Positions 1 to 64,000 of a stretch of DNA of 64,000 bases are shown piece by piece (positions within the stretch are counted from its first letter, which is position 1; every line of letters starts with the position of its first letter). Position numbers and translations under genes: made by a program. The stretch comes from Halorussus caseinilyticus. GTDB lineage: Archaea; Halobacteriota; Halobacteria; Halobacteriales; Haladaptataceae. The notes below the pieces were generated by a model. The model had not been told where the DNA came from. It saw nothing but the letters and a program-made list of their open reading frames with translations, and did not search any database. The stretch spans positions 930,001 through 994,000 of the forward strand of contig NZ_CP119809.1 in the NCBI RefSeq assembly GCF_029338395.1. The letters are read 5' to 3'.

Positions 1-366
1 TACGCCGAGATTGCCGAACGGGCGAACGTCTCGAAGCCCACGGTCCGTAAGTATATCGAAAAGCTCGAAGACGAGGGGGTCATCGTGGGGTATTCGGCCG
101 AAATCGACCCGAAGAAACTATCGAGCAAGTCCATCGCGCTGGTCGGCATCGACGTAGCCAGCGAGCAGTACGTCGAAGCGACCCGCGACCTGAAGGAACT
201 CGAGGAGGTGGAGACGCTCTACTCGTCGTCGGGCGACCACATGCTCATGGCGGAGGTCCGCGCCGCCGACGGCGATGCCGTCGGCGAGGTCATCAGCGAG
301 AAGATTCTGGACATCGGCGGCGTGACCGCCGCCCATCCCTCGTTCCTCCAAGAGCGACTGAAGTAG
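1..366 (+). CDS. Lrp/AsnC-family transcriptional regulator, 5' end missing
   Basis: The open frame runs from the first base of the window, so the true start lies upstream; 121 residues are visible. They begin inside the DNA-recognition part of a helix-turn-helix (residues 1-25, ANVSKPTVRKYIEKLEDEG) and continue into the ligand-binding RAM domain typical of Lrp/AsnC proteins, ending in the family's usual short tail. Such proteins bind DNA as dimers or octamers and respond to amino acids. Neither target nor effector can be read here. An internal GTG at 85 could be taken as a start but would remove the DNA-binding helix. The next gene is convergent. Confidence 0.85.
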   Translation, partial: YAEIAERANVSKPTVRKYIEKLEDEGVIVGYSAEIDPKKLSSKSIALVGIDVASEQYVEATRDLKELEEVETLYSSSGDHMLMAEVRAADGDAVGEVISEKILDIGGVTAAHPSFLQERLK

Positions 367-493
367 GCGTCGGAGGTGTCCGGTTCGGAAGCGTCGGCTA
401 CGTTTCGAGTCCTTAGAGTCGTAGCCGTGGACAAAAACCACTATCTCTGAACCGAGAGAGACCGTACCGTGACAGTAAACGACCGGAGAGATA

Positions 494-680
494 GGGAGCT
501 AGCTACAGGCTTGAACCTATCGAGACCGCACTGCCCCACCGCGAACCGCCGCCGCGAACCACGCCCTCCCCAACCGACTCCTTCGTTCCCTGCGGTCGCT
601 CAGTCGTCCGCCGTCGGAAGCAAGTTCCGGCGACCTCGCGCGGATGGGCGCGGTCACGAGTGACCGCGCCCGCGCGCCGA
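494..680. repeat. GC-rich dispersed intergenic repeat, copy A
   Basis: This lies in the 397-base gap between two convergent gene ends, where no gene is seen. Copy A shares with the element at 39615-39755 a start containing GCTAGCT and CAGGCTTGAACC, a central CTCCCCAACCGA block and a terminal hairpin. The hairpin is a perfect 12-bp inverted repeat (646-657 with 660-671) with a 2-base loop, followed by CGCGCGCC. An AT-rich tract (690-740), T-rich when read on the minus strand, follows and probably ends the minus-strand aminotransferase transcript. Confidence 0.7.
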
Positions 681-763
681 CGTGGAACGATAAGAAATGC
701 TCTAAGAAACATCTAGATGGTCTAAAGAAATAAAATAATTGCTGAAACGCCGTCGCGCCGTCC

Positions 764-1921
764 TCAGTCCGCGGCCGAAATCTCGACGCGCTCCAAGGCG
801 CGCTGGATGCGCTCGGACGCCTCGGCCAGTCGCTCGGCGCTGTTGGCGTAGGAGACCCGCAGGCACTCCTCGGCGTTCGTCCCGAAGTCCGGGCCGGGGG
901 TCATCGCCACGCCCGCGTCCTCTAAGAAGAAGTCCGCGGCGTCGAAAGCGTCTCCCGGCAGGTCGCTCACGTCCACGAGCAGGTAGTAGGCTCCGCCCGG
1001 CGTGTACCCCATGCTCAAGCCCCAGTCCTCGACTTCGCTCACGAGGTAGTCCCGGCGCTCGCGGTAGGTGTCCCGGACCTCCGCGAGGAAGTCGTCGCCG
1101 GATTCGAGCGCCGCGACCCCGCCCGACTGGACGAAGTTTGGCGCGCAGATGAGCGTGTTCTGGGCGATGCGGTTGACGTGGCCGACGTACTCCTCGGGCG
1201 CGACCATCCACCCGAGTCGCCACCCCGTCATGGAGAACCGCTTCGAGAAGCCGTCTATCACGAAGGCGTCGTCGGTGTACTCCAGCACGGTGTGGTCCTC
1301 GCCCTCGTAGGTCAGGCCGTGGTACACCTCGTCGGAGAGGACCGTCGCGTCGGCGTCGTCGGCCAGCGCCACGAGTTCTTCGAGCGTCGAACCGTCCAAC
1401 ACCGCGCCGGTCGGGTTCGCGGGCGAGTTCAACAGTAGCGCCTCCGTCTCGGAACTCACCGTGCGCGCGAACTCGCCGACGCGCGGGCGAAAGCCCTCGT
1501 CGGCCGACAGCGGGACCGTCGAGATTCGACCCCCGGTCTGGCGGACGAAGTTCGGGTAGCAGGCGTAGTAGGGGTCGGTCAGCACCACCTCGTCGCCGGG
1601 GTCCACCAGCGCCGAGAACGCCAGAAGAAGCGCGGGCGAAGACCCCGAGGTGACGACGATTCGTTCGGGGGCCACGTCCACGCCGTACCGACGGTCGTAG
1701 TAGGCAGAAATCGCCCGGCGGAGTTCGGGTTTGCCCTTCGAGGAGGTGTATCCGGTCTCACCTGCTCGGAGCGCCGCGACTGCCGCCTCGGTCACTGCAT
1801 CCGGCGTCTCGAAGTCGGGTTCGCCTACTTCGAGGTGTACCACGTCGTCCATGCGGTTGGCCCGTTCGAGAACGTCCATCGCGGCGAACGGGGTCGTTCG
1901 AGTCGCGCGCTCCGAAGCCAT
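764..1921 (-). CDS. PLP-dependent class I/II aminotransferase
   Basis: A 385-residue fold-type I aminotransferase of the aspartate/aromatic group. The motif GFSKRFSMTGWRLGW (around residues 224-238) holds the probable PLP lysine, K227. NSPANPTGAV (165-174) and LSDEVYHGL (195-203) match the cofactor-binding segments of the family. The frame is open up to 2074, but the ATG at 1921 lies about 25 bases after a clear TATA-like box (minus strand, 1946-1953), so this start is preferred and the transcript is probably leaderless. It would transfer an amino group between an amino acid and 2-oxoglutarate; the substrate cannot be fixed from sequence. It stands alone, divergent from the SRPBCC gene. Confidence 0.88.
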   Translation of the reverse strand: MASERATRTTPFAAMDVLERANRMDDVVHLEVGEPDFETPDAVTEAAVAALRAGETGYTSSKGKPELRRAISAYYDRRYGVDVAPERIVVTSGSSPALLLAFSALVDPGDEVVLTDPYYACYPNFVRQTGGRISTVPLSADEGFRPRVGEFARTVSSETEALLLNSPANPTGAVLDGSTLEELVALADDADATVLSDEVYHGLTYEGEDHTVLEYTDDAFVIDGFSKRFSMTGWRLGWMVAPEEYVGHVNRIAQNTLICAPNFVQSGGVAALESGDDFLAEVRDTYRERRDYLVSEVEDWGLSMGYTPGGAYYLLVDVSDLPGDAFDAADFFLEDAGVAMTPGPDFGTNAEECLRVSYANSAERLAEASERIQRALERVEISAAD

Positions 1922-1943
1922 GTAAACAACAGAAGGGTACTCG

Positions 1944-1955
1944 GCATATAAACCT
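1944..1955 (-). promoter_or_regulatory. TATA-like promoter of the aminotransferase
   Basis: Read on the minus strand the site is GGTTTATATGCC. It lies about 25 bases before the chosen ATG at 1921, the spacing expected for a leaderless archaeal transcript. Confidence 0.6.
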
Positions 1956-2107
1956 TCGATGTGACAGTCAGTATTTGCCGCGCTCCCGAATCCGTCACAG
2001 TTTGTGGTCCCCCGACCGGACGCACGGAGCGGTTGCGAAACCGGGAAAGACGTGATACGCTCCCCGGACCGCAAGGATTGGGTTGGTAGAGACCAAACGC
2101 CCGACCG

Positions 2108-2593
2108 ATGGCTACCTATCAGCGCGAGGTCAGGGTTCGCGCGCCGCTAGAGGAGGTGTGGGAGTTTCACTCCCGAATCTCGGGACTGGAGGCGCTCACG
2201 CCCGACTGGATGAACCTCCGGGTCGAGGGGGTCCGCGGACCGGACGGGAGTAGTCGTGACGACGCCGAGGTGTTAGAGACCGGGACCGCGGTCCGGATGT
2301 CGATGCGACCGTTCGGCGTCGGCCCGCGCCAACGGTGGACCTCGCGCATCACCCGCCGGGAGGAGGGCGACGGTGCGGCCGTTTTCGAGGACGTGATGGA
2401 GGGCGGGCCGTTCCCGGAGTGGCACCACTCCCATCAGTTCTACGCAATCGCGGACGACGAGACCCTCCTCAGAGACCGCGTGGAGTACGAACTCCCGGTG
2501 GTCGGCGACCTGCTCGGACCGCTCGGGTCGATAGGCTTCGTGCCGATGTTCCGCGACCGACATCGCCGGACCAAGCGGATTCTGGAGTCGTGA
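2108..2593 (+). CDS. SRPBCC-family (START/polyketide-cyclase-like) ligand-binding protein
   Basis: A 161-residue soluble protein. It opens with a strand followed by VRAPLEEVWEFHSRISGLE, the beta-helix opening of the SRPBCC fold, whose members bind hydrophobic ligands in a deep cavity. A central strand series and the closing helix (FRDRHRRTKRILES) complete a single domain with no signal peptide or membrane segment. Members in haloarchaea are often annotated as polyketide cyclase or coenzyme Q-binding-like, but no catalytic residue is identifiable and no reaction is assigned. It is convergent with the TctA-like gene, whose 3' end is 7 bases away. Confidence 0.75.
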   Translation: MATYQREVRVRAPLEEVWEFHSRISGLEALTPDWMNLRVEGVRGPDGSSRDDAEVLETGTAVRMSMRPFGVGPRQRWTSRITRREEGDGAAVFEDVMEGGPFPEWHHSHQFYAIADDETLLRDRVEYELPVVGDLLGPLGSIGFVPMFRDRHRRTKRILES

Positions 2594-2600
2594 GTCCGAT

Positions 2601-3842
2601 TTAGAGACCCAGAATCAGCGGTCCGAGCAACACCCCCATCAGGTGGACTCGCCGGGCACCGAACTGGGCCGGGACGAGACCGACGAGCGTGGCGACGGCG
2701 AAGACTGCGACCCCGAGTACGCCCGCGAATAGAAAGCTCAACCCGGCCAGCAGGACGAGGACCCCCGTCGAGAGTCGAAACTGGTCTACGGTCCCGACCG
2801 TCCGGAGGTAGCGGTCCCCGACCACGAGAACGAGCAGGAAGCCAGCGATACCGGCGATTCCGGCGGTAGCGAGCAAGAGCGGGAGGTTGACGGGAGCGTC
2901 CGCTTCTTGGAGCGCGACCATCACGCCGGTCCGGGGCGTGCCGAGGGCGGCGAGCGCGAACAGCGCGAAAATCGTGTTCGCGGTGTTGACGCCGCTGGTC
3001 GCCACCACGAACCCGCGGGCGTCGGTCGAACCGGGGACGACCGCCAGCGCCAGCACCGCGGCGACGGCCGACGAGACGCCCGGCAGGTAGCCCACGACCG
3101 CACCCGCCACGCTCCCGGCGAGCGCCGTGACCGCGACGGTGCGTCGGGGGGCGGCTATCACCGGGTCGTCCTGTGCGGGGACGCCACCACCCGAGAGGGC
3201 TTCGAGCAGGACCGGCGCGCCGAAGAGTCCGGCGAACAGCGGCGTGAGCATCCCGCCCGCGTCGAGCGGTGCGGCCGGTGTCAAATCGAGCGTCGCGTGG
3301 CCGAGGGTCGCGCTCCCGGCGAACGCCGCCGCACCGCCGAGAGCGGCCCGGACGCTCCCCTCGGTGAGCAGGAGGAAGGCGACGACGACGCCGAGGACGA
3401 CCGGCAAGTGGGCGCGCACAACGGGGTAGGCGACGGTCATCCCGCGCGTGACGGGGACGGCCAGCGGGACCGCGAACGCCACGGCCAGTCCGCTCCCGAG
3501 CGCGGAGAGTCGGACCGCCTCCCGACCCCGCCCGGCGACGACGAGTCGGTGGCCGGGGAGCGCGGTGGCGGCCATCGCCGCGTCGGGGACCCCGAGCGCC
3601 AGCGCGGGCACCGCGTCGAGGAACGAGTGGACCACCCCCGCCGCGAGCATCGCCGCGCCGACGAGTCGTGGCGGACCGGGCACCGCGGGCGCGGCCGACG
3701 CCAGCAGGAGCGCGAGGTTGTTGACGTGCAGTCCGGGCGTGAGACCGCTGAGGGTGCCGAGCGCCACGCCGCCGAGGACGAACGCTAGTGCTGTGGCTGA
3801 GAATCCGAAGTTCATCCCGAGTCGGACGCCGAGCGCCTCCAT
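2601..3842 (-). CDS. TctA-like (COG1784-type) membrane permease
   Basis: A 413-residue very hydrophobic protein with about ten membrane segments. The N-terminal GTLSGLTPGLHVNNLALLL and internal VGYLPGVSSA repeat are the paired glycine/proline loops of the tripartite tricarboxylate transporter large-subunit superfamily; the archaeal group (COG1784) lacks the usual partners. No TctB or TctC gene is nearby, so it may work alone and its substrate is unknown. The start at 3842 is favoured over an in-frame ATG at 3815 because a TTTAAA box sits 27 bases upstream of 3842. Confidence 0.8.
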   Translation of the reverse strand: MEALGVRLGMNFGFSATALAFVLGGVALGTLSGLTPGLHVNNLALLLASAAPAVPGPPRLVGAAMLAAGVVHSFLDAVPALALGVPDAAMAATALPGHRLVVAGRGREAVRLSALGSGLAVAFAVPLAVPVTRGMTVAYPVVRAHLPVVLGVVVAFLLLTEGSVRAALGGAAAFAGSATLGHATLDLTPAAPLDAGGMLTPLFAGLFGAPVLLEALSGGGVPAQDDPVIAAPRRTVAVTALAGSVAGAVVGYLPGVSSAVAAVLALAVVPGSTDARGFVVATSGVNTANTIFALFALAALGTPRTGVMVALQEADAPVNLPLLLATAGIAGIAGFLLVLVVGDRYLRTVGTVDQFRLSTGVLVLLAGLSFLFAGVLGVAVFAVATLVGLVPAQFGARRVHLMGVLLGPLILGL

Positions 3843-4201
3843 CGGGGCACTTTGGTCCCGTGATGGGATTTAAAGGTTCGCGTCGGGGGCGTCTACGAAT
3901 CGCTGGCGAGGAATAGCAACTGCCACCGCCAAAATCGTCGGAGCAACCGTCCGGAAAGTCCTCGTCCGCTCACTTTACACCGTAGAAATCGGAGAAATCT
4001 GAAGCTCCTCGTCAGTTTCTCCGAATCGCGGTGCGGTTGCAGTCGCCGCCGACTCGAACCCTCTCTAAGAAAAATAGAAAAGCACATCTAAAAAATAAGA
4101 ATATTGCTCAAAACAACACAAAAGCACTTCTCTCCTAACGAGCCACACCGGTCGCTACCCGGTAGCGCGCGAAAGAAAAGTCGAGTTCTGAAGCGTCGAG
4201 T
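3843..4201. other. Intergenic region between the permease and the ribosomal operon
   Basis: No gene is seen in these 359 bases. They contain the minus-strand TATA box of the permease (TTTAAA, 3869-3874), an AT-rich stretch at 4064-4135 that is T-rich on the minus strand, and a short perfect inverted repeat (4153-4159 with 4161-4167) beyond the P1 stop codon. Confidence 0.6.
4171..4180 (-). terminator. Probable terminator of the L1-P0-P1 operon
   Basis: On the minus strand the sequence is CTTTTCTTTC, 21 bases after the P1 stop codon, followed by a 7-bp inverted repeat and further T-rich runs. T-rich tracts commonly end archaeal transcripts. Confidence 0.45.
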
Positions 4202-4546
4202 TTAACCGAAGAGTTCGCCGAGACCTTCGCCGCTGGCGTCGTCGTCCTCGTCGTCGTCTTCTTCCTCGGCGGCTTCCTCTTCTTCCTCGCCACCTTCGGC
4301 TTCCTCTTCGCCACCTTCGTCGGCACCGCCTTCGGCCGCGCCGCCTGCGGCGGCACCGCCAGCGGGCACTGCGGCGGCCTGCTCGACGGCCTCGTCGATG
4401 TCGACATCTTCCAGCGCGGCGACGAGCGCCTTGACGCGGGACTCCTCGACATCGACGCCAGCGGCGTCGAGTACGTTGGTGAGGTTCTCTTCGTTGATTT
4501 CTTCGCCCGATTCGTTCAGGATGAGTGCAGCGTAAACGTATTCCAT
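4202..4546 (-). CDS. rpl12: 50S ribosomal protein P1 (archaeal L12)
   Basis: A 114-residue protein that opens with [17 protein letters not shown], the dimerisation helix of archaeal P1, then an alanine/glycine-rich hinge (about 60-75), a long Glu/Asp tract (75-106) and the C-terminal GLGELFG tail that contacts elongation factors. It forms the ribosomal stalk as dimers bound to P0. It is the last gene of the L1-P0-P1 operon, 24 bases after P0. The acidic tract is long even for a haloarchaeon, and the P0 tail resembles it (ALGAMFG). Confidence 0.97.
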
Positions 4547-4570
4547 GGTTAGTAGTTTGGGGGGAGTTTG

Positions 4571-5614
4571 TTATCCGAACATCGCGCCGAGCGCGTCGCC
4601 GCCGTCGTCGTCGTCGTCTTCCTCCTCGTCGTCTTCGGCGTCGGCTTCTTCCTCGGCGTCGGATTCGGTGTCTTCGTCAGTCGATTCGTCCTCGGAAGAG
4701 CCACCCGCCGCCGGAGCCTCTACGTCAGCAAGCTCCTCGGGCAGTGCCTCCTCGTCGTCGATTTGTGCAGCGAGCGCGCGAAGCTGTCCGTCGGCCTTGC
4801 TCACGAGGTCCGGCATTACGTCCGGACTCTCGATTTCGGCCTGCAGACCGAGGCTCTTGGCCTCGCCTTCGGCCTTCTGGACGAGCGTCGGCGTGGTCTG
4901 GGCGGTCGGATAAACCGCGTTGACCGAGAGGTTGCGGGCGCGGGCAGCGGCGGCCTCCACGTCCGCGCGGTACTCCTCCACGTCGATGGCGAGTTCGTCG
5001 GCCTCGAAGAGAACGCCGTCGGAGAAGACACCCTTGAGGTCGAGTCCCACTTCCTTCGGCTCCATGCCGAGTTCCGCGAGGACGTTCGCCACGTCTTCGT
5101 CCACTTCTTCGCCCTCTTCGGCGACCACGCTGTCTTCGGTGACGTGGATGGACCCTTCCATGATGCGGGCCGCGGCACCGATGGACTGGAGTTCGCCCAC
5201 GAACGGACCGGGGTCTACGCCCGTGTCGCCCTCGGTGACTACGATGTCGTTAGGTGCGACTTCGCCCGCACTGATGGGGGCGGGACTCTTCGACGCTTCG
5301 AGCTGTTTGTACAGTCCGAAGGGATTGTCGTTCGTCCCGATGAGTCCGACTTCGCCAGCCACGTACTCTTTCAGGTCTTCGACGCCCTCGTCTACTTGGT
5401 CGAGCGCGCGCTTGACGAGCGTGTTCCGGCTAATGCGGAGTTCGGCGCTTCCGTGAAGGTTGCGCCGCATCGTCTGAAGCTGACGGGACGGGATGCCCGC
5501 GACGTTGACGATGCCGACACTGCTGTAGCCTTCGATGAGGTCGGCGATGTCGTCGACTTCTTCTTGCTTCCACTCCGGGATGGTCTCGGTCTTCCGTTCT
5601 GCTTCGGCTGACAT
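4571..5614 (-). CDS. rpl10: 50S ribosomal protein P0 (L10)
   Basis: A 347-residue acidic ribosomal protein P0, the base of the stalk, which binds 23S rRNA and carries P1 dimers. The N-terminal part has the L10 fold ([20 protein letters not shown] around residues 21-40, and the RNA-contacting [19 protein letters not shown]). The C-terminal third holds the P1-binding helices, a Glu/Asp-rich tail and the ALGAMFG end that matches the factor-binding tail of P1. The start follows the L1 stop codon by one base, so the two are translationally linked. Confidence 0.97.
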
Positions 5615-5615
5615 G

Positions 5616-6254
5616 TTAGGCCACCTCCACGGCCGGTCCCATCGTCGTCTTGACGTAGACGTTGTCGATGTTGAGCGGCCCCTTCTCCAAGTTGGAGTGG
5701 AGTCGGCGGAGAATCACGTCGATGTTGTCGGCGATTTCCTCCGCGTCCATGTTCTCCGCGCCGACGCGGGTGTGGAAGGTGCGCCGGTCGCCACTTCGAA
5801 GCTGGACCGTGTTCTTCATCCGGCTAACGGTCTCGACCACGTCGTCGTCGGGTTGAAGCGGTTCGGGCATCTTCCCGCGCGGGCCGAGGATGGTACCGAG
5901 ATACCGACCGATGTCTTGCATCATGGACGCTTCCGCGATGAAGAAGTCGGTGTCGTCGGCGAGGTCCTTGGCCTCGTCGTCGTCGTCGCCGAGGTCTTCG
6001 AGGTCGTCGCCATCGAAAACTTCGTCGGCAACGTCTTCGGCGCGCAGGGCGGTTTCGCCCTCCGCGAACACGACGATTTTCGTCTCCTGTCCGGTTCCGG
6101 CAGGAAGGACGATACTTTCGTCTACGCGGTTCGACGGTTCGTTCAAATCGAGGTCGCGCAAGTTGATTGCGAGGTCCACCGTTTCGCGGAAGTTCCGCTC
6201 GGGTGCATCCTCGAGTGCGCGAGAGACTGCTTGCTCTATCTCCTGATCTGCCAT
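5616..6254 (-). CDS. rpl1: 50S ribosomal protein L1
   Basis: A 212-residue archaeal-length L1, which forms the mobile L1 stalk by the ribosomal E site. Characteristic segments include [15 protein letters not shown] near the N terminus and the MGPAVEV end. The start codon is preceded by a strong Shine-Dalgarno (GGAGGTGA on the minus strand, 5 bases away), unlike the many leaderless genes nearby. It is the first gene of the operon; rpl11 is not adjacent. In methanogens L1 represses its own mRNA, and the long leader here would leave room for a similar site, but none was identified. Confidence 0.97.
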
Positions 6255-6410
6255 TGTTCACCTCCGTAGTACGCAGGACGCTCCTACGGGTCAGTGAAAC
6301 AGGTTACTGTCCGTCGTCGCCGTCGTCGCAGGCCACCAACACGGCGGTCCGCGACAGAACGACAGTTGACAGTAGACGCCTGTCTCGTTCCGGAAAGATG
6401 GTCATGTGGA

Positions 6411-6420
6411 ACTTAAACCC
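6411..6420. promoter_or_regulatory. Possible bidirectional TATA element (rpl1 operon and small membrane protein)
   Basis: ACTTAAACCC reads as TTTAAG on the minus strand. On the minus strand it would start an rpl1 transcript near 6387 with a leader of about 130 bases. On the plus strand it lies 28 bases before the ATG at 6445, the leaderless spacing. Confidence 0.45.
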
Positions 6421-6444
6421 GTCGAAGCAGTAGCGAGCGCGGGA

Positions 6445-6672
6445 ATGTGGGCCACGGAGGGCGGCCGTAACCCGTTAGGTCGCCAGTCCCGAATCGTCGC
6501 CGTGGCCGAATCAGTCGTCGCTCGGGCCGTCGAGGCTTCGCTCGCGCTCGCGGGGTTCGCGGCCTTCTACGGTCTCGAACGACTCGCCCGCGAGTCCCGG
6601 AGTCCCGAGACGGTCGGCGGCGCGCGAACCGAGACCACCGCGGGCTACGCGGCGGTCCTGCTGTTGGTGTAG
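6445..6672 (+). CDS. Small predicted membrane protein, unknown function
   Basis: A 75-residue frame divergent from the ribosomal operon. It has one clear hydrophobic helix (about residues 25-40, ASLALAGFAAFYGLERLA) flanked by arginines and a short hydrophobic C terminus. No family is recognised. Support for a real gene is the TATA-like element 28 bases upstream of this ATG and codon use like that of neighbours; the longer frame from 6406 would start before the likely transcription start. Confidence 0.4.
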   Translation: MWATEGGRNPLGRQSRIVAVAESVVARAVEASLALAGFAAFYGLERLARESRSPETVGGARTETTAGYAAVLLLV

Positions 6673-6788
6673 TCGCGCGGTACTGCGTGGCGAGTTTTAC
6701 GTGCGCGCTAGACCACCTATTTATGTACGGAGACGCCGCAGTTTCCGTTGACGGAAGCACTTATGTTCGACTGTCCACTGAAACTCAC

Positions 6789-9700
6789 ATGGACGCCGCG
6801 GACGCTCTCGCCGACACTATCGCCGTTTTCGACGGCTCTGACGCTCCTGCTACCCCGTACACGACCAACGAAGTCGCCGACGCTCTCGACTGTTCGCGCC
6901 GGACCGCGTACAACCGCCTCGAACGACTCGTAGAGCGCGACGACCTCGAAACCAAGAAGGTCGGCGCGCGCGGCCGGGTGTGGTGGCGACCGCCTGCCGA
7001 CTCCGACGCCGCGTCCGACCTCCGCGAGAGCAAGCGGCGCTTCCGGTCGCTCGTGGAGGCCGTAGACGAGTACGCCATCTTCCGACTCGACCCGAAGGGT
7101 CGAGTCGTGAGTTGGAACGAGGGGGCCGAGCGCATCAAGGGGTACGACCGCGAGGAAATCCTCGGGGAACACGTCTCGACGTTCTACACCGACGAGGACG
7201 CCGCTGCGGGCGTTCCCGACCGGAACCTCGCCGACGCCGCCGACCGCGGCACCATCGAGCAAGAGGGGTGGCGCGTCGGGGCCGACGGGTCGCGGTTCTG
7301 GGCGCGGGTCACGCTCTCGGCAATCCGCGACGACGGTGAACTCGTCGGTTACGCCAAAGTCGTCCGCGACATGACCGAGGACCGCTACGCCGAGACCGAG
7401 CGCCGACTGCTCTACTCGACCACGCACGCTATCGCCGCGGCCGACACGTTCGAGGATGGTCTGTGCGCCACCCTGCGGGAGGTGTGTGCGGCGACCGACT
7501 GGGAGTTCGGCGAGACGTGGATTCCCGACGACGGCGGCGTCCTCGAACGCGCCTCGGCCGACTACGCCGAAGACGGGACCCTCGAACCGTTCGGAACGGT
7601 CTCGGAGTCGTTCACCTTCGAACGCGGCGAGGGTCTCCCCGGTCGAGTGTGGGAGTCGGGCGACTCGGAGTGGATTCGAGACGCCGCGACCGCCGGGGAG
7701 GAGACGTTCGTCCGGACCGACGAGGCCGACCGACACGACATCGGGTCGGCGCTCGCCGTCCCAATCACGACCGAAGGCGGCGTCGTGGCGGTTCTGGTCC
7801 TCGCCATGACCGACTCGCGGCCGCCCGACGAGCGGATGGTCGAACTCCTCACGTCGGTCGGCGTCGAACTCGGCGAACTGGTCGAACACCAGCGAGCGAC
7901 CGCCGCACTCGCCCGCGAGAAGGAACTCACCGAGCGGATTCTGGCGGCGAGTCAGACCGGCATCGCGGTGTTCGACGCGGACGGGAGCGTCGTCAGGTCG
8001 AACCGCCGGATGTCCGACATCGTGGGCGTCTCGCACGCCGAGATGGAGCGGTACACCGCGGGCGAACGGGAGATGACGAACGAGAGCGGCGAGACGGTCC
8101 GCTTGGAGAAGAAACCGGTCCGAGAGGTTCTCGAAACCGGCGAGTCCGTCACCGAGCGCGAAGTCCGAATCGAACTCCCGAACGCCGAGAACCGGTGGGT
8201 GTCTGTCACTGCGGTCCCCCTCGAAGACGAGGACGGCGAGTTAGAGCGAGTCGTCGCCACGGCCAACGACGTGACCCGACTCAAGCGACAGACCCAACGC
8301 CTCGAACGCCAGCGCGAGGACCTGCGCCGCGAACTCGACGACGTGTTCGAGCGAATCGACGACGCCTTCTTCGCGCTCGACGAGAACCTGCAGTTCACCT
8401 ACGTCAACGAGCGCGCGGAGTCGCTACTCGATGTCGAGACCGCCGACGTACTCGGCGGTCACGTCTGGAACGAACTCGAACCCAGTTCGGCGGCGCAGGC
8501 GGCCTTCGAGGAGGCGCTGGCGACCCAAGAATCGACCGTCTTCGAGGGGTACTACGAACCGCTCGAAACGTGGTTCGAGACCCACGTCTACCCATCCGAG
8601 TCCGGTCTCTCGGTCTACTTCCAAGACGTGACCGAGCGCAAGGAGCGCGAACGCGAGTTAGAGCAGTACGAGCGCATCGTGGAGACGGTAGACGACGGCG
8701 TCTACGTACTCGACAACGACTCGCGGTTCGTGACGGCCAACTCCGCCTACGAGGAGTTGACGGGGTACTCCGCGGACGAACTCCGGGGACGGAGCGCCTC
8801 GATACTCGCCACGGACGACGCGACGCTCCACCGGGCCGAGCGAATCCACGAGGGTCTCGTGACCGGCGACGAGGAAACCGGAAGAATCGAGACCGAAATC
8901 GAACGAAAGGACGGCCAGCGGATTCCCGTCGAGACCCACTTCGCCCCGTACGACCTCGGAGACGACGTGGGCCGGGTCGGGGTGTTGCGCGACGTGACCG
9001 AGCGACGACACCGCGAGCGAGAACTCGAAGAGTACGAGCGCATCATCGAGACGGTGGACGACGGCGTTTACGTGGTGAACGACGACGGCGAGTTCGTGCT
9101 GGTCAACGACGCCTACGCGGAGATGCTGGGCTACGACCGCGAGGAACTGCTCGGATGCCACGTCTCGCTGGTGGCCGACGAGGAGACCCTCGAACTTGCG
9201 AGCGAGATAGACCGAGAAATCGAAACCAGCGACGACCGAGTGACCGCCGAGGCCGACCTGCTCACCAAAGACGGCCGACGCCTTCCCACCGAAGCGACGT
9301 TCTCGAACCTCCCCTCGGACGACGGAGTACACCGCGTCGGCGTGGTCCGGGACGTGACCGACCGAAGGAAGTTCGAGGAGACGCTGAAGGCGCTACACGA
9401 CTCGGCGCGCCAACTGCTCGGCGCGGGGTCGGCGGCCGAAGTCGGCGACATCGTGGTTGGGACTGCCACAGACGTTCTCGACCTGCCGGGCGTCGTCGTC
9501 TACCGACACGACGCCGACGATGGACTGCTCGTCCCGGCCGAGCGGTCGGTCGTCGCCGACTTCATGCGCCGGGAGTTCCCGGAAGTCCCGGCCGACGCCA
9601 CCAGTATCACCGGGAGCATCTTCGCGGACGGCGACCCCGCCCACTACGACGACATCTGCGAAGTGGCGAACCTGAGCGTGGACCCCGAACACACCGAGAT

Positions 9701-11078
9701 GCGCGCGGGGTCGTTCGCGCCGATGGGCGACCACGGCATCCTCGTCGTCGGGTCCCGTGAGGCGGGCGAGTTCGACCACCGGACCCGCCAGTTGGTGGAA
9801 CTGCTGGCCGCGAACGCGGAGGCGGCCTACGACAGGGTTGCCCGCGAAGAGCAACTCGCGGGCCACCGCGAGCAGTTGACCGCGCTCAACAACCTGAACG
9901 CCGTCGTCCGGGACATCAACGAGGCGCTGGTCCAGCAGTCCACCCGCGGGGAAGTCGAGCAGGTCGTCTGTGACCGACTGTCAGAGTCGGACTCCTACGA
10001 GTTCGCGTGGTTCGGCGAGGTCGACCCGCGGTCCGAGCGAGTCGAACTGACGACGGAGGCGGGCGTCGAGGGCTACCTCGACGCCATCGAGATTCCGGTG
10101 GCACCCGACGACGACCGGTCGAAAGAACCCACCGGACGGGCGGTGCTGACCGAGGAGGTGCAAATCTCCCAGAACGTCACCGAGGAGTGGGAACTCGAAG
10201 ACTGGCGCGACCACGCACGCACTCACGGCTTCCGGTCGGCGGCGGCGATTCCGGTCGTCCACGAGGACACCCTCTACGGGGTGTTGAACGTCTACACCGA
10301 GCGACCGAACGGGTTCGAGGGCGAGGAGCGCCGCGTCGTCGGACATCTCGGCGAAATCGTCGGCCACGCGATAGCCAGCATCGAGCGCAAGCGGGCGCTG
10401 ATGAGCGACGAGGTGGTCGAACTGGAGTTCTACATCCGAGACGTGTTCGAGGCGGTCGGCGTCCCCGAAAACGGCGGGACTATCTCGTTCCACCGGACCG
10501 TGCCGGTCGGCGATGGGAGGTTCGTGGAGTACGGTACCGCGACGGGCAACGGGATAGCGATGCTGGAGACGCTGACCGAGCGACTTCCCTACTGGGAGGA
10601 CGTGACGGTGATACGCGAGGAGTTCGGCACCGCGACGTTCGAGGCGCGACTCTCGGAACCGCCGGTGGTCTCGCTGGTCGCGTCCAACGGCGGGTACATC
10701 GACGCCGCGACCATCGAAGACGGCGACTACAACATGACCCTGCACTTCCCGCCGACGGTCGAAATCAGGAACGTGGTCGAACGCATCCGAGAGACCTACC
10801 CGACGGTGGAGGCCGTGACCCGGAGGCAGGTCTCCCGGTCGGGCGACTCGCTCCGGCGACTCGACGAGGTGCTGGCCGACGAGATGACCGACCGCCAGCG
10901 CACCGCGCTGGAAGCGGCCTACTTCGCGGGGTTCTTCGAGTGGCCGCGAGCGAGCAGCGCCCAAGAAGTCGCCGACTCGCTGGACGTGGCCGACGCGACG
11001 TTCCACCAGCACGTCCGATTGGCCGAACAGAAGCTACTGAGGGCGTTGTTCGAGGAATCGACCGCCGGTATCAGATGA
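6789..11078 (+). CDS. Multi-PAS/GAF Bat-type sensor and transcriptional regulator
   Basis: A 1429-residue cytoplasmic protein of the bacterio-opsin-activator type. Approximate order: N-terminal helix-turn-helix (1-75), PAS (85-200), GAF (210-365), four further PAS domains (370-490, 505-620, 625-740, 745-860), two GAF domains (870-1000, 1010-1160), a Bat-associated sensor domain (1170-1330) and a C-terminal HTH_10 (about 1360-1425). There is no histidine kinase core and no membrane segment, so sensing and DNA binding are in one chain. Bat proteins control light- and oxygen-responsive genes; the signal here is unknown. The start at 6789 follows a TATA-like CTTATGTT by about 25 bases; the frame is open from 6687. 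Two PAS domains (starting at about 8660 and 9020) are near copies. Confidence 0.88.
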   Translation: MDAADALADTIAVFDGSDAPATPYTTNEVADALDCSRRTAYNRLERLVERDDLETKKVGARGRVWWRPPADSDAASDLRESKRRFRSLVEAVDEYAIFRLDPKGRVVSWNEGAERIKGYDREEILGEHVSTFYTDEDAAAGVPDRNLADAADRGTIEQEGWRVGADGSRFWARVTLSAIRDDGELVGYAKVVRDMTEDRYAETERRLLYSTTHAIAAADTFEDGLCATLREVCAATDWEFGETWIPDDGGVLERASADYAEDGTLEPFGTVSESFTFERGEGLPGRVWESGDSEWIRDAATAGEETFVRTDEADRHDIGSALAVPITTEGGVVAVLVLAMTDSRPPDERMVELLTSVGVELGELVEHQRATAALAREKELTERILAASQTGIAVFDADGSVVRSNRRMSDIVGVSHAEMERYTAGEREMTNESGETVRLEKKPVREVLETGESVTEREVRIELPNAENRWVSVTAVPLEDEDGELERVVATANDVTRLKRQTQRLERQREDLRRELDDVFERIDDAFFALDENLQFTYVNERAESLLDVETADVLGGHVWNELEPSSAAQAAFEEALATQESTVFEGYYEPLETWFETHVYPSESGLSVYFQDVTERKERERELEQYERIVETVDDGVYVLDNDSRFVTANSAYEELTGYSADELRGRSASILATDDATLHRAERIHEGLVTGDEETGRIETEIERKDGQRIPVETHFAPYDLGDDVGRVGVLRDVTERRHRERELEEYERIIETVDDGVYVVNDDGEFVLVNDAYAEMLGYDREELLGCHVSLVADEETLELASEIDREIETSDDRVTAEADLLTKDGRRLPTEATFSNLPSDDGVHRVGVVRDVTDRRKFEETLKALHDSARQLLGAGSAAEVGDIVVGTATDVLDLPGVVVYRHDADDGLLVPAERSVVADFMRREFPEVPADATSITGSIFADGDPAHYDDICEVANLSVDPEHTEMRAGSFAPMGDHGILVVGSREAGEFDHRTRQLVELLAANAEAAYDRVAREEQLAGHREQLTALNNLNAVVRDINEALVQQSTRGEVEQVVCDRLSESDSYEFAWFGEVDPRSERVELTTEAGVEGYLDAIEIPVAPDDDRSKEPTGRAVLTEEVQISQNVTEEWELEDWRDHARTHGFRSAAAIPVVHEDTLYGVLNVYTERPNGFEGEERRVVGHLGEIVGHAIASIERKRALMSDEVVELEFYIRDVFEAVGVPENGGTISFHRTVPVGDGRFVEYGTATGNGIAMLETLTERLPYWEDVTVIREEFGTATFEARLSEPPVVSLVASNGGYIDAATIEDGDYNMTLHFPPTVEIRNVVERIRETYPTVEAVTRRQVSRSGDSLRRLDEVLADEMTDRQRTALEAAYFAGFFEWPRASSAQEVADSLDVADATFHQHVRLAEQKLLRALFEESTAGIR

Positions 11079-11082
11079 GCTA

Positions 11083-11094
11083 ACCTTTTTTATT
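11083..11094 (+). terminator. Probable T-rich terminator after the Bat-type regulator
   Basis: CCTTTTTTATTA begins within 5 bases of the stop codon region of the upstream gene. A run of six T is a strong archaeal stop signal; the sequence could also serve as a weak promoter for the next gene. Confidence 0.5.
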
Positions 11095-11139
11095 AGGCAA
11101 CGTGGTTAATCCCGTGCCGACTGAACGAACGGCCATAGC

Positions 11140-11835
11140 ATGTCCCGCTCCCGTAGCTATCGAAGTCGCTTCGACGCGAACGTCTCGCTCGGTCGGTCGC
11201 TAGACGCCGTACTCGACGCGCTGGCGAGTCGGCGTCGGCGCGAGGCGCTTTCGGTCCTCCGAACCCGCGAGGGGTCGGTCTCCGAGTCCGACCTCGTGTC
11301 CCACGTCGTCGCCCGACGCGCGGACAAACCGCTCCTCGACGTGACCCGCGAGGAACACCGGCAGACGTGGACCCGGTTTCACCACGTCCACCTGCCGAAA
11401 CTGGCCGACGCCGGACTGATTCGCCGGAGCGACGGCCGGGTCTCGGCGGCGAGCAGTCCGGTCCTCGACCGACCCGAGTTCGACGCGCTCGTCCGACGAG
11501 ACGACGGCGAGACCGACGACGAATCGGACGACCGGGACGCGATACTTTCGGCGCTAGCAGACGGTCGGCGTCGGACGGTGCTGTCGGTCCTGCGGGAGAC
11601 CGGACGGCTCGAACTCCCCACGCTCGCGCGCCGGGTCGCGGCGCGGGAGGACGACGCGCCCGGCGGCCCGTCCGACGAGCGAGTCGAGTCGGTTCTGGCC
11701 GGACTCCGCCACGCTCACGCCCCGAAACTGGCCGCGGCCGGGTTAGTGGAGTACGACGACGCCCGCGGGACAATCAGCTACGAGGGCCATCCGGCGTTCG
11801 ACCCGCGATGGCTTCTGAGAGCGCGAGACGAGTAG
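11140..11835 (+). CDS. Tandem winged-helix (DUF7344-type) putative regulator
   Basis: A 231-residue protein made of two similar halves. Half one (about 20-100) has LDAVLDALASRRRREALSVL and half two (about 125-215) has ILSALADGRRRTVLSVL; each continues to a matching H.HVHLPKLADAGL or HAHAPKLAAAGL segment that looks like the second part of a winged helix. These features fit the haloarchaeal DUF7344 family of predicted DNA-binding proteins, here as an internal duplication. No ligand domain or membrane helix is present. It follows the Bat-type regulator on the same strand, 61 bases after its stop. The target is unknown. Confidence 0.7.
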   Translation: MSRSRSYRSRFDANVSLGRSLDAVLDALASRRRREALSVLRTREGSVSESDLVSHVVARRADKPLLDVTREEHRQTWTRFHHVHLPKLADAGLIRRSDGRVSAASSPVLDRPEFDALVRRDDGETDDESDDRDAILSALADGRRRTVLSVLRETGRLELPTLARRVAAREDDAPGGPSDERVESVLAGLRHAHAPKLAAAGLVEYDDARGTISYEGHPAFDPRWLLRARDE

Positions 11836-11893
11836 CCTCGGCGGAGCGAGTCGCGCCGCGAGACGAGTCGGCGCGCCGACTCGTCTCGCGGTC

Positions 11894-12985
11894 TCAGTCC
11901 AGCACGTCCGCGAGGGCGTCCATCGTCCGCTCGACGCGTTCGGCGTCGGCGTTGTACCCCATGTGACCGACGCGAAGCACGTCGTCTTCGAGTTCGCCGA
12001 GACCGGTCGCCACGACGACGCCGTGGTCGGTTTCGAGTCGGCGCTGAAGGTCGCTCGCCCGACCTTCGGTCCGGAACGCGGTCACGGTCGGCGAACAGAG
12101 CGCCGTCGAGTCCGCGAACGGGTCGAGTCCGAGGTCACGGCCGCGTTCGCGGCACTGCTCGGCGACCGACTCGTGGCGGTCGTAGGCGCTCGCAAGGCCC
12201 TCCTCCAGCAGTCGGTCGAGCGAGGCGTCGAGCGCGTAGAGGTTCGAGACGGCGTGAGTGTACGGTAAGTGTGGCGGTTCGTCGTCGGGGAGGTCAACGT
12301 CGCGCCACGGGGCGAGACTGGTGTAGAAGGTGTCCTGTTCGGTCGCCTCGACTTTCTCCCACGCCCGGTCGCTGACCGAGAGGGTGGTCAGTCCCGGCGG
12401 GGAACTCAGGCACTTCTGGGACGCGCCCAGACACACGTCGATGTCGTCGGTCGGCACCGCGGTCCCGCCTAGCGACGACACGGCATCGACTATCGTCAGG
12501 ACGCCCGCGTCCCGTAGCAGGGCCAGAATCTCGCCGAGGTCGTTGAGGACGCCGGTCGGCGTCTCGCAGTGGACCATCGTGGCGGCGGCGAAGTCGTGGT
12601 CGGCCACCACCGACTTCACCGCCTCGGGGTCGAATCCCGACTCGGGCGGCGCGTCGTGGACCACCGCCTCGCCGCCGTGCATCTCCACGAAGTCCGCGAA
12701 CCCCTCCCCGAAGATGCCGTTCGCCAGACACAGCACCTCCTCGCCGGGTTCGACCAGCGAGGCGACACTCGCTTCGAGACCGAGCATCCCCTCGCCGCTC
12801 AGGACGAGTACGTCGTCGTCGGTGTCGTAGACCCGCGCGGTCTTCTCCAGCACGTCGCGGTAGAACGGCGAGAACTCGGCCTGTACGTCGGGGTTGACCG
12901 GTGCGCGACTCATCGCCTCCCGTACTTCGGGCGGGACGGCGGTCGGGCCGGGCGTCATCAGCAGTTCGTCGCGGTCTTCGACCAT
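11894..12985 (-). CDS. Alanine-glyoxylate / serine-pyruvate-type aminotransferase
   Basis: A 363-residue class V (fold-type I) PLP aminotransferase. LMTPGPTAVPPEV near the N terminus, the GEGMLGLEA segment and GASQKCLSSPPGL, with the probable PLP lysine, match the alanine-glyoxylate, serine-pyruvate and serine-glyoxylate group. The start at 12985 lies about 25 bases after a minus-strand CTTTAGA box, whereas the open frame reaches 13123. It probably links glyoxylate or pyruvate to alanine or serine; the precise pair cannot be read. It is divergent from the transducer gene. Confidence 0.85.
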   Translation of the reverse strand: MVEDRDELLMTPGPTAVPPEVREAMSRAPVNPDVQAEFSPFYRDVLEKTARVYDTDDDVLVLSGEGMLGLEASVASLVEPGEEVLCLANGIFGEGFADFVEMHGGEAVVHDAPPESGFDPEAVKSVVADHDFAAATMVHCETPTGVLNDLGEILALLRDAGVLTIVDAVSSLGGTAVPTDDIDVCLGASQKCLSSPPGLTTLSVSDRAWEKVEATEQDTFYTSLAPWRDVDLPDDEPPHLPYTHAVSNLYALDASLDRLLEEGLASAYDRHESVAEQCRERGRDLGLDPFADSTALCSPTVTAFRTEGRASDLQRRLETDHGVVVATGLGELEDDVLRVGHMGYNADAERVERTMDALADVLD

Positions 12986-13318
12986 GGGCGGAGTTGGTGG
13001 GCGAGCGTCTAAAGGACCCCTGTTCGGTCGCGTTCGGAGCAGGTGGGGACGACACGCCGTCGGCAACTGACCAACTAAGAAATACGAATAATTGTTTACC
13101 AATTCTATATACGTCCCTTCCAATTAAAGAGTTAGCTCTAACGGCCGACACGCGGGCGTATCTGACAAATCGCTCGCACACCGCGACGGCGAACCCGCCA
13201 CCGCGAAACCCCCGCCCGTCGTCCCGGAACGACCCGCCTCCGCCGACCCCACTGAAAATTTAGATAATTCGTCGGCAATTAGATTTATACACGGACTATC
13301 GGAAAGACCAACACATAA
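12986..13318. promoter_or_regulatory. Divergent promoter region (aminotransferase / transducer)
   Basis: No gene is seen in these 333 bases. A minus-strand TATA-like box (CTTTAGA, about 13008-13014) serves the aminotransferase. On the plus strand TTATA at 13285-13289 lies 30 bases before the transducer ATG. Between them is an AT-rich tract (13078-13142) that ends with the small inverted repeat GTTAG-CT-CTAAC (13131-13142), a possible regulator site. Confidence 0.5.
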
Positions 13319-15856
13319 ATGAAAGATGAAAATAGCACGGGGGAGACAACCGAAGATACGTCGTCTGGGTCCGGGGACCGTTCGGCGTGGAGTCGGTTCG
13401 TCGCCGCGGCGACGCCAGCGGCGATTCGGCGGCGGTACGCGGCGAAGTTCACGCTCTCGATTACGCTCGTCGTCCTCGTGGTCGGCGCGGCTGGCGCGAC
13501 GACCTACGTGGACGCCAGAGACATGGCGCGCGACGAGGCCGCGGCGGAAGTCGAATCGACGGTGACGCTACAGGCCGACTCGCTGAGTCGCTGGATAGCG
13601 GGGGTGCGGACCCAGACCCGGACGCTCTCGGCGCGCGAGTCGCTGGCGGCGGGCGACCGGACCGAGAAGCGTCGGCGACTCGCGGCGGCGATGAACCGGT
13701 CTTCGAACGGGGTGCGGGCGATGTATCTGGTGGACGCCGACCGCGGCGTCGTGACCGCCAGCACGATGCGGACCGTCGAAGGGTGGTCGCTAGACCGAGT
13801 GGAGATGCCGTGGTCGAACGCGTCTGTCGCCGCCTCGTTCGGGGGCGACGACGACGTGTGGACTTCGAGGGCGTACGTCTCGAAGACCACGACGTACACC
13901 GACGAGGACTCGCCGTGGTACACCGACGACCACAAGTACATGGCCGTCGCCAGCCCCGTCGCCGGTGCCGACGACACGTATCTAGTCGTCGCGGGCGGCA
14001 TCGACGACCGAGTGAAGCGACTCCACCAACCCGCGACCAACCAGACGACGTGGATTGTCGATACCGACGGCGAGACGGTCTTGGCGTCCGACGCGACCAA
14101 CGTCTCGTCGGCGGGTCTGGTGGCCGTCGGCGGTCCCGACCTCTCGTCGGCGGACGGCCGGGGCGCGTCGGCGGACGACGACTCGCCGACCGACGGCGTG
14201 GACTCGATTGCCACCCTGCGAGAGCGTGGCGACTACGTGCTGGCCTACGCGCCCATCGAGGGAACCGACTGGGTGGCGGCGACCGCTATCCAGAAACGGG
14301 AGGCCTACGCGCTGAGCGGGGCCGTCGGACGGAACATCGGTCTGCTCGTGGGCGCGACGCTGGTTTCGTTGCTCGGCGTCGGTCTCGTCCTCGGCCGTCG
14401 AACCGTCCGACCGCTGGCGGACCTGCGCGAGCGGAGTCGGCGCATGGAGCAGGGCGAACTCGACGTGGCGCTCGCGACCCGCCGCGAGGACGAGTTCGGC
14501 CGCCTCTACGCCGCGTTCGCCAGCATGCGCGACGAGTTGCGCGACCAGATTCGGACGACCGAGCGTCTCAACCGCCACCTCGAACGGAAGGCCGACGACT
14601 ACCGCGAAGTGATGGAGGCGTGCGCCGACGGCGACCTGACCCGGCGGATGGACGCCGAGAGCGACAACGAGGCGATGGTCGCCATCGCCGAGGCGTTCAA
14701 CGGGATGCTGGCCGACATCGAGGCGACGATGGCCGACCTCGCGGCGTTCGCCGACGGGGTTGCCGACGCCAGCGAAGTCGTGACCGCCTCCTCCGAAGAG
14801 GTGTACTCGGCCAGCGAGCAAGTCACCGAGTCGATTCAGGAGATTTCGGCCGGGGCAGACAGCCAGAACGAGCAGTTACGGACCGTCGCGGACGAACTCA
14901 GCGGCCTGTCGGCGACGACCGAGGAGATAGCGGCCTCCTCGAATCAGGTCGCCGAACTCGCGGCCGAGACGGCCGAGACCGGACGCGAAGGCCGCGAGGC
15001 CGCCCAAGACGCGATTCGCGGACTCGCCGAAATCGAGGCGGAGTCGGACGAAGCGGTCGCCGAAATCCAGCGCCTCGAAGACGAGGTGACTGAGGTGGAC
15101 GAACTCGCCGAGTTCATCCGGGAGATAGCCACCCAGACCAACATGCTCGCGCTCAACGCCAGCATCGAGGTGTCGCGGTCGAGTACCGACGGCGGCAACC
15201 CCGAGGGGTTCGCGGCGGTGGCGAACAAAATCAAGGACCTCGCGGAGGAGACCAAAATCGCGGCCGAGGACATCGAACGACGACTCGACCGCATCGAGAC
15301 CCAGACCGAGCGCACCGGCGAAGAAGTCCAGTCCGCGAGCGCCCGGATTTCCGACCACACCGACTCCATCGCCCGCGCCGTGGACGCGCTGGAAGAAATC
15401 GCCGACTACGCCCAAGAGACCAACACCGGCGTCCAGAGCATCAGCGAGGCGACCGAACAGCAGGCCGACGCCACCGAGGAAGTCGTCGCCATGTTCGACG
15501 AGGTGGCCCGAATCAGCGACGAGACGACCGGGGAGGCGTCGAACGTCGCCGCGGCCGCCGAGGAACAGACTTCCGCGCTCACCGAAGTCTCGCGGTCGGC
15601 CAGCGACCTGACCGTGCAGGCCGAACGCCTCTCGGCCGCCCTCGACCGCTTCGAGACCGACGCCGACGGCGACCGGTCGCCGTCGGCGGACGCTGACCTG
15701 CCGAGCGACTTCGCGGACGGCCGGTTCGCGCTTCCGGCGGACGCCGACGACCCCGAAGCGATTTTCGGCCGGGCAGACGACGCCGACGCGGAAACCGACG
15801 GCGCGAGCGACGACGGGACGGACGAGCGACCCGCCGAGTCGCCGGACTCGGCGTAG
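13319..15856 (+). CDS. Halobacterial transducer (methyl-accepting taxis protein)
   Basis: An 845-residue membrane transducer. A membrane helix at about 44-63 and another at about 336-359 enclose an extracellular sensor of some 270 residues that looks like a double-Cache domain (MYLVD, YMAVASPV, YVLAYAPIEGTDWV). HAMP domains follow (about 360-413 and probably 430-480), then the long coiled-coil signalling domain with the hairpin tip EIATQTNMLALNASIEVSRS that binds CheA and CheW. The acidic tail after about 785 is disordered. Such proteins steer the archaellum toward or away from chemicals. No che or arl gene is in the window, so it is an orphan; its ligand is unknown. Confidence 0.92.
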   Translation: MKDENSTGETTEDTSSGSGDRSAWSRFVAAATPAAIRRRYAAKFTLSITLVVLVVGAAGATTYVDARDMARDEAAAEVESTVTLQADSLSRWIAGVRTQTRTLSARESLAAGDRTEKRRRLAAAMNRSSNGVRAMYLVDADRGVVTASTMRTVEGWSLDRVEMPWSNASVAASFGGDDDVWTSRAYVSKTTTYTDEDSPWYTDDHKYMAVASPVAGADDTYLVVAGGIDDRVKRLHQPATNQTTWIVDTDGETVLASDATNVSSAGLVAVGGPDLSSADGRGASADDDSPTDGVDSIATLRERGDYVLAYAPIEGTDWVAATAIQKREAYALSGAVGRNIGLLVGATLVSLLGVGLVLGRRTVRPLADLRERSRRMEQGELDVALATRREDEFGRLYAAFASMRDELRDQIRTTERLNRHLERKADDYREVMEACADGDLTRRMDAESDNEAMVAIAEAFNGMLADIEATMADLAAFADGVADASEVVTASSEEVYSASEQVTESIQEISAGADSQNEQLRTVADELSGLSATTEEIAASSNQVAELAAETAETGREGREAAQDAIRGLAEIEAESDEAVAEIQRLEDEVTEVDELAEFIREIATQTNMLALNASIEVSRSSTDGGNPEGFAAVANKIKDLAEETKIAAEDIERRLDRIETQTERTGEEVQSASARISDHTDSIARAVDALEEIADYAQETNTGVQSISEATEQQADATEEVVAMFDEVARISDETTGEASNVAAAAEEQTSALTEVSRSASDLTVQAERLSAALDRFETDADGDRSPSADADLPSDFADGRFALPADADDPEAIFGRADDADAETDGASDDGTDERPAESPDSA

Positions 15857-15896
15857 TGGAGAAATCTCTCGTCGTCTCGATGTTTCGGAAAACGAG

Positions 15897-15971
15897 TGGG
15901 CGCTACAGGATTTGAACCCGTGGCAGCTTGGTCCGAAGCCAAGTACTCTGTCCAGACTGAGCTAAGCGCCC
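15897..15971 (-). tRNA. tRNA-Arg (anticodon TCG)
   Basis: Read on the minus strand, the acceptor GGGCGCT pairs with AGCGCCC plus discriminator A. The D arm is GCTC/GAGT, the anticodon arm CTTGG-CTTCGGA-CCAAG gives anticodon TCG for CGA codons, and the T arm is ACGGG-TTCAAAT-CCTGT. CCA is not encoded. A minus-strand TTTAAA box (15998-16003) lies 27 bases before the 5' end. The gene is intact at 75 bases with no intron. Confidence 0.96.
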
Positions 15972-16028
15972 TCGCTCACTTCTACTGGCCGGGTAGTTTT
16001 AAACATCATGGTTTCGACCCGGCGTGTG

Positions 16029-16214
16029 CTATGGTGACGAGGCATCACCAGCGACGACGCCGTCCCAGTCGATGCGGTCGATGACGTACCCGCCGCAGTC
16101 GGGGCACGTCTGCCGGTCGAGTGGGAACGCCGCGCCGCAGTCTTTGCACTCGTAGGTCTCCTCCGAGTCGGCGTCGGCGCAGACCACGCGTGCGAGTTTG
16201 TCGGCGAGACTCAT
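16029..16214 (-). CDS. Small zinc-ribbon protein
   Basis: A 61-residue protein with two CxxC pairs, C23/C26 and C37/C40 (ECKDCGAAF and QTCPDCGG), spaced as in a zinc-ribbon or rubredoxin-like knuckle. The rest is a short N-terminal helix and an acidic tail. Haloarchaea carry many such small zinc-finger proteins and their roles are mostly unknown. It lies directly upstream of tRNA-Arg on the same strand. Confidence 0.7.
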   Translation of the reverse strand: MSLADKLARVVCADADSEETYECKDCGAAFPLDRQTCPDCGGYVIDRIDWDGVVAGDASSP

Positions 16215-16360
16215 TCGTAGTGTACCGCTACGTGTACGCCCGTTTCTACGAACTGCCTAAAGACGTTTTCTATTCGCTCGGACGAGAACCGGCGGCAGAA
16301 ACGCTGAGACGCTTTCTTTCTCCACGACGCGAGATAGTGACAACTCCCGTATGAGCGCCG

Positions 16361-17671
16361 CTACTGTCGAGAAACCGACACAGAGAGGTGGTCAACCGGA
16401 ATCTCCTCGGAGGTTGACGGCGACGCCGACGGGTCGGCGTCGCCGTCACTTTCGGTGCCCTCGGCGAGGAGCGCGCGCAGACATCGGCCGACGAGCGCGG
16501 CGTCCTCGGACTCTACGTCGTCGGCCGCGTCCGGACCCAGCGCGCGCCGGAGGTCTCCCGTGTCGGAGGGGTTCGGTGCGCTCGCCCGTTCGTCCGCGCC
16601 GTCCCGGCCGAGTTCCCACAGGCGGAGCCACGTCCACACCGTCGCGGTCAGGTACCGCCGGGCGAGTCCCTCGGGGTCCGAAACCGAGGGAATCGTGGCG
16701 AGATAGGCCGCCGCGTGGGAGTCGGCGATGGCGACGTTCTCGCCGACCCACTCGCGGACCGCCGACGCCGAGGCCCCCGGTTCGAGGTCCTCGGCCGCGC
16801 GTTCACAGAGGTCGGCCTCCTCGTCGGCGACTCGGTGGAACGCGTCGCCGACGACGATAGCGTCCGCCCCGGCGTCGAGCATTGCGGTAGCGCGCTCGCG
16901 GGAGTCGAGTCCCCCGCCGTACCAGAGCCGCGACCACGACAGACTCTCGGAGACGGCGGCCAGCGTCTCGGCGGCCTCGTCGCCGCCGTAGGTGCCCGAG
17001 TATTCGAGGTAGACGAGTTCGCTCTCGAGGTGTCGTTCGGCCGCCATCGCTCGCTGTTTGGTCTCGCTCGCCGAGAGCAGGTCCGACTCGGTGACGTTGG
17101 CTTCGCGGGCCGCCGCGCTGTCGGGGTTCTGGATGACGTAGGCCTCGAAGACTGCCTCGGCGAGCAACCACGAGGTAGTCACGTCCGCGAGCGCGTCCGC
17201 GAGGCGCGCGGGGAGCCACGGGAGTTTCTCGCCGAGCAGTTCGGGCACCAGCTCCTCCCGGATATACTCGGTGCCCTCCCCCAACTGCCCGACCAGCGAC
17301 TCCGAATCGCCGTTCAGCACCTCGGGAATGGCGAGCAGGTCGGCCCGCTCGCGGGTCCGGGGGGTGACGTGACGCGGGCCGCTGGGTTCGTGGAACACCG
17401 GTACCGAGGCTGGCGCGAGCAGGTCGAACGTCTCTTCAGTGTTGCGGGCGGTTACGTCCGCGGACCCGCCGACCGACACCGCGCTCGTGTGCCGGAGGTA
17501 GACCGGATAGAGCAGTGGCAGTTTCTTCGCGTTCTCGGGGTCTACTTTCGTGACGTGGGTCCAGTCGGCGGGAACCGGATTGGTATCGACCGGCAACACG
17601 GTCCGGGCGGCCAGCGTCATCCCGCGGCCGACGCGACCCAGCGAGCGCGCGGCACCGTCGAGACTCGTCAT
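16361..17671 (-). CDS. Enlarged GGGP-synthase (PcrB)-family protein
   Basis: A 436-residue protein with the core of geranylgeranylglyceryl phosphate synthase: an N-terminal HVTKVDP (Asp ligand), VFHEPSG, VYLEYSGTYGG, the phosphate-binding LWYGGGLDS and ADAIVVGDAFH. The usual archaeal enzyme has about 230-250 residues. Here an insert of some 60 residues (LGEGTEYIREELVPELLGEK onward) and a C-terminal extension of about 130 residues are added. The ordinary enzyme joins glycerol-1-phosphate to GGPP in ether-lipid synthesis; this relative may be a second synthase or have another role. The ATG at 17671 follows the TATA box at 17697-17706 by 26 bases. Confidence 0.72.
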   Translation of the reverse strand: MTSLDGAARSLGRVGRGMTLAARTVLPVDTNPVPADWTHVTKVDPENAKKLPLLYPVYLRHTSAVSVGGSADVTARNTEETFDLLAPASVPVFHEPSGPRHVTPRTRERADLLAIPEVLNGDSESLVGQLGEGTEYIREELVPELLGEKLPWLPARLADALADVTTSWLLAEAVFEAYVIQNPDSAAAREANVTESDLLSASETKQRAMAAERHLESELVYLEYSGTYGGDEAAETLAAVSESLSWSRLWYGGGLDSRERATAMLDAGADAIVVGDAFHRVADEEADLCERAAEDLEPGASASAVREWVGENVAIADSHAAAYLATIPSVSDPEGLARRYLTATVWTWLRLWELGRDGADERASAPNPSDTGDLRRALGPDAADDVESEDAALVGRCLRALLAEGTESDGDADPSASPSTSEEIPVDHLSVSVSRQ

Positions 17672-17696
17672 ACACGCCCACAACCCGGCGTCAGGT

Positions 17697-17706
17697 AGAT
17701 AAATAG
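17697..17706 (-). promoter_or_regulatory. TATA-like promoter of the GGGP-synthase-family gene
   Basis: On the minus strand the site reads CTATTTATCT and lies 26 bases before the ATG at 17671. The divergent gene at 17780 has its own TGATATACC at about 17748-17756. Confidence 0.55.
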
Positions 17707-17779
17707 CTCGTTTCCGGCGGGCCGGACTCCCGGCAGTTCCACAACCCTGATATACCGCGACGGGCGAGTCTCCGACAAC

Positions 17780-18895
17780 ATGGGTAGCGTTCGGTCACGA
17801 GTTCCGGCGACTGCACGGGCGCTGGCGAGTCACCTCGCCGAGACCTACGACCCGCGGGTGGTCGCCACGGTGTTGCTCCGCAACGAGGCGGACGCCGAAA
17901 TCGAGTCGATAACCGAACGCCTCTTTCTGAGCGTCGAGCGCGACCTTCAGCGCGCGCGCGAGGCTGGGGACGTGGACCCGATTCCCGGTGCCGAGGACGA
18001 ACAGGCCCGGTTCGACTACGACACCCGCCTCGTCCTGCCCGCGATGTTGACCCTCGGGCGCATCCACGTCGCGGCCGGGGACGTGCCGCTGGCGCGCGTC
18101 GGCAGGGACGTTGACCACGAGTTCGTCGCTCGCGGGCGCGAGACGACCCGGAACGTCGTCCGGGCGCTGTTGGACGGCGACATGCGAGACGCCATCAACG
18201 ACGACGAGTACGAGGACTTCGAGACGAACCTCCGGCCGCGCGAGCGCGTGGCCGAACTCGCCCAGCAGAGCCTCCAGTCGGGGGTCCAAGCGTGGTTCGA
18301 CGCCGACGAGACGCCCGAGGCGGTCCGGAGCGCCTACGACCACGCGGTCGAACTCTCCGAACGACATCAGGAAGAAGACGAGGCGTTCCGGGAGTTGCTA
18401 GACCGGTTCCACGACGCCGATGGTTCGGAGGAGCGCAGGGCGGCCGCCGAGGACATCCGCGAACAGTACAAGTTCGCCGACGCCGAGGACGCCGACCTCT
18501 TCGAGTCCGCGACCGACCTCCCGTACTTCGCCACCCAGTACGCCCGCGTCGGCGTCCTCTACGAGGACATGCTCAACATGTACGAGGCCGACCTCGGCGT
18601 GGAGTTGGGCGAGGGGTTCAAGCGCGCCATCGTGTTGATGGTCCTCGGCGCGCAAATCGGACTCGACGACACCGACGACTACCCCGAGGACAAGGGGACC
18701 CAGTTGACGCCCGTGACCGCGGAGTTGAACCTCGCCGAGGACCGGACGGCGGGCGTAGAGCGCATCCGGCGCATCTTGGAGGCGTATCTCGACCGGGCCG
18801 ACGACTGCGCGGACCGGGACGACCACCTGACTCGGATGGCCGTCGAGTACATCCGCCAGCAGTCACTCGACAGAATCGAGGGGCTGAGAACGTGA
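17780..18895 (+). CDS. Conserved-looking cytoplasmic protein of unknown function
   Basis: A 371-residue soluble, acidic, mostly helical protein. No catalytic motif or known domain is recognised. Features seen: an N-terminal helix pair (residues 1-50), a repeated pattern of long charged helices, a segment YARVGVLYEDMLNMYEADLG near 255, and a hydrophobic helix FKRAIVLMVLGAQIGLDDTDD near 285 followed by a TQLTPVTAELNLAEDRTAG loop. TGATATACC about 27 bases before the ATG looks like a TATA box. It is divergent from the GGGP-synthase-family gene. Confidence 0.6.
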   Translation: MGSVRSRVPATARALASHLAETYDPRVVATVLLRNEADAEIESITERLFLSVERDLQRAREAGDVDPIPGAEDEQARFDYDTRLVLPAMLTLGRIHVAAGDVPLARVGRDVDHEFVARGRETTRNVVRALLDGDMRDAINDDEYEDFETNLRPRERVAELAQQSLQSGVQAWFDADETPEAVRSAYDHAVELSERHQEEDEAFRELLDRFHDADGSEERRAAAEDIREQYKFADAEDADLFESATDLPYFATQYARVGVLYEDMLNMYEADLGVELGEGFKRAIVLMVLGAQIGLDDTDDYPEDKGTQLTPVTAELNLAEDRTAGVERIRRILEAYLDRADDCADRDDHLTRMAVEYIRQQSLDRIEGLRT

Positions 18896-19042
18896 GACGC
18901 CACGACGTTGGCGAGCGTGACAACCGGCCAGTAGCAATCAAAAAGAATATAAGCGGAACAAGAGATTTTACTGCCAGACGACGCCGGGGACGGACTTGGC
19001 CGAGGCTCCGTTCCTGTCGCAACTTCACCGCGAGGAACTGCC

Positions 19043-19699
19043 ATGTACGGATTGGGTGAGGTCTGTCCGGGGGTCGAGGTCGAACCGGGAACGAATCTCC
19101 TGGTGACCGGGCCACCGATGACGGGCAAACGAACTCTCGCTCTGGAAGTTCTCGCGCACGGCGGCCGTCGCGGAGACGGTACCATCGTCGTCACGACGAA
19201 AGACGGCGGTGACGACGTGCGCGAGAGCCTCCGTGAGCTACTCGGCCGCGAAGAGGGCGGACCGCTCGGCATCGTGGACTGCGTTTCGAAGCAACAGGGA
19301 ATGAGTCCCTCCGGCGGCGACGAGATTACCTACGCTTCCTCGCCCAAGGACATGACCGGCATCGGGATTCAGCTTTCGGAGTTCCTGCAGGCGTTCTACA
19401 AGGACGGTGGCGTCAAGCGCAACCGCATCCTGTTACACTCGCTCTCGACGCTGTTGATGTACTCGAACCTCCAGACCGTCTTCCGGTTCCTCCACGTCTT
19501 CACCGGTCGCGTCCAGAGCGCCGACGCGCTGGGCATCTTCGTCATCGACTCGACGGCCCACGACCAGCAGACGATGAGTACCCTCAAGCAGTTGTTCGAC
19601 GGCCAAATCGAGGTCCGGGAGGCCGACGAGGGCGGGTCGGAGCTTCGCGTGAAGGGCGTGGGCGAGGGGACCGACTGGCGACCGTTCTCGCCGAACTGA
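19043..19699 (+). CDS. RecA/KaiC-like (RAD55-type) ATPase-fold protein
   Basis: A 218-residue single-domain protein of the haloarchaeal RAD55/KaiC-like family. The P-loop GPPMTGKRT (about 23-31) is present. Where the family's ancestral Walker B aspartate would sit, the sequence reads ILLHSLSTLLMY, with His in place of Asp. The rest (FRFLHVFTGRVQSADALG and VIDSTAHDQQTMSTLKQLFDG) is a typical RecA core. Such proteins often sit near sensors and taxis genes, but their role is unsettled. AT-rich sequence at about 18936-18956 (CAAAAAGAATATAAGC) may be the promoter. Confidence 0.75.
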   Translation: MYGLGEVCPGVEVEPGTNLLVTGPPMTGKRTLALEVLAHGGRRGDGTIVVTTKDGGDDVRESLRELLGREEGGPLGIVDCVSKQQGMSPSGGDEITYASSPKDMTGIGIQLSEFLQAFYKDGGVKRNRILLHSLSTLLMYSNLQTVFRFLHVFTGRVQSADALGIFVIDSTAHDQQTMSTLKQLFDGQIEVREADEGGSELRVKGVGEGTDWRPFSPN

Positions 19700-19798
19700 G
19701 TTCTCGCGTTCGGCGTCCGGTACTCGGCGTTCGGCGCTCGCGGTTCCGCGAGCGCCGAAAGCACAACGCTGATTGAACCCGACCGTCACCTCCAACCA

Positions 19799-21064
19799 AT
19801 GACAGCGCCGTCGCAGTCCGACATCGACTACTCTGCTCGGGCGCGGGACGTGCTGGGCTTTTCGCGGTGGTGGCAGGTCGCCGCCGCCGCGGTGATGATG
19901 GGACTCATCAGTCCCTACCAGTACGTCTGGTCGTCCATCGAGTCGCCCATCGCCCGGTCGCTCTCGCTCGACCCGACCGCGCTCGGGTTCGTGTTCACGC
20001 TGTTCGTCGTCTTTCAGGCGGGGTCGCAGTTTCCGGTCGGGTGGTACCGGGACCGCCACGGACCGCGGGGACTGACCCTGCTGGCGGGCGTGCTGGCGGG
20101 CGGGGGCTACCTCGGGTTGGCCTACGCGACCGAACTCTGGCAACTCTACGTCCTCTACTCGGTGGGAGCGGTCGGGGTCGGCATCGTCTACACCGTCGCG
20201 GTCAACACCGCGCTGAAGTGGTTCCCCGACCGGCGGGGCCTGACGACGGGTCTCGGGACGATGGCGTTCGCCGGGGGGAGCGCGCTCGTCGTCCCCTACG
20301 TCCGGGCGAACGCGACCGTGACGGGCTATCCCGACGTGCTTCGGAACGTGGGCCTGCTCATCGGCGTCGGCGTCCTCACGGGTGCGCTGGTGCTTCGGGA
20401 CCCGCCGACGGGGTGGGTCGGCGCGGGCGGGGACGCGGCCGACTCGTCGGACTCGGCCGACCCCACGGGCGCGACTGGCGAGCAGTACACCTCCCGCGAG
20501 ATGCTCCGGACGTGGCAGTTCTGGCTGATGTACGCCATGTTCGTCTTCGTCAGCGGGGCCGGACTGATGCTGACCGCGAAGGTGGTGTCGTTCGCCCAGA
20601 ACGTCGGTCTGAACGCCGTCACCGCGACTGCCGGGGCGACGGTCCTGCCCATCGCTGGCGGGGTCGGCCGCCTCGTCGTCGGCGACCTGTCGGACCGCGT
20701 GGACCGCGAGCGAGCGATGGCCGTCTCGTTCACACTCTGCGGTCTCGGCCTGTTCGCGGTGGTCTGGTTCGGCGTGACCAACACGGCGGTCGGGTTCCTC
20801 GCGGCCGTCGTCCTCGCCACCTTCTTCTGGAGTCCCCAGTACACCCTCTTCCCGAGCGTGGTCGGCGACTACTACGGCCAAAAGCACTCCTCGGCGAACT
20901 ACGCCCTGCTCTACTCCGGGAAGATGTGGGGCGGCGTCTTCGGCGGCGGGGTCGCGGGATGGCTCGTGACCCGGACCAGTTGGCCCGCCGCGTTCGCCCT
21001 CGGCGGCGCGCTGGCGGTGCTGGCGGGACTGGCCGCGCTCCTGCTCCGGGAACCCTCGGCGTGA
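19799..21064 (+). CDS. MFS transporter, OFA (oxalate/formate antiporter-like) type
   Basis: A 421-residue carrier with twelve predicted membrane helices in two six-helix halves. The loop WYRDRHGPRGL after helix 2 is the major-facilitator signature, and KWFPDRRGLTTGLGTMAFAGG between helices 4 and 5 is typical of the oxalate/formate antiporter group. It would exchange or co-transport small organic anions; the substrate is not assigned. The gene has no close co-directional partner and is followed by a block of intergenic repeats. Confidence 0.85.
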   Translation: MTAPSQSDIDYSARARDVLGFSRWWQVAAAAVMMGLISPYQYVWSSIESPIARSLSLDPTALGFVFTLFVVFQAGSQFPVGWYRDRHGPRGLTLLAGVLAGGGYLGLAYATELWQLYVLYSVGAVGVGIVYTVAVNTALKWFPDRRGLTTGLGTMAFAGGSALVVPYVRANATVTGYPDVLRNVGLLIGVGVLTGALVLRDPPTGWVGAGGDAADSSDSADPTGATGEQYTSREMLRTWQFWLMYAMFVFVSGAGLMLTAKVVSFAQNVGLNAVTATAGATVLPIAGGVGRLVVGDLSDRVDRERAMAVSFTLCGLGLFAVVWFGVTNTAVGFLAAVVLATFFWSPQYTLFPSVVGDYYGQKHSSANYALLYSGKMWGGVFGGGVAGWLVTRTSWPAAFALGGALAVLAGLAALLLREPSA

Positions 21065-21082
21065 GGGGACCGAGAGACGGCG

Positions 21083-21345
21083 ATGAGTGCGCTCGGCGCG
21101 ACAGTCCACCGGGATGCGCTCGGCCGACCACCCGCCAGCAGACGCTCGGCCGACCACCGTCGGGTGGATGAAAGGGGCCGCCCGCTCGCGGGTCGCAGAC
21201 CCGTGGTCGTCTCTGCGGGCCACTATTCGAGCGAACGCAGTGAGCGAGAATATCCCGCAGAGCGACCGCGAGCGGGCGGGGGCTTTCGAGGCGTTCGTCA
21301 CGATGGTTCCTGCGGTCGCAGTTGCTGGGTCGTCACGTAGCGAGC
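21083..21345. repeat. Palindromic intergenic repeat, left flank of uspA
   Basis: No gene is seen in the 386-base gap 21065-21450. A 118-base element (21170-21287) has terminal inverted repeats of about 26 bases with 23 matching positions: GAAAGGGGCCGCCCGCTCGC at the left and the complement of GAAAGCCCCCGCCCGCTCGC at the right. Nested inside is TCTGCGGG ... CCCGCAGA. Just before it, GCCAGCAGACGCTCGGCC (from 21134) recurs inverted at 22077. No transposase is encoded, so it resembles a MITE or structured-RNA repeat. Confidence 0.65.
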
Positions 21346-21450
21346 GGACAGAGGCTTCCGGGTATTCACAGTCTCGACTCCGACGATTGCGGTAGCAGAA
21401 CGACGGAGACCGACGGTGAAACGACACGTCCCGAAAAACCCACGAACCGA

Positions 21451-21852
21451 CTATTCCGGTTCGCCGCCGCCGGTCACGAGGACCGGCCGGTCGGCTTGCA
21501 GGATGACCGACTGGGAGACGCTCCCGAAGATGGCCTTCCCCGCGGGCGAGCGGTTCCGGCCGCCGACGCAGACGCAATCGGCGTCCTCGCTCTGCGCGAA
21601 GTCGAGAACCGTCGGCGCGGGGTCGCCGCTCCGTTCCGCGATTTCGACCTCGACGCCGACGTTTTCGAGCAGTTCCTCGGCGCGCCGGACCGACCCGACC
21701 TGCGTGGCCGACGCGCCGTCGGGGTTCTCCGTGAAGACGTGGAGCAGGGTCGCTCGGACCTCCTCGTCGGAACTCGGGAGGTCGGCGACCGCTCTGGCCT
21801 GTCTGCGCGCTCGTTCGGTCTCCTCGTCCACGGCGATGACGACGTGGTACAT
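21451..21852 (-). CDS. UspA-family universal stress protein
   Basis: A 133-residue single UspA domain. MYHVVIAVDEETE opens the first strand, and the C-terminal GGRNRSPAGKAIFGSVSQSVI is the ATP-binding G-2x-G-9x-G(S/T) loop of the ATP-binding subfamily, followed by DRPVLVTGG. ATG at 21852 is chosen because the family normally begins at this strand; the frame extends to 21870. The gene is alone, bracketed by inverted copies of an intergenic repeat (21083-21345 and 21975-22150). Confidence 0.88.
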   Translation of the reverse strand: MYHVVIAVDEETERARRQARAVADLPSSDEEVRATLLHVFTENPDGASATQVGSVRRAEELLENVGVEVEIAERSGDPAPTVLDFAQSEDADCVCVGGRNRSPAGKAIFGSVSQSVILQADRPVLVTGGGEPE

Positions 21853-21974
21853 GTTCGCAACGACGGGCAACGCCGCCTTAGATGTTGGCCTCCGGGGGGC
21901 GTCAGGGGTGAGCGCGTCGAGCGTTCGCGTCCGCTCCGCAACAGCACGGCTACGGCAAGAATCACGACGACGAA

Positions 21975-22150
21975 CGTCCAGAAAGCCCCCACCCGCTCGC
22001 TACGCACCGCAACCGCTACAGCAACCACGAAAACTGTGACAGAGAATTCCTCGAAAGCCCCCGCCCGACGGCGGATGGTCGGCCGAGCGTCTGCTGGCAG
22101 TTTATCGTGCCGAGCGCGTCCCGGTGGTCCGTTCCACCGAGCGCACGCTT
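21975..22150. repeat. Palindromic intergenic repeat, right flank of uspA (inverted copy)
   Basis: No gene is seen in 21853-22262. Two GAAAGCCCCC(A/G)CCCG motifs (near 21985 and 22053) recur from the left flank in opposite orientation. A 22-base sequence at 22077-22098 is the exact reverse complement of 21134-21155. Beyond the repeat, 22160-22235 is AT-rich and T-rich on the minus strand, and probably ends the operon whose last gene stops at 22263. Confidence 0.6.
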
Positions 22151-22262
22151 GTCGGTCAGGATTAGACAAAGAGAAAAGTTGCTCTAGAAAATATTTACAA
22201 CTGCTTAGAAAGCAAGGAGGTTGCTTTGAGAACGAAAGAAGATTCCGAGAATCGGCGGGCGG

Positions 22263-23024
22263 TCAGTCGCCGAAGACCGACCGCAGGCGCTCGGCCACCG
22301 CGTCGGCGTCCGTCTCGCACACCGCCCGACGGTCCTCACCGTCCACGACGACGAACCCCGGCGCGGACTCCACCGCGTGGGTCTCGCAGAACTCGACCGC
22401 CACCTCGCCGTCGATGCCCGCGAGGGCCACCTCGTCGGGCGCGGCGTCGAGAATCGTCGGCAGGTCGGCCTTCGTCGCCTCGCAGGGGTCGCAAAATCGC
22501 TTCCACACCGAAACCACCGCCCGGTCGCGTCCCGCGAGGAACGACTCGGGGTCGTCGGTCACGTCCGGCAGGTCGGCCGGGACCGGCGAGTCCGGGACCA
22601 CCGCCGAGACCATCCCGGCCATCGCCGCGAGGTCGTCGGCGCTCGCGGCGTCCTCGGAGTCGGATGTCGCGCCGCCGAGGTGCGACCGGACCGCCAGATA
22701 GACGACGAACTCGTCGCGGGACACCCCGCGTTCGGCCACGAGGTCCGCCGCGGCGTCGGCGTCCGGCAGGCCGAACGTCGCCGCCACCGCCTCGTGGAAC
22801 TCGGCGGTGTTCACGCCGACGTACGAGTCGTGGTAGACGGCGTGGGTGTCGTCGAACTCGTCGGTCGTCCGGACCCCGCCGTCGTCGTTCTCTGCGAGAA
22901 CTCCCGCCTCGATTAGCGCGTCGAAGAGGGCCTCGCGCTCGGCGGCGACTGCTCGCCGTGTTCCGTCCGTTTTTTCGTCGCTCGATGCCTCAGACGCCGA
23001 GGTATCGGTCTCTCGTTTCGTCAT
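22263..23024 (-). CDS. Thioredoxin-fold protein at the end of the ABC operon
   Basis: A 253-residue protein. The C-terminal part (about 165-253) is thioredoxin-like: AVVSVWKRFCDPCEATKADLP holds a CxxC at C178/C181, and the later SAPGFVVVDGE carries the cis-proline position. The N-terminal 150 residues are a haloarchaeal extension with no recognised domain. No signal peptide is visible, so it is probably cytoplasmic. Its start (23024) lies inside livF, which stops at 22990, a 35-base overlap in another frame, so it is co-expressed with the transporter. Reduction of a transporter part or substrate is possible but unproven. Confidence 0.72.
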   Translation of the reverse strand: MTKRETDTSASEASSDEKTDGTRRAVAAEREALFDALIEAGVLAENDDGGVRTTDEFDDTHAVYHDSYVGVNTAEFHEAVAATFGLPDADAAADLVAERGVSRDEFVVYLAVRSHLGGATSDSEDAASADDLAAMAGMVSAVVPDSPVPADLPDVTDDPESFLAGRDRAVVSVWKRFCDPCEATKADLPTILDAAPDEVALAGIDGEVAVEFCETHAVESAPGFVVVDGEDRRAVCETDADAVAERLRSVFGD

Positions 23025-23742
23025 CGTCGCGTAGTTCTGCCGCGGTTCCTTCGAAGACGATGCCCCCTTGGTCGATGACGTAACACCGGTCGGCGATGCT
23101 CATCGCGGCGACGGCGTTCTGTTCGACCAGCAAAATCGTGGTGCCAGACTCGCTGATTCGCTCGATGGCGTCCTCCACGTCGGCGATGATTTGGGGTGCC
23201 AACCCCTCGTAGGGTTCGTCCAACAGGAGCAGGTCGGTGTTCTGCTTGAGCGCCCGCGCGATGGCGAGCATCTGCTGTTCGCCGCCCGAGAGCGTCCCGG
23301 CCTGCTGGGACTTGCGTTCGCGCAGGCGCGGGAACTCGTCGTACACCTCCTCGGTCGTCATCCCGACGTGTTCGACCTGCACCTGCCCGAGCGACCGGCC
23401 GACCGTGTTCGAGCGGTTCTCCGACACCTCCGCGAGGTGGAGGTTCTCGGCCACCGTGAGGTTCGGGAACACGCGGCGCTCCTCGGGCACCAGCGAGATG
23501 CCCCGCGCCGAGATGTCCTCGGGTGCCATCGCGGTCACGTCCTCGCCCTTGAACGAGATGCGGCCGTCGCGGACCTCCGGCGGGCGCGCGCCCGAAATCG
23601 ACCGGAGCGTCGTGGACTTGCCCGCGCCGTTGCGCCCGAGGAGCGCACACACCTCGCCCTCCTCGACGGCCAACGACACGTCTCGGAGGATGTGGCTCTC
23701 GCCGTAGAAGGCGTCTACGCCCCGTAGTTCGAGCAGGCTCAC
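22990..23742 (-). CDS. livF: LivF-type ABC transporter ATP-binding protein
   Basis: A 250-residue ATPase with Walker A GRNGAGKST, the signature LSGGEQQM, Walker B LLLLDEPYEGLAP and the Q-loop region, all in the LivF pattern. It would pair with LivG on the cytoplasmic side of the LivH/LivM channel. The start is a GTG that overlaps the livG stop by 4 bases (GTGA), so translation is coupled. An extra stretch near 110-125 (SENRSNTVGRSLGQVQVEHVG) is longer than in most LivF proteins. Confidence 0.9.
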   Translation of the reverse strand: MSLLELRGVDAFYGESHILRDVSLAVEEGEVCALLGRNGAGKSTTLRSISGARPPEVRDGRISFKGEDVTAMAPEDISARGISLVPEERRVFPNLTVAENLHLAEVSENRSNTVGRSLGQVQVEHVGMTTEEVYDEFPRLRERKSQQAGTLSGGEQQMLAIARALKQNTDLLLLDEPYEGLAPQIIADVEDAIERISESGTTILLVEQNAVAAMSIADRCYVIDQGGIVFEGTAAELRDDDETRDRYLGV

Positions 23743-24497
23743 GCCTCGACACCTCCCAGATACGCCTCTTGGACCTCGGGGTCGCCCTGCACGTCCTCGG
23801 GGGTCCCCTTTGCGATGACGCTCCCGCGGTTCAACACCACGATTCGGTCCGAGACGTTGAACACCACTTCCATGTCGTGTTCGACCAGCAGGATGGTCAG
23901 GCCCAGTTCCTCCTTGACCTCCTCGACCAGTTTCACCGTCTCGGCGGTTTCCTCGGGCGACATCCCCGCGGTGGGTTCGTCCATCAACAGCAGGTCGGGT
24001 TCGCTCGCCAGCGCGATACCGAGTTCCAACCGGCGCTTGTCGCCGTAGGGCAGGTCCTCGGCGGTCACCTCACGCTGGCCGAGCAGACCCACCGCGTCCA
24101 GCGTCCGGCGCGCCAGCGCGTCCACGTCGCCGTAGACGTTGCGGTGCCGAAGGAAGTTGAACCGGAACGAGCCGTGTTCGGCAGCCAGAGCCGCGATTTG
24201 GGCGTTCTCTTCGACCGAAAGCTCCGGGAAGATGGAGGCGGTCTGGAACGACCGACTCACCCCCTTCTGGACAACCTCGTGGGGATCGGCGCGCAGAATC
24301 GACTCGCCCTTGAACTCGATGTCGCCTTCCGTGGCGTCCAACATCCGCGTGACGAGATTGATGAGCGTGGACTTGCCCGCGCCGTTCGGCCCGATGACCG
24401 AGATGGACTCGCCTTCCTCGATTTCGAGGTCCACGTCGTCTACCGCCACCAGACCGCCGAACGATTTGGTGAGACCGCGGGTCTCCAACAGGGCCAT
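23739..24497 (-). CDS. livG: LivG-type ABC transporter ATP-binding protein
   Basis: A 252-residue ATPase with Walker A GPNGAGKST, the LivG-type signature LPYGDKRRLEL in place of LSGGQ, Walker B LLLMDEPTAGM and switch H in LVEHDM. It begins at the ATG whose first bases overlap the livM stop by one base, and its stop overlaps livF. With LivF it powers uptake through LivH/LivM. The substrate class of such systems includes branched-chain amino acids, urea and short amides. Confidence 0.92.
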   Translation of the reverse strand: MALLETRGLTKSFGGLVAVDDVDLEIEEGESISVIGPNGAGKSTLINLVTRMLDATEGDIEFKGESILRADPHEVVQKGVSRSFQTASIFPELSVEENAQIAALAAEHGSFRFNFLRHRNVYGDVDALARRTLDAVGLLGQREVTAEDLPYGDKRRLELGIALASEPDLLLMDEPTAGMSPEETAETVKLVEEVKEELGLTILLVEHDMEVVFNVSDRIVVLNRGSVIAKGTPEDVQGDPEVQEAYLGGVEA

Positions 24498-25681
24498 CAC
24501 CGACCACCTCCCAGTCGCCGGAGCGCGCTCCCCACGTCCTCGAACAGACCCCAGATGCCTCGCGGGAACAGCACCACGACCGCGACGAACACCAGTCCGA
24601 GAATCAGGTGCCAGTACGCCCCGAACCCGTCGAGGATGACGACCGGTTCCTCCACGAGCGTCAGGTACTCCGCGGGACCAGTGAACGGCAGGGTCAGTTG
24701 TTGGACCCCGCTGACGATGTTCTCGACGTAGAGGTAGACCCCCGCGCCGACGATGGGACCGAACAGCGACCCGACCCCGCCAAGCACCGCCATGATGACC
24801 ACCTCGCCGCTGGTCGTCCAGTAGAACGACGACAGCGGGACGTAGGCGCTGTAGATGGTGAACAGACTTCCCGCGATACCCGCGAACGTCCCCGAGATGA
24901 CGAACGCCATCAACTTGTAGCGCCAGACGTTCAGACCGACGAACTCCGCGCGCTGTTCGTTCTCCCGGATGGCTCGGAACACCATCCCGTACGGCGAGTG
25001 GAGGATGCGGTTCGCGGCGGCCACGCAGAGGACCGCAATCCCGCCAACCAGCACGTACTTCCACGTCCCGACTAGCCAGTCCAGCCCCGGCACCGGATAC
25101 CGGAGTTCGAAGACGCCGAACAGTTTCCCCAACTCCACGCCGGTAAAGCCGTTCTCGCCGCCAGTTATCCCCGCCAGCGGCGACAGCGCCATGTAGTAGG
25201 CCATCTGGCCGAACGCCAGCGTCAGGATGGCGAAGTAGATGCCGCCGCGCCGGAGCGAGACGAACCCGAGGACCCACGCCGACAGCGCCGCGAACGCGGT
25301 GCCCGCGAGGATGACCAGAATGGGACTGGACGAGACGTTCGCGCTGAATACGCCCGCGGCGTAGGCCGCCCCGCCCCAGAACGCGGCGTGACCGAACGAC
25401 AGCAGGCCGGTGTAGCCCAGAAGCAGGTTGAACCCCATGGCGAAGATGCCCCAGATGAGGATGAGCGTGGCGAGGTCCTGATACCCCTGCAGGACGCCGC
25501 TGACGACCGGCGCGCGCGCGAACAGCCACGGGAAGAGTGCGACCGCGACGGTGGTCGCCGCCACGACGAACAGTTCGCTCTCCCGGACGCGCTCCCACGA
25601 GGGGAGCTGGCGTTCGGCCCGTTCGACCACCGTCCCGGTGTCCTCGGCGGCGTCGGCCGTCTCTGTGGGTTCGTCGCTCAC
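24497..25681 (-). CDS. livM: LivM-type ABC transporter permease
   Basis: A 394-residue permease. After an acidic N-terminal stretch of about 35 residues come about ten membrane helices with the LivM signature FNLLLGYTGLLSFGHAAFWG and the coupling loop SPYGMVFRAIRENEQRAEFVG. GTG at 25681 is chosen because it overlaps the livH stop by 4 bases (GTGA), the same coupling used elsewhere in the operon. It forms the channel with LivH. Confidence 0.9.
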   Translation of the reverse strand: MSDEPTETADAAEDTGTVVERAERQLPSWERVRESELFVVAATTVAVALFPWLFARAPVVSGVLQGYQDLATLILIWGIFAMGFNLLLGYTGLLSFGHAAFWGGAAYAAGVFSANVSSSPILVILAGTAFAALSAWVLGFVSLRRGGIYFAILTLAFGQMAYYMALSPLAGITGGENGFTGVELGKLFGVFELRYPVPGLDWLVGTWKYVLVGGIAVLCVAAANRILHSPYGMVFRAIRENEQRAEFVGLNVWRYKLMAFVISGTFAGIAGSLFTIYSAYVPLSSFYWTTSGEVVIMAVLGGVGSLFGPIVGAGVYLYVENIVSGVQQLTLPFTGPAEYLTLVEEPVVILDGFGAYWHLILGLVFVAVVVLFPRGIWGLFEDVGSALRRLGGGR

Positions 25682-26613
25682 GGCGTCACCTCCTCGACGC
25701 CGAGCAGTCCCTGCGGGCGGGCCAGCAGGACGATTGCGGCCAGCACGTAGATGCCGACCTGCGACCACTGGGGCGCGACGGCCACCAGAATCGCCAGCGT
25801 CTCGCCGATGAGAATCCCGCCGAGGACCGCGCCCGTGATGGACCCGACCCCGCCGATAACCACGACGAGGAACGACGGAACCAGAATCTCGGTGCCGATG
25901 TTGGGGTTGACCGCGTAGAGTGGGCCGCCGACGACGCCCGCCACACCTGCGAGGGCCGCGCCGACGCCGAACACCATCAGGTAGGGCCGCGAGAGTTTGA
26001 TGCCGAGCAGTTCGACCATCTCGGCGTCCCGCGTGCCCGCGCGCACGACCAACCCGAAGTCGGTGTACTCGATGAGACCGTAGACCAGCACCACGACTGC
26101 GGCGGTAATCCCGATGATGTAGAGTCGCCACTCGGGGAACGTCCCCACGATGGGGAGGTCGACCTGTCCGCTGGCCCATCCGGGCCGCGCGAAGTTGTAG
26201 CTCTGGCCGCCGAACAGGATTTTGAACACCTCTTGGACCACGATTGCGAGACCGAACGTGAGCAGTATCTGGTCGGTGTCCGGCCGGTCGTAGAACGGCC
26301 GGGCGACGAACCGCTCCATCAACAGGCCGACGGCGAACACCACCGACGGGACGATAACCAACGCGGGCAGAAAGCCCCATTCGAGTCCGATGGGGGTGTA
26401 GCCCCAGTCGGCGAGTTTACCGTCGGTGACGTTGATTTCGAGCGTAATCAGCAGGCCCGCGTACGTCCCGATGAGGTAGAGCGCGCCGTGGGCGAAGTTG
26501 ACGAACTTCAGCGTCCCCAAGATGATGGACAGGCCGATGGCGACCAGCACGTAAATCGCGCCCTGCTGGAGTCCGTTCAGCGCCACCGTCACCACTTCGG
26601 CGAGGACGCTCAC
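25678..26613 (-). CDS. livH: LivH-type ABC transporter permease
   Basis: A 311-residue permease with eight or so membrane helices. LGTLKFVNFAHGALYLIGTY near the N terminus and GIKLSRPYLMVFGVGAALAG are the LivH marks. The GTG at 26613 has a good Shine-Dalgarno (GGGGGAG, 4 bases before), which decides this start over the open frame reaching 26772. The gap to the binding-protein gene (134 bases) may hold a processing site or second promoter. Confidence 0.9.
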   Translation of the reverse strand: MSVLAEVVTVALNGLQQGAIYVLVAIGLSIILGTLKFVNFAHGALYLIGTYAGLLITLEINVTDGKLADWGYTPIGLEWGFLPALVIVPSVVFAVGLLMERFVARPFYDRPDTDQILLTFGLAIVVQEVFKILFGGQSYNFARPGWASGQVDLPIVGTFPEWRLYIIGITAAVVVLVYGLIEYTDFGLVVRAGTRDAEMVELLGIKLSRPYLMVFGVGAALAGVAGVVGGPLYAVNPNIGTEILVPSFLVVVIGGVGSITGAVLGGILIGETLAILVAVAPQWSQVGIYVLAAIVLLARPQGLLGVEEVTP

Positions 26614-26747
26614 GGCTCTCCCCCCGTGGCCGAGTCGTTCGAAAGTCGATGCATATCGCCTCTCCCCACCATGTCTGTGTGGTATCCTCTCGCAAGCATA
26701 AAGGTTAGTCCCTTCAGTTGAACCCCGAGACGGGGTGTCGCGTTCGA

Positions 26748-28073
26748 CTACTCGTAGGGGCCGAGTTCGCACTCCCCGGCCGGTCCCTCGTCGCAGGCGT
26801 AGCCGAGTTTACTCCTCGGCGTGACGTTGACGATTTCGAAGAACTGGCCCTGTTGCTGTTCGCCCTCGGGCAGGCCCTTTACCACGGGCACCGCGCGCTG
26901 GGCTTGGTGGTCGCAGGCGCGCATCGTCTCCTCGCCCATCCCGATGTTGTTGTAGTTGTAGCCTTCCAGTTGCCTGATGACCTCCGGCGGGTAGAAGGTG
27001 CCAGCGCGCTCTACCGCCGCGGCGTACTGGAGCGTCTGGGCGTAGGCCAGTTGCGCCGGGCCGGACGGGACGCGTGAGTACTTCTCGTTGAACGCCGACG
27101 TGAACTGGTTCGAGGGCGGATTGTCGATTTGGGAGTCCCACGCGACGGTCCCGAAGACGCCCTCGATTGCTCCGCCCGCGGCTTGGGCCATCGGCCGGTT
27201 GTACAGCGGAACGATTATCTCCATGTCTTGGTCGAGACCCATGTCTCGGGCCTGACTCAGCGAGTTCGCGCCGTCGAGTCCGTAGTGGTTCAGGAACAGC
27301 ACGTCGGTCCTGTCCCGAGGTACCTGCGAGAGGTACGACGAGAAGTCCTTGGTGCCCAGCGGCGTGGCCACGCTGTTCAACTCCGACCACCCCGCCTCGC
27401 CGAAGAACCGACTCATCGACGACTGGACGGTCTGGCCCCACGTGTAGTCGGCGTACAGTTGGTAGAAGTTGTTGTCGTTGCCGTACTCCTGCGTGACCGG
27501 CGGGACGAGCGCCTGCGCGGACATGTAGGCGTTGAACATCTCCCGGAAGGAGTACCGGACGCAGGACTTGCCCGTGGTGTCGTTCGAGTGGGTCAGACAG
27601 CACATGTACTGGACCTTCTCGCGCTGACACAGCTCCTGAATCGCAATCGCCACCGCGCTCGACGACCCGCCCGACAGCATGATTGCTCGGTCGCGCTGAA
27701 TCATCCGGCGGGCGGTCTGGCGGGCGGTGTCGGCGTCGGTGGCGGTGTCACCCGAGACGAACTCGACCTGATTGCCCAGTACCCCGTTGCCCGTCAGGTC
27801 CGACCAGTTGTCCACCCACCCGCCGCCGTTGTTGAGGTGTTCGACCGCCAGTCGATACGCTCGGAGTTCGTCCTGTCCCTCCGAGGAGTACGGTCCCGAC
27901 TGGGGAACCGTGAACCCGAAGGTCGGGTTCCCCTGAATCGGGAAGTTCCCGATTGGCGGATTCTCCTGTGCGCTCGCGCTCCCCGCGACCCCCGACAACC
28001 CCACTAGACCGGACGCTCCGGCCATCTTGACGACATCTCGGCGCGACACGTCGATGTTTTCTCCCCGTGCCAT
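26748..28073 (-). CDS. Tat-exported ABC substrate-binding protein (LivJ/UrtA-like)
   Basis: A 441-residue extracellular binding protein of the leucine/amide family. A twin-arginine signal (VSRRDVVKMAG, then a hydrophobic stretch and ASAQE) lies in the first 40 residues; there is no clear lipobox cysteine, so anchoring is uncertain. TVPQSGPYSSEGQDELRAY is the usual first ligand-binding segment. The cysteines QYMCCLTHSN and KSCVRYSF near 160-175 are unusual for an external haloarchaeal protein. The start at 28073 follows a TATA box by about 22 bases. It is the first gene of the liv operon; the ligand is not known. Confidence 0.88.
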   Translation of the reverse strand: MARGENIDVSRRDVVKMAGASGLVGLSGVAGSASAQENPPIGNFPIQGNPTFGFTVPQSGPYSSEGQDELRAYRLAVEHLNNGGGWVDNWSDLTGNGVLGNQVEFVSGDTATDADTARQTARRMIQRDRAIMLSGGSSSAVAIAIQELCQREKVQYMCCLTHSNDTTGKSCVRYSFREMFNAYMSAQALVPPVTQEYGNDNNFYQLYADYTWGQTVQSSMSRFFGEAGWSELNSVATPLGTKDFSSYLSQVPRDRTDVLFLNHYGLDGANSLSQARDMGLDQDMEIIVPLYNRPMAQAAGGAIEGVFGTVAWDSQIDNPPSNQFTSAFNEKYSRVPSGPAQLAYAQTLQYAAAVERAGTFYPPEVIRQLEGYNYNNIGMGEETMRACDHQAQRAVPVVKGLPEGEQQQGQFFEIVNVTPRSKLGYACDEGPAGECELGPYE

Positions 28074-28094
28074 GGTATCACGGGACGTGAACAT

Positions 28095-28109
28095 CATTAA
28101 TAATTATAC
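28095..28109 (-). promoter_or_regulatory. TATA-like promoter of the liv operon
   Basis: On the minus strand the core reads TATAATTATTAATG, 22-35 bases before the ATG of the binding-protein gene. It is the strongest TATA match on this side of the operon. Confidence 0.6.
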
Positions 28110-28281
28110 GGGAAGATTCCGGCGTCGAAGCTGTAAAATATCGGCCTAAATACCGAGTAGCGAAGCGTTGAGGGCCGAACCATCCCGCGCTCGTCGGACG
28201 GCGAGAGACATTCATTTTCTAACACTTATCGGCCGCGCCGGGACTGGTCTCCGACGGAAGGAAGTTCCGTGCATCCGAGGG

Positions 28282-28962
28282 TTACAGCGAGTCCACCAGT
28301 GCCGCGAGCGACGCGACGGTCAGTTCGGCGTCCCCGCCGACTCGCTCGGGCGGTTCGCGCGACCGATTGACCCACGCGGTCGCCATCCCCGCGCTGGCGG
28401 CACCCGCCACGTCCCACGGGTTCGAGGAGACGAGTCGGCAGTCGCCGACGGCCCGGTCGAGTCGGTCGGCGGCGTTCCGGTACACCGCGGGGTCGGGCTT
28501 GAACGTCCGGACCTCGTGGGCGCTCACCACGTCGTCCAGACGGTCGGCGAGTCCGGCGTTCTCCGCGAGCGTGTCGAGCATCTCGGGGTTGCCGTTCGAG
28601 AGGACGACGACGGCGTGACGCCCGCCGAGGTCGGCGAGCGCGTCGGCGGCGTCCGGAAACGGGTCGAGGTCGTCGTAGGCGTCGAGGACCCGCTGGCGCT
28701 CTCCGTCGGCGGGGTCGAGGTCGTAGAAGTCCAGCGCGTAGTTGAGCGCGCGCTCGGTGACTTCGCGGAAGGGCGCGTAGTCGTCCATCAGCGCGACCTG
28801 CTGGGCGTAGCGCAACTGGGTCCGCCGCCAGAGGGCGCCCACGTCGGCGGCGAACCCGTCGGCCACGTCGAGGTGGTCGCCGAGTGCCGTCGTGACGGTG
28901 CTGGTGTCACAGAGCGTGCCGTACATGTCGAAACAGAGCGCGTCGGGTTCGTCTTCGGGCAT
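28282..28962 (-). CDS. HAD-superfamily hydrolase, haloacid-dehalogenase type II-like
   Basis: A 226-residue HAD protein. Motif I is CFDMYGTLCDTS with the probable nucleophile D12, motif II VVLSNGNPEML, motif III lysine in RTFKPDPAVYRN, and motif IV VSSNPWDVAGAASAGM. The layout matches (S)-2-haloacid dehalogenases (type II), which hydrolyse 2-halo acids, but many archaeal members are phosphatases, so the activity is uncertain. No clear TATA box is seen upstream, and the gene follows the acyl-CoA ligase on the same strand after 328 bases. Confidence 0.75.
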   Translation of the reverse strand: MPEDEPDALCFDMYGTLCDTSTVTTALGDHLDVADGFAADVGALWRRTQLRYAQQVALMDDYAPFREVTERALNYALDFYDLDPADGERQRVLDAYDDLDPFPDAADALADLGGRHAVVVLSNGNPEMLDTLAENAGLADRLDDVVSAHEVRTFKPDPAVYRNAADRLDRAVGDCRLVSSNPWDVAGAASAGMATAWVNRSREPPERVGGDAELTVASLAALVDSL

Positions 28963-29060
28963 TCCGTCTGGTTCACTATCCGGCGGGTCTTGATGGTTTG
29001 GTTCGGGGTAGTGGGTTCTTCTGAAGTGGATTCGTCGTCAGAACCGGGGGGAGAGGTCTT

Positions 29061-29200
29061 CAAAAGCCCCGCCCGCTCGCGGCCGTTCGTCGGGCCGAGC
29101 GCGGGCCTCACGCCTCCCCATCCTCGTCGGCCGCCTCCGGCGGCCGACTCCTCGCGCGAACGGGCGCGACCCGCTTGCGCGGTCGCGCCCGCGCGCGCCA
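29061..29200. repeat. GC-rich dispersed intergenic repeat, copy C
   Basis: This lies in the 328-base gap 28963-29290, where no gene is seen. It starts with AAAAGCCCCGCCCGCTCGCG, contains the CACGCCTCCCC block (29109-29119) shared with copies A and B, and ends with a 10-bp hairpin (29162-29171 with 29181-29190) followed by GCGCGCGCC. An AT-rich tract with TCTAGAAAA (29239-29247) follows, next to the acyl-CoA ligase 3' end. Confidence 0.65.
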
Positions 29201-29290
29201 AGTTGGAGGGAGAGGGTTTAGAGACAGAGAGATAACTGTCTAGAAAAGCGATACGATGTCGAGAGAAACGAAATTACGGCCGAAAGCCAC

Positions 29291-30934
29291 CTATCCCTGT
29301 CCGACCATCCGGTCCTCGTCGTCCCACTCGCGGGCTCGGAGTTCGTACTTCTGAATCTTGCCCGTCGCGGTCTGGGGCAGTTCCGCCACGAACTCGACGC
29401 GGTGGACCGCCTTGTAGGAGGCCATGTGTTCTTTCGTGAACTCCTGAATCTCGTTCTCGGTCACGCCGGGTTCGTCGGGGTCGCCGGAGGCGGGCACGAC
29501 GAACGCCTTCGGGGTCTCGCCCCACTGTTCGCTCGGGGCCGGGATGACCGCCACCTCCGCCACGTCGTCGTGTTCGAAGAGGGTGTCCTCGATTTCGATG
29601 CTGGAGATGTTCTCCCCGCCGGAGATGATGATGTCCTTCTTGCGGTCCTGAATCGACACCATACCGTGGTCGTCCACCACCGCGAGGTCCCCGGTGTGGA
29701 ACCAGCCTTCGCGCTTCTCGTTGAACGCTTCTTCGGTCGCTTCGGGTTTCTCCCAGTAGCCGTCCATGACCTGATTGCCCCGGACCACGATTTCGCCGAT
29801 GGTCGAGTCGTCGCGGGGCACCTCCTCGCCGTCGTCGTCCACGACGGCGACTTCGGTGCCGAGAACGCCCATTCCTTGGCGCTTTTTCATCTTGAATCGA
29901 CTATCGTCGTCTTGGTCCATCAGGCGGCGGGCGTCGGACATGGTGACGAGCGGTCCGGTCTCGGTCAGGCCGTAGAGGTGCTTGAGGTACCACCCGAACT
30001 CGTCTTCGACGGTCCGAATCGTCGCCTCGGGCGGGGCCGACCCCGCCGTCGTGACTCGAACGTCGCTGTCGCCGGACATCTCGGGTTCGCCGTGTTCCTC
30101 GTAGTAGTCGGCGAGCATATTGAGGACCGTCGGCGCGCCACAGAGGAACGACACGTCCTCGGCCCGAATCGTCTCCACGATGTCGTCGGCATCGACCCCG
30201 CGCGTGCAGACGTGCTTGGCCCCCATCCCGGTAATCGCGTAGATGTGTCCCCACCCGTTGACGTGGAACATCGGGAGCGTCCAGAGGTACACGTCGTCGT
30301 CGTAGAGTTCGTGGTGGACCGAGACGATGTAGGCGTGGAGGGTCTCGGTCCGGTGGGTCCGCATTACGCCCTTCGGGTCGCCGGTGGTGCCGGACGTGTA
30401 GTTGATGGTGATGATGTCGTCCTCGGACATCTCCGGGCGCTCGTAGTCGTCGGGACTCGCGTCGTCTATGACCTCCTCGAAATCTTCCCAGTCGCCATCG
30501 GTCTCGCTGGCGTCGTTGGAGACGAACACCTCGGTCGGAACGTCGTCGCGGACGGCCTCGATTTTCTCGGCGTAAGCGTAGTCGGCGATTACGGCGTCCA
30601 CGCCCGCGTCGTTCAGAATGTACTCGTAGTCGTCGGGCGTCAGCCGATAGTTCAGCGGCGTGTGAATCGCGCCCAACTGCATGATGCCGTAGGCCGATTC
30701 GAGGTGGTAGTGCGTGTTGGGGTCCAACACCGCCACCCTGTCACCCTTCTCGATGCCGCGGTCTGCCAGCGCCGCCGACAGTCGGTCCGCTCGGTCGCCG
30801 AACTCGTCGTACGTGTATCGCTCCCCCGTCGTCGCCACGATAGCCTCTTGGTCGCCGTAGTGGTTCCGCGCCCTGTCTAAAAAGTCAGTCACCAACAGCG
30901 GTTTCTTCATACTGAAACTGTTCGCTACTTTCAT
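29291..30934 (-). CDS. AMP-forming acyl-CoA synthetase (fatty-acid CoA ligase family)
   Basis: A 547-residue adenylate-forming enzyme. The phosphate loop INYTSGTTGDPKGVMR, the A5 motif YGLTETGP, A7 GWFHTGDLAV and the C-terminal PQTATGKIQKYELR with the catalytic lysine are all present. It turns a carboxylic acid, ATP and CoA into acyl-CoA. The overall form resembles medium-chain and aryl acyl-CoA ligases of bacteria; chain length cannot be read. ATG at 30934 is chosen with a TATA-like CAAACTTTGC (30955-30964) upstream; ATG at 30910 is an alternative. Neighbouring acs and mutase genes suggest organic-acid use. Confidence 0.88.
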   Translation of the reverse strand: MKVANSFSMKKPLLVTDFLDRARNHYGDQEAIVATTGERYTYDEFGDRADRLSAALADRGIEKGDRVAVLDPNTHYHLESAYGIMQLGAIHTPLNYRLTPDDYEYILNDAGVDAVIADYAYAEKIEAVRDDVPTEVFVSNDASETDGDWEDFEEVIDDASPDDYERPEMSEDDIITINYTSGTTGDPKGVMRTHRTETLHAYIVSVHHELYDDDVYLWTLPMFHVNGWGHIYAITGMGAKHVCTRGVDADDIVETIRAEDVSFLCGAPTVLNMLADYYEEHGEPEMSGDSDVRVTTAGSAPPEATIRTVEDEFGWYLKHLYGLTETGPLVTMSDARRLMDQDDDSRFKMKKRQGMGVLGTEVAVVDDDGEEVPRDDSTIGEIVVRGNQVMDGYWEKPEATEEAFNEKREGWFHTGDLAVVDDHGMVSIQDRKKDIIISGGENISSIEIEDTLFEHDDVAEVAVIPAPSEQWGETPKAFVVPASGDPDEPGVTENEIQEFTKEHMASYKAVHRVEFVAELPQTATGKIQKYELRAREWDDEDRMVGQG

Positions 30935-31067
30935 GATATACGTTCTGGTGGGTGCAAAGTTTGGGAAACGAAAATTTACTCGCCGAAAGAAAAATTCTAT
31001 GGAAAGGTGTGCGACGAAACCACCATCGCCCACCAGCTATACCCACGTCAACGCCGTCACGGGTACC

Positions 31068-31367
31068 ATGAGCATCAAGCAGTCGATGCGGGACATCGAC
31101 CGCGCCGTCGAGGATACCGTCGGAACCCACGAACAGTACGAAGCGAAAAAGGAAGGCCGGTCGCGCCGCCGCGTCTACGAGAAGTCCATCGAGGAAGTCC
31201 GCAAGACAGCGGGCAAGACCGAGGCCGAGCGACTGGCGATGTGGATAGAGACCACGATTCGGGAGGAGGAGAAACTCCCCTCCGGCAAGCAGGTCCGCAA
31301 AAAGGGGGCGGAAATCTGCCGCGACGTGGGCGAGGCGGTTTCGACGAACGACTGGCTCGGGGCTTGA
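31068..31367 (+). CDS. Small charged protein of unknown function
   Basis: A 99-residue soluble protein, rich in Lys, Arg and Glu, predicted to be almost all helix (MSIKQSMRDIDRAVEDTV, then several charged helices ending in VGEAVSTNDWLGA). It is less acidic than most proteins here. No family is recognised. ATG at 31068 lies 26 bases after the TATA-like CTATACCC (31036-31043), supporting a real leaderless gene. It is divergent from the acyl-CoA ligase and convergent with acs. Confidence 0.55.
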   Translation: MSIKQSMRDIDRAVEDTVGTHEQYEAKKEGRSRRRVYEKSIEEVRKTAGKTEAERLAMWIETTIREEEKLPSGKQVRKKGAEICRDVGEAVSTNDWLGA

Positions 31368-31434
31368 GAAGCGTTTTATTCCGTGTACTTCGGTTTTCAA
31401 TCTAGCGAGTAACTGATTTCGCAACAATGGCTTA

Positions 31435-31479
31435 GAAAGCCCTCGGTCGCTCGCGGTCGCTGAGCGACCGGCCTCTTTC
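31435..31479. repeat. Hairpin repeat between convergent gene ends
   Basis: GAAAG ... CTTTC ends bound a stem CGGTCGCT/AGCGACCG of 8 bp around an 11-base loop. It belongs to the GAAAGCCCC repeat class seen at 21170-21287. Next to it (31503-31545) an imperfect direct repeat of CACCGGGCGCATTCCGG-like units is present. No gene is seen in 31368-31609. Confidence 0.55.
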
Positions 31480-31609
31480 AGTCCACCTAGATTGGGGTGA
31501 GTGACACCGGGCGCATTCCGGCGGATGAGTCACCGGGTGCGCCCCGGTAGAAACTTCCACCGAGCGTTCGCCCGTGGTCTGTCGCACCGAGCGCATCCGA
31601 ACCCCGCTA

Positions 31610-33601
31610 TCAGTCCCCGCCGACCCTCCGCTGGATGTCCTCTACCACGTCGGGATTCCGGAGCGTGGAGGTGTCGCCGAGGTCCTCGTCGTTGGCGATG
31701 TCCTCGAGCAGGCGGCGCATGATTTTGCCCGAGCGAGTCTTGGGGAGTTCGGGGGTGAACACGACCGCCTCGGGCCGAGCGATGGGACCGATGGCGTCCT
31801 CGACGCCCTCGATAATCCGGTCGCGCATCTCGTCGTCGCCCTCGTAGCCGTCCTCGGTGATGACGTAGGCGTAGACCGCCTCGCCTTTCACGTCGTGGTC
31901 GCCGCCGACGACTGCGGCCTCTGCCACGCCTTCGACGCCGACGATGGCCGATTCGATTTCCATGGTGCCGAGGCGGTGGCCCGAGACGTTGAGTACGTCG
32001 TCCACCCGTCCGAGGACCGTGATGTAGCCGTCCTCGTCTATCTTCGCGCCGTCTTCGGGGAAGTACACCCAGTCGTCGGGGTCGTCCGAATCGGTGTCCG
32101 AGTACTCCGCCCAGTACTCCTGAATGTATCGTTCGTCGTTGTTGTACAGCGTCCGGAGCATCCCCGGCCACGGCTTCTGGACCGTCAGATACCCCGCTCG
32201 TCCGGCGTCCACCTCGTCGCCGTCGGTATCCACGACTTGCGCGTCCACGCCCGGCAGGGGCGGTCCCGCGCTTCCGGGTTTCATCGTCTTGACGCCGGGG
32301 AGGGTAGTGACCATCATGCCGCCGGTCTCGGTCTGCCACCACGTGTCCACGATGGGACAGGACTCGTCGCCGATGTGCTTGTAGTACCACTTCCACGCCC
32401 GCGGGTTGATGGGTTCGCCGACCGTCCCTAACAGGCGCAGACTCGACAGGTCGTGCTGGTCGGGATACTCGGTCCCCCACTTCATGAACGCCCGAATCGC
32501 GGTCGGCGCGGTGTAGAGTTGGTCGGCCTCGTACTCCTCGATAATCTCCCAGAGTCGGTCGCGCTCGGGGTGGTCGGGCGTGCCCTCGTACATCATCGTG
32601 GTCGTCCCCAAGGCGAGGGGACCGTAGACGATGTAGGAGTGGCCGGTAATCCACCCGATGTCCGCCGAGCAAAAGTACGTGTCCTCGGGTTTCACGTCCA
32701 GTACCGCTTGGGAGGTCCACGCAGTCCACGCCAGATACCCGCCCGTCGTGTGCTTGACGCCCTTGGGTTGTCCCGTGGTCCCCGACGTGTACATCAGGAA
32801 CAGCATGTCCTCGGCGTCACGCGACACCGGTTCGACTTCCGCGCCCGACTGCTCCTCAACGAGGTCTTGATAGTAGTGTTCGTTGTCCTCCAAGTCGTGA
32901 CCGTGGCCGTGTTCGCCAAGTCGGTCCACGACCACTACGTCCGACACCTCGTGGCCCACGTCGCCGAGACCCTCGCGGGTCTTCTCGTAGTGGTCCAGAG
33001 CGTCACCCCGCCGGAAGTAGCCGTTGGCGGTGACGAGGTACTCCGAATCGGCCGACTCCATCCGGGTTGCGAGGGCTTCCGCGGAGAAGCCAGCGAAGAC
33101 GACCGAGTGAGGTGCGCCGATGCGAGCGCACGCGAGCATGGCGATTGGCAACTCCGGTACCATCGGCATGTACATCGTCACCACGTCGTCCTCGCCGACG
33201 CCCATCTCGCGGAGCGCCGCCGCGAACTCGTTGACCTCGCGGTGGAGCTGTTCGTAGGTGTAGGTCCGGTTCTCCTCGTCGGTCGGCTCGCCGACCCACT
33301 CGATTGCGGCCTCGTCGCCGCGCTCGTCCAGATGCCGGTCTAGGCAGTTCGCCGAGGCGTTGAGTTCGCCACCGGTGAACCACTCGTAGAACGGCGGGTT
33401 CGAGTCGTCTAACACCGTGTCGTACTCCTCGTCCCAGTCTAGAAGTTCGGCCGCCCGCTCCCAACACTCGGGCCACTCCTCCTCGAATTCGTCGTAGATG
33501 GAGTCGTCGGAGACGTTCGCGCCTTCGACGAACTCTTCCGGTGGCTCGAACTCGTCCTGTTCTTCGAGTCGGGCTTCGAGTTCGGCAGTATCTTCGGGCA
33601 T
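31610..33601 (-). CDS. acs: Acetyl-CoA synthetase (AMP-forming)
   Basis: A 663-residue enzyme of full family length. The adenylate-forming core (MYTSGTTGQPKGVKHTTGGY), the WITGHSYIVYGPL and TWWQTETGGMM segments and the C-terminal ELPKTRSGKIMRRLLEDI, whose lysine is acetylated in many Acs proteins, identify it. It makes acetyl-CoA from acetate, ATP and CoA. A minus-strand TTTATT box (33633-33638) lies 32 bases before the ATG. It stands alone as a transcription unit. Haloarchaea usually carry several paralogues, so a related short-chain acid cannot be excluded. Confidence 0.93.
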   Translation of the reverse strand: MPEDTAELEARLEEQDEFEPPEEFVEGANVSDDSIYDEFEEEWPECWERAAELLDWDEEYDTVLDDSNPPFYEWFTGGELNASANCLDRHLDERGDEAAIEWVGEPTDEENRTYTYEQLHREVNEFAAALREMGVGEDDVVTMYMPMVPELPIAMLACARIGAPHSVVFAGFSAEALATRMESADSEYLVTANGYFRRGDALDHYEKTREGLGDVGHEVSDVVVVDRLGEHGHGHDLEDNEHYYQDLVEEQSGAEVEPVSRDAEDMLFLMYTSGTTGQPKGVKHTTGGYLAWTAWTSQAVLDVKPEDTYFCSADIGWITGHSYIVYGPLALGTTTMMYEGTPDHPERDRLWEIIEEYEADQLYTAPTAIRAFMKWGTEYPDQHDLSSLRLLGTVGEPINPRAWKWYYKHIGDESCPIVDTWWQTETGGMMVTTLPGVKTMKPGSAGPPLPGVDAQVVDTDGDEVDAGRAGYLTVQKPWPGMLRTLYNNDERYIQEYWAEYSDTDSDDPDDWVYFPEDGAKIDEDGYITVLGRVDDVLNVSGHRLGTMEIESAIVGVEGVAEAAVVGGDHDVKGEAVYAYVITEDGYEGDDEMRDRIIEGVEDAIGPIARPEAVVFTPELPKTRSGKIMRRLLEDIANDEDLGDTSTLRNPDVVEDIQRRVGGD

Positions 33602-33746
33602 GAGTTCGTTCGAATACTCACTCAGGAGAGCAATAAATGTTGGCGCGAGTTAGCACGCCAGAACCTCCCGAAAGCGCGTCGTTCCGGACCGCAGGCCGCG
33701 GAAACCGCGAGTTACGTTCCGCTTTCCGGATAGGAACGCCGGGACC

Positions 33747-33965
33747 TCAGTTCAGCGCGTCCACCTCGTCGGTCAGGTCCTCCGGACCGTCCACCGGGCC
33801 GTTGACGAACAGGCCATGAGCGATGAGTAGGGCCGCGGCCACACCTGCGACGGTCACGGCGGTCGGAAGCGCGAGCGAGGTCAAGACGCCGACGCCCGCA
33901 CCGAGGCCCATCGTGGCGAAGATGGCGACTAGCACGAGGTCGTAGTACTGGACAGTGTACCCCAT
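33747..33965 (-). CDS. Small two-helix membrane protein
   Basis: A 72-residue protein beginning MGYTVQYYDLVLVAIFATMG, with two hydrophobic helices (about 9-30 and 33-55) and a short acidic tail. It looks like a small haloarchaeal membrane protein family without a known role. ATG at 33965 is preferred to the longer frame (34016) because the hydrophobic segment then begins in the usual place. It sits between acs and the amidase with no clear promoter. Confidence 0.55.
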   Translation of the reverse strand: MGYTVQYYDLVLVAIFATMGLGAGVGVLTSLALPTAVTVAGVAAALLIAHGLFVNGPVDGPEDLTDEVDALN

Positions 33966-34061
33966 GCCGACGACTAACGGCGCGCTACCGGAAGAAACTT
34001 CGGCGACGTATGGCAATCCGTCGAAAACGCTGACTCTGGGGTCAGCGCGTTCGTCTGTCGT

Positions 34062-34670
34062 TCAGTACGAGTTCACGAGGTCGATGAAGTAGTCCCAGTC
34101 CCAGTTGTCACCGGGGTCGGTGTGACTGCTACCGGGGACCTGATCGTGGCCGATGATGCCGCCGGTCGTGTTGTCAGCCGCGTCAGTGGGTACCCAAGTA
34201 GCACGTTGCTTCGGGATGTCGTACTGCTCACAGAGGTAGGCGACGAGGTCGGCCGACTTGCGGTACTGGGCGTCCTCGTAGGTACCGCTGACGTAGCCGC
34301 CGTGTTCGATGCCGACGGAGGCCTCGTTGTAGCTCCAGTTGCCAGCGTGCCAGCCGATGTTGATTTCCGAGAGGCTCTGGTAGAGGTAGCCGTCCTCGGC
34401 GGTGGTGAAGTGGGCGCTCACGTCGGCGTCGGGGTCTTGGAACCAGTTGACTGCGCTACTGGCCGACCCTTGGACCGTGTGGATGATGATCCAGTTAATG
34501 TCGCTTGCACCGCGGTTCGCACTCGTGTAGTTGCTGGAGTCGGCCGGAACCCAGTCAACCGCTGGCATGTCCGCCGCGGCGGAACCCGACATGGCCGCCG
34601 TTCCCGCGAGTCCTGCTGTACTTGCTACACCGAGCTTCTTGAGCACGTTGCGTCTTGATGGCATGTGCAT
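34062..34670 (-). CDS. Tat-exported N-acetylmuramoyl-L-alanine amidase-like protein
   Basis: A 202-residue protein. The signal (PSRRNVLKKLG then AGTAAMSGSAAA, cut near 33) is twin-arginine. The mature part is a type-2 amidase / PGRP fold with all key positions: H64 (IIIHT), E122 (GIEHGG), H175 (GHDQVPG) and D185 (HTDPG), matching zinc ligands and catalytic Glu of AmpD-like enzymes. These cut peptidoglycan, which archaea lack, so a role against bacteria is likely. The TATA-like ATTTTATTAA at 34691-34700 supports expression from the ATG at 34670 or 34664. Confidence 0.85.
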   Translation of the reverse strand: MHMPSRRNVLKKLGVASTAGLAGTAAMSGSAAADMPAVDWVPADSSNYTSANRGASDINWIIIHTVQGSASSAVNWFQDPDADVSAHFTTAEDGYLYQSLSEINIGWHAGNWSYNEASVGIEHGGYVSGTYEDAQYRKSADLVAYLCEQYDIPKQRATWVPTDAADNTTGGIIGHDQVPGSSHTDPGDNWDWDYFIDLVNSY

Positions 34671-34838
34671 TAAGATACATACAACACCAGTTAATAAAAT
34701 TTTCCTAGTTTAGATTATAAATATAACTGCTTTTGAGCTATGATATTTAATATTATAGCGGAGAAATAGTGAGGTCGTTTGGCGACCGTTCGCCGTCGGC
34801 GAATCGCGGTAGCGAGTGAATCCGCAGTCCGGCCGTCG

Positions 34839-36539
34839 TCAGGTGACAGTGACCGTCTCCTGATAGCTTCCGTACTCGGCTTCGAAGACCTGCATGATTT
34901 CGCCCATCGTCGCGTAGGCCTTCACCGCGTCGACGATGGCGGGCATCACGTTCTCGTCGTTCTGGATGGCGTCGTCGAGGTCGTCGAGCGCGGCCTCGAC
35001 CGCATCGTCGTCGCGTTCGTCTTTGACCTCGGCGAGTCGCTCGCGCTGGCGCTCCTGCACGTCCTCGTCCACTTTGAGGATGTCGGGCTTGGTGTCCTCC
35101 TCGATTTCGTACTTGTTGACGCCGACGACGGTCTCCTCGCCATCTTCGACGCGCTCTTGGTACTCGTAGGAGGCGTCCTGAATCTCCCGGTGGAAGTACC
35201 CCTGCTCGATGCCCTCCAGTACACCGTCCCGGACCGACCCGTCGCCCATCTCCTTGATTTCCTCGATGTAGGCCATCGCCTTCTCTTCGGTCTCGTCGGT
35301 CAGGCTCTCGACCGCGAACGACCCGCCGAGCGGGTCCGCGATGTCGGCCGCGCCCGACTCCTCGGCGATGATTTGCTGGGTCCGGAGCGCGACCCGGACG
35401 GCCTTCTCGGAGGGGAGCGCGAGGGCCTCGTCGAAGCTGTTGGTGTGGAGGCTCTGGGTGCCGCCCAACACTCCGGCGAGCGCCTGAATCGTCACCCGGA
35501 CCACGTTGTTCAGCGGTTGCTGGGCGGTCAGGCTCTGGCCCGCGGTCTGGGTGTGGAACTTGAGCTGCTTGCTGGCCTCGGCCTCCGCGCCGTACCACTC
35601 GTCCATGACGTTCGCGTAGATGCGCCGCGCGGCGCGGAACTTGGCGACTTCCTCGAAGATGGAGTTGTGGGAGTTGAAAAAGAAGGACAACTGGGGCGCG
35701 AACTCGTCCACGTCCATCCCGCGGTCCAGACAGTCCTCGACGTAGGCGAACCCGTCGGCGAGAGTAAAGGCGAGTTCCTGAATCGCGGTCGAACCCGCCT
35801 CGCGGATGTGGTAGCCCGAGATGGAGACCGGCTTGATTTTGGGGGTCTCCTCGCTGGCGAACTCGATGGTGTCGGTCACGATGTCGAGGCTGGGCTCGGG
35901 CGGGATGACCCACTCCTTCTGGGCGATGAACTCCTTGAGCATGTCGTTCTGGAGGGTGCCCCGAATCTCCTCGCGGGGGACGCCCTGTTGGTCGGCCAGC
36001 GCGATGTACATGGCGTAGATGACGGGCGCGGAGGGGTTGATGGTGAACGACGTGGAGACCTCCCCGAGGTCGATGCCGTCGAACAGGATTTCCATGTCCT
36101 TGAGGGTATCCACGGCCACGCCCTCCTTGCCGACCTCGCCGTCAGAGAGAGGGTCGTCGGAGTCTTTGCCCATCAGCGAGGGCATGTCGAACGCCGTCGA
36201 GAGACCCGTCTGGCCCTCGTCGATGAGGTAGTGGAACCGCTCGTTGGTCTCCTCGGCCGTTCCGAACCCGGCGAACTGGCGCATGGTCCACGTCCGACCG
36301 CGGTACATCGTGGGATAGACGCCGCGGGTGTACGGTTCCTCGCCGGGGAAACCGAGGTCCTCGTCGTAGTCCACGTCGGCCACGTCGTCGGGCGAGTAGA
36401 GGCGGTCCACTTCGAGGTTCGAGACGGTGGCGAACCGGTCTTTGCGCTCGCCGTAGGCGTCGAGTACGGGACCCAGCGTCTCCTCTTCCCACTCCTCTTT
36501 CCCGTCGCGTATCTCCGCGAGGTCGTCCTCGTCGTACAT
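34839..36539 (-). CDS. mcmA1: Methylmalonyl-CoA mutase, large (catalytic) subunit
   Basis: A 566-residue catalytic chain that ends before the B12-binding domain, which is a separate subunit in archaea and is not in this window. The substrate region YPTMYRGRTWTMRQFAGFGT and FDMPSLMG, and HIREAGSTAIQELAF with the LSFFFNSHN segment, match the family. It interconverts methylmalonyl-CoA and succinyl-CoA in propionate use. ATG at 36539 follows the minus-strand TTAAT box (36565-36569) by 26 bases; a longer form from 36566 would begin at that box. Confidence 0.93.
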   Translation of the reverse strand: MYDEDDLAEIRDGKEEWEEETLGPVLDAYGERKDRFATVSNLEVDRLYSPDDVADVDYDEDLGFPGEEPYTRGVYPTMYRGRTWTMRQFAGFGTAEETNERFHYLIDEGQTGLSTAFDMPSLMGKDSDDPLSDGEVGKEGVAVDTLKDMEILFDGIDLGEVSTSFTINPSAPVIYAMYIALADQQGVPREEIRGTLQNDMLKEFIAQKEWVIPPEPSLDIVTDTIEFASEETPKIKPVSISGYHIREAGSTAIQELAFTLADGFAYVEDCLDRGMDVDEFAPQLSFFFNSHNSIFEEVAKFRAARRIYANVMDEWYGAEAEASKQLKFHTQTAGQSLTAQQPLNNVVRVTIQALAGVLGGTQSLHTNSFDEALALPSEKAVRVALRTQQIIAEESGAADIADPLGGSFAVESLTDETEEKAMAYIEEIKEMGDGSVRDGVLEGIEQGYFHREIQDASYEYQERVEDGEETVVGVNKYEIEEDTKPDILKVDEDVQERQRERLAEVKDERDDDAVEAALDDLDDAIQNDENVMPAIVDAVKAYATMGEIMQVFEAEYGSYQETVTVT

Positions 36540-36662
36540 ACTCGTAATACTTGCCGGACTGTCCATTAAGATTCCGCAACCTGCTTCCGATAGCGTTTGG
36601 CGCTGAGTGATGAGGGACGCGAGACCGAGAGTACGGGCCACGTCGTCTTCTTGAAGCCCCTG

Positions 36663-36695
36663 CCCGGTCGCGGTCGCCGAGCGACCGCGACCGGG
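36663..36695. repeat. Perfect 15-bp hairpin repeat
   Basis: Arms 36663-36677 and 36681-36695 are exact reverse complements with a 3-base loop (CGA). It is preceded by GAAGCCCCTG, so it belongs to the GAAAGCCCC-associated repeat class. It lies between the mutase gene start and the 3' end of the CBS-ParB gene; no gene is seen in 36540-36793. Confidence 0.65.
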
Positions 36696-36793
36696 CGGCC
36701 CTCCTCCACTCGATGCGGTCCGGCCAGTCGGGTCCCTCTGGTGGTTCGGTCTGCCAGCTATCGCGTGCCGGACGGCAAAATCGGACCTCTCGG

Positions 36794-37621
36794 TTACTGC
36801 AACCGCTTCGTCGTCTCCACGAGGGGATGGCGGGCGTAGTCCACGACCTTCACGTCGTCGAGTCCGTCGAGACCCTCCTTCTCGGCGGTCTTCTGCATCC
36901 CGAGTTCCACGTCGTCGTCCACGAGGATGACGTAGGCGTCCATCTCCGCGATGTCTATCTTGTTGGCCGCCATCACGCGGTGGTGGCCGTCGGCGAGCAA
37001 CAGGTCGCTCCCGTCGCTGTTCGGCGCGGCGTCGATGACTACGAGGGGTTCGGCCAGTCCGCGTTCGAGTTCGTAGGTCCGGCCCTCCAACTCGTCGGCG
37101 TAGACCTTCCCCTGCGTCGGGGTAAGCGCGTCGAGGGGGACCTCGCGGCGGGTCTGTTCGACTTCGGTGTCGTGGATGGATTCGAGCGTCCGCATCAACT
37201 TACCCACCTTCTCGGGGGTCGCGCGCTCTATCTGCGAGCGGATTACGTCGGTGTTCGAGATGATGCCCACGAGGTTGCCCGCGTCGTCCACGACCGGGAG
37301 TTTCTGGATGCCCGACCGGAGGATGACGCGCGCGGCGTCGTTCACGTCCATGTCGGGATGGGCGACGATGAGGTCTTGGCTCATCACCTTGAAAATCGGC
37401 TCGTTCTCCTCGACCAGCAGGAGGTCGCGTGCGGTGACGAACCCCTCGACCCGTCGGCCGTCGCACACCGGATAGCCGTTGTGTTCGTCGCTCTCGGCGA
37501 TACGACGCGCAACCTCTTCGACGGTGGCGTCGGGTGAGACCGTCGCCACCTCGCGGGTCATGTAGTCTTTCACTTTTGGCTTCCCGTCGGCAGTCCCGCC
37601 GTCTGCGGCCGCCACGTCCAT
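36794..37621 (-). CDS. CBS-pair protein with ParB-like C-terminal domain
   Basis: A 275-residue soluble protein. Two CBS domains (about 17-70 and 78-135) form one adenylate-binding module: VKDYMTREVATVSPDATVEE, then KVMSQDLIVAHPD and RSGIQKLPVVDDAGNLVGII. The C-terminal part (about 160-275) is ParB/sulfiredoxin-like, with LLLADGHHRVMAANK. The same fold occurs in free-serine kinases of archaea and bacteria, so a kinase is a possible alternative to DNA binding; no parA is adjacent. TATA-like TTTTCA (37646-37651) is 25 bases before the ATG. Confidence 0.78.
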   Translation of the reverse strand: MDVAAADGGTADGKPKVKDYMTREVATVSPDATVEEVARRIAESDEHNGYPVCDGRRVEGFVTARDLLLVEENEPIFKVMSQDLIVAHPDMDVNDAARVILRSGIQKLPVVDDAGNLVGIISNTDVIRSQIERATPEKVGKLMRTLESIHDTEVEQTRREVPLDALTPTQGKVYADELEGRTYELERGLAEPLVVIDAAPNSDGSDLLLADGHHRVMAANKIDIAEMDAYVILVDDDVELGMQKTAEKEGLDGLDDVKVVDYARHPLVETTKRLQ

Positions 37622-37775
37622 GACTGGTTGGATGCGACGGCGCGTGAAAAGGCTTCCCGCTTCACCCGACTGATACGAACGTCGAGAGTCGGCGTCGAGG
37701 GACGAAAACGCGCGACGGCGGGCCGACTCCGTGGGTTGCGCGTGACTGAGCAACCGTCGTGGCGAAGGGGCCGGG

Positions 37776-37819
37776 ACCGCTCACGCGAGCGGTGCGCGGC
37801 CCAGAGCGCCGCGCACCGC
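37776..37819. repeat. Two overlapping hairpins downstream of the DHH gene
   Basis: Stem 1 pairs 37776-37782 with 37787-37793 (4-base loop). Stem 2 pairs 37789-37800 with 37808-37819, a perfect 12-bp match with a 7-base loop. They share bases 37789-37793 and cannot form fully together. No gene is seen in 37622-37915; the right part is AT-rich. Confidence 0.55.
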
Positions 37820-37915
37820 CAGCGCTCGAGACCGCCAATTGAACCAACTATACAATTCCTAAGCAATCACGGATATTTCTAAAAGGAATCTATCGAATCT
37901 CGAAAGACCGAAAAT

Positions 37916-39406
37916 TCAGTCCTCGCGTTCCACGACGGTCGCGTCGAAACTCGCCTCGCCGCCGTGGGAGTACTCGCCGTCGGACTTGGGCGTCGATTGA
38001 ATCGTCTCGAAGAACCGGTCGGTAATCACGTCGCTGACGACGCTGGCGAGCGAGTCCTCTTCTTCTTGTTCGACCGTCCCGAGCAAGCCGAGCGGAATCT
38101 GTGCCCCGGCCATGTCCGCGTGGCCGCCCGCGCTCCCGATTTGACCGAACGCCGCGCGCATCGTCTCGCCGAGGTCCACGTCGGTCCCGCGTGCGCGCGC
38201 GGAGACGTACACCGTGCCGTCGCGAAAGCCGTAGACCAGCGTCGTGGTGACCCCATCCATGTCGAGGAGTTGGTCGGCCGCCTGCGCGAGGGCGTCGCGG
38301 TCCGATAGCGCGCCGACGCAGGTCGCCAGCACCGTTCCCTCGATGCGGCGGTTCCGGATGGCCCGCGCTATCGTCTCGAAGGTGTCGGCGCTGACCGAGG
38401 GACTCTCGACTCGCTCCAACAACCCGGTGTCGGCCCGCGGCAGGAGGTACGACGCCGCCTCGAAATCGGCAGTCGAGACTTCGCGGGCGAAGTCCTTCGT
38501 GTCCACCCGGATGCCGTAGAGCAGGCCGGTCGCCACCGCCTCGGAGATGTCGATACCGAGTCGCTGGACGTGTTCGGCCAACAGGGTCGAAGTCGCGCCC
38601 ACGTCGCTCCGGAGGTCCACGAACGTCGCTTCGACGGGTTCTTTCGGCGGGTGGTGGTCCACGACAATATCGACCGGCGTCTCCTCGGGGAGTTGGTCGT
38701 TGATGCCCGGCCGGGAGTGGTCCACCAGCGCGAACCCCGCGAACTCCGAGAGGTCGAGGTCCGGACCGGCGTCGAAGTTCCGAAGGTCCAACTCCAGCAG
38801 GTTGACGAACGCCCGGTTCTCCTGATGGGAGATTTCGCCGAAGTAACAGGGTTCGGCCTCGACGCCTACCTCGTCGGCGATGCGACACAGCGCAACCGCG
38901 CTGGCGATGGCGTCGGGGTCGGGGTTGTCGTGCATGAACACCGCGAGTTTCCCATCGACGTTGCGGAGCGTCCGCCGGAGGTTCGCGGTCTGAATCGCGT
39001 AGTTGCCCAGCGCTACGGCCAGCACCTGCTCGACCAGCGCCTCGGTCGGGTCCACGGTCCGGTCGGCGATAGCCGACAGCGCGAATCGCTGGTCGTCGGA
39101 CGGGTCCCGGCCCGCGTACGCGACCAGATACGCCTCGGGGAACAGGTCTGCGGCGACTTCGGCCGCCCGGTGGTTCGTCTCGGGGTCGTCGTCGGCCACG
39201 ACGACGACTTCCGCGCTCTCGGCACCCCCTCGGACCGTCTCGGGGTCGGTCGGGTCGCCGAGAGTCGCCGAGATGCCCTCCTCGCGGAGCGCCTCGATTC
39301 GACTCCCGGCGTCGTCGATTACTAACAGGCTCCCCGGACCGTCGGCTATCTCCTCCACGAGGGTCTGACCGACGGTTCCGCATCCGAGTATCAGCCGGGA
39401 AACCAT
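37916..39406 (-). CDS. TrkA-N / DHH-DHHA1 phosphoesterase
   Basis: A 496-residue protein. The N-terminal 130 residues are a Rossmann TrkA-N domain (LILGCGTVGQTLVEEI, then DDPETNHRAAE) that likely binds NAD or a nucleotide. A DHH phosphoesterase follows, with FMHDNPDPDAIASA, ALVDHSRPG and the DHH motif VVDHHPPKEP, then a DHHA1 domain with GSAGGHADMAGA. DHH proteins of this type hydrolyse oligonucleotides or cyclic dinucleotides. The fusion with TrkA-N is common in haloarchaea. TATA-like CTTTAG (39434-39439) lies 28 bases before the ATG. Confidence 0.85.
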   Translation of the reverse strand: MVSRLILGCGTVGQTLVEEIADGPGSLLVIDDAGSRIEALREEGISATLGDPTDPETVRGGAESAEVVVVADDDPETNHRAAEVAADLFPEAYLVAYAGRDPSDDQRFALSAIADRTVDPTEALVEQVLAVALGNYAIQTANLRRTLRNVDGKLAVFMHDNPDPDAIASAVALCRIADEVGVEAEPCYFGEISHQENRAFVNLLELDLRNFDAGPDLDLSEFAGFALVDHSRPGINDQLPEETPVDIVVDHHPPKEPVEATFVDLRSDVGATSTLLAEHVQRLGIDISEAVATGLLYGIRVDTKDFAREVSTADFEAASYLLPRADTGLLERVESPSVSADTFETIARAIRNRRIEGTVLATCVGALSDRDALAQAADQLLDMDGVTTTLVYGFRDGTVYVSARARGTDVDLGETMRAAFGQIGSAGGHADMAGAQIPLGLLGTVEQEEEDSLASVVSDVITDRFFETIQSTPKSDGEYSHGGEASFDATVVERED

Positions 39407-39500
39407 CGTATCCGGCGCTTTCTGTTGCGCGGCCTAAAGTCTACCGTCTCTGAGACGAACGCGGCGTCTCGGGTTGGTCTCGAGTCTGTACGTCGGTCTA

Positions 39501-39568
39501 CGTCGATGATTCCGGGTGTCGTCGATGATTCCGGGTGTCGTCGGTGGTTCCGGGTGTCGTCGGTGGTT
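39501..39568. repeat. 19-bp tandem repeat, about 3.6 copies
   Basis: Units at 39501-39519, 39520-39538 and 39539-39557 read CGTCGATGATTCCGGGTGT twice and CGTCGGTGGTTCCGGGTGT once; a partial copy follows. It lies upstream of the DHH gene, beyond its promoter, in the 453-base gap 39407-39859 that otherwise holds only repeat copy B and the nuo terminator. Confidence 0.85.
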
Positions 39569-39614
39569 GTCGGCGATAGAGGACGTGTTCGCGTCCGGAA
39601 GAATGGGTCGAGAA

Positions 39615-39755
39615 GGGCTAGCTTCAGGCTTGAACCAATCAGACCGCAACCGCACCGCCACCGCGAGCCACACGCCTCCCCAACCGATTGCGTTGCCTGC
39701 GGTCCTCATCCCTCGCACGACGATGGCGCGACACGGGGTCGCGCCAGCGCGCGCC
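39615..39755. repeat. GC-rich dispersed intergenic repeat, copy B
   Basis: It shares GCTAGCT, CAGGCTTGAACC, CAGACCGCA, CTCCCCAACCGA and CCTGCGGTC blocks with copy A (494-680). The terminal hairpin is 8 bp (39725-39732 with 39738-39745), followed by AGCGCGCGCC. It lies about 105 bases beyond the nuoN stop on the minus-strand side. Confidence 0.7.
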
Positions 39756-39820
39756 GGGTCGGAAGCACAGTTCGCAATGCCACGCCGACGGGTCCGGCGG
39801 CTATCTCGCGCGACGACCGA

Positions 39821-39830
39821 TAAAAAACGA
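39821..39830 (-). terminator. Probable terminator of the nuo operon
   Basis: On the minus strand TCGTTTTTTA follows the nuoN stop by about 30 bases. Six T in a row in a high-GC region is a good archaeal stop signal. Confidence 0.55.
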
Positions 39831-39859
39831 AACCGCGGAAATCTGCGTCTCGGAGTCGC

Positions 39860-41353
39860 TCAGGCCACGAGTGCCGCCGCCGCGTCGGTGGCGAACTGCC
39901 AGACCGGACCGAATCCGGGCAACAGCAGGACCGTGACGATTGCGGCCGCGGCGAGCGCGGCGTAGAGACCGACGGGCTTGGACTCGATGTCGAACTCGCC
40001 CGAGGGGTCCTCTATCCACATCGCCTTCACGACCCGCGAGTAGTAGTACAGCGACAGCGCGCTGTTGATGGCACCCGCGGCGGCGAGCCACCAGAAGCCC
40101 GCGCCGACGGCCGCCGCGAACAGGAAGTACTTGCTCACGAAGCCGCCGAACGGCGGGAGACCGGCGAGGCTGAACAGGAAGACGGTCATCGCCACGCACG
40201 CGAACGGCGCTTGCGTGGACAGACCGTTGAAGTCCTCGAACTTCCGGCCGACCGACCAGTACTCGGTGAGACCGATGAACAGGAACGCGCCCGTGTTCAT
40301 GAAGCCGTAGACGAGCAGGTGGGCCATGCTCGCGCCGAGGACGAACTCGTCGTTGCCGCCCGACAGCGCCGCCAGCCCGATGAAGACGTAGCCCGCGTGT
40401 CCGATAGAGGAGTACGCGAGCATCCGCTTCACTTTGTCTTGGGTCGCGGCCGCGAAGTTACCGAGCGTCATCGTCACGACCGCCAGAATCTGGGCCGCGA
40501 GGACCCAATCGACGCCCGCGGTCGCACCCGTGACGAGTTCTTCGACCGGGAACGCGACGGTGAACACGCGGAACGCCACGGCGAACCCGGCGGCCTTCGA
40601 TGCCGACGAGAGGAACGCCGAGATGGGCGCGGGTGCGCCTTCGTAGGCCTCGGGTGCCCAGAAGTGGAACGGGACCGAGGCGGTCTTGAACGCGAACCCG
40701 CCCAGCACCATCATCACGCCGATGCCGAGGACGCCGGTCAGTTCCGTACTGCCGACGCCGCTTGCGACATCCGGCAGGAGCATCGACCCCGTGACGCCGT
40801 AGACGAGGCTGATGCCGTAAGCGAAGATGGACGACGAGAGCGCGCCGATGAGGAAGTACTTCAGACCCGCCTCGACGCTCCCGCGGTTCTTCTTCAGGAT
40901 GGCGACCAGCGCGTACGACGGCAGACTGGCGAGTTCGAGGCTGACGAACACCACCGCGAGGCTGTTAGCGGCCGCCATCAGCGTCATGCCCGTCGCCGCG
41001 AGGGAGACGAGCGCGTAGTACTCGGCCTGATAGGAGTGGTCGCGCAGGTAGTCGTAGCTGGCGACCACGACCAGCACGGTCACGCTGGCGAACACGAACG
41101 CGAAGAACAGGCTCATCGTGTCGATGACGAGCGAGTCCTGATAGAGCCGAATCGGGTCGTCGCCCGTGCCCGCGAACAGGTACCACGCCGAGAGTCCGGC
41201 CGCCGCCAGCGACCCGAGGGTCGCGGTTCCGGCCAGCAGGCCGCGGTTGGTCGAGTTAGGATTGATGCTGTCGAGGACCAACAGGAGCAGTCCCGTCAGT
41301 CCGAGGACGAGCGCCGGACCGAGTGCCGTCCACGTCGGTAGTTCGACCGCCAT
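39860..41353 (-). CDS. nuoN: Complex I subunit NuoN-like antiporter protein
   Basis: A 497-residue protein with about fourteen membrane helices and the proton-translocating signature of the Mrp-antiporter-like subunits: LKYFLIGALSSSIFAYGIS and VKRMLAYSSIGHAGYVFIGL. It is the last gene of the operon and starts immediately after the nuoM stop with no spacer. It would pump protons with NuoL and NuoM. Length and order fit NuoN. Confidence 0.92.
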   Translation of the reverse strand: MAVELPTWTALGPALVLGLTGLLLLVLDSINPNSTNRGLLAGTATLGSLAAAGLSAWYLFAGTGDDPIRLYQDSLVIDTMSLFFAFVFASVTVLVVVASYDYLRDHSYQAEYYALVSLAATGMTLMAAANSLAVVFVSLELASLPSYALVAILKKNRGSVEAGLKYFLIGALSSSIFAYGISLVYGVTGSMLLPDVASGVGSTELTGVLGIGVMMVLGGFAFKTASVPFHFWAPEAYEGAPAPISAFLSSASKAAGFAVAFRVFTVAFPVEELVTGATAGVDWVLAAQILAVVTMTLGNFAAATQDKVKRMLAYSSIGHAGYVFIGLAALSGGNDEFVLGASMAHLLVYGFMNTGAFLFIGLTEYWSVGRKFEDFNGLSTQAPFACVAMTVFLFSLAGLPPFGGFVSKYFLFAAAVGAGFWWLAAAGAINSALSLYYYSRVVKAMWIEDPSGEFDIESKPVGLYAALAAAAIVTVLLLPGFGPVWQFATDAAAALVA

Positions 41354-42883
41354 CTATACACCACCTCCGGCCGCCGGAACCAGCGGATTCACTGCGTCCT
41401 GAATCATGCCGTAGAAGATGTTCGGGTCCACGCCCAGCAGGATGACCAACAGGATGAGGACCACGAGGGGAGCCACGTCGTGGAACGCGGCCGGACCGAC
41501 CTCGTAGTCGGTCTCGACCTCGAACGTGCCGAACAGGGTGCGTTGCATGGCGAACAGCAGGTAGCCCGCGACCACGACGATGCCGAACATCGCGGCGGCC
41601 GTGAACCACACCGAGCCAGCGAACGCGCCGAACGACCCGAGGAAGATGAACAGTTCGGCGGCGAACCCGGCCATCAGCGGCAGGCCCATGTAGCCGAACG
41701 CGCCCGCGACGAACACCGCGACCGTAATCGGCATCTTGCTCGCCAGTCCGGACATGTCCGAGACCATCCGGGTGTGGGTCGTGTTGTAGATGACGCCGAC
41801 CGACATGAACATCAGGCCCGAGATGAGACCGTGAGCGACCATCTGGAAGGTCGCACCGCCCATGCCGTAGAGCGTGTACGCCACGAGTCCGAGGATGACG
41901 TACCCCATCGAAGACACCGAGGAGTACGCCACGATGCGCTTGAGGTCCGATTGAGCCAACGCCAGCATCGCGCCGTAGATGACGCTGACCACCGCGAACA
42001 GCGCGATGATTTGGGCGTTGTTCTGAGCCACCTCCGGGAGCATCGTGAAGTTGAACCGGAGCAGGGCGTAGGTACCCATCTTCAGCAGGACCCCGGCCAG
42101 CATAATCGAAACCGGCGTCGGGGCCTCGACGTGGGCGTCCGGAAGCCACGTGTGGAACGGGACCACCGGAACCTTCACCGCGAATCCGGCGAACATGGCG
42201 ACGAACGCCGCCACCTTCAGGGTCTCCGCGCCGACCGGACCCAGACTACCGAGTTCGCCCGCGCGAAGCGCTTGGGCGACGGCGGGCATGTCGAGGGTCG
42301 TCACCGAGTCGCCGAGACCGAACACCAGAGCGATGAACCCGATGAACATCACGAGGCTGGCGATGTTCGTGTAGACGAACATCTTGATGGCCGCGTACTT
42401 GCGCCGGGGACCGCCCCAGACGCCGATGAGGACGTACATCGGAACTAGCACCATCTCCCAGAAGACGAACCACAGGAAGAAGTCCAGTGCCGAGAAGACA
42501 CCGAGCAGGCTCGCCTCGAGGAAGAGCATCAGGCCGTAGAACTGGCTCTGGCGCTCGTCGATGGGCGTCCACGACGCCAGCAGTGCCAGCGACGTGAGTA
42601 CCGTGGTCAGCGCGACCAGCGGCATGCTGATGCCGTCGAGTCCGACGTGCCAGTTCAGCGCGTACGGTCCCGCGACGACCCAATCGAAGTTCGTCTCGAA
42701 GGCCAGTTCGCTCCCCTCCAAGAGGGCGTTGCCGCTGGCCTCGTACGTGCTGTACATCCAGAGGCTCCCGACGAGCGGGAGCAGACTGAGCGCGAACGCG
42801 AGTTTGCCCGCCACCTTGTTCGGGGCGAGGAACACCGCGAACGCGCTCGCCAACGTCACCGCGATGAGTGCTTCAATCCACAT
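41354..42883 (-). CDS. nuoM: Complex I subunit NuoM-like antiporter protein
   Basis: A 509-residue protein with about fourteen membrane helices. FLWFVFWEMVLVPMYVLIG near 135, the glutamate of that helix, PFHTWLPDAHVEAPTPVS and LKRIVAYSSVSSMGYVILGL identify the antiporter-like NuoM. It is one of the proton-pumping units in the membrane arm. It abuts nuoL and nuoN without gaps, so the three are one translational block. Confidence 0.94.
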   Translation of the reverse strand: MWIEALIAVTLASAFAVFLAPNKVAGKLAFALSLLPLVGSLWMYSTYEASGNALLEGSELAFETNFDWVVAGPYALNWHVGLDGISMPLVALTTVLTSLALLASWTPIDERQSQFYGLMLFLEASLLGVFSALDFFLWFVFWEMVLVPMYVLIGVWGGPRRKYAAIKMFVYTNIASLVMFIGFIALVFGLGDSVTTLDMPAVAQALRAGELGSLGPVGAETLKVAAFVAMFAGFAVKVPVVPFHTWLPDAHVEAPTPVSIMLAGVLLKMGTYALLRFNFTMLPEVAQNNAQIIALFAVVSVIYGAMLALAQSDLKRIVAYSSVSSMGYVILGLVAYTLYGMGGATFQMVAHGLISGLMFMSVGVIYNTTHTRMVSDMSGLASKMPITVAVFVAGAFGYMGLPLMAGFAAELFIFLGSFGAFAGSVWFTAAAMFGIVVVAGYLLFAMQRTLFGTFEVETDYEVGPAAFHDVAPLVVLILLVILLGVDPNIFYGMIQDAVNPLVPAAGGGV

Positions 42884-44944
42884 TCAGAACCAACCTCCCA
42901 CGAGACCGACGACGACGAGAAGGACGACGAAGCTCGTCGTCAACAGGAAGGCGTAGTTCGACACCACGCCGGTCTGGACGCGCTTGAGGCGACTCCCACC
43001 GAACAGGCTCACGCTGGAGACGCCGTTGACCACGCCGTCGATGACGCCTTGGTCGAACTTGTCCGCGGCGCGAGCGAGCGGCAGGGTGAAGCCCTCCGCG
43101 AGCCAGACCTGATACTCGTCTTGGTAGTAGTTGTTGAACAGCACCGTCTTCGCACCGCCGAGTTTTTCGGTGTGTTCCTCGGGCGAGGGGACGGCGTAGA
43201 GCTTCCACGCGAGTCCCGCGCCAGCCAGCGCGAGCGCCAGCGAGAGGCCCGCGCCGAGCAGGACGGTCGTAACCTCCGAGCCGATGGTGCCCGCCGAGTA
43301 GTGGGCGAAGTCGTGGAGCAACTCGCTGTAGTGGTGGGCCGAGAGCGCCTCGGGACCACTGTCGAGCCACTGGTGGAGGAAGTCGATGCCTTTCACGCCG
43401 AGTACCTTCTGAACCGGGAGCATGTTGACGACGCCCGCGACTGCCGCGAGGACGCCGAGGACCGCGAGCGGACCCTTCACGTTCCAGCGAACGTCGTGGG
43501 GGTTGCGCGCGGTGTCGGACCGGGGTTCACCGTGGAAGGTCAGCGCGACCATCCGGAAGGTGTAGAAGCCGGTGAAGAACACCGCGAGCAGACCCATCAC
43601 GTAGGCCGCCAGCAGCAGCGGCGTGTTCAGGCCGTGAACGAGCGCCTCGTAGAGAATCTCGTCCTTCGACCAGAAGCCCGCGAACGGGACGATGCCCGCC
43701 AGCGCGAGCGAACCGGAGAGGAACGCGTAGTAGGTCACGGGCATCTTCTCCTTGAGACCGCCCATGTCCCACATGTCCTCGTTGTGGTGCATCGCGATGA
43801 TGACCGACCCCGCACCGAGGAACAACAGTGCCTTGAAGAAGGCGTGGGTCATCAGGTGGAAAGTCGATGCGACGTAACCGCCAGCACCCAGTCCGAGCAT
43901 CATGTAGCCGTACTGGGAGATGGTCGAGTACGCCAGCACCTGCTTGATTTCGCGCTTGACGACGCCCATCGTCGCCGCGAACAGCGCCGTGAAGCCGCCG
44001 ACGAACGCGATGAGCGCCAGCACCTGCGGAAGCAGGGCGTAGAACCCGTAGATGCGCGCGACGAGGTAGACGCCCGCCGCGACCATCGTCGCCGCGTGAA
44101 TGAGCGCGGAGACGGGAGTTGGACCCTCCATGGCGTCGGGAAGCCACGTGTGCAGTGGGAACTGCGCGGACTTGCCGACGACGCCGCCGAGGATGAGCAG
44201 TCCGAGGACCGCGAACCACGCCTGCGGGTCGAGACCGAGGTAGGTCGTCACCTCGGCCGCGCCCTCGCCCGCGAGAACCTGTTCGGCGATGTGGGGGAAC
44301 GACTCGATGCCCTCGCCCGCGACGAACATCGACGTGCCGAAGGTGGCGAAGACGCCGACGAGTCCGACGAGGAAGAAGTAGTCACCGAAGCGGGTGACGA
44401 GGAACGCCTTCTTCGCGGCGCTCGGCGGCGCGTCGTCGCGGAACCAGAAGCCGATGAGGAGCCACGAACACAGGCCCACCAGCTCGAAGAACATGAACGC
44501 CATCAGCAGGTTGTCCGCGAACACGAACGACAGCATGCTCGCGGTGAACAGACCCAGACCGGCGTAGTACCGGGGCAGGCCCGTCTCGCCCTCGTCGTTC
44601 ATGTATCCGAGGCTGAAGATGTGGACGAGGAACGCGACCAGCGAGACGATGATGAGCATCATCGACGACAGCGGGTCGACGAGAACGCCCAGATGCAGGT
44701 CGAACGTCGCCTCGCCAGTGCCCGCGACCCACGTCACGTACTCGTGGTAGGTCTCGCCGCCCGACACCGTGAGGAACACCCACAGCGACAGGAGCAGCGA
44801 ACCGCCGGTGGCGAGGATGCCCGGAATCGCGCCGCCCTTGGGGAGCAGTCGCGGGGCGAACGCGCCGACGAAGAGGGCGATTAGGAACGATACGAACGGC
44901 AGGGCCGCGATGACCGGAGTCAGTTCGAAGGGGAGTGCTGCCAT
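42884..44944 (-). CDS. nuoL: Complex I subunit NuoL-like antiporter protein
   Basis: A 686-residue protein with about sixteen membrane helices plus the C-terminal lateral helix region expected of NuoL. FFELVGLCSWLLIGFWF, PLHTWLPDAMEGPTPVSALI and IKQVLAYSTISQYGYMMLGL are the core antiporter motifs. It is the most distal proton pump of the membrane arm in known complex I structures. The gene follows nuoK by 4 bases. Confidence 0.95.
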   Translation of the reverse strand: MAALPFELTPVIAALPFVSFLIALFVGAFAPRLLPKGGAIPGILATGGSLLLSLWVFLTVSGGETYHEYVTWVAGTGEATFDLHLGVLVDPLSSMMLIIVSLVAFLVHIFSLGYMNDEGETGLPRYYAGLGLFTASMLSFVFADNLLMAFMFFELVGLCSWLLIGFWFRDDAPPSAAKKAFLVTRFGDYFFLVGLVGVFATFGTSMFVAGEGIESFPHIAEQVLAGEGAAEVTTYLGLDPQAWFAVLGLLILGGVVGKSAQFPLHTWLPDAMEGPTPVSALIHAATMVAAGVYLVARIYGFYALLPQVLALIAFVGGFTALFAATMGVVKREIKQVLAYSTISQYGYMMLGLGAGGYVASTFHLMTHAFFKALLFLGAGSVIIAMHHNEDMWDMGGLKEKMPVTYYAFLSGSLALAGIVPFAGFWSKDEILYEALVHGLNTPLLLAAYVMGLLAVFFTGFYTFRMVALTFHGEPRSDTARNPHDVRWNVKGPLAVLGVLAAVAGVVNMLPVQKVLGVKGIDFLHQWLDSGPEALSAHHYSELLHDFAHYSAGTIGSEVTTVLLGAGLSLALALAGAGLAWKLYAVPSPEEHTEKLGGAKTVLFNNYYQDEYQVWLAEGFTLPLARAADKFDQGVIDGVVNGVSSVSLFGGSRLKRVQTGVVSNYAFLLTTSFVVLLVVVGLVGGWF

Positions 44945-44948
44945 CGTT

Positions 44949-45254
44949 TCACCACCTCATCGTTGTCGCTTCGGTTACGTCCACGTCCGCGAAGTTGCGA
45001 TACAGGACGAGGATGATGCCGATACCCACTGCGACTTCGGCGGCCGCCAGCGCCAGCGTGAACAGACTGAACGTCTGGCCCGTCAGGTTGCCGTGGAACC
45101 GCGAGAACGCGACGAGGTTGATGTTCGCCGCGTTCAGCAGTAGCTCCACGCTCATCAGGAACAACAGCGCGTTCCGGCGGGTCAGGATGCCGAAGACGCC
45201 GATTGCGAAGACGGCGGCCGAGAGCAGGAGGTAGTACTGAATCGGAACCATCAC
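44949..45254 (-). CDS. nuoK: Complex I subunit NuoK
   Basis: A 101-residue protein with three membrane helices. FLMSVELLLNAANINLVAFS carries the conserved glutamate of helix 2 and LALAAAEVAVGIGIILVLYR that of helix 3. It forms part of the proton path near the quinone end. Its start overlaps the upstream nuoJ-type gene by 4 bases. Confidence 0.95.
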   Translation of the reverse strand: MMVPIQYYLLLSAAVFAIGVFGILTRRNALLFLMSVELLLNAANINLVAFSRFHGNLTGQTFSLFTLALAAAEVAVGIGIILVLYRNFADVDVTEATTMRW

Positions 45255-45652
45255 TGCTCACCTCCGTCGGTCGCAACTTCGCGCCCGGACGACTCGCCGA
45301 CGACATCTTGGGGCGAACCCTTCTTGTCGGCCGCTTTCGAGCGCAGGGCCGACGTAATCTCGCCGCCTTCGTCGCGGCGGGCCAGCATGACCGCGCCGAC
45401 GAGCGCGGCGACCAGCACGAGGTCGATAATCTCGAAGGGAATCAGGAACCCTTCGCTCGGCACGGCGTTCTGCGCCGGGATGTTGAACATCGCGTAGCCG
45501 ATGCTGGCGGTGATACTCGCGTCGCCGCCGAAACCGCTGGCGGCGTCACCGAACTCCGCACCGACGAACACCCACGCCATCACTGCGAATAGCGCGAGGG
45601 CGGCTACGCCGGGTAACATCCGGCTTCCGTCGTCGTTGGATTTCGTAGTCAT
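45251..45652 (-). CDS. Complex I subunit NuoJ, C-terminal-half protein
   Basis: A 133-residue protein with two membrane helices (about 13-30 and 70-90; LPGVAALALFAVMAWVFVG and FEIIDLVLVAALVGAVMLAR) and a charged tail. It corresponds to the second part of bacterial NuoJ, which is encoded by two genes here. ATG at 45652 overlaps the end of the first nuoJ gene by 4 bases; the longer open frame to 45832 is a shadow of that gene. In haloarchaea this split is usual. Confidence 0.85.
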   Translation of the reverse strand: MTTKSNDDGSRMLPGVAALALFAVMAWVFVGAEFGDAASGFGGDASITASIGYAMFNIPAQNAVPSEGFLIPFEIIDLVLVAALVGAVMLARRDEGGEITSALRSKAADKKGSPQDVVGESSGREVATDGGEQ

Positions 45653-45915
45653 ACCTCTGTCACCTCCTCTGTCGTGGCCTGACGCGTGAGCATCACGGCG
45701 AACGTGATGAGGATGAGAACCCCGCCCACGTAGACGAGGATTTGCATCGCTGCGAGGAACTCGGCCTGCAGCATCACGTAGTGTACCGCGACGGAAAGTA
45801 GCGCGACACCAAGCAGTAACGCCGAGTGCCACACGTCCCGCGCCAGGACGACGCCCAGACTGCTCGCTATCGTGACGAGAGCGAACAACCCGAACGTAAG
45901 TGTCTCGTATACCAT
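45649..45915 (-). CDS. nuoJ: Complex I subunit NuoJ, N-terminal-half protein
   Basis: An 88-residue protein with three membrane helices, including VHYVMLQAEFLAAMQILVYV and VGGVLILITFAVML, the NuoJ core with its pi-bulge region. An AAGGTGA Shine-Dalgarno ends 5 bases before the ATG at 45915, which decides the start over a GTG at 45924. It is the first of two genes for NuoJ and starts 52 bases after nuoI. Confidence 0.9.
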   Translation of the reverse strand: MVYETLTFGLFALVTIASSLGVVLARDVWHSALLLGVALLSVAVHYVMLQAEFLAAMQILVYVGGVLILITFAVMLTRQATTEEVTEV

Positions 45916-45967
45916 TTCAGTCACCTTGAAATTCTAGTAATCGTCCTTTTAAGGTTTCGAGACGGAC

Positions 45968-46429
45968 TTACTGGTAGTCCACCTCGCCTTCGCCCTCGCC
46001 AATCCACGCACTGCGGTCGGGTTCGCGGGATTCGAGGGGGTCTATGTCCTTGTACCACGGGACGTTCTTCAACTGCTCTTTGTTGTACACGAGGTCGTCT
46101 TTCGTGTCGCCCGTGAACTCGAAGTTCTCCGTGAGCAGGATTGCGTCTACGGGGCACACTTCCTCGCACAACCGACAGTAGATGCACTGTCCGATGTGGA
46201 GGTTGTACTGCTCGCCGTTGCGCTGGTCGTCCTGAACGATTTGAATCGTGTCGTTCGGACAGACGTTCTCGCACTGGCGACACCAGATACAGCGCTCTTG
46301 GCTGAACTTGTGGACCCCGCGGAACCGAGGGCTTACTTCGGGTGCCACGTCGGGGTACTCGACCGTGAACGTGGACCCGTCCAGTGCGTGCTTCAGCGTC
46401 GTCGCCATCGATTTCAGTACACCAATCAT
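45968..46429 (-). CDS. nuoI: Complex I subunit NuoI, 2x[4Fe-4S] protein
   Basis: A 153-residue ferredoxin-like subunit. The two clusters are bound by CIWCRQCENVCP and CIYCRLCEEVCP, each with CxxCxxCxxxCP. It passes electrons toward NuoB. The start overlaps the nuoH stop by one base (TAATG). The C-terminal part, WYKDIDPLESREPDRSAWIG, is haloarchaeal. Confidence 0.95.
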   Translation of the reverse strand: MIGVLKSMATTLKHALDGSTFTVEYPDVAPEVSPRFRGVHKFSQERCIWCRQCENVCPNDTIQIVQDDQRNGEQYNLHIGQCIYCRLCEEVCPVDAILLTENFEFTGDTKDDLVYNKEQLKNVPWYKDIDPLESREPDRSAWIGEGEGEVDYQ

Positions 46430-47529
46430 TAGAGCATCACCCCAACGATGACGGCCGTCAGGACGAGGTTAGCGAAGCTCAGGACGAGCATGCCCTTCCA
46501 GCCGATTTCGATGAGTTGGTCGATGCGGACGCGGGGAACCGCCGAACGCGCCCACTGCGTGAACAGGAAGACGGCCCAAATCTTGACGACGAACCAGACG
46601 AAGTTCAACGATTCGGGCAGGAACGGACCGCTCGCGCCGCCGAGGAACAGCGTCGTGATGATTGCTCCGCCGAGGAAGATGTGGAGGAACTCGCCGAGGT
46701 AGAACAGCACGAAGTACACCGACGAGTATTCGGTCTGGTACCCTCCGACGATTTCGGTCGGCGCTTCCGGGATGTCGAACGGATTCCGGCCGACTTCCGC
46801 GAGGTTCGCCACCACGAACAGGATGAACGCGAAGGGGTTCACGAACGCGAACCACGACGGAATCGTGACGCCCGCGATAGTGAACAGCGCCTCCTGCTGG
46901 GCCGCGACGATGCCACTCATCTGGAGCGTGTCGGTGAACAGCACGACCGACGCCGCCGTCACGACGAGCGGAATCTCGTAGGCGATGTTCTGCGCGATTG
47001 CGCGCAGACCGCCCATCATCGAGTACTTGTTACTCGACGCGTAGCCAGCCATCGCCAGTGCGAGCGTCGCGATAGAAGCGACCGCGAACACGTACGCCAT
47101 CCCCGTCTCGGGGTCCGCGAGGTGGATGTTGACGCCGAAAATGTGACCCATCGGAATGACCGCGAACCCGAGCAGTGCCGACCCCGCCATCACGATTGGC
47201 GCGATGTCGAAGGCCGGACGGTCGGCGTTGTCGGGGATGATGAGTTCTTTCCCGAGGAGGCGAACGGCGTCGGCCACGATGATGAGCAGACCCGCGGGAC
47301 CGACCCGGTTGACTGCGATGCGGTCGGTGAACGCCGCGGTAATCTTCCGCTTGGCCCACGGCCCGGCGACGCCCGTCATCGCTAGCATGATGTTGCCGAT
47401 GAGGAACGCGCCGAGGAACGCCGCAATCGCCTCCTGCCACGGGGCCATGTTCGCGCCGAACAGCCACTCCCCGATGGTCTCGGGGAGCAGGGGTTCGGCC
47501 TGACCCTGTAGGGGAACGAACCCGGTCAT
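46429..47529 (-). CDS. nuoH: Complex I subunit NuoH
   Basis: A 366-residue membrane protein with about nine helices. AVNRVGPAGLLIIVADAVRL and ADRPAFDIAPIV mark the quinone-channel loop, and FDIPEAPTEIVGGYQTEYSS is the conserved acidic loop. It links the hydrophilic arm to the proton pumps. Its ATG overlaps the stop of nuoCD by one base. Confidence 0.95.
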   Translation of the reverse strand: MTGFVPLQGQAEPLLPETIGEWLFGANMAPWQEAIAAFLGAFLIGNIMLAMTGVAGPWAKRKITAAFTDRIAVNRVGPAGLLIIVADAVRLLGKELIIPDNADRPAFDIAPIVMAGSALLGFAVIPMGHIFGVNIHLADPETGMAYVFAVASIATLALAMAGYASSNKYSMMGGLRAIAQNIAYEIPLVVTAASVVLFTDTLQMSGIVAAQQEALFTIAGVTIPSWFAFVNPFAFILFVVANLAEVGRNPFDIPEAPTEIVGGYQTEYSSVYFVLFYLGEFLHIFLGGAIITTLFLGGASGPFLPESLNFVWFVVKIWAVFLFTQWARSAVPRVRIDQLIEIGWKGMLVLSFANLVLTAVIVGVML

Positions 47530-49202
47530 TAGCGGTCCACCTCGCCCATGATGGTGTCGAGGCTTCCGATAGTCGCGATGAGGTCGGGCAGGTAGTCGCC
47601 CTGCGTCATCGCCGGGAGCGCCTGCAGGTTCGAGAACGACGGTCCGCGAATCTTGAACCGGCCGGGTTTGTCGGTGCCGTCAGACCGGATGTAGATGCCG
47701 AGTTCGCCCTTGGCGGCCTCGACCGCCTTGTAGATTTCCGTGTCGGGGTCGGGCTTGAGCGTCCGCGGGACGTTCGACTGGATGTTGCGCTCGTCTTCGG
47801 GCCAACTCTCCAGCAGGTCCACGCACTGGCTGACGATTTTGGCCGACTCCTCGATTTCGCGCATCCGGACGAGCAGTCGCGCGTAGTTGTCACAGCCGTC
47901 TTCGGTGACGACGTTCCAGTCGAGTTCGTCGTAGTAGCCGTAGGGGTCGTCCCGGCGCAGGTCGTAGTCGATGCCCGACCCGCGGGCGACCGGTCCCGTA
48001 CAGCCGTACTGCTTGGCGACTTCGGGTTCGATGACTCCCGTGTCGATGGTCCGCTTCTGGAGGATTTCGTTGCGACTCAGCAGGTCGTGGAACTCCTCCA
48101 GCGCGGCGGGCATGTCGTCGATGAACTCCCGAATCTTCTCGAACCACGCTTCGCGGGGTTCGGGCAGGTCCCAGACGACCCCGCCGAGTCGGAAGTAGTT
48201 GAACATCATCCGCTGGCCCGTCAGGTCCTCCAAGATGTTCTGGACCTTCTCGCGCTCTTGGATGCCGTACATGAACGTCGCGGTGAAGTCACCGATAACG
48301 TCTAGCGCGTACGCGCCGACCGCGAGGATGTGCGAGAGGAGACGGCTGAGTTCCGCGCTCAGCGTCCGAATCACCTTCGCGTACTCGGGGACTTCGATGT
48401 CGTTGAGTTCCTCCGCCGCGCGAGCGTAGGCCCACTCGTTGAGCAGTCCCGCGCCGCCCCAGTCCCATCGGTCCGGGTACGGCATTATCTGGTGGCGGTA
48501 GGTGGACTGCTGGCACATCTGTTCGTCGCACCGGTGGATGTAGCCGATGTCCGGCGCGACATCCGCGACCTGTTCGCCGTCGAGCGTCACTTCGAGGTGG
48601 AGAACGCCGTGGGTCGCCGGGTGGTGCGGGCCGATGTTGAGGAACATCGTGTCCGACCCCTCGCCGGACTCGCGGTGGTCGGCCTCCAGCGGGTTGGCGT
48701 TCTCTTCGAACGAGACGATTTGCGGTTTGTCTTGGTCGTAGTCCGAACTCAGCGGGTGGCCCTGCCACGTCTCGGGCAGGAGGATGCGAGTGAGGTTGGG
48801 GTGGTCGTCGTAGTCGATTCCCACCAAGTCGTAGGCCTCGCGCTCGTGCCACTCGGCGGTCTTGTAGACCGGCGTCGCCGACTCGCTGGTCGGGTTCTCA
48901 GCGTCGGTCGGGACGACGACGCTGACCTCTTGGGTCGGGTCGTCGTACTTCTTGAGGTGGTAGATGCTCTCGTAGCGGTCCTCGTAGTCCTGCGCGGTGA
49001 GACACGAGAGGTGGTCGAAGCCCGCTTCGTCGCGGAGCGTCCGGAGGGTCTGTTGAACCTCGTCGGGTCGGACGACGAACCCCTCGGCGTTGAGGTGTTC
49101 CTCGCGGTCGAGGACGCGTTCACCCAGCAGGTCGGCCAGTTCGTCGTAGTCGAGACCGGCCTCCGTGACGCCTACGTCCGGAGTGCGTTCTTCTAAGCTC
49201 AT
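47529..49202 (-). CDS. nuoCD: Complex I fused subunit NuoCD
   Basis: A 557-residue fusion. Residues about 1-165 are the 30-kDa NuoC domain (EREAYDLVGIDYDDHPNLTR), and about 180-557 the 49-kDa NuoD domain (NIGPHHPATHGVLHLEVTLD, DIGYIHRCDEQMCQQSTYRH and the end DLIATIGSLDTIMGEVDR). NuoD lines the quinone pocket; its conserved His/Tyr pair is in the H-P-A-T-H-G region and the DIGYIHRC loop. The fused form is common in haloarchaea. It overlaps nuoB by 4 bases. Confidence 0.95.
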   Translation of the reverse strand: MSLEERTPDVGVTEAGLDYDELADLLGERVLDREEHLNAEGFVVRPDEVQQTLRTLRDEAGFDHLSCLTAQDYEDRYESIYHLKKYDDPTQEVSVVVPTDAENPTSESATPVYKTAEWHEREAYDLVGIDYDDHPNLTRILLPETWQGHPLSSDYDQDKPQIVSFEENANPLEADHRESGEGSDTMFLNIGPHHPATHGVLHLEVTLDGEQVADVAPDIGYIHRCDEQMCQQSTYRHQIMPYPDRWDWGGAGLLNEWAYARAAEELNDIEVPEYAKVIRTLSAELSRLLSHILAVGAYALDVIGDFTATFMYGIQEREKVQNILEDLTGQRMMFNYFRLGGVVWDLPEPREAWFEKIREFIDDMPAALEEFHDLLSRNEILQKRTIDTGVIEPEVAKQYGCTGPVARGSGIDYDLRRDDPYGYYDELDWNVVTEDGCDNYARLLVRMREIEESAKIVSQCVDLLESWPEDERNIQSNVPRTLKPDPDTEIYKAVEAAKGELGIYIRSDGTDKPGRFKIRGPSFSNLQALPAMTQGDYLPDLIATIGSLDTIMGEVDR

Positions 49203-49900
49203 GGCGAATCAGTCCAGTTGTAACGCATTACGAGCGTCTCCTCGTCGATTTCGCCCGCGAGCTTTTCGACAACTTCGTCGCGTTCGAGGTCGCCGAACTG
49301 CTCCAGTTCGTACGGCTTGACCGTCACCGGACTGGTCTCGCCGTTGGCGACTCGCTCCTGCAACTTGACGACGCCGTAGATGAGCGCCTCGGGGCGAGGC
49401 GGGCAACCGGGGACGTGGATGTCCACCGGGATGACCTCCTCGGCACCCTTGATGACGTTGTAGCCCTCTTGGAACGGACCGCCCGAGATGGCACACGAGC
49501 CCATGTTCACGACGAACTTGGGTTCGGGCATCTGGTCGTAAATCCGCTTCATCCGGGGGGCGAACTTCGAGACGATGGTCCCCGGAACAATCATCACGTC
49601 GGCCTGTCGCGGCGACGCGCGGGGAACCCCGGACCCGAAGCGGTCGAGGTCGTGTTTGACCGCGTACGTGTGCATCATCTCGATGCTACAGCACGCGATA
49701 CCGAACTGGAGCATGAACATCGAGGACCCCCGAACCCAGTTCATGAACTTGTCGAACTTCGTGAGGATGAACGGCGACGAGCCGAACGCCTCCCGAAGTT
49801 TGGAGTTGAATCGGTTGTCCACGCCCTCCATCCGGGCTTCCCGTGTTTTCGTCTGCGGGTCTGTGCTACCGTGAATCGTCTCCCGTGGTTCGTTGCTCAT
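49199..49900 (-). CDS. nuoB: Complex I subunit NuoB
   Basis: A 233-residue subunit that carries cluster N2. The cysteine ligands lie in GIACCSIEMMHT, MGSCAISGG and VPGCPPRPE. N2 hands electrons to the quinone. About 50 residues of extra N-terminal sequence precede the core. ATG overlaps nuoA by 4 bases. Confidence 0.95.
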   Translation of the reverse strand: MSNEPRETIHGSTDPQTKTREARMEGVDNRFNSKLREAFGSSPFILTKFDKFMNWVRGSSMFMLQFGIACCSIEMMHTYAVKHDLDRFGSGVPRASPRQADVMIVPGTIVSKFAPRMKRIYDQMPEPKFVVNMGSCAISGGPFQEGYNVIKGAEEVIPVDIHVPGCPPRPEALIYGVVKLQERVANGETSPVTVKPYELEQFGDLERDEVVEKLAGEIDEETLVMRYNWTDSP

Positions 49901-50310
49901 TGTCTATCGACGCTCCGTTGGGAACGGTCGGGATTTCGTACCCACCGTACGGCACCGTTACGCCACGCCCAGCCGAGACCGACGGCGAGGACGCCGATGA
50001 ACAGCAACATCGGAAGCAGGCCCTTCGTCAGGCCCACGCCGTCCATCGAGACCGCGCTCCGGTAGATGACCGTCCAAGGGAAGATGAGAACGGTCTCGAT
50101 GTCGAAGACGACGAACAGCAACGCGACCATGTAGTACTGTATGTTGAAGCGGATTCGCGTGCCGCCCGTCGGCACTTCGCCGCTCTCGTAGGTGGTGGTT
50201 TTTCCTTTTTCGGGCACGGTGGGCCGGAGCAGGCTGGATACCGCCATCATTCCGACCGGTATCAACAGCCCCACCAGCGCCAACGCGCCAATAGCTATCC
50301 ATGGATTCAT
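49897..50310 (-). CDS. nuoA: Complex I subunit NuoA
   Basis: A 137-residue protein with three membrane helices (about 5-27, 65-85, 95-115); TTYESGEVPTGGTRIRFNIQYYMVALLFVVFDIE is represented by its conserved pieces YESGEVP and FVVFDIETV. It is the first gene of the operon. A GGAG Shine-Dalgarno about 8 bases before the ATG, and a TATA-like CTTATAGG (about 50351-50358), place the transcription start some 20 bases upstream. Confidence 0.93.
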   Translation of the reverse strand: MNPWIAIGALALVGLLIPVGMMAVSSLLRPTVPEKGKTTTYESGEVPTGGTRIRFNIQYYMVALLFVVFDIETVLIFPWTVIYRSAVSMDGVGLTKGLLPMLLFIGVLAVGLGWAWRNGAVRWVRNPDRSQRSVDRQ

Positions 50311-50681
50311 GCCGATATTCTCCTACCATCCCGAGATTAGAAACGCACCCCTATAAGCGTTGATTCTTACGCTTCCTTCGTCTTAGGCCGGAAAACTACT
50401 CGTATTCCCGGTGATGGTTTCTCTCGGATTGAATCAAATATAGAACCCGGCCACATTTGGTGACAAATTACGTGAGGAACGTCAATCGTCAGTTCGGTTG
50501 TGTCCGTCGCGCCCGAAAATATAAAAGTCCCAACCCCTACCGGCGGAAAATAGGCGTTGGAGCGTTGTTTCCCTACTGTCTCCGGAGTCCATTACATAAC
50601 GAGCTAGTCATACTCCAAAAATACATACCGGAATACTTTTATATATTTTGAATCACAGGGTAATAACGACGTGAACCATTT
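50311..50681. promoter_or_regulatory. Divergent control region between nuo and the biosynthetic cluster
   Basis: No convincing gene is seen in these 371 bases; a 64-codon frame at 50457-50651 runs through the promoter. The nuo promoter is at about 50351-50358 (minus). On the plus side CTTTTATATATTTT (50636-50649) lies 33 bases before the methyltransferase ATG, and a second TATA-like AAAATATAAAAGTC is near 50516-50529. TTTTGAATC (50646-50654) recurs before the first P450. Confidence 0.55.
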
Positions 50682-51569
50682 ATGAGTAAACACAAACAGC
50701 GAGATGGCATAAACACCGAGAAAACGTCGAACGACGACGTACGAGACTACTACTCACAGTGTCACTCCATCTATCACGAGAAGTGGTCGGACGACAGCGA
50801 CAGAGAGAGCATCCACTACGGATACTTCGACGAGGGGACCGAAACCCTCGGCGAGGCTGTCCACAACATGAAGTCGAAACTCGCCGACAGCGTGGACCTC
50901 GGTCCCGACGACCGAGTGCTGGACTGTAGTGGCGGGTACGGCGACAACGCGACGTGGCAGGCCAAAGAGCGCGGCGCGGAAGTCGTCGGCCTGAACATCA
51001 GTCCCCTCCAGTTGAGTTACGCCCGCGAACTGGCGAAAGAGCGCGGCGTGGACGACAAAGTCGAGTTCCGCGAGGACGACTTCACCAAGATGGAGACGGT
51101 AGAGGACAACTCCTTCGACGTGGTGTGGGGTCTCGAATCCATCTGCTACGCCGACGACAAGCGCGAGTTCCTCGAACAGGCCAAGCGCGTCCTCAAGGAC
51201 GACGGTCGAATCGTCGTCACCGACTGGTACATGGAGAAGCGAGACCTCTCGTTCATCGAGGACCTGATGGTCACCCAGTGGTTGAAGGGATGGCGACTGA
51301 GCAACTACGCTCACATCGACGACTTCCAAGACGACCTCGCGGACCTCGGGTTCGAGAACATCACTTCCGAGAACGCCGAGGACAACATCATGAAGTCGGC
51401 GTTCGACATCTTCCTGTTTAGTCTCTGGGGCTATCCGCTCGGAAAACTGCTGAACTTCTTCGGACGCCAGAACGACACCGAACTCGGCAACGCGGTGGCC
51501 TGTTTCTACCAGTATCCCGCGCTCAAGAGCGACGCCGTGACCTACAGTATCGTTTCCGCCGAACTGTAG
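50682..51569 (+). CDS. SAM-dependent methyltransferase (tocopherol/sterol MT-like)
   Basis: A 295-residue class I methyltransferase. Motif I VLDCSGGYGD (79-88) has Ser-Gly-Gly-Tyr where most have Gly-Cys-Gly. GLNISPLQLSYARELA (103-118), HYGYFDEGTETLGEA (45-59) and VVWGLESICYADDKREFLEQ fit the gamma-tocopherol/sterol methyltransferase-like group, which add methyl to rings or hydrophobic compounds. It opens a run of AT-rich-promoted genes with two P450s; the acceptor is unknown. No membrane helix is seen, though the C terminus (FLFSLWGYPLGKLLNFFG) is fairly hydrophobic. Confidence 0.82.
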   Translation: MSKHKQRDGINTEKTSNDDVRDYYSQCHSIYHEKWSDDSDRESIHYGYFDEGTETLGEAVHNMKSKLADSVDLGPDDRVLDCSGGYGDNATWQAKERGAEVVGLNISPLQLSYARELAKERGVDDKVEFREDDFTKMETVEDNSFDVVWGLESICYADDKREFLEQAKRVLKDDGRIVVTDWYMEKRDLSFIEDLMVTQWLKGWRLSNYAHIDDFQDDLADLGFENITSENAEDNIMKSAFDIFLFSLWGYPLGKLLNFFGRQNDTELGNAVACFYQYPALKSDAVTYSIVSAEL

Positions 51570-51603
51570 TTTCGGTGTGTTTTTGTAAGAATTACCAGAA
51601 CAC

Positions 51604-51626
51604 TTATTATATTATAGTTTTGAATC
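51604..51626 (+). promoter_or_regulatory. Promoter of the first P450 gene
   Basis: TTATTATATTATAG (51604-51617) is followed by TTTTGAATC (51618-51626), the same order as before the methyltransferase. GTAA-GAA-TTAC, a short inverted repeat, is just upstream at 51585-51595. The ATG is at 51635. Confidence 0.5.
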
Positions 51627-51634
51627 CCTCTCGA

Positions 51635-52969
51635 ATGAAACAGTCGAAACCACCGGGACCGGATGGTGTCCCCTTACTTGGAAACGCAATCGACTACGTA
51701 AAGAATCCCTTCGAATTTCGGGAAGAGTGTACCGAAAAGTACGGCGGGCTAATCTACACCGAGGCGGGGAGCAAGCCGATGTACATGGTGACCGACCCCA
51801 AGTACATCGAAGAGGTTCTCGTCACGAAAAACGAGAAGTTCCTCAAACCGCAGTTGATGCAGAAGCGACTCAACAAGGTGTTCGGCGACGGACTGTTGCT
51901 GAGCGAAGGCGACTTCTGGCGGAAAAACCGCGAAGTCGCCCAGCCAGCGTTCTACAGCGACCGAGTGACCGACTACGCCGACACGATGGTCGAACACGCC
52001 GAGCGGACAGTCGAGAAGTGGACGCCCGGCGAGACGTACGACATCGCCCACGAGATGGAACGCCTCGCGGTCGAAATCCTCATGGAGGCGCTGTTCAATC
52101 AGGACCGGGAGTTCGAAGAGAGCGCCATCGGCGAGGCGGTCCACTCCATCAGCGAGAAGTACGACCCCACGAACCCCTCGTGGTACGTGCCCAACTGGGT
52201 GCCGACCCCGGTGAACCGCCAGTACGAGGGGGCCGTCGAGAACCTCGAAGACGACGTGGACGACATCGTTCGCCACCGCAAGGAGAACGACGAGAATCCC
52301 GACGACTTGCTCAAACTACTGCTGGAGGCGAAAAACGACGACGACCACCAGATGGACGGCGACTTGCTCCGCGACGAAATCAACACGATTCTGCTCGGCG
52401 GGAGCGGTCCGATGGGACTCGCACTGACCTACTCGTGGTACCTGCTCTCGAAGAACCCCGAGAAGCGCGAGAAGTTGACCGACGAACTCGACGAGATACT
52501 CGGCGGCGACTCGCCGACGGTCGAAGACGTTCGGGAGTTCGAGTACACCGAGTGGGTCCTCAAGGAGTCGATGCGCCTCTACCCCCCGGTGTGGACGCTC
52601 GGCCGTGAACCGTCCGAAGACGTGGAAATCGGCGGCTACACGATTCCCGAGGGGGCGGCCGTGAACCTGACGCCGTGGTCGGTCCACCGCGACTCGGCCC
52701 ACTACGACGACCCCGAGGCGTTCCGTCCCGAGCGGTGGGCCGAGGAAGTCGCCGACGAGCGCCCGGAGTACTCGTACTTCCCGTTCGGCGGCGGTCCCAG
52801 ACAGTGTATCGGCAGACACTTCTCGATGCTTCAGGGCCAACTCGTCCTCTCGACGCTCGCTCAGGAGTACGAACTCGAACTGGTGTCCGACGAGGACCTC
52901 GACCTGAAAATATCGACCATCATCGAACCGAAAGACGGCATCGACATGGTCGTGCGAGAGCGGGAGTGA
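51635..52969 (+). CDS. Cytochrome P450 with atypical helix I
   Basis: A 444-residue soluble P450. Heme motif [12 protein letters not shown] with proximal C391, ExxR at E311-R314 (KESMRLYPP) and FRPERW in the PERF region are normal. Helix I reads [16 protein letters not shown]: where P450s have Gly-x-(Asp/Glu)-Thr-(Thr/Ser), this one has Gly258-Pro259-Met260. The acid/alcohol pair that delivers protons to bound oxygen is absent, so the enzyme may isomerise, use peroxide or act on an oxygenated substrate. No membrane anchor is present. Start ATG at 51635; the longer frame begins before the promoter. The next gene begins one base after the stop. Confidence 0.9.
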
Positions 52970-52970
52970 G

Positions 52971-54113
52971 ATGGAGCGAATCGCTATCGTCGGCGGCGGA
53001 ATCGCGGGACTCTGTACCGCCGCATCACTGACCGACCGGGGGTTCGACCCGGTGGTCTACGAAGCGGCCGACGAACCCCAACCGGCGGACGCGGGCATCT
53101 GGATACCTCCGAACGGGATGGACGTTCTCGACCGACTCGGGGTCGCCGACCGAATCTGCGAACGCGGCGTCCCCCTCGAACGGACGCTGGTCGAGGACGT
53201 GGCCGGCGCGACCATCTTCGACCTCGACCTGACCGCGGTCGAAGACACGTACGGCCACACCATCGTCTCGACGCACCGCGAGGAGTTACAGGCGGCGTTG
53301 CTCGGGGAGATTCCCGACTCCGCCGTCGAGACCGGTCGGCAATGTACCGGCGTCGAACAGGACGAGGCGTCGGCAACGCTCCAATTCGCGGACGGCGGGA
53401 CTGCGAGCGCCGACGTGGTTGTCGGCGCGGACGGCGTGGAGTCGGACCTCAGAGCCGACCTGTTTCCCGAGGTGTCGCTACGGGACTCGGGAAGCGTCTG
53501 TTACGCCGCGACGACCGACGTGGAACTCCCGGCGTCGTCCCGCCGGATGGACCGCGCGATTTGGGGCCGAGGCAAGCGGTTCGGATACTCGGCGCTCGGC
53601 GACGGCCGGTCGTACTGGTTCGCACCGATAAACGGGTCGTTAGACCCCGTAGGGGGCGGCAACCCAGTCGAACGACTCGCGGAGTGCTACGCGGACTTCC
53701 CGGCCCCGGTGGGCGAACTTATCGCCGGGACCGACCCAGAGCGCGTCGCTCGCGTCGAGATGCGGGACTTCGACCCGATAGAAGAGTGGTCGCGCGGCCG
53801 GGTCGTCCTCGCGGGTGACGCCGCACACGCCATGCTCCCCAACCTCGCGCAGGGCGGCGCGCAGGCCCTCGAAGACGGGTTCGCGCTGGCGAAGTGTCTC
53901 GACGAACGCGCGTCACACCGGCGCGCGTTCGAGACCTACGAGGAGTTGCGCCTCGACAAGGCCCGAGAGATGGTCGAACAGTCGAGACAGCGAGGGAAGG
54001 TGGCCCAACTGGAGAACGGTATCCTCAGTCGCGTGCGGAACGTGATACTCGGCAACCTGCCGGAGTTCGTCAACGAGAAGTTCGAGACCGACATGTACGA
54101 GATGACGTTTTGA
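52971..54113 (+). CDS. FAD-dependent monooxygenase (PHBH/UbiH/ZEP-like)
   Basis: A 380-residue class A flavoprotein monooxygenase. GGGIAG (8-13) begins the dinucleotide fold, VGADGVESDLR (151-161) is the DG motif, and AGDAAHAMLPNLAQGGAQA (281-299) the GD motif. It would use NAD(P)H and oxygen to hydroxylate or epoxidise an aromatic or polyene compound; the family includes salicylate hydroxylase, UbiH and zeaxanthin epoxidase. It begins one base after the first P450 stop, so these two are co-translated. Confidence 0.88.
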   Translation: MERIAIVGGGIAGLCTAASLTDRGFDPVVYEAADEPQPADAGIWIPPNGMDVLDRLGVADRICERGVPLERTLVEDVAGATIFDLDLTAVEDTYGHTIVSTHREELQAALLGEIPDSAVETGRQCTGVEQDEASATLQFADGGTASADVVVGADGVESDLRADLFPEVSLRDSGSVCYAATTDVELPASSRRMDRAIWGRGKRFGYSALGDGRSYWFAPINGSLDPVGGGNPVERLAECYADFPAPVGELIAGTDPERVARVEMRDFDPIEEWSRGRVVLAGDAAHAMLPNLAQGGAQALEDGFALAKCLDERASHRRAFETYEELRLDKAREMVEQSRQRGKVAQLENGILSRVRNVILGNLPEFVNEKFETDMYEMTF

Positions 54114-54204
54114 CGCCACCGCCTCCGGTGATTCTTCGTACACTTCATCAGACGAACCGGTAACCGTAAATTGTATCTTCTTTTGATTTAGACAATAGAA
54201 AAAG

Positions 54205-55575
54205 ATGGCATCTAATCGCGATGATACGACAGAAAAAAGTCAGGAATCGGACGACCCGCCGGGTCCCGACGGGTTTCCGGTCATCGGTAATCTCCCGGAC
54301 CTCTTTCAGGACCAACTCGGTCTCTACGAGCGGTGTGCCGAGGAGTACGGCGACGTAGTTCGCGTCGACGTGGGGGGCGAGGAGTTCTACCACGTCACCC
54401 ACCCGGAGTACATCGAGCAGATACTCGTCAAAGACGACGCCAAGTACGTCAAGGGCGACTTCCAGCAGGAGGCGCTGGCGGGCGTCACCGGCGACGGGTT
54501 GTTCCTGAGCGAGGGCGAACAGTGGGAGCGCCAGCGGAAGATTATCCAACCGGCGTTCTTCCACGAGCGGGTGGACGAGGAGTACACCCAGATGATGACC
54601 GAGTACGCCGAGTCGCTGACCGACGACTGGGAGGACGGCCAGCGCATCTCGCTCCACGAGGAGATGCGGGCGCTCACCCTCCAGATTCTGGCCAAGACCC
54701 TGACCGGGCAGGACATCCGGAACAAGGAGACTGCAATCGGTGACGCCGGACACGCGATTACCGCGAAGTTCGGCGGGTCGAAGTCGTCGGTGTTCCTCCC
54801 CGACTGGCTTCCGACTCCGACGAACATCCGGTACAAGCGCACGCTCCAGCAGTTCACCGAGGTCATCGACGGGATGATACAGGAACGGAAGTCCGACGAC
54901 ACCGACCGCATCGACCTGCTGTCCATCCTTCTCGACGCCGAGGCCGACGACGGGAGTCAGATGTCGGACAAGACGGTCCGCGACCAGATTTTCTCGTTCC
55001 TGCTGGCGGGCCACGAGACGACTGCGCTCACCTTGACCTACTCGTGGTACCTGCTCTCGAAGAACCCCGAGAAGCGCGAAAAGTTGGTCGCCGAAATCGA
55101 CGAGGTACTCGACGGCCGGACGCCGACGATGCAGGACTTGGACGAACTCGACTACCCCGACAAGGTGGTCAAGGAGTCGATGCGCCTCTACCCGCCGGTG
55201 TACAACTTCTTCCGGGAACCCGTGACCGACGTGGAAATCGGCGGCTACGAGATTCCGGAGGGAGCGACCCTTTCGCTCCCCCAGTGGGTCGTCCACCGCG
55301 ACGAGCGATGGTACGACGACCCCGAGGAGTTCCGCCCCGAGCGATGGGCCGAGGAGTTGGAGGACGAGCGCCCGGACTACTCGTACTTCCCGTTCGGCGG
55401 CGGTCCGCGCCACTGCATCGGGATGCGCTTCGCCCGCATCGAGGCCCAACTGGTGCTGGCGACGGTGGCACAGGAGTTCGAACTCGAACTCGCCGAGGAA
55501 GACCCCTTGGAACTCGTCGCCGCCATCAACATCCAACCGAAAGACGAGATTCCGGTGCGCGTCGAGAAGCGTTAG
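54205..55575 (+). CDS. Cytochrome P450 (canonical helix I)
   Basis: A 456-residue P450. Heme motif [12 protein letters not shown] with C404, ExxR at E324-R327, helix I LLAGHETTALTLTYSW with E271-T272 as normal acid/alcohol pair. It shares with the P450 at 51635 the run [18 protein letters not shown], so they are recent paralogues. The first 20 residues are charged and probably flexible. It has its own AT-rich promoter (54165-54200). Substrate unknown. Its 3' end overlaps the VOC gene on the other strand by 4 bases. Confidence 0.92.
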   Translation: MASNRDDTTEKSQESDDPPGPDGFPVIGNLPDLFQDQLGLYERCAEEYGDVVRVDVGGEEFYHVTHPEYIEQILVKDDAKYVKGDFQQEALAGVTGDGLFLSEGEQWERQRKIIQPAFFHERVDEEYTQMMTEYAESLTDDWEDGQRISLHEEMRALTLQILAKTLTGQDIRNKETAIGDAGHAITAKFGGSKSSVFLPDWLPTPTNIRYKRTLQQFTEVIDGMIQERKSDDTDRIDLLSILLDAEADDGSQMSDKTVRDQIFSFLLAGHETTALTLTYSWYLLSKNPEKREKLVAEIDEVLDGRTPTMQDLDELDYPDKVVKESMRLYPPVYNFFREPVTDVEIGGYEIPEGATLSLPQWVVHRDERWYDDPEEFRPERWAEELEDERPDYSYFPFGGGPRHCIGMRFARIEAQLVLATVAQEFELELAEEDPLELVAAINIQPKDEIPVRVEKR

Positions 55576-56129
55576 GCGTCGGGTCGGTCCGACCAGTCGT
55601 CGGCCGGTCCGTACAGTCGGTCGTCGGCGGACTCGGCGTAGGGCATCGTCTCGGGCGCTTCGAGCAGTTCGAGTTGGTAGCCCCACGGCGCGGTGAAGTA
55701 GACGTAGGTCAGGCCGCCGGTGGGTCCCTCCTCGTTGTGCTGGGGCGTGCCGAGAATCTCGACGCCCTCGACGCCTTCGAGATAGTCGATGGCCGCGTCG
55801 ATGTCCTCGACCTGAATCCCGAGGTGACTCGCGCCCACGTCGCTGTTGCTCGGGTGGCCTTCTTCTTGGTCGGGCGAGTCCCACTCGAACAGTTCGAGGT
55901 TGGTCGTCGGCCCGAACCGGAGCATCGCCAGTTGTCCCTCCGCCTCGGGGTGGACGTTCAGGTTGGTCTCCATGAACTCGGGGTCGGCGAACGGACCCTT
56001 CTCGTAGAGCAGTTCGGCACCGAGAACGTCAACGAAGAAGTCCACTGCCTCGTCCAAGTCGGGGACAGTGATACTGACGTGGTGGACGTTACGTGCCGTC
56101 GGAACGCCGGAGCGTGACTCGTCGGACAT
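55572..56129 (-). CDS. VOC-fold (glyoxalase/dioxygenase-like) protein
   Basis: A 185-residue protein with two beta-alpha-beta-beta-beta units. RNVHHVSITVPDLDEAVDFF opens the first and ASHLGIQVEDIDAAIDYLEG the second; PWGYQLELLEAPE closes it. His in the first strand, His in the second and Glu near the end are candidate metal ligands. The family covers glyoxalase I, epimerases and extradiol dioxygenases. It is the only minus-strand gene in the cluster. ATG at 56129 is preferred to the longer frame from 56189 because the latter has no domain content. Confidence 0.8.
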   Translation of the reverse strand: MSDESRSGVPTARNVHHVSITVPDLDEAVDFFVDVLGAELLYEKGPFADPEFMETNLNVHPEAEGQLAMLRFGPTTNLELFEWDSPDQEEGHPSNSDVGASHLGIQVEDIDAAIDYLEGVEGVEILGTPQHNEEGPTGGLTYVYFTAPWGYQLELLEAPETMPYAESADDRLYGPADDWSDRPDA

Positions 56130-56221
56130 ACGGGTGACTCGGGCCACGCGGCCCAAATCGTTTTTGTGTTGAGTCGGCGGGGACACCACATTCCTCAGGA
56201 AAGATTGGTATCTAGAACCGA

Positions 56222-56231
56222 AAATAATATC
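56222..56231 (+). promoter_or_regulatory. TATA-like promoter of the DHQ-synthase-II-like gene
   Basis: AAATAATATC lies about 25-34 bases before the ATG at 56256, in an AT-rich island 56205-56255. Confidence 0.45.
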
Positions 56232-56255
56232 ATCTTATATTTGCTCCTAAACCGT

Positions 56256-57317
56256 ATGGAACGAGAACGAAATAAGGAATTCTGGCTCGATGCCCGACGA
56301 TTTTTAGACGGGAACAGCAGTGTCGTCGCGGCAGGGTTCAATACCCTCGTAGACGCCCTTTTGGTCACTCCCGACCAGCGAGAGCAGTTCAGTCTCCCGG
56401 CGCGCACGGCGGCGGCCATCGAAGTCGAGAACGTAGACGACCTCGCAACCGTCGAGGACGGTGCAATCGTCGTCTCGTCCCACGCGGAGTGTCTCCGGCG
56501 AGCGAGCGAACAGGGGTTCCGGACGGGGTACCTGCCGCCGACGAACGGGGAGTTCGACCCCGAATCGGCGCTCGACTTGCTCGAAGGGAGCGCGGAGTAC
56601 GGCATCTTCAACGGCGAAGCGCCCGAGGGATTCGAAGACGAACTCGGCGGCGCGGCGACGATACTCCGGCACGCGTCCAGTGCGGAGGCGGCGAAAAGTC
56701 GGCTAGACGGGTCGGCGGCGAGCGGGGGTGCACTGCTCTCGACCCGCGACGCACAGGACGTGTACGACGTTGGAAACGCGCTACTCAGGGAGTACCGCGG
56801 GGAAATCGCGGTCGAACCCCTCGAAATCACGCGGGTCGAACAGGTCGGCGTCGGCGAGCGAAGTTGCGTGGACGTGACTTCGCTGTTCTCGAAAGACGAG
56901 GGGATGGTCGTCGGTTCGACCGGCGACGGCGGGTTGTTCGTCTGTTCGGAGGCCCACTCTCCGCCGAACATGAGTCCGCGGCCGTTTCGGGTCAACGCCG
57001 GGTCGGTCCACGCCTACGTCAACGTCGCGGACGACGAGATAGAGTATCTGACCGAACTCTCGACAGGCGACGAAGTGCTGTGCGTCGATAAGGACGGTAA
57101 CACGCGACCCGCCTCCATCGGGCGCAAGAAGACCGAGACCCGACCGCTGTTGCTCGTGGAAGCGACGGCTGGCGACCGGACCGTCGAAGCAGTGTTGCAG
57201 GACCACTGTCACGTCCGACTGATGGGTTCCGACGGGGAACCTCTCAACGTCACGGAAGCGTCGGTGGGCGACGAAGTGTTGGGTCACGTCCGAACGGCCG
57301 GAGATGCTGGCGATTAA
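56256..57317 (+). CDS. Divergent 3-dehydroquinate synthase II paralogue
   Basis: A 353-residue protein whose second half (about 189-353) is clearly archaeal 3-dehydroquinate synthase II: LEITRVEQVGVGERSCVDVT, KDEGMVVGSTGDGGLFVC, RPFRVNAGSVHAYV (242-255), then YLTELSTGDEVLCVDKDGNT. The first half is more diverged; the opening EFWLDARRF differs from the WLKA-type start remembered for the normal enzyme. The normal enzyme uses NAD to deaminate and cyclise a C7 amino sugar; the bacterial relative GriH makes 3-amino-4-hydroxybenzoate. A role in making a ring precursor for this cluster is inferred. Confidence 0.82.
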   Translation: MERERNKEFWLDARRFLDGNSSVVAAGFNTLVDALLVTPDQREQFSLPARTAAAIEVENVDDLATVEDGAIVVSSHAECLRRASEQGFRTGYLPPTNGEFDPESALDLLEGSAEYGIFNGEAPEGFEDELGGAATILRHASSAEAAKSRLDGSAASGGALLSTRDAQDVYDVGNALLREYRGEIAVEPLEITRVEQVGVGERSCVDVTSLFSKDEGMVVGSTGDGGLFVCSEAHSPPNMSPRPFRVNAGSVHAYVNVADDEIEYLTELSTGDEVLCVDKDGNTRPASIGRKKTETRPLLLVEATAGDRTVEAVLQDHCHVRLMGSDGEPLNVTEASVGDEVLGHVRTAGDAGD

Positions 57318-57397
57318 TTCGGCGGTCGGTTGGGATTCGTTCGATATGAACCGTATAAGTAGAAATAAGTAAGCGGTGAGGAAACACCAACAGCACG

Positions 57398-58240
57398 ATG
57401 AGTCAACTTCTCACAGACAAGACGGCGGTCGTCACGGGCGCGGCCAGCGGTAACGGTCGCGCCATCGCACGACGGTTCGCCGAGGAAGGCGCGGACGTGG
57501 TTATCGCCGACGTACAGACCGAACCGCGGGAGGGCGGGCGTCCGACCCACGAGAAAATCGAGGCCGAGACGGACGCTCGGGCGACGTTCGTGGAGTGCGA
57601 CGTGAGCGAACGTGCGGACGTGAAGCGCGCAGTCGAGGCGGCCGACGAGTTCGGTGGTCTCGACGTGATGGTCAACAACGCGGGCATCTCCGGACCCGAA
57701 AAGTCGTTCGTGGACCTCGAACAGGCCGAGTTCGAGAAGTTGATGCACGTGAACCTCAACGGCGTCTTCTACGGGTGTCAGGAGGCCGCCCTGAAGATGA
57801 TAGCCCAAGGCGAGGGCGGGAGCATCATCAACATGTCGAGCGCCGGGGGACTCGTCGGGGTGCCCGACGCCTCGGCCTACTCGACGGCGAAGGGTGGCGT
57901 CCGCCTGTTGACCTACTCGCTCGCGGCCGAACTCGGCGAAGACGGGATTCGGGTGAACACGCTCCACCCCGGCGTCATCGAGACGGCGATGACGAAACGC
58001 GACGGGTCGATAATCGGGAGCGGTCGGAAAGAACTGCTGAAGCGCGGAGACGTGTCGTTCAAACAACTGATAAAGGGAAGTGTAAGAGGAGAAATAATAA
58101 AGCGCCACGCGATTCCGCTCTCGGAGTTCGGCGACCCCAAGCACGTCGCCGACGCCGCCGTCTTCCTCGCTTCGGACCTCTCGGAGTACATCTCCGCGGA
58201 GTCGATTGCGGTGGACGGTGGGATGGTCAACACCGCCTAA
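57398..58240 (+). CDS. Short-chain dehydrogenase/reductase
   Basis: A 280-residue SDR. TGAASGNGRAIARRF (13-27) binds NAD(P), NNAG is at 93-96, and the catalytic Ser147/148, Tyr161 and Lys165 (YSTAK) are present; D38 after the second strand favours NAD. Residues about 212-238 (LLKRGDVSFKQLIKGSVRGE) form an insert before the usual C-terminal part, and its DNA (58050-58107) is AT-rich unlike the rest. GTATAAGT (57352-57359) and a GGTGAGG ribosome site precede it. The substrate is an alcohol or ketone not known. Confidence 0.87.
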   Translation: MSQLLTDKTAVVTGAASGNGRAIARRFAEEGADVVIADVQTEPREGGRPTHEKIEAETDARATFVECDVSERADVKRAVEAADEFGGLDVMVNNAGISGPEKSFVDLEQAEFEKLMHVNLNGVFYGCQEAALKMIAQGEGGSIINMSSAGGLVGVPDASAYSTAKGGVRLLTYSLAAELGEDGIRVNTLHPGVIETAMTKRDGSIIGSGRKELLKRGDVSFKQLIKGSVRGEIIKRHAIPLSEFGDPKHVADAAVFLASDLSEYISAESIAVDGGMVNTA

Positions 58241-58268
58241 TTCGGGAAGGGACTTCGAGAACAATACA

Positions 58269-58280
58269 TTTTTATAAAAC
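58269..58280 (+). promoter_or_regulatory. TATA-like promoter of the ThuA-like gene
   Basis: TTTTTATAAAAC lies about 19-30 bases before the ATG at 58299. Confidence 0.5.
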
Positions 58281-58298
58281 TTTCATAATTGGTAAGAT

Positions 58299-59021
58299 AT
58301 GACTGTTCACGTTACTGTTTGGAACGAATATCGGCACGAACGCGAAGATGACGAGATACGAGACCGGTATCCCGACGGGATTCACGGTGCTATCGCGGAC
58401 GGGATTCGCGGCGACGACTTCGAAATCGAGACTGCCACGCTGGACGAACCGGAACACGGGCTAACCGAGTCGCGCCTCGACGCGACGGACGTGTTGTTCT
58501 GGTGGGGCCACGCCGCTCACGACGAGGTTGACGACGAGGTAGTCGAACGAGTCAAAAGACACGTCCGCGACGGCATGGGTCTCGTCGTCCTCCACTCCGG
58601 ACAGGGGTCGAAGATATTCGGCGAACTACTCGGTACCACCGGCGAGGTCAAGTGGCGAAACGACGGCGAACGCGAGCGCCTCTGGGTCATCGACCAAGGC
58701 CACCCCATCGCCGACGGACTCGACGAGTACATCGAGATTCCGGCGGCGGCGACGTACGGCGAACCCTTCGACGTGCCCGAACCCGACTCGCTCGTGTTCG
58801 TGAGTTGGTTCGAGGGCGGCGAGGTGTTCCGGAGCGGTTGCTGTTACCGGCGCGGGAAGGGCCGCATCTTCTACTTCCGGCCGGGCGACGAGGCGTATCC
58901 GATTTACCACAACGAGGACGTTCACGACGTGTTGACCAACGCCGCGAAGTGGGCCGCACCCCGCGAAGGGTCGCCCGTCGAGTACGGCGAAGTCGAGATT
59001 CCCCCGGAAGCGTCGGAATAG
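58299..59021 (+). CDS. ThuA-like protein
   Basis: A 240-residue protein of the ThuA (class-I-glutaminase-like) fold. [10 protein letters not shown] opens it, [33 protein letters not shown] and [20 protein letters not shown] follow in the family order, and [21 protein letters not shown] ends the core. ThuA proteins are linked to sugar oxidation and conversion of keto-sugars, but the reaction is unclear. It has its own TATA box and sits between the SDR and the membrane protein. Confidence 0.83.
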
Positions 59022-59052
59022 TGTCGCCAAAAGTATCAAAAATTACTTTTAC

Positions 59053-59067
59053 ATAGTAACTTACTAT
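59053..59067 (+). promoter_or_regulatory. Perfect 15-bp palindrome, candidate operator
   Basis: ATAGTAA-C-TTACTAT is a perfect inverted repeat placed between the TATA-like ACTTTTACA (59044-59052) and the ATG at 59075, so it covers the expected transcription start. Such a position suits a repressor. Confidence 0.55.
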
Positions 59068-59074
59068 AAATTGC

Positions 59075-59824
59075 ATGTCATACGAATCGAACAATAACTC
59101 CGACCCGACGCCGGAAGGCTTCACCTACAGTCTCGTCCACTCGCTGGTATCTCCCTACTGGCAGTTCAACATCCTCGAAGTGAGTTACATGAGCATGGGG
59201 ATGGTGCTGGCGGCGGTCAACCACGACTGGAGTTGGCAACTCTGGGCCATCGCCATGCCGTTCATGTGGTTCGCTGGCGAGGGAGCCAACAATCTGGACC
59301 TCGCCGACGAGGGCATGACCGTGGACATCGACTCGCGGGTTCAGTACGCGGTTGGCTACCTGATGCTCGGGGCCGCAGTCGTCCTCGGGGGCGTGCTGTC
59401 GTGGATGACCTCGTGGTGGTTCTTCTCGTTCGTCGTCCTCGGGGCGTTCGGGGCCGTGGCGTACAACCTCGAACTGTTCGACGGCCGACTTCACGACCGA
59501 GAGTACGTCACGGGCGTCGGCAACCTCGGGTTCACCGCCGCGTGGATTCCGACCGTCTCGGGGTACTTCCTGCTCTCGCCCGAGTTCGACGTGCAACTGC
59601 TCGGGGTCTCCATCTTCTCGTTCGGCCTGATGCTCATCCTGATGGCCATCGACTACGTGACCGAGGACCTGAAAGAACAGAAGTACGAGGCGTTCGACAT
59701 CGAGTACACCCGCGACGTGGACGCGAAACTCGAACGACTCCAGCGCCGGGCGGCCAAGCAACACCCGATGCACAACTACGCGCTGTTGATTATGGCGGTC
59801 GGACTCGCGCTGATGTTCCTCTGA
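59075..59824 (+). CDS. Multi-spanning membrane protein, possibly UbiA-superfamily
   Basis: A 249-residue protein with about seven membrane helices. After helix 2 comes AGEGANNLDLADEGMTVDID, reminiscent of the Asp-rich first motif of UbiA prenyltransferases, and after helix 5 or 6 AIDYVTEDLKEQKYEAFD could be a degenerate second motif. LGNLGF-type glycine loops (VTGVGNLGFTAAWIPTVSGY) also fit. Neither motif is canonical, so prenyl transfer is only a hypothesis. It is last in the cluster, preceded by a palindromic operator-like site and convergent with purE. Confidence 0.6.
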   Translation: MSYESNNNSDPTPEGFTYSLVHSLVSPYWQFNILEVSYMSMGMVLAAVNHDWSWQLWAIAMPFMWFAGEGANNLDLADEGMTVDIDSRVQYAVGYLMLGAAVVLGGVLSWMTSWWFFSFVVLGAFGAVAYNLELFDGRLHDREYVTGVGNLGFTAAWIPTVSGYFLLSPEFDVQLLGVSIFSFGLMLILMAIDYVTEDLKEQKYEAFDIEYTRDVDAKLERLQRRAAKQHPMHNYALLIMAVGLALMFL

Positions 59825-59827
59825 CGG

Positions 59828-60463
59828 TCACTCCCGGTCGGCCCGGAACTGTTCGGTTCCGCTCTCGTGAAGTCTGCGCGAAACGTCCGCCACTCCTTCC
59901 TGCAAGTCGTCGTGGTACTCCACGAGCCTGTCGCGCAGTTCGTCGTGTTCCCGCGAGAGCATCTGTACCGCCGACAGCGCGGCGTTGAACGACTTGCCCG
60001 CGTCCACCGCGACGATTGGCGCGCCCGTTGGCATCCCCACCACCGAGGGCAGGGACTTCTCTTGGACCGGCACGCCGACGACCGGCAGGGGATAGGCCAG
60101 CGAAGCGGTCATGTTGGGCAGGTCGGCGGACTTGCCGCCAGCACCCGCGATAATCACGTCGAGTCCGCGCGCTTCCGCGGTTTCGGCGTAGGCGTACATC
60201 AGTTCGGGCGTGCGATGGGCCGACACCACGTAAGTCTCGAAGGTGAACCGGGCCTCGGGCGGGTCGTCGTAGTCGGTCACTTCCTCGAACCCGAGTTCGG
60301 TCAGGGCGTCGTACGCGCCGGGTCGTCCGTCCTCGGACCCGGCCATCACGTCGAGGTCCGAGTCGCTCCCCATCACGATGCCGATTTCGGGCGTCTCTTC
60401 GGTACTTCTGTCGCGCTCTGCCTCCGCTCGCAGGTCGTCGATGAGTGCTTGGAGTTCGCTCAT
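59828..60463 (-). CDS. purE: N5-carboxyaminoimidazole ribonucleotide mutase
   Basis: A 211-residue PurE. GIVMGSDSDLDVM and VVSAHRTPELM are the substrate loops, and IIAGAGGKSADLPNMTASL and GKSFNAALSAVQML the rest of the active site. It moves a carboxylate to form CAIR in purine synthesis. An insert of about 25 residues (GSEDGRPGAYDALTELGFEE) between the first two motifs makes it longer than bacterial PurE. Its ATG overlaps the purK stop by 4 bases. Confidence 0.95.
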   Translation of the reverse strand: MSELQALIDDLRAEAERDRSTEETPEIGIVMGSDSDLDVMAGSEDGRPGAYDALTELGFEEVTDYDDPPEARFTFETYVVSAHRTPELMYAYAETAEARGLDVIIAGAGGKSADLPNMTASLAYPLPVVGVPVQEKSLPSVVGMPTGAPIVAVDAGKSFNAALSAVQMLSREHDELRDRLVEYHDDLQEGVADVSRRLHESGTEQFRADRE

Positions 60464-61605
60464 TGGAATGTCACCTCGTCGCGCAGTTCGCGGGCCGCGT
60501 CGAGTAGTTCGTCGGTGTCGCTCTCGCAGTCGCCGACCACGGTCAGGTGGCCCATCTTCCGCAGGGGGTAGACCTCGTGTTTGCCGTACCAGTGATAGCT
60601 CGCGCCGGGGGCGGCGAGAATCGCCTCGTCGCCCGAGACCTCGGCCTGTCGGCGTTCGTCGCCGTCGCCCAGCAGGTTCGCCGACACCACGGGACTCCGG
60701 AGGTCGGTCGCGCCGAGGGGTCGGCCGGTCACGGCGCGGACGTGTTGCTCGAACTGGGAGGTCAGCGCGCCCTCGATGGTGTAGTGGCCCGAGTTGTGGG
60801 GCCGGGGCGCGATTTCGTTGACCAGAATCTCCCCTTCCGTCGTCTCGAAGAGTTCGATGCCGTAGACCCCTCGGCCGTCCAGCATCGCCAGCACGTCCTC
60901 GGCCACCTCGCGGGCGCGCTCTGCGACCGCTTCGTCGGTCCGGGCCGGAACGACCGTCTCGCGCAGAATCTCCTCGCGGTGGACGTTCTCGCCGAGCGGG
61001 AAGGTCGCGGTTTCGCCGTCGCCTTTCACGCCGATTATCGACACCTCGCGCTCGAAGTCCACGAACTCCTCTGCCACCGCGCCGCCTTCGACCTGCGCCA
61101 GCGCGTCGTCCACCTCGCTCTCGTCGGCGATGGGGACGTTACCCCGGCCGTCGTACCCGCCCTCGCGGGCCTTCAGCATGACGGGATAGCCGAAGTCCTC
61201 GATGGCGTCCGCCAAGTCCTCGCGGTCGTCCACCTGCCGGAAGTCGGGGACCGGAACCCCGGCGTCCCGCAGGGCGCGGTTCTGGACCAACTTGTCCTGA
61301 ATCGTCCGGAGGGTGGCGGGGTCGGGGTTGACCGCCACGCCGTACTCGTCTTCGACCGCCGCCAACAGGTCGGGGTCGGCCAACTCGATTTCGTAGGTCA
61401 GGTAGTCGGCGCGTTCGGCCAACTCCCGAACGCCGTCCTCGTCGTCGAAGTCGCCGACGATTTGGTCCCGTGCCACCGGCGAGGCCGGGCAGTCGGGCGT
61501 CGGGTCGAGGACGACCACCTCGACTCCGAGGGGTGCGGCCGCCTCCGCCAGCATCCGACCGAGCTGTCCGCCGCCGACGACGCCGAGCGTCTCTGTGTCG
61601 GTCAT
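60460..61605 (-). CDS. purK: N5-carboxyaminoimidazole ribonucleotide synthase
   Basis: A 381-residue ATP-grasp enzyme. VVGGGQLGRMLAEAA opens the N-terminal domain, GYDGRGN is the glycine-rich ATP loop, and VNEIAPRPHNSGHYTIEG the Mg-binding end. It joins bicarbonate to AIR with ATP, giving the PurE substrate. TATA-like AATCTTATGC (minus strand, 61631-61640) lies 26 bases before the ATG. purK-purE is a two-gene operon. Confidence 0.96.
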   Translation of the reverse strand: MTDTETLGVVGGGQLGRMLAEAAAPLGVEVVVLDPTPDCPASPVARDQIVGDFDDEDGVRELAERADYLTYEIELADPDLLAAVEDEYGVAVNPDPATLRTIQDKLVQNRALRDAGVPVPDFRQVDDREDLADAIEDFGYPVMLKAREGGYDGRGNVPIADESEVDDALAQVEGGAVAEEFVDFEREVSIIGVKGDGETATFPLGENVHREEILRETVVPARTDEAVAERAREVAEDVLAMLDGRGVYGIELFETTEGEILVNEIAPRPHNSGHYTIEGALTSQFEQHVRAVTGRPLGATDLRSPVVSANLLGDGDERRQAEVSGDEAILAAPGASYHWYGKHEVYPLRKMGHLTVVGDCESDTDELLDAARELRDEVTFQ

Positions 61606-61699
61606 CTGGTGGTGGGTTGTGGACGGGTCTGCATAAGATTTGCCAACTCGGGCGGTAGTTGTGCAAGAACGTGGCTACTCACCGCCGGGTCCGGGGTCG

Positions 61700-63469
61700 C
61701 TACTCACCGCCGCTCTCGGCGTCCGCGGGCCGGAGGTACTCCTCGTCAACGAAGAACACCGTTTCGCTCCCCCAGAGCGTGAGTTCTTCCTCGAAGGCCC
61801 GATAGCCGTCGAGACGCCGTGCGACCTGCCCCCGGTCCCCGGCGCGGGCCACGACGACCGGCGGCGGGTTCGACCCGACCACGCCGAGTTCGGTCGTGCT
61901 GTCTACCTCCGCGCCGTACATCTCGGTGTACCACGGCAGGGGCAGGCGGTCGTACCACCCGCCGCCCGCGGCCCACCGGTCGTTCTCGGACTCGTCGGCG
62001 ACGTAGAAGTCCGACCCGTAGTACAGCACGTCGATGCCGTCGTTCCGTTTCGAGGCGTAGCGCACCCGTTCTAAGGTCGGGCGGAGACCCTCCGCGGGTT
62101 GGCCGTACTGGAGCAGGGCGTTCCTGTCCTCGCTGTCGGCGTCCACGTACTGGTCGGCGGGGTGCATGTACGTCGTGCTGGCGGCGGTGGCCGCGACCTG
62201 TCCGGCGACCAGCAGGACCAGCAGGGCCGCGAGCGTGGCGCTCACGCCGTCGCCGTCCGAGACGGCTTGCGCGCCCCACCGGACGAGGATGGCGAGACCG
62301 ACTCCCGCCGGAATCGCCAGCGGAACGACCGCGTGGACGACCTCCCACGGGAAGGGGTTCTCCACGATGACGGGGTAGCCGAGGACGCTGACGAACCCCC
62401 AGTAGGACGCGAACGACACCACGTCGCGGGGTTTGTCGCCAACGTACCGGTCGGTGACGAACCCGACCACCGACAGGACGAGCAGTGCGGCCGCGCCCTC
62501 CCAGAGTATCGCGCCGAGCGACTCGAACGTCGAGAGGTACGACTTCTGGTTGCCCTCGCCCCACTTGCCGACGAACGACTCCCACGACCCCACGGTGGCT
62601 TCCTCGATTACCGCGGGGAACGTGCCGGGATTCGAGAAGGCCTTCCAGAGTCCGGGGTCCGAGATGCCCTGCGAGCGCGGCGCGTAGAAGAAGATTACCA
62701 CCGCGAAGAAGACGACGACGCCGAGAACGAGATGTAGGCCCCACCGGTCGTGCCAGAGCGCGCGCCACGTCTCGCGGGCCTTCCGGCGGACCAGCGCCTT
62801 CCGGTCGTCGGCCTGCGCCGCCAGCACGAGTCGGTGGTCGAACAGGAGGACGGCCGCGCCCATCCACGTCACGACGTAGACCAGCACGTTCTCCTTCGTG
62901 GTGAACGCCAGCGCGAGCATCAGCGTCCCGAGATAGAGGTAGCGAGGCTTGCGGGTGTCGAACAGACGGACGTAGAACGCCAGCGCGTACACCATGAACG
63001 CCGCGAGAAGCACGTCGTTGCGCATGAACCGCGAGTAGTAGAGGACGACGGGGTTGGCCGCGAAGAAGAGTCCGACCGCTATCATCTCGGCACGGCGGAG
63101 TCGCTCGCGGAGCAACCACGCGGTCAGCGGAAGCAGGCCCGAGACGACGGCGACGGGCAGGCGCGCGAGGAAGTCGCTCGCGCCGAACCACTGGAAGAGG
63201 TACTTGTTGACGTGATAGAGAAACGGCCCGTGGATGACGGCGTGGTACTCCCAGATACCGTTCTCGGCGTAGCGGAGAATCCAGTACCCGACGCGGCCTT
63301 CGTCCCAGTGGAACACCCGCGCGCCGAGTCCGAACAGTCGAAGCGCCAGCGAAACCAGTGTCACGGCGAGAACCGCGAGCGCGGTTCGCGCGCCGACGGC
63401 CCGACCGAACGCGCTCGCGGGGTCGCGGGTCCACTGCCGAGCGTTGGCGGACCTCTCATCTGCGGTCAT
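61700..63469 (-). CDS. Agl23-type (TIGR03663) flippase-associated membrane protein
   Basis: A 589-residue membrane protein of the GT-C/ArnT-like (PMT_2) superfamily. RVFHWDEGRVGYW after helix 1 holds the conserved Asp/Glu, and about ten to eleven helices follow (LLPLTAWLLRERLRR, TTKENVLVYVVTWMG). The C-terminal 150 residues are extracellular. The family is annotated as flippase-associated Agl23, linked to N-glycosylation of S-layer or archaellum proteins. No other agl gene is here. TATA-like AAATTTGTATC (minus, about 63495-63505) is 25 bases before the ATG. Confidence 0.82.
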   Translation of the reverse strand: MTADERSANARQWTRDPASAFGRAVGARTALAVLAVTLVSLALRLFGLGARVFHWDEGRVGYWILRYAENGIWEYHAVIHGPFLYHVNKYLFQWFGASDFLARLPVAVVSGLLPLTAWLLRERLRRAEMIAVGLFFAANPVVLYYSRFMRNDVLLAAFMVYALAFYVRLFDTRKPRYLYLGTLMLALAFTTKENVLVYVVTWMGAAVLLFDHRLVLAAQADDRKALVRRKARETWRALWHDRWGLHLVLGVVVFFAVVIFFYAPRSQGISDPGLWKAFSNPGTFPAVIEEATVGSWESFVGKWGEGNQKSYLSTFESLGAILWEGAAALLVLSVVGFVTDRYVGDKPRDVVSFASYWGFVSVLGYPVIVENPFPWEVVHAVVPLAIPAGVGLAILVRWGAQAVSDGDGVSATLAALLVLLVAGQVAATAASTTYMHPADQYVDADSEDRNALLQYGQPAEGLRPTLERVRYASKRNDGIDVLYYGSDFYVADESENDRWAAGGGWYDRLPLPWYTEMYGAEVDSTTELGVVGSNPPPVVVARAGDRGQVARRLDGYRAFEEELTLWGSETVFFVDEEYLRPADAESGGE

Positions 63470-63549
63470 CGTTTCCCGAAACCATCCAGAGGGATACAAA
63501 TTTTCCGGAGAACGGTAGTTCTTTTACTCGGCCAAACCTCCACCCGGAC

Positions 63550-63951
63550 ATGGTTTCCCTCGGTCTCGTCGTTTCGCGGTTCAACCGCGACGTAACTGAG
63601 CAGATGGAAGAACACGCGCGGGAGGCCGCCGCCGACCGCGGCGCGGAGGTCGTAGAGACGCTTCGCGTTCCCGGTGCGTACGACGCGCCGCTGGCGGCCG
63701 ACCGCCTCGCCCGGCGCGAGGAAATCGACGCCGTGGCGGTGGTGGGGACCATCGTGACCGGCGACACCGACCACGACCAAGTTATCGCCGACGCCGCCGC
63801 ACAGGGCCTGACCGACGTGAGTCTCGACCGCGACACGCCCGTCACCTTCGGCGTGAGCGGACCGGGCATGTCGGGAGCGGAGGCCCGCGAGCGGGCGGAC
63901 AAAGGAGCGGAGGCGGTAGACGCCGCAGTCGAACTTTCGGAGGAACTCTAA
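63550..63951 (+). CDS. ribH: 6,7-dimethyl-8-ribityllumazine synthase
   Basis: A 133-residue lumazine synthase. VVSRFNRDVTEQMEE, VPGAYDAPLAADRLA and VVGTIVTGDTDHDQVIADA hold the ribityl, phosphate and His active-site parts; TPVTFGVSGPGMSGAEARER closes it. It is a shade short at 133 residues, as in other haloarchaea. It makes the riboflavin precursor from ribitylaminouracil and the C4 phosphate. CTTTTACT (63521-63528) lies 22 bases before the ATG. Confidence 0.95.
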   Translation: MVSLGLVVSRFNRDVTEQMEEHAREAAADRGAEVVETLRVPGAYDAPLAADRLARREEIDAVAVVGTIVTGDTDHDQVIADAAAQGLTDVSLDRDTPVTFGVSGPGMSGAEARERADKGAEAVDAAVELSEEL

Positions 63952-64000
63952 ATGCACTTTTCAGACCGAATCCAACGAGTCGAACCGAGCGCGACCCTCG
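63952..64000 (+). CDS. Aminotransferase (aspartate-type), 5' end only
   Basis: The ATG follows the ribH stop with no spacer. Sixteen residues are visible (MHFSDRIQRVEPSATL), which match the opening of class I PLP aminotransferases that often follow ribH in haloarchaea. The rest lies beyond the window. Confidence 0.6.
   Translation, partial: MHFSDRIQRVEPSATL

Follow-up and report, generated by a model that had tools for sequence, protein, structure and literature searches.

A diverged GriH-type homologue of DHQ synthase II in a rare gene island of Halorussus caseinilyticus

Within the 64,000-nucleotide stretch of Halorussus caseinilyticus DNA analyzed here (positions 930,001 to 994,000 of NZ_CP119809.1, hereafter the window), the open reading frame at 56256–57317 on the forward strand encodes a 353-residue protein that we regard, with about an even chance of being right, as a horizontally acquired GriH-type enzyme with shifted chemistry, carried in a rare specialized-metabolite island. 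The frame contains no internal stop, and the ATG is a better start than the alternative GTG upstream at 56166 because homologues begin at a WxDxR stretch. The protein matches Pfam DHQS (PF01959; 2.8e-68) over residues 135–348 with 230.8 bits against a cut-off of 22.2, and this curated score places it in the DHQ synthase II superfamily.

The genome encodes two DHQ synthase II homologues. Besides this one there is a standard housekeeping copy of full length (G000:C1:456985-458142; 447.5 bits on Pfam DHQS and 739 bits on the archaeal NCBIfam model, cut-off 629). A protein search across 391 Halobacteria genomes found a DHQ synthase II match in 390, representing the housekeeping copies, and a second copy in only two, the source genome and Haloarcula pellucida JCM 17820; a narrow contig scan across genomes with two motif patterns returned two loci. 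We placed these two special haloarchaeal proteins in a tree of 34 sequences together with 25 archaeal housekeeping DHQ synthases II and seven bacterial homologues, a small bacterial sample drawn from plasmid records and one MAG. In the full-length tree, a branch with 100/99 support unites the special pair with all seven bacterial homologues to the exclusion of the 25 archaeal housekeeping proteins, and the same 100/99 split is recovered from the C-terminal half of the 34-protein set alone. The special pair itself groups together with support of 95/77 at full length and 96/86 in the C-terminal half. Because its branches are long (2.2 and 5.0 in the full-length tree), its placement within or beside the bacterial group is uncertain and depends on the root. 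A tree constrained to join the pair to the haloarchaeal housekeeping proteins is worse by 37.6 log units and is rejected by the AU test (p-AU 0.0027). On this phylogenetic evidence the origin of the 353-residue protein is a bacterial GriH-type lineage and not a duplicate of the haloarchaeal housekeeping gene. A redundant housekeeping DHQ synthase II produced by duplication within haloarchaea would account for two members of one superfamily in one genome; it is nevertheless highly improbable, being ruled out by the AU test and disfavored by the absence of two housekeeping motifs (GEGDGT and QNAETIK) and by a second copy in just 2 of 391 haloarchaea. The first-pass annotation had called the gene a paralogue, which is apt insofar as the genome holds a second DHQ synthase II but misplaces its source. 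That annotation would have been contradicted by a sole DHQ synthase II grouping within the housekeeping clade; our phylogeny instead puts the protein outside that clade (100/99), in a genome with another copy.

Sequence features divide the two groups along the same line. The 353-residue protein begins with WLDAR, lacks the GEGDGT loop and carries QDHCHVR, all GriH-type traits, and none of the housekeeping counterparts (WxKAD, the GEGDGT loop and QNAETIK) is present. The H. pellucida copy has these three GriH-type features in common with it. The match to the GriH-type signature is partial: the WxDxR start and the missing loop conform, while QD[DN]WHVR reads QDHCHVR, with Cys in place of Trp. 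A full C-terminal signature of archaeal DHQ synthase II had previously been claimed for this gene; this is only partly right, as QNAETIK is replaced by QDHCHVR and the RHxG....E...E motif is missing. In the N-terminal half, described in the same annotation as diverged, residues 1–134 give no Pfam DHQS match and conservation is poor, yet the half is homologous by profile comparison: hhalign reports 100% probability over 338–343 columns against both the housekeeping and the bacterial groups, with the bacterial group (2e-58) slightly ahead of the housekeeping group (5e-52).

Both special haloarchaeal copies are missing two motifs, IPLExxIA and the RHxG....E...E stretch at the C-terminus, that the housekeeping sequences and nearly all of the bacterial ones compared possess, and the 353-residue protein is also altered at Y238, T207, E153 and G155. 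We considered a frameshift or wrongly annotated end as the cause of the missing RHxG motif and rejected it after reading the other frames, in which the motif is likewise absent. These losses, together with the poorly conserved N-terminal half, could point to a non-catalytic or regulatory remnant that has abandoned DHQ-synthase-type catalysis for another role or is decaying. We consider such a remnant unlikely, since 38 of 52 family-wide invariant positions are kept, almost all of them in the C-terminal domain, where nearly the full set survives, and both haloarchaeal copies are intact reading frames with common derived features. The loss of two family-wide motifs does make it probable that the exact reaction has shifted from that of GriH.

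The 3,4-AHBA synthases of Streptomyces are known as GriH, BagC, FevH, NspH and AhbH (PMC6692506, PMC10179220), and GriI and GriH together convert aspartate semialdehyde and DHAP into 3,4-AHBA (PMC10179220, PMC8697445). The bacterial homologues in our tree look GriH-type. In Streptomyces, Klebsiella and the Bacillota MAG, a gene for an ADH synthase or GriI-like protein adjoins the homologue, and an adenylate-forming enzyme is usually encoded nearby. In Streptomyces, FAD-dependent oxygenases also accompany GriH-type genes. The Sinorhizobium medicae plasmid is an exception, in that no ADH synthase or aldolase lies beside its DHQ synthase II homologue (L059 5338-6525), which sits in an NRPS-like cluster that also encodes a cobalamin-dependent protein as well as AMP-binding and adenylation-domain proteins.

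3,4-AHBA synthase activity of the 353-residue protein is possible. A true 3,4-AHBA synthase, working exactly like GriH on a substrate from the housekeeping ADH synthase or another aldolase, would agree with the GriH-type signature and clade and with the FAD-dependent oxygenases, GriA among them, beside GriH-type genes in Streptomyces. We rate it rather unlikely. Beyond the two lost motifs, the protein scores 154.6 bits on NCBIfam BagC_FevH (NF041224, cut-off 750) and 195.4 bits on NF002625, the subfamily that contains GriH (cut-off 375), whereas the Streptomyces homologues score 366–453 and 474–515 bits, respectively; in Pfam and NCBIfam, it reaches no curated family cut-off other than that of the Pfam superfamily. 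Nor is there a GriI-type partner: the island (50376–59855) contains no GriI-type aldolase, ADH synthase or adenylate-forming enzyme, and the genome has one ADH synthase (TIGR01949, 360 bits), located in a trp gene neighborhood, and no second. The earlier idea of a GriH-like ring maker is thus supported with respect to lineage and, in part, signature, and less so with respect to GriH activity.

The gene lies in an island of about 9.5 kb (50376–59855), whose nine genes stand between nuoA (start 50310) and purE (59828). Upstream of it on the forward strand are genes for a SAM-dependent methyltransferase (50682–51569; Pfam Methyltransf_31, 1.2e-19, with no NCBIfam equivalog cut-off reached), a cytochrome P450 (51635–52969; Pfam p450, 8.1e-87), an FAD-dependent monooxygenase of the aromatic hydroxylase type (52971–54113; Pfam FAD_binding_3, 1.1e-31) and a second P450 (54205–55575; Pfam p450, 1.4e-96), followed on the reverse strand by a VOC/glyoxalase-fold protein (55572–56129; Pfam Glyoxalase, 2.7e-15). 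Downstream, again on the forward strand, lie genes for a short-chain dehydrogenase/reductase (57398–58240; Pfam adh_short_C2, 3.5e-63), a ThuA-family protein (58299–59021; Pfam ThuA, 5.3e-31) and a membrane protein that may be a very remote UbiA relative (59075–59824). The P450 neighbors noted in the first-pass annotation are present. The FAD monooxygenase resembles the NCBIfam models for HpxO, 3-hydroxybenzoate 6-monooxygenase and salicylate monooxygenase, in each case below the cut-off. We tried ThuA as an island marker and dropped it, as a homologue occurs in 242 of 382 haloarchaeal genomes (best identity 60–70%); with so wide a distribution, its presence says little.

The flanking nuo (complex I) operon (39860–50310) and purE-purK (59828–61605; identified by tblastn with congeners), both on the reverse strand, are neighbors in relatives. 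The gap between purE and nuoA measures about 340–520 bp in the congeners G502 and G172 and about 190 bp in the family member G123, and blastn of the two congeners' empty sites matches only 49860–50375 and 59856–60516, ending there or slightly inside. Since nuoA and purE adjoin in relatives with no intervening genes and the alignments end at the junctions, about 9.5 kb has been inserted. GC content falls to 0.54–0.57 at the left end of the island, the DHQ-synthase-like and ThuA genes have the lowest GC3 among the genes measured (0.76–0.78), and no tRNA lies near the island. Elsewhere in the window, inspection by eye picked out a possible secreted amidase-like protein with a twin-arginine-like start (34062–34670, reverse strand).

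The membrane protein is the rarest component, its family occurring in 3 of 391 haloarchaeal genomes, H. caseinilyticus, H. pellucida and G104, and family-level surveys of 28, 125 and 146 genomes returned no further carriers. Its copies (59075–59824; L042 8427-9236 in H. pellucida; L055 15267-16007 in G104) always lie near a P450. The H. pellucida island contains, within about 9 kb, ThuA, the DHQ-synthase-like gene, a nuoB-nuoCD copy, two methyltransferases (one of them UbiE-like), the membrane protein and a P450; the main nuo-purE junction of that genome is intact. Its ThuA gene is frameshifted or mis-sequenced in the draft, as matches fall in two frames (L042 2864-2712 and 2662-2120). In G104, which belongs to another family, the island (L055-L056, G104:C11) again occupies the nuoA-purE junction, which may be a recurrent insertion site, and encodes an SSF symporter, the membrane protein, a P450, an MMPL exporter and a TetR protein. 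The G104 genome has no second DHQ-synthase-like gene; the membrane protein/P450 module thus does not require the enzyme. The horizontal distribution of the island and the tailoring enzymes encoded in it support recruitment for specialized metabolism, as the first-pass annotation proposed, and the 353-residue protein probably helps to make a natural product.

The neighborhood also raises the prospect that the enzyme builds the ring of a variant quinone, respiratory or membrane-borne, in which case a membrane prenyltransferase, hydroxylases and the methyltransferase would complete a product used by the adjoining complex I. NuoB and NuoCD are the complex I subunits that form the quinone site, and this account would fit the adjacency of the island to nuo in H. 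caseinilyticus and G104, the diverged nuoB and nuoCD copy and UbiE-like methyltransferase of the H. pellucida island, and the weak similarity of the membrane protein to UbiA. However, that homology is not established by profile comparison, as hhalign gives 18.6% against UbiA where held-out UbiA proteins give 97–99% and other membrane proteins less than 1%; Pfam UbiA scores are 17.9 bits (59075–59824) and 21.6 bits, below the cut-off of 34.2. The nuo operon of H. caseinilyticus is ordinary for the genus, and the adjacency can reflect a mere insertion site because congeners keep nuo without the island. Furthermore, the MMPL exporter and TetR protein of the G104 island look more like provisions for an exported product, and lone nuoCD copies occur elsewhere in both the H. 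caseinilyticus and H. pellucida genomes. We therefore hold a quinone role to be quite improbable. A related scheme, a non-shikimate route to a lipid-linked aminobenzenoid (aminoquinone-like, for example) in which a GriH-type ring from the ADH pathway would be lipidated by a new membrane-transferase family and would feed or modulate complex I, is a long shot.

Several further observations concern these genes. The weak UbiA signal coincides in position in the H. caseinilyticus and G104 membrane proteins, two of the three in the family; the structure model of the membrane protein is poor (pLDDT 44.6), and a Foldseek search with it gave no significant hits. The diverged nuoB and nuoCD of H. pellucida (L042 4493-6843, G299:C3) lie inside the island without nuoA or the remainder of complex I, and this nuoB has a far longer branch than ordinary nuoB. 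We rejected a complex I dedicated to the island, as the nuoB of H. caseinilyticus is 91–94% identical to that of congeners and the G299:C3 nuoB is not like it. The complete nuo operon of H. caseinilyticus is homologous to those of H. pellucida and G104. The additional nuoCD genes that stand alone, apart from every nuo operon, are at L048 11027-12814 and L050 7553-9319; a second nuoB-nuoCD-nuoI set is present in a relative from the same family (L111, G123:C6, 3095-5831), and the genomes G503 and G326 each have a second nuoB.

For the substrate, product and pathway order of the island, we infer the following scheme for the favored reading of an acquired GriH-type enzyme with shifted chemistry. 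The sole housekeeping ADH synthase would supply a C7 amino sugar from aspartate semialdehyde, which the 353-residue enzyme would cyclize without the NAD+-dependent deamination of housekeeping DHQ synthase II. The product is predicted to be a ring bearing an amino group, for example 3-amino-4-hydroxybenzoate or a closely related compound, and the FAD monooxygenase, two P450s, SDR and methyltransferase would then decorate it. Attachment or handling of a lipid part may fall to the membrane protein.

Natural-product pathways known from archaea are few, and in the open-licence literature searched we found no GriH-type enzyme described from haloarchaea. In archaea the C7 amino sugar is already produced on the way to aromatic amino acids, so that acquisition of a single ring maker of bacterial type could channel it into a new aromatic compound. 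The two haloarchaeal copies, which lack two otherwise invariant motifs, also offer a test of which residues DHQ synthase II and GriH need, in a family for which a PDB sequence search finds no solved relative; the structure model of the 353-residue protein is poor (pLDDT 56.8), and the structural matches of that model are meaningless.

Set beside named systems, the 353-residue protein resembles the GriH group, as judged on the Streptomyces homologues beside GriI-like genes, in superfamily, WxDxR start, missing GEGDGT loop and QD..HVR, and its gene is likewise set among tailoring oxygenases. It differs from that group in having no GriI-type aldolase partner, in lacking IPLExxIA and RHxG..E..E, and in its archaeal host, and it is only about 35% identical over full length to one Streptomyces homologue. 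It belongs to the same superfamily as housekeeping archaeal DHQ synthase II (MJ1249 and OE1475F; PMC4162585) and resembles it in most of the C-terminal domain, but it falls outside that clade (100/99) and has neither the GEGDGT loop nor WxKAD, QNAETIK or the RHFG motif of the C-terminus. In that archaeal pathway, ADH synthase and DHQ synthase II convert ASA and DKFP to DHQ (PMC4162585), and NAD raises the activity of MJ0400 with MJ1249 from 4.8 to 226.8 (data tabulated in PMC4162585). The Bacillota MAG.313 homologue (JAKSCU010000378.1, L063) is a full-length match and, by identity (35–36%), the most similar of the sequences in the full-length tree; unlike the 353-residue protein's gene, it adjoins genes for an ADH synthase and an adenylate-forming enzyme, and it has the family-wide motifs. 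The H. pellucida JCM 17820 protein (NZ_BMOU01000003.1, G299:C3), the sole other haloarchaeal copy found, is 35% identical over nearly the full length and adjoins the nuoB-nuoCD copy. Its island lacks the FAD monooxygenase, VOC and SDR neighbors, but the two genes share ThuA, the rare membrane protein, a P450 and methyltransferases as neighbors, and their products share the same motif losses.
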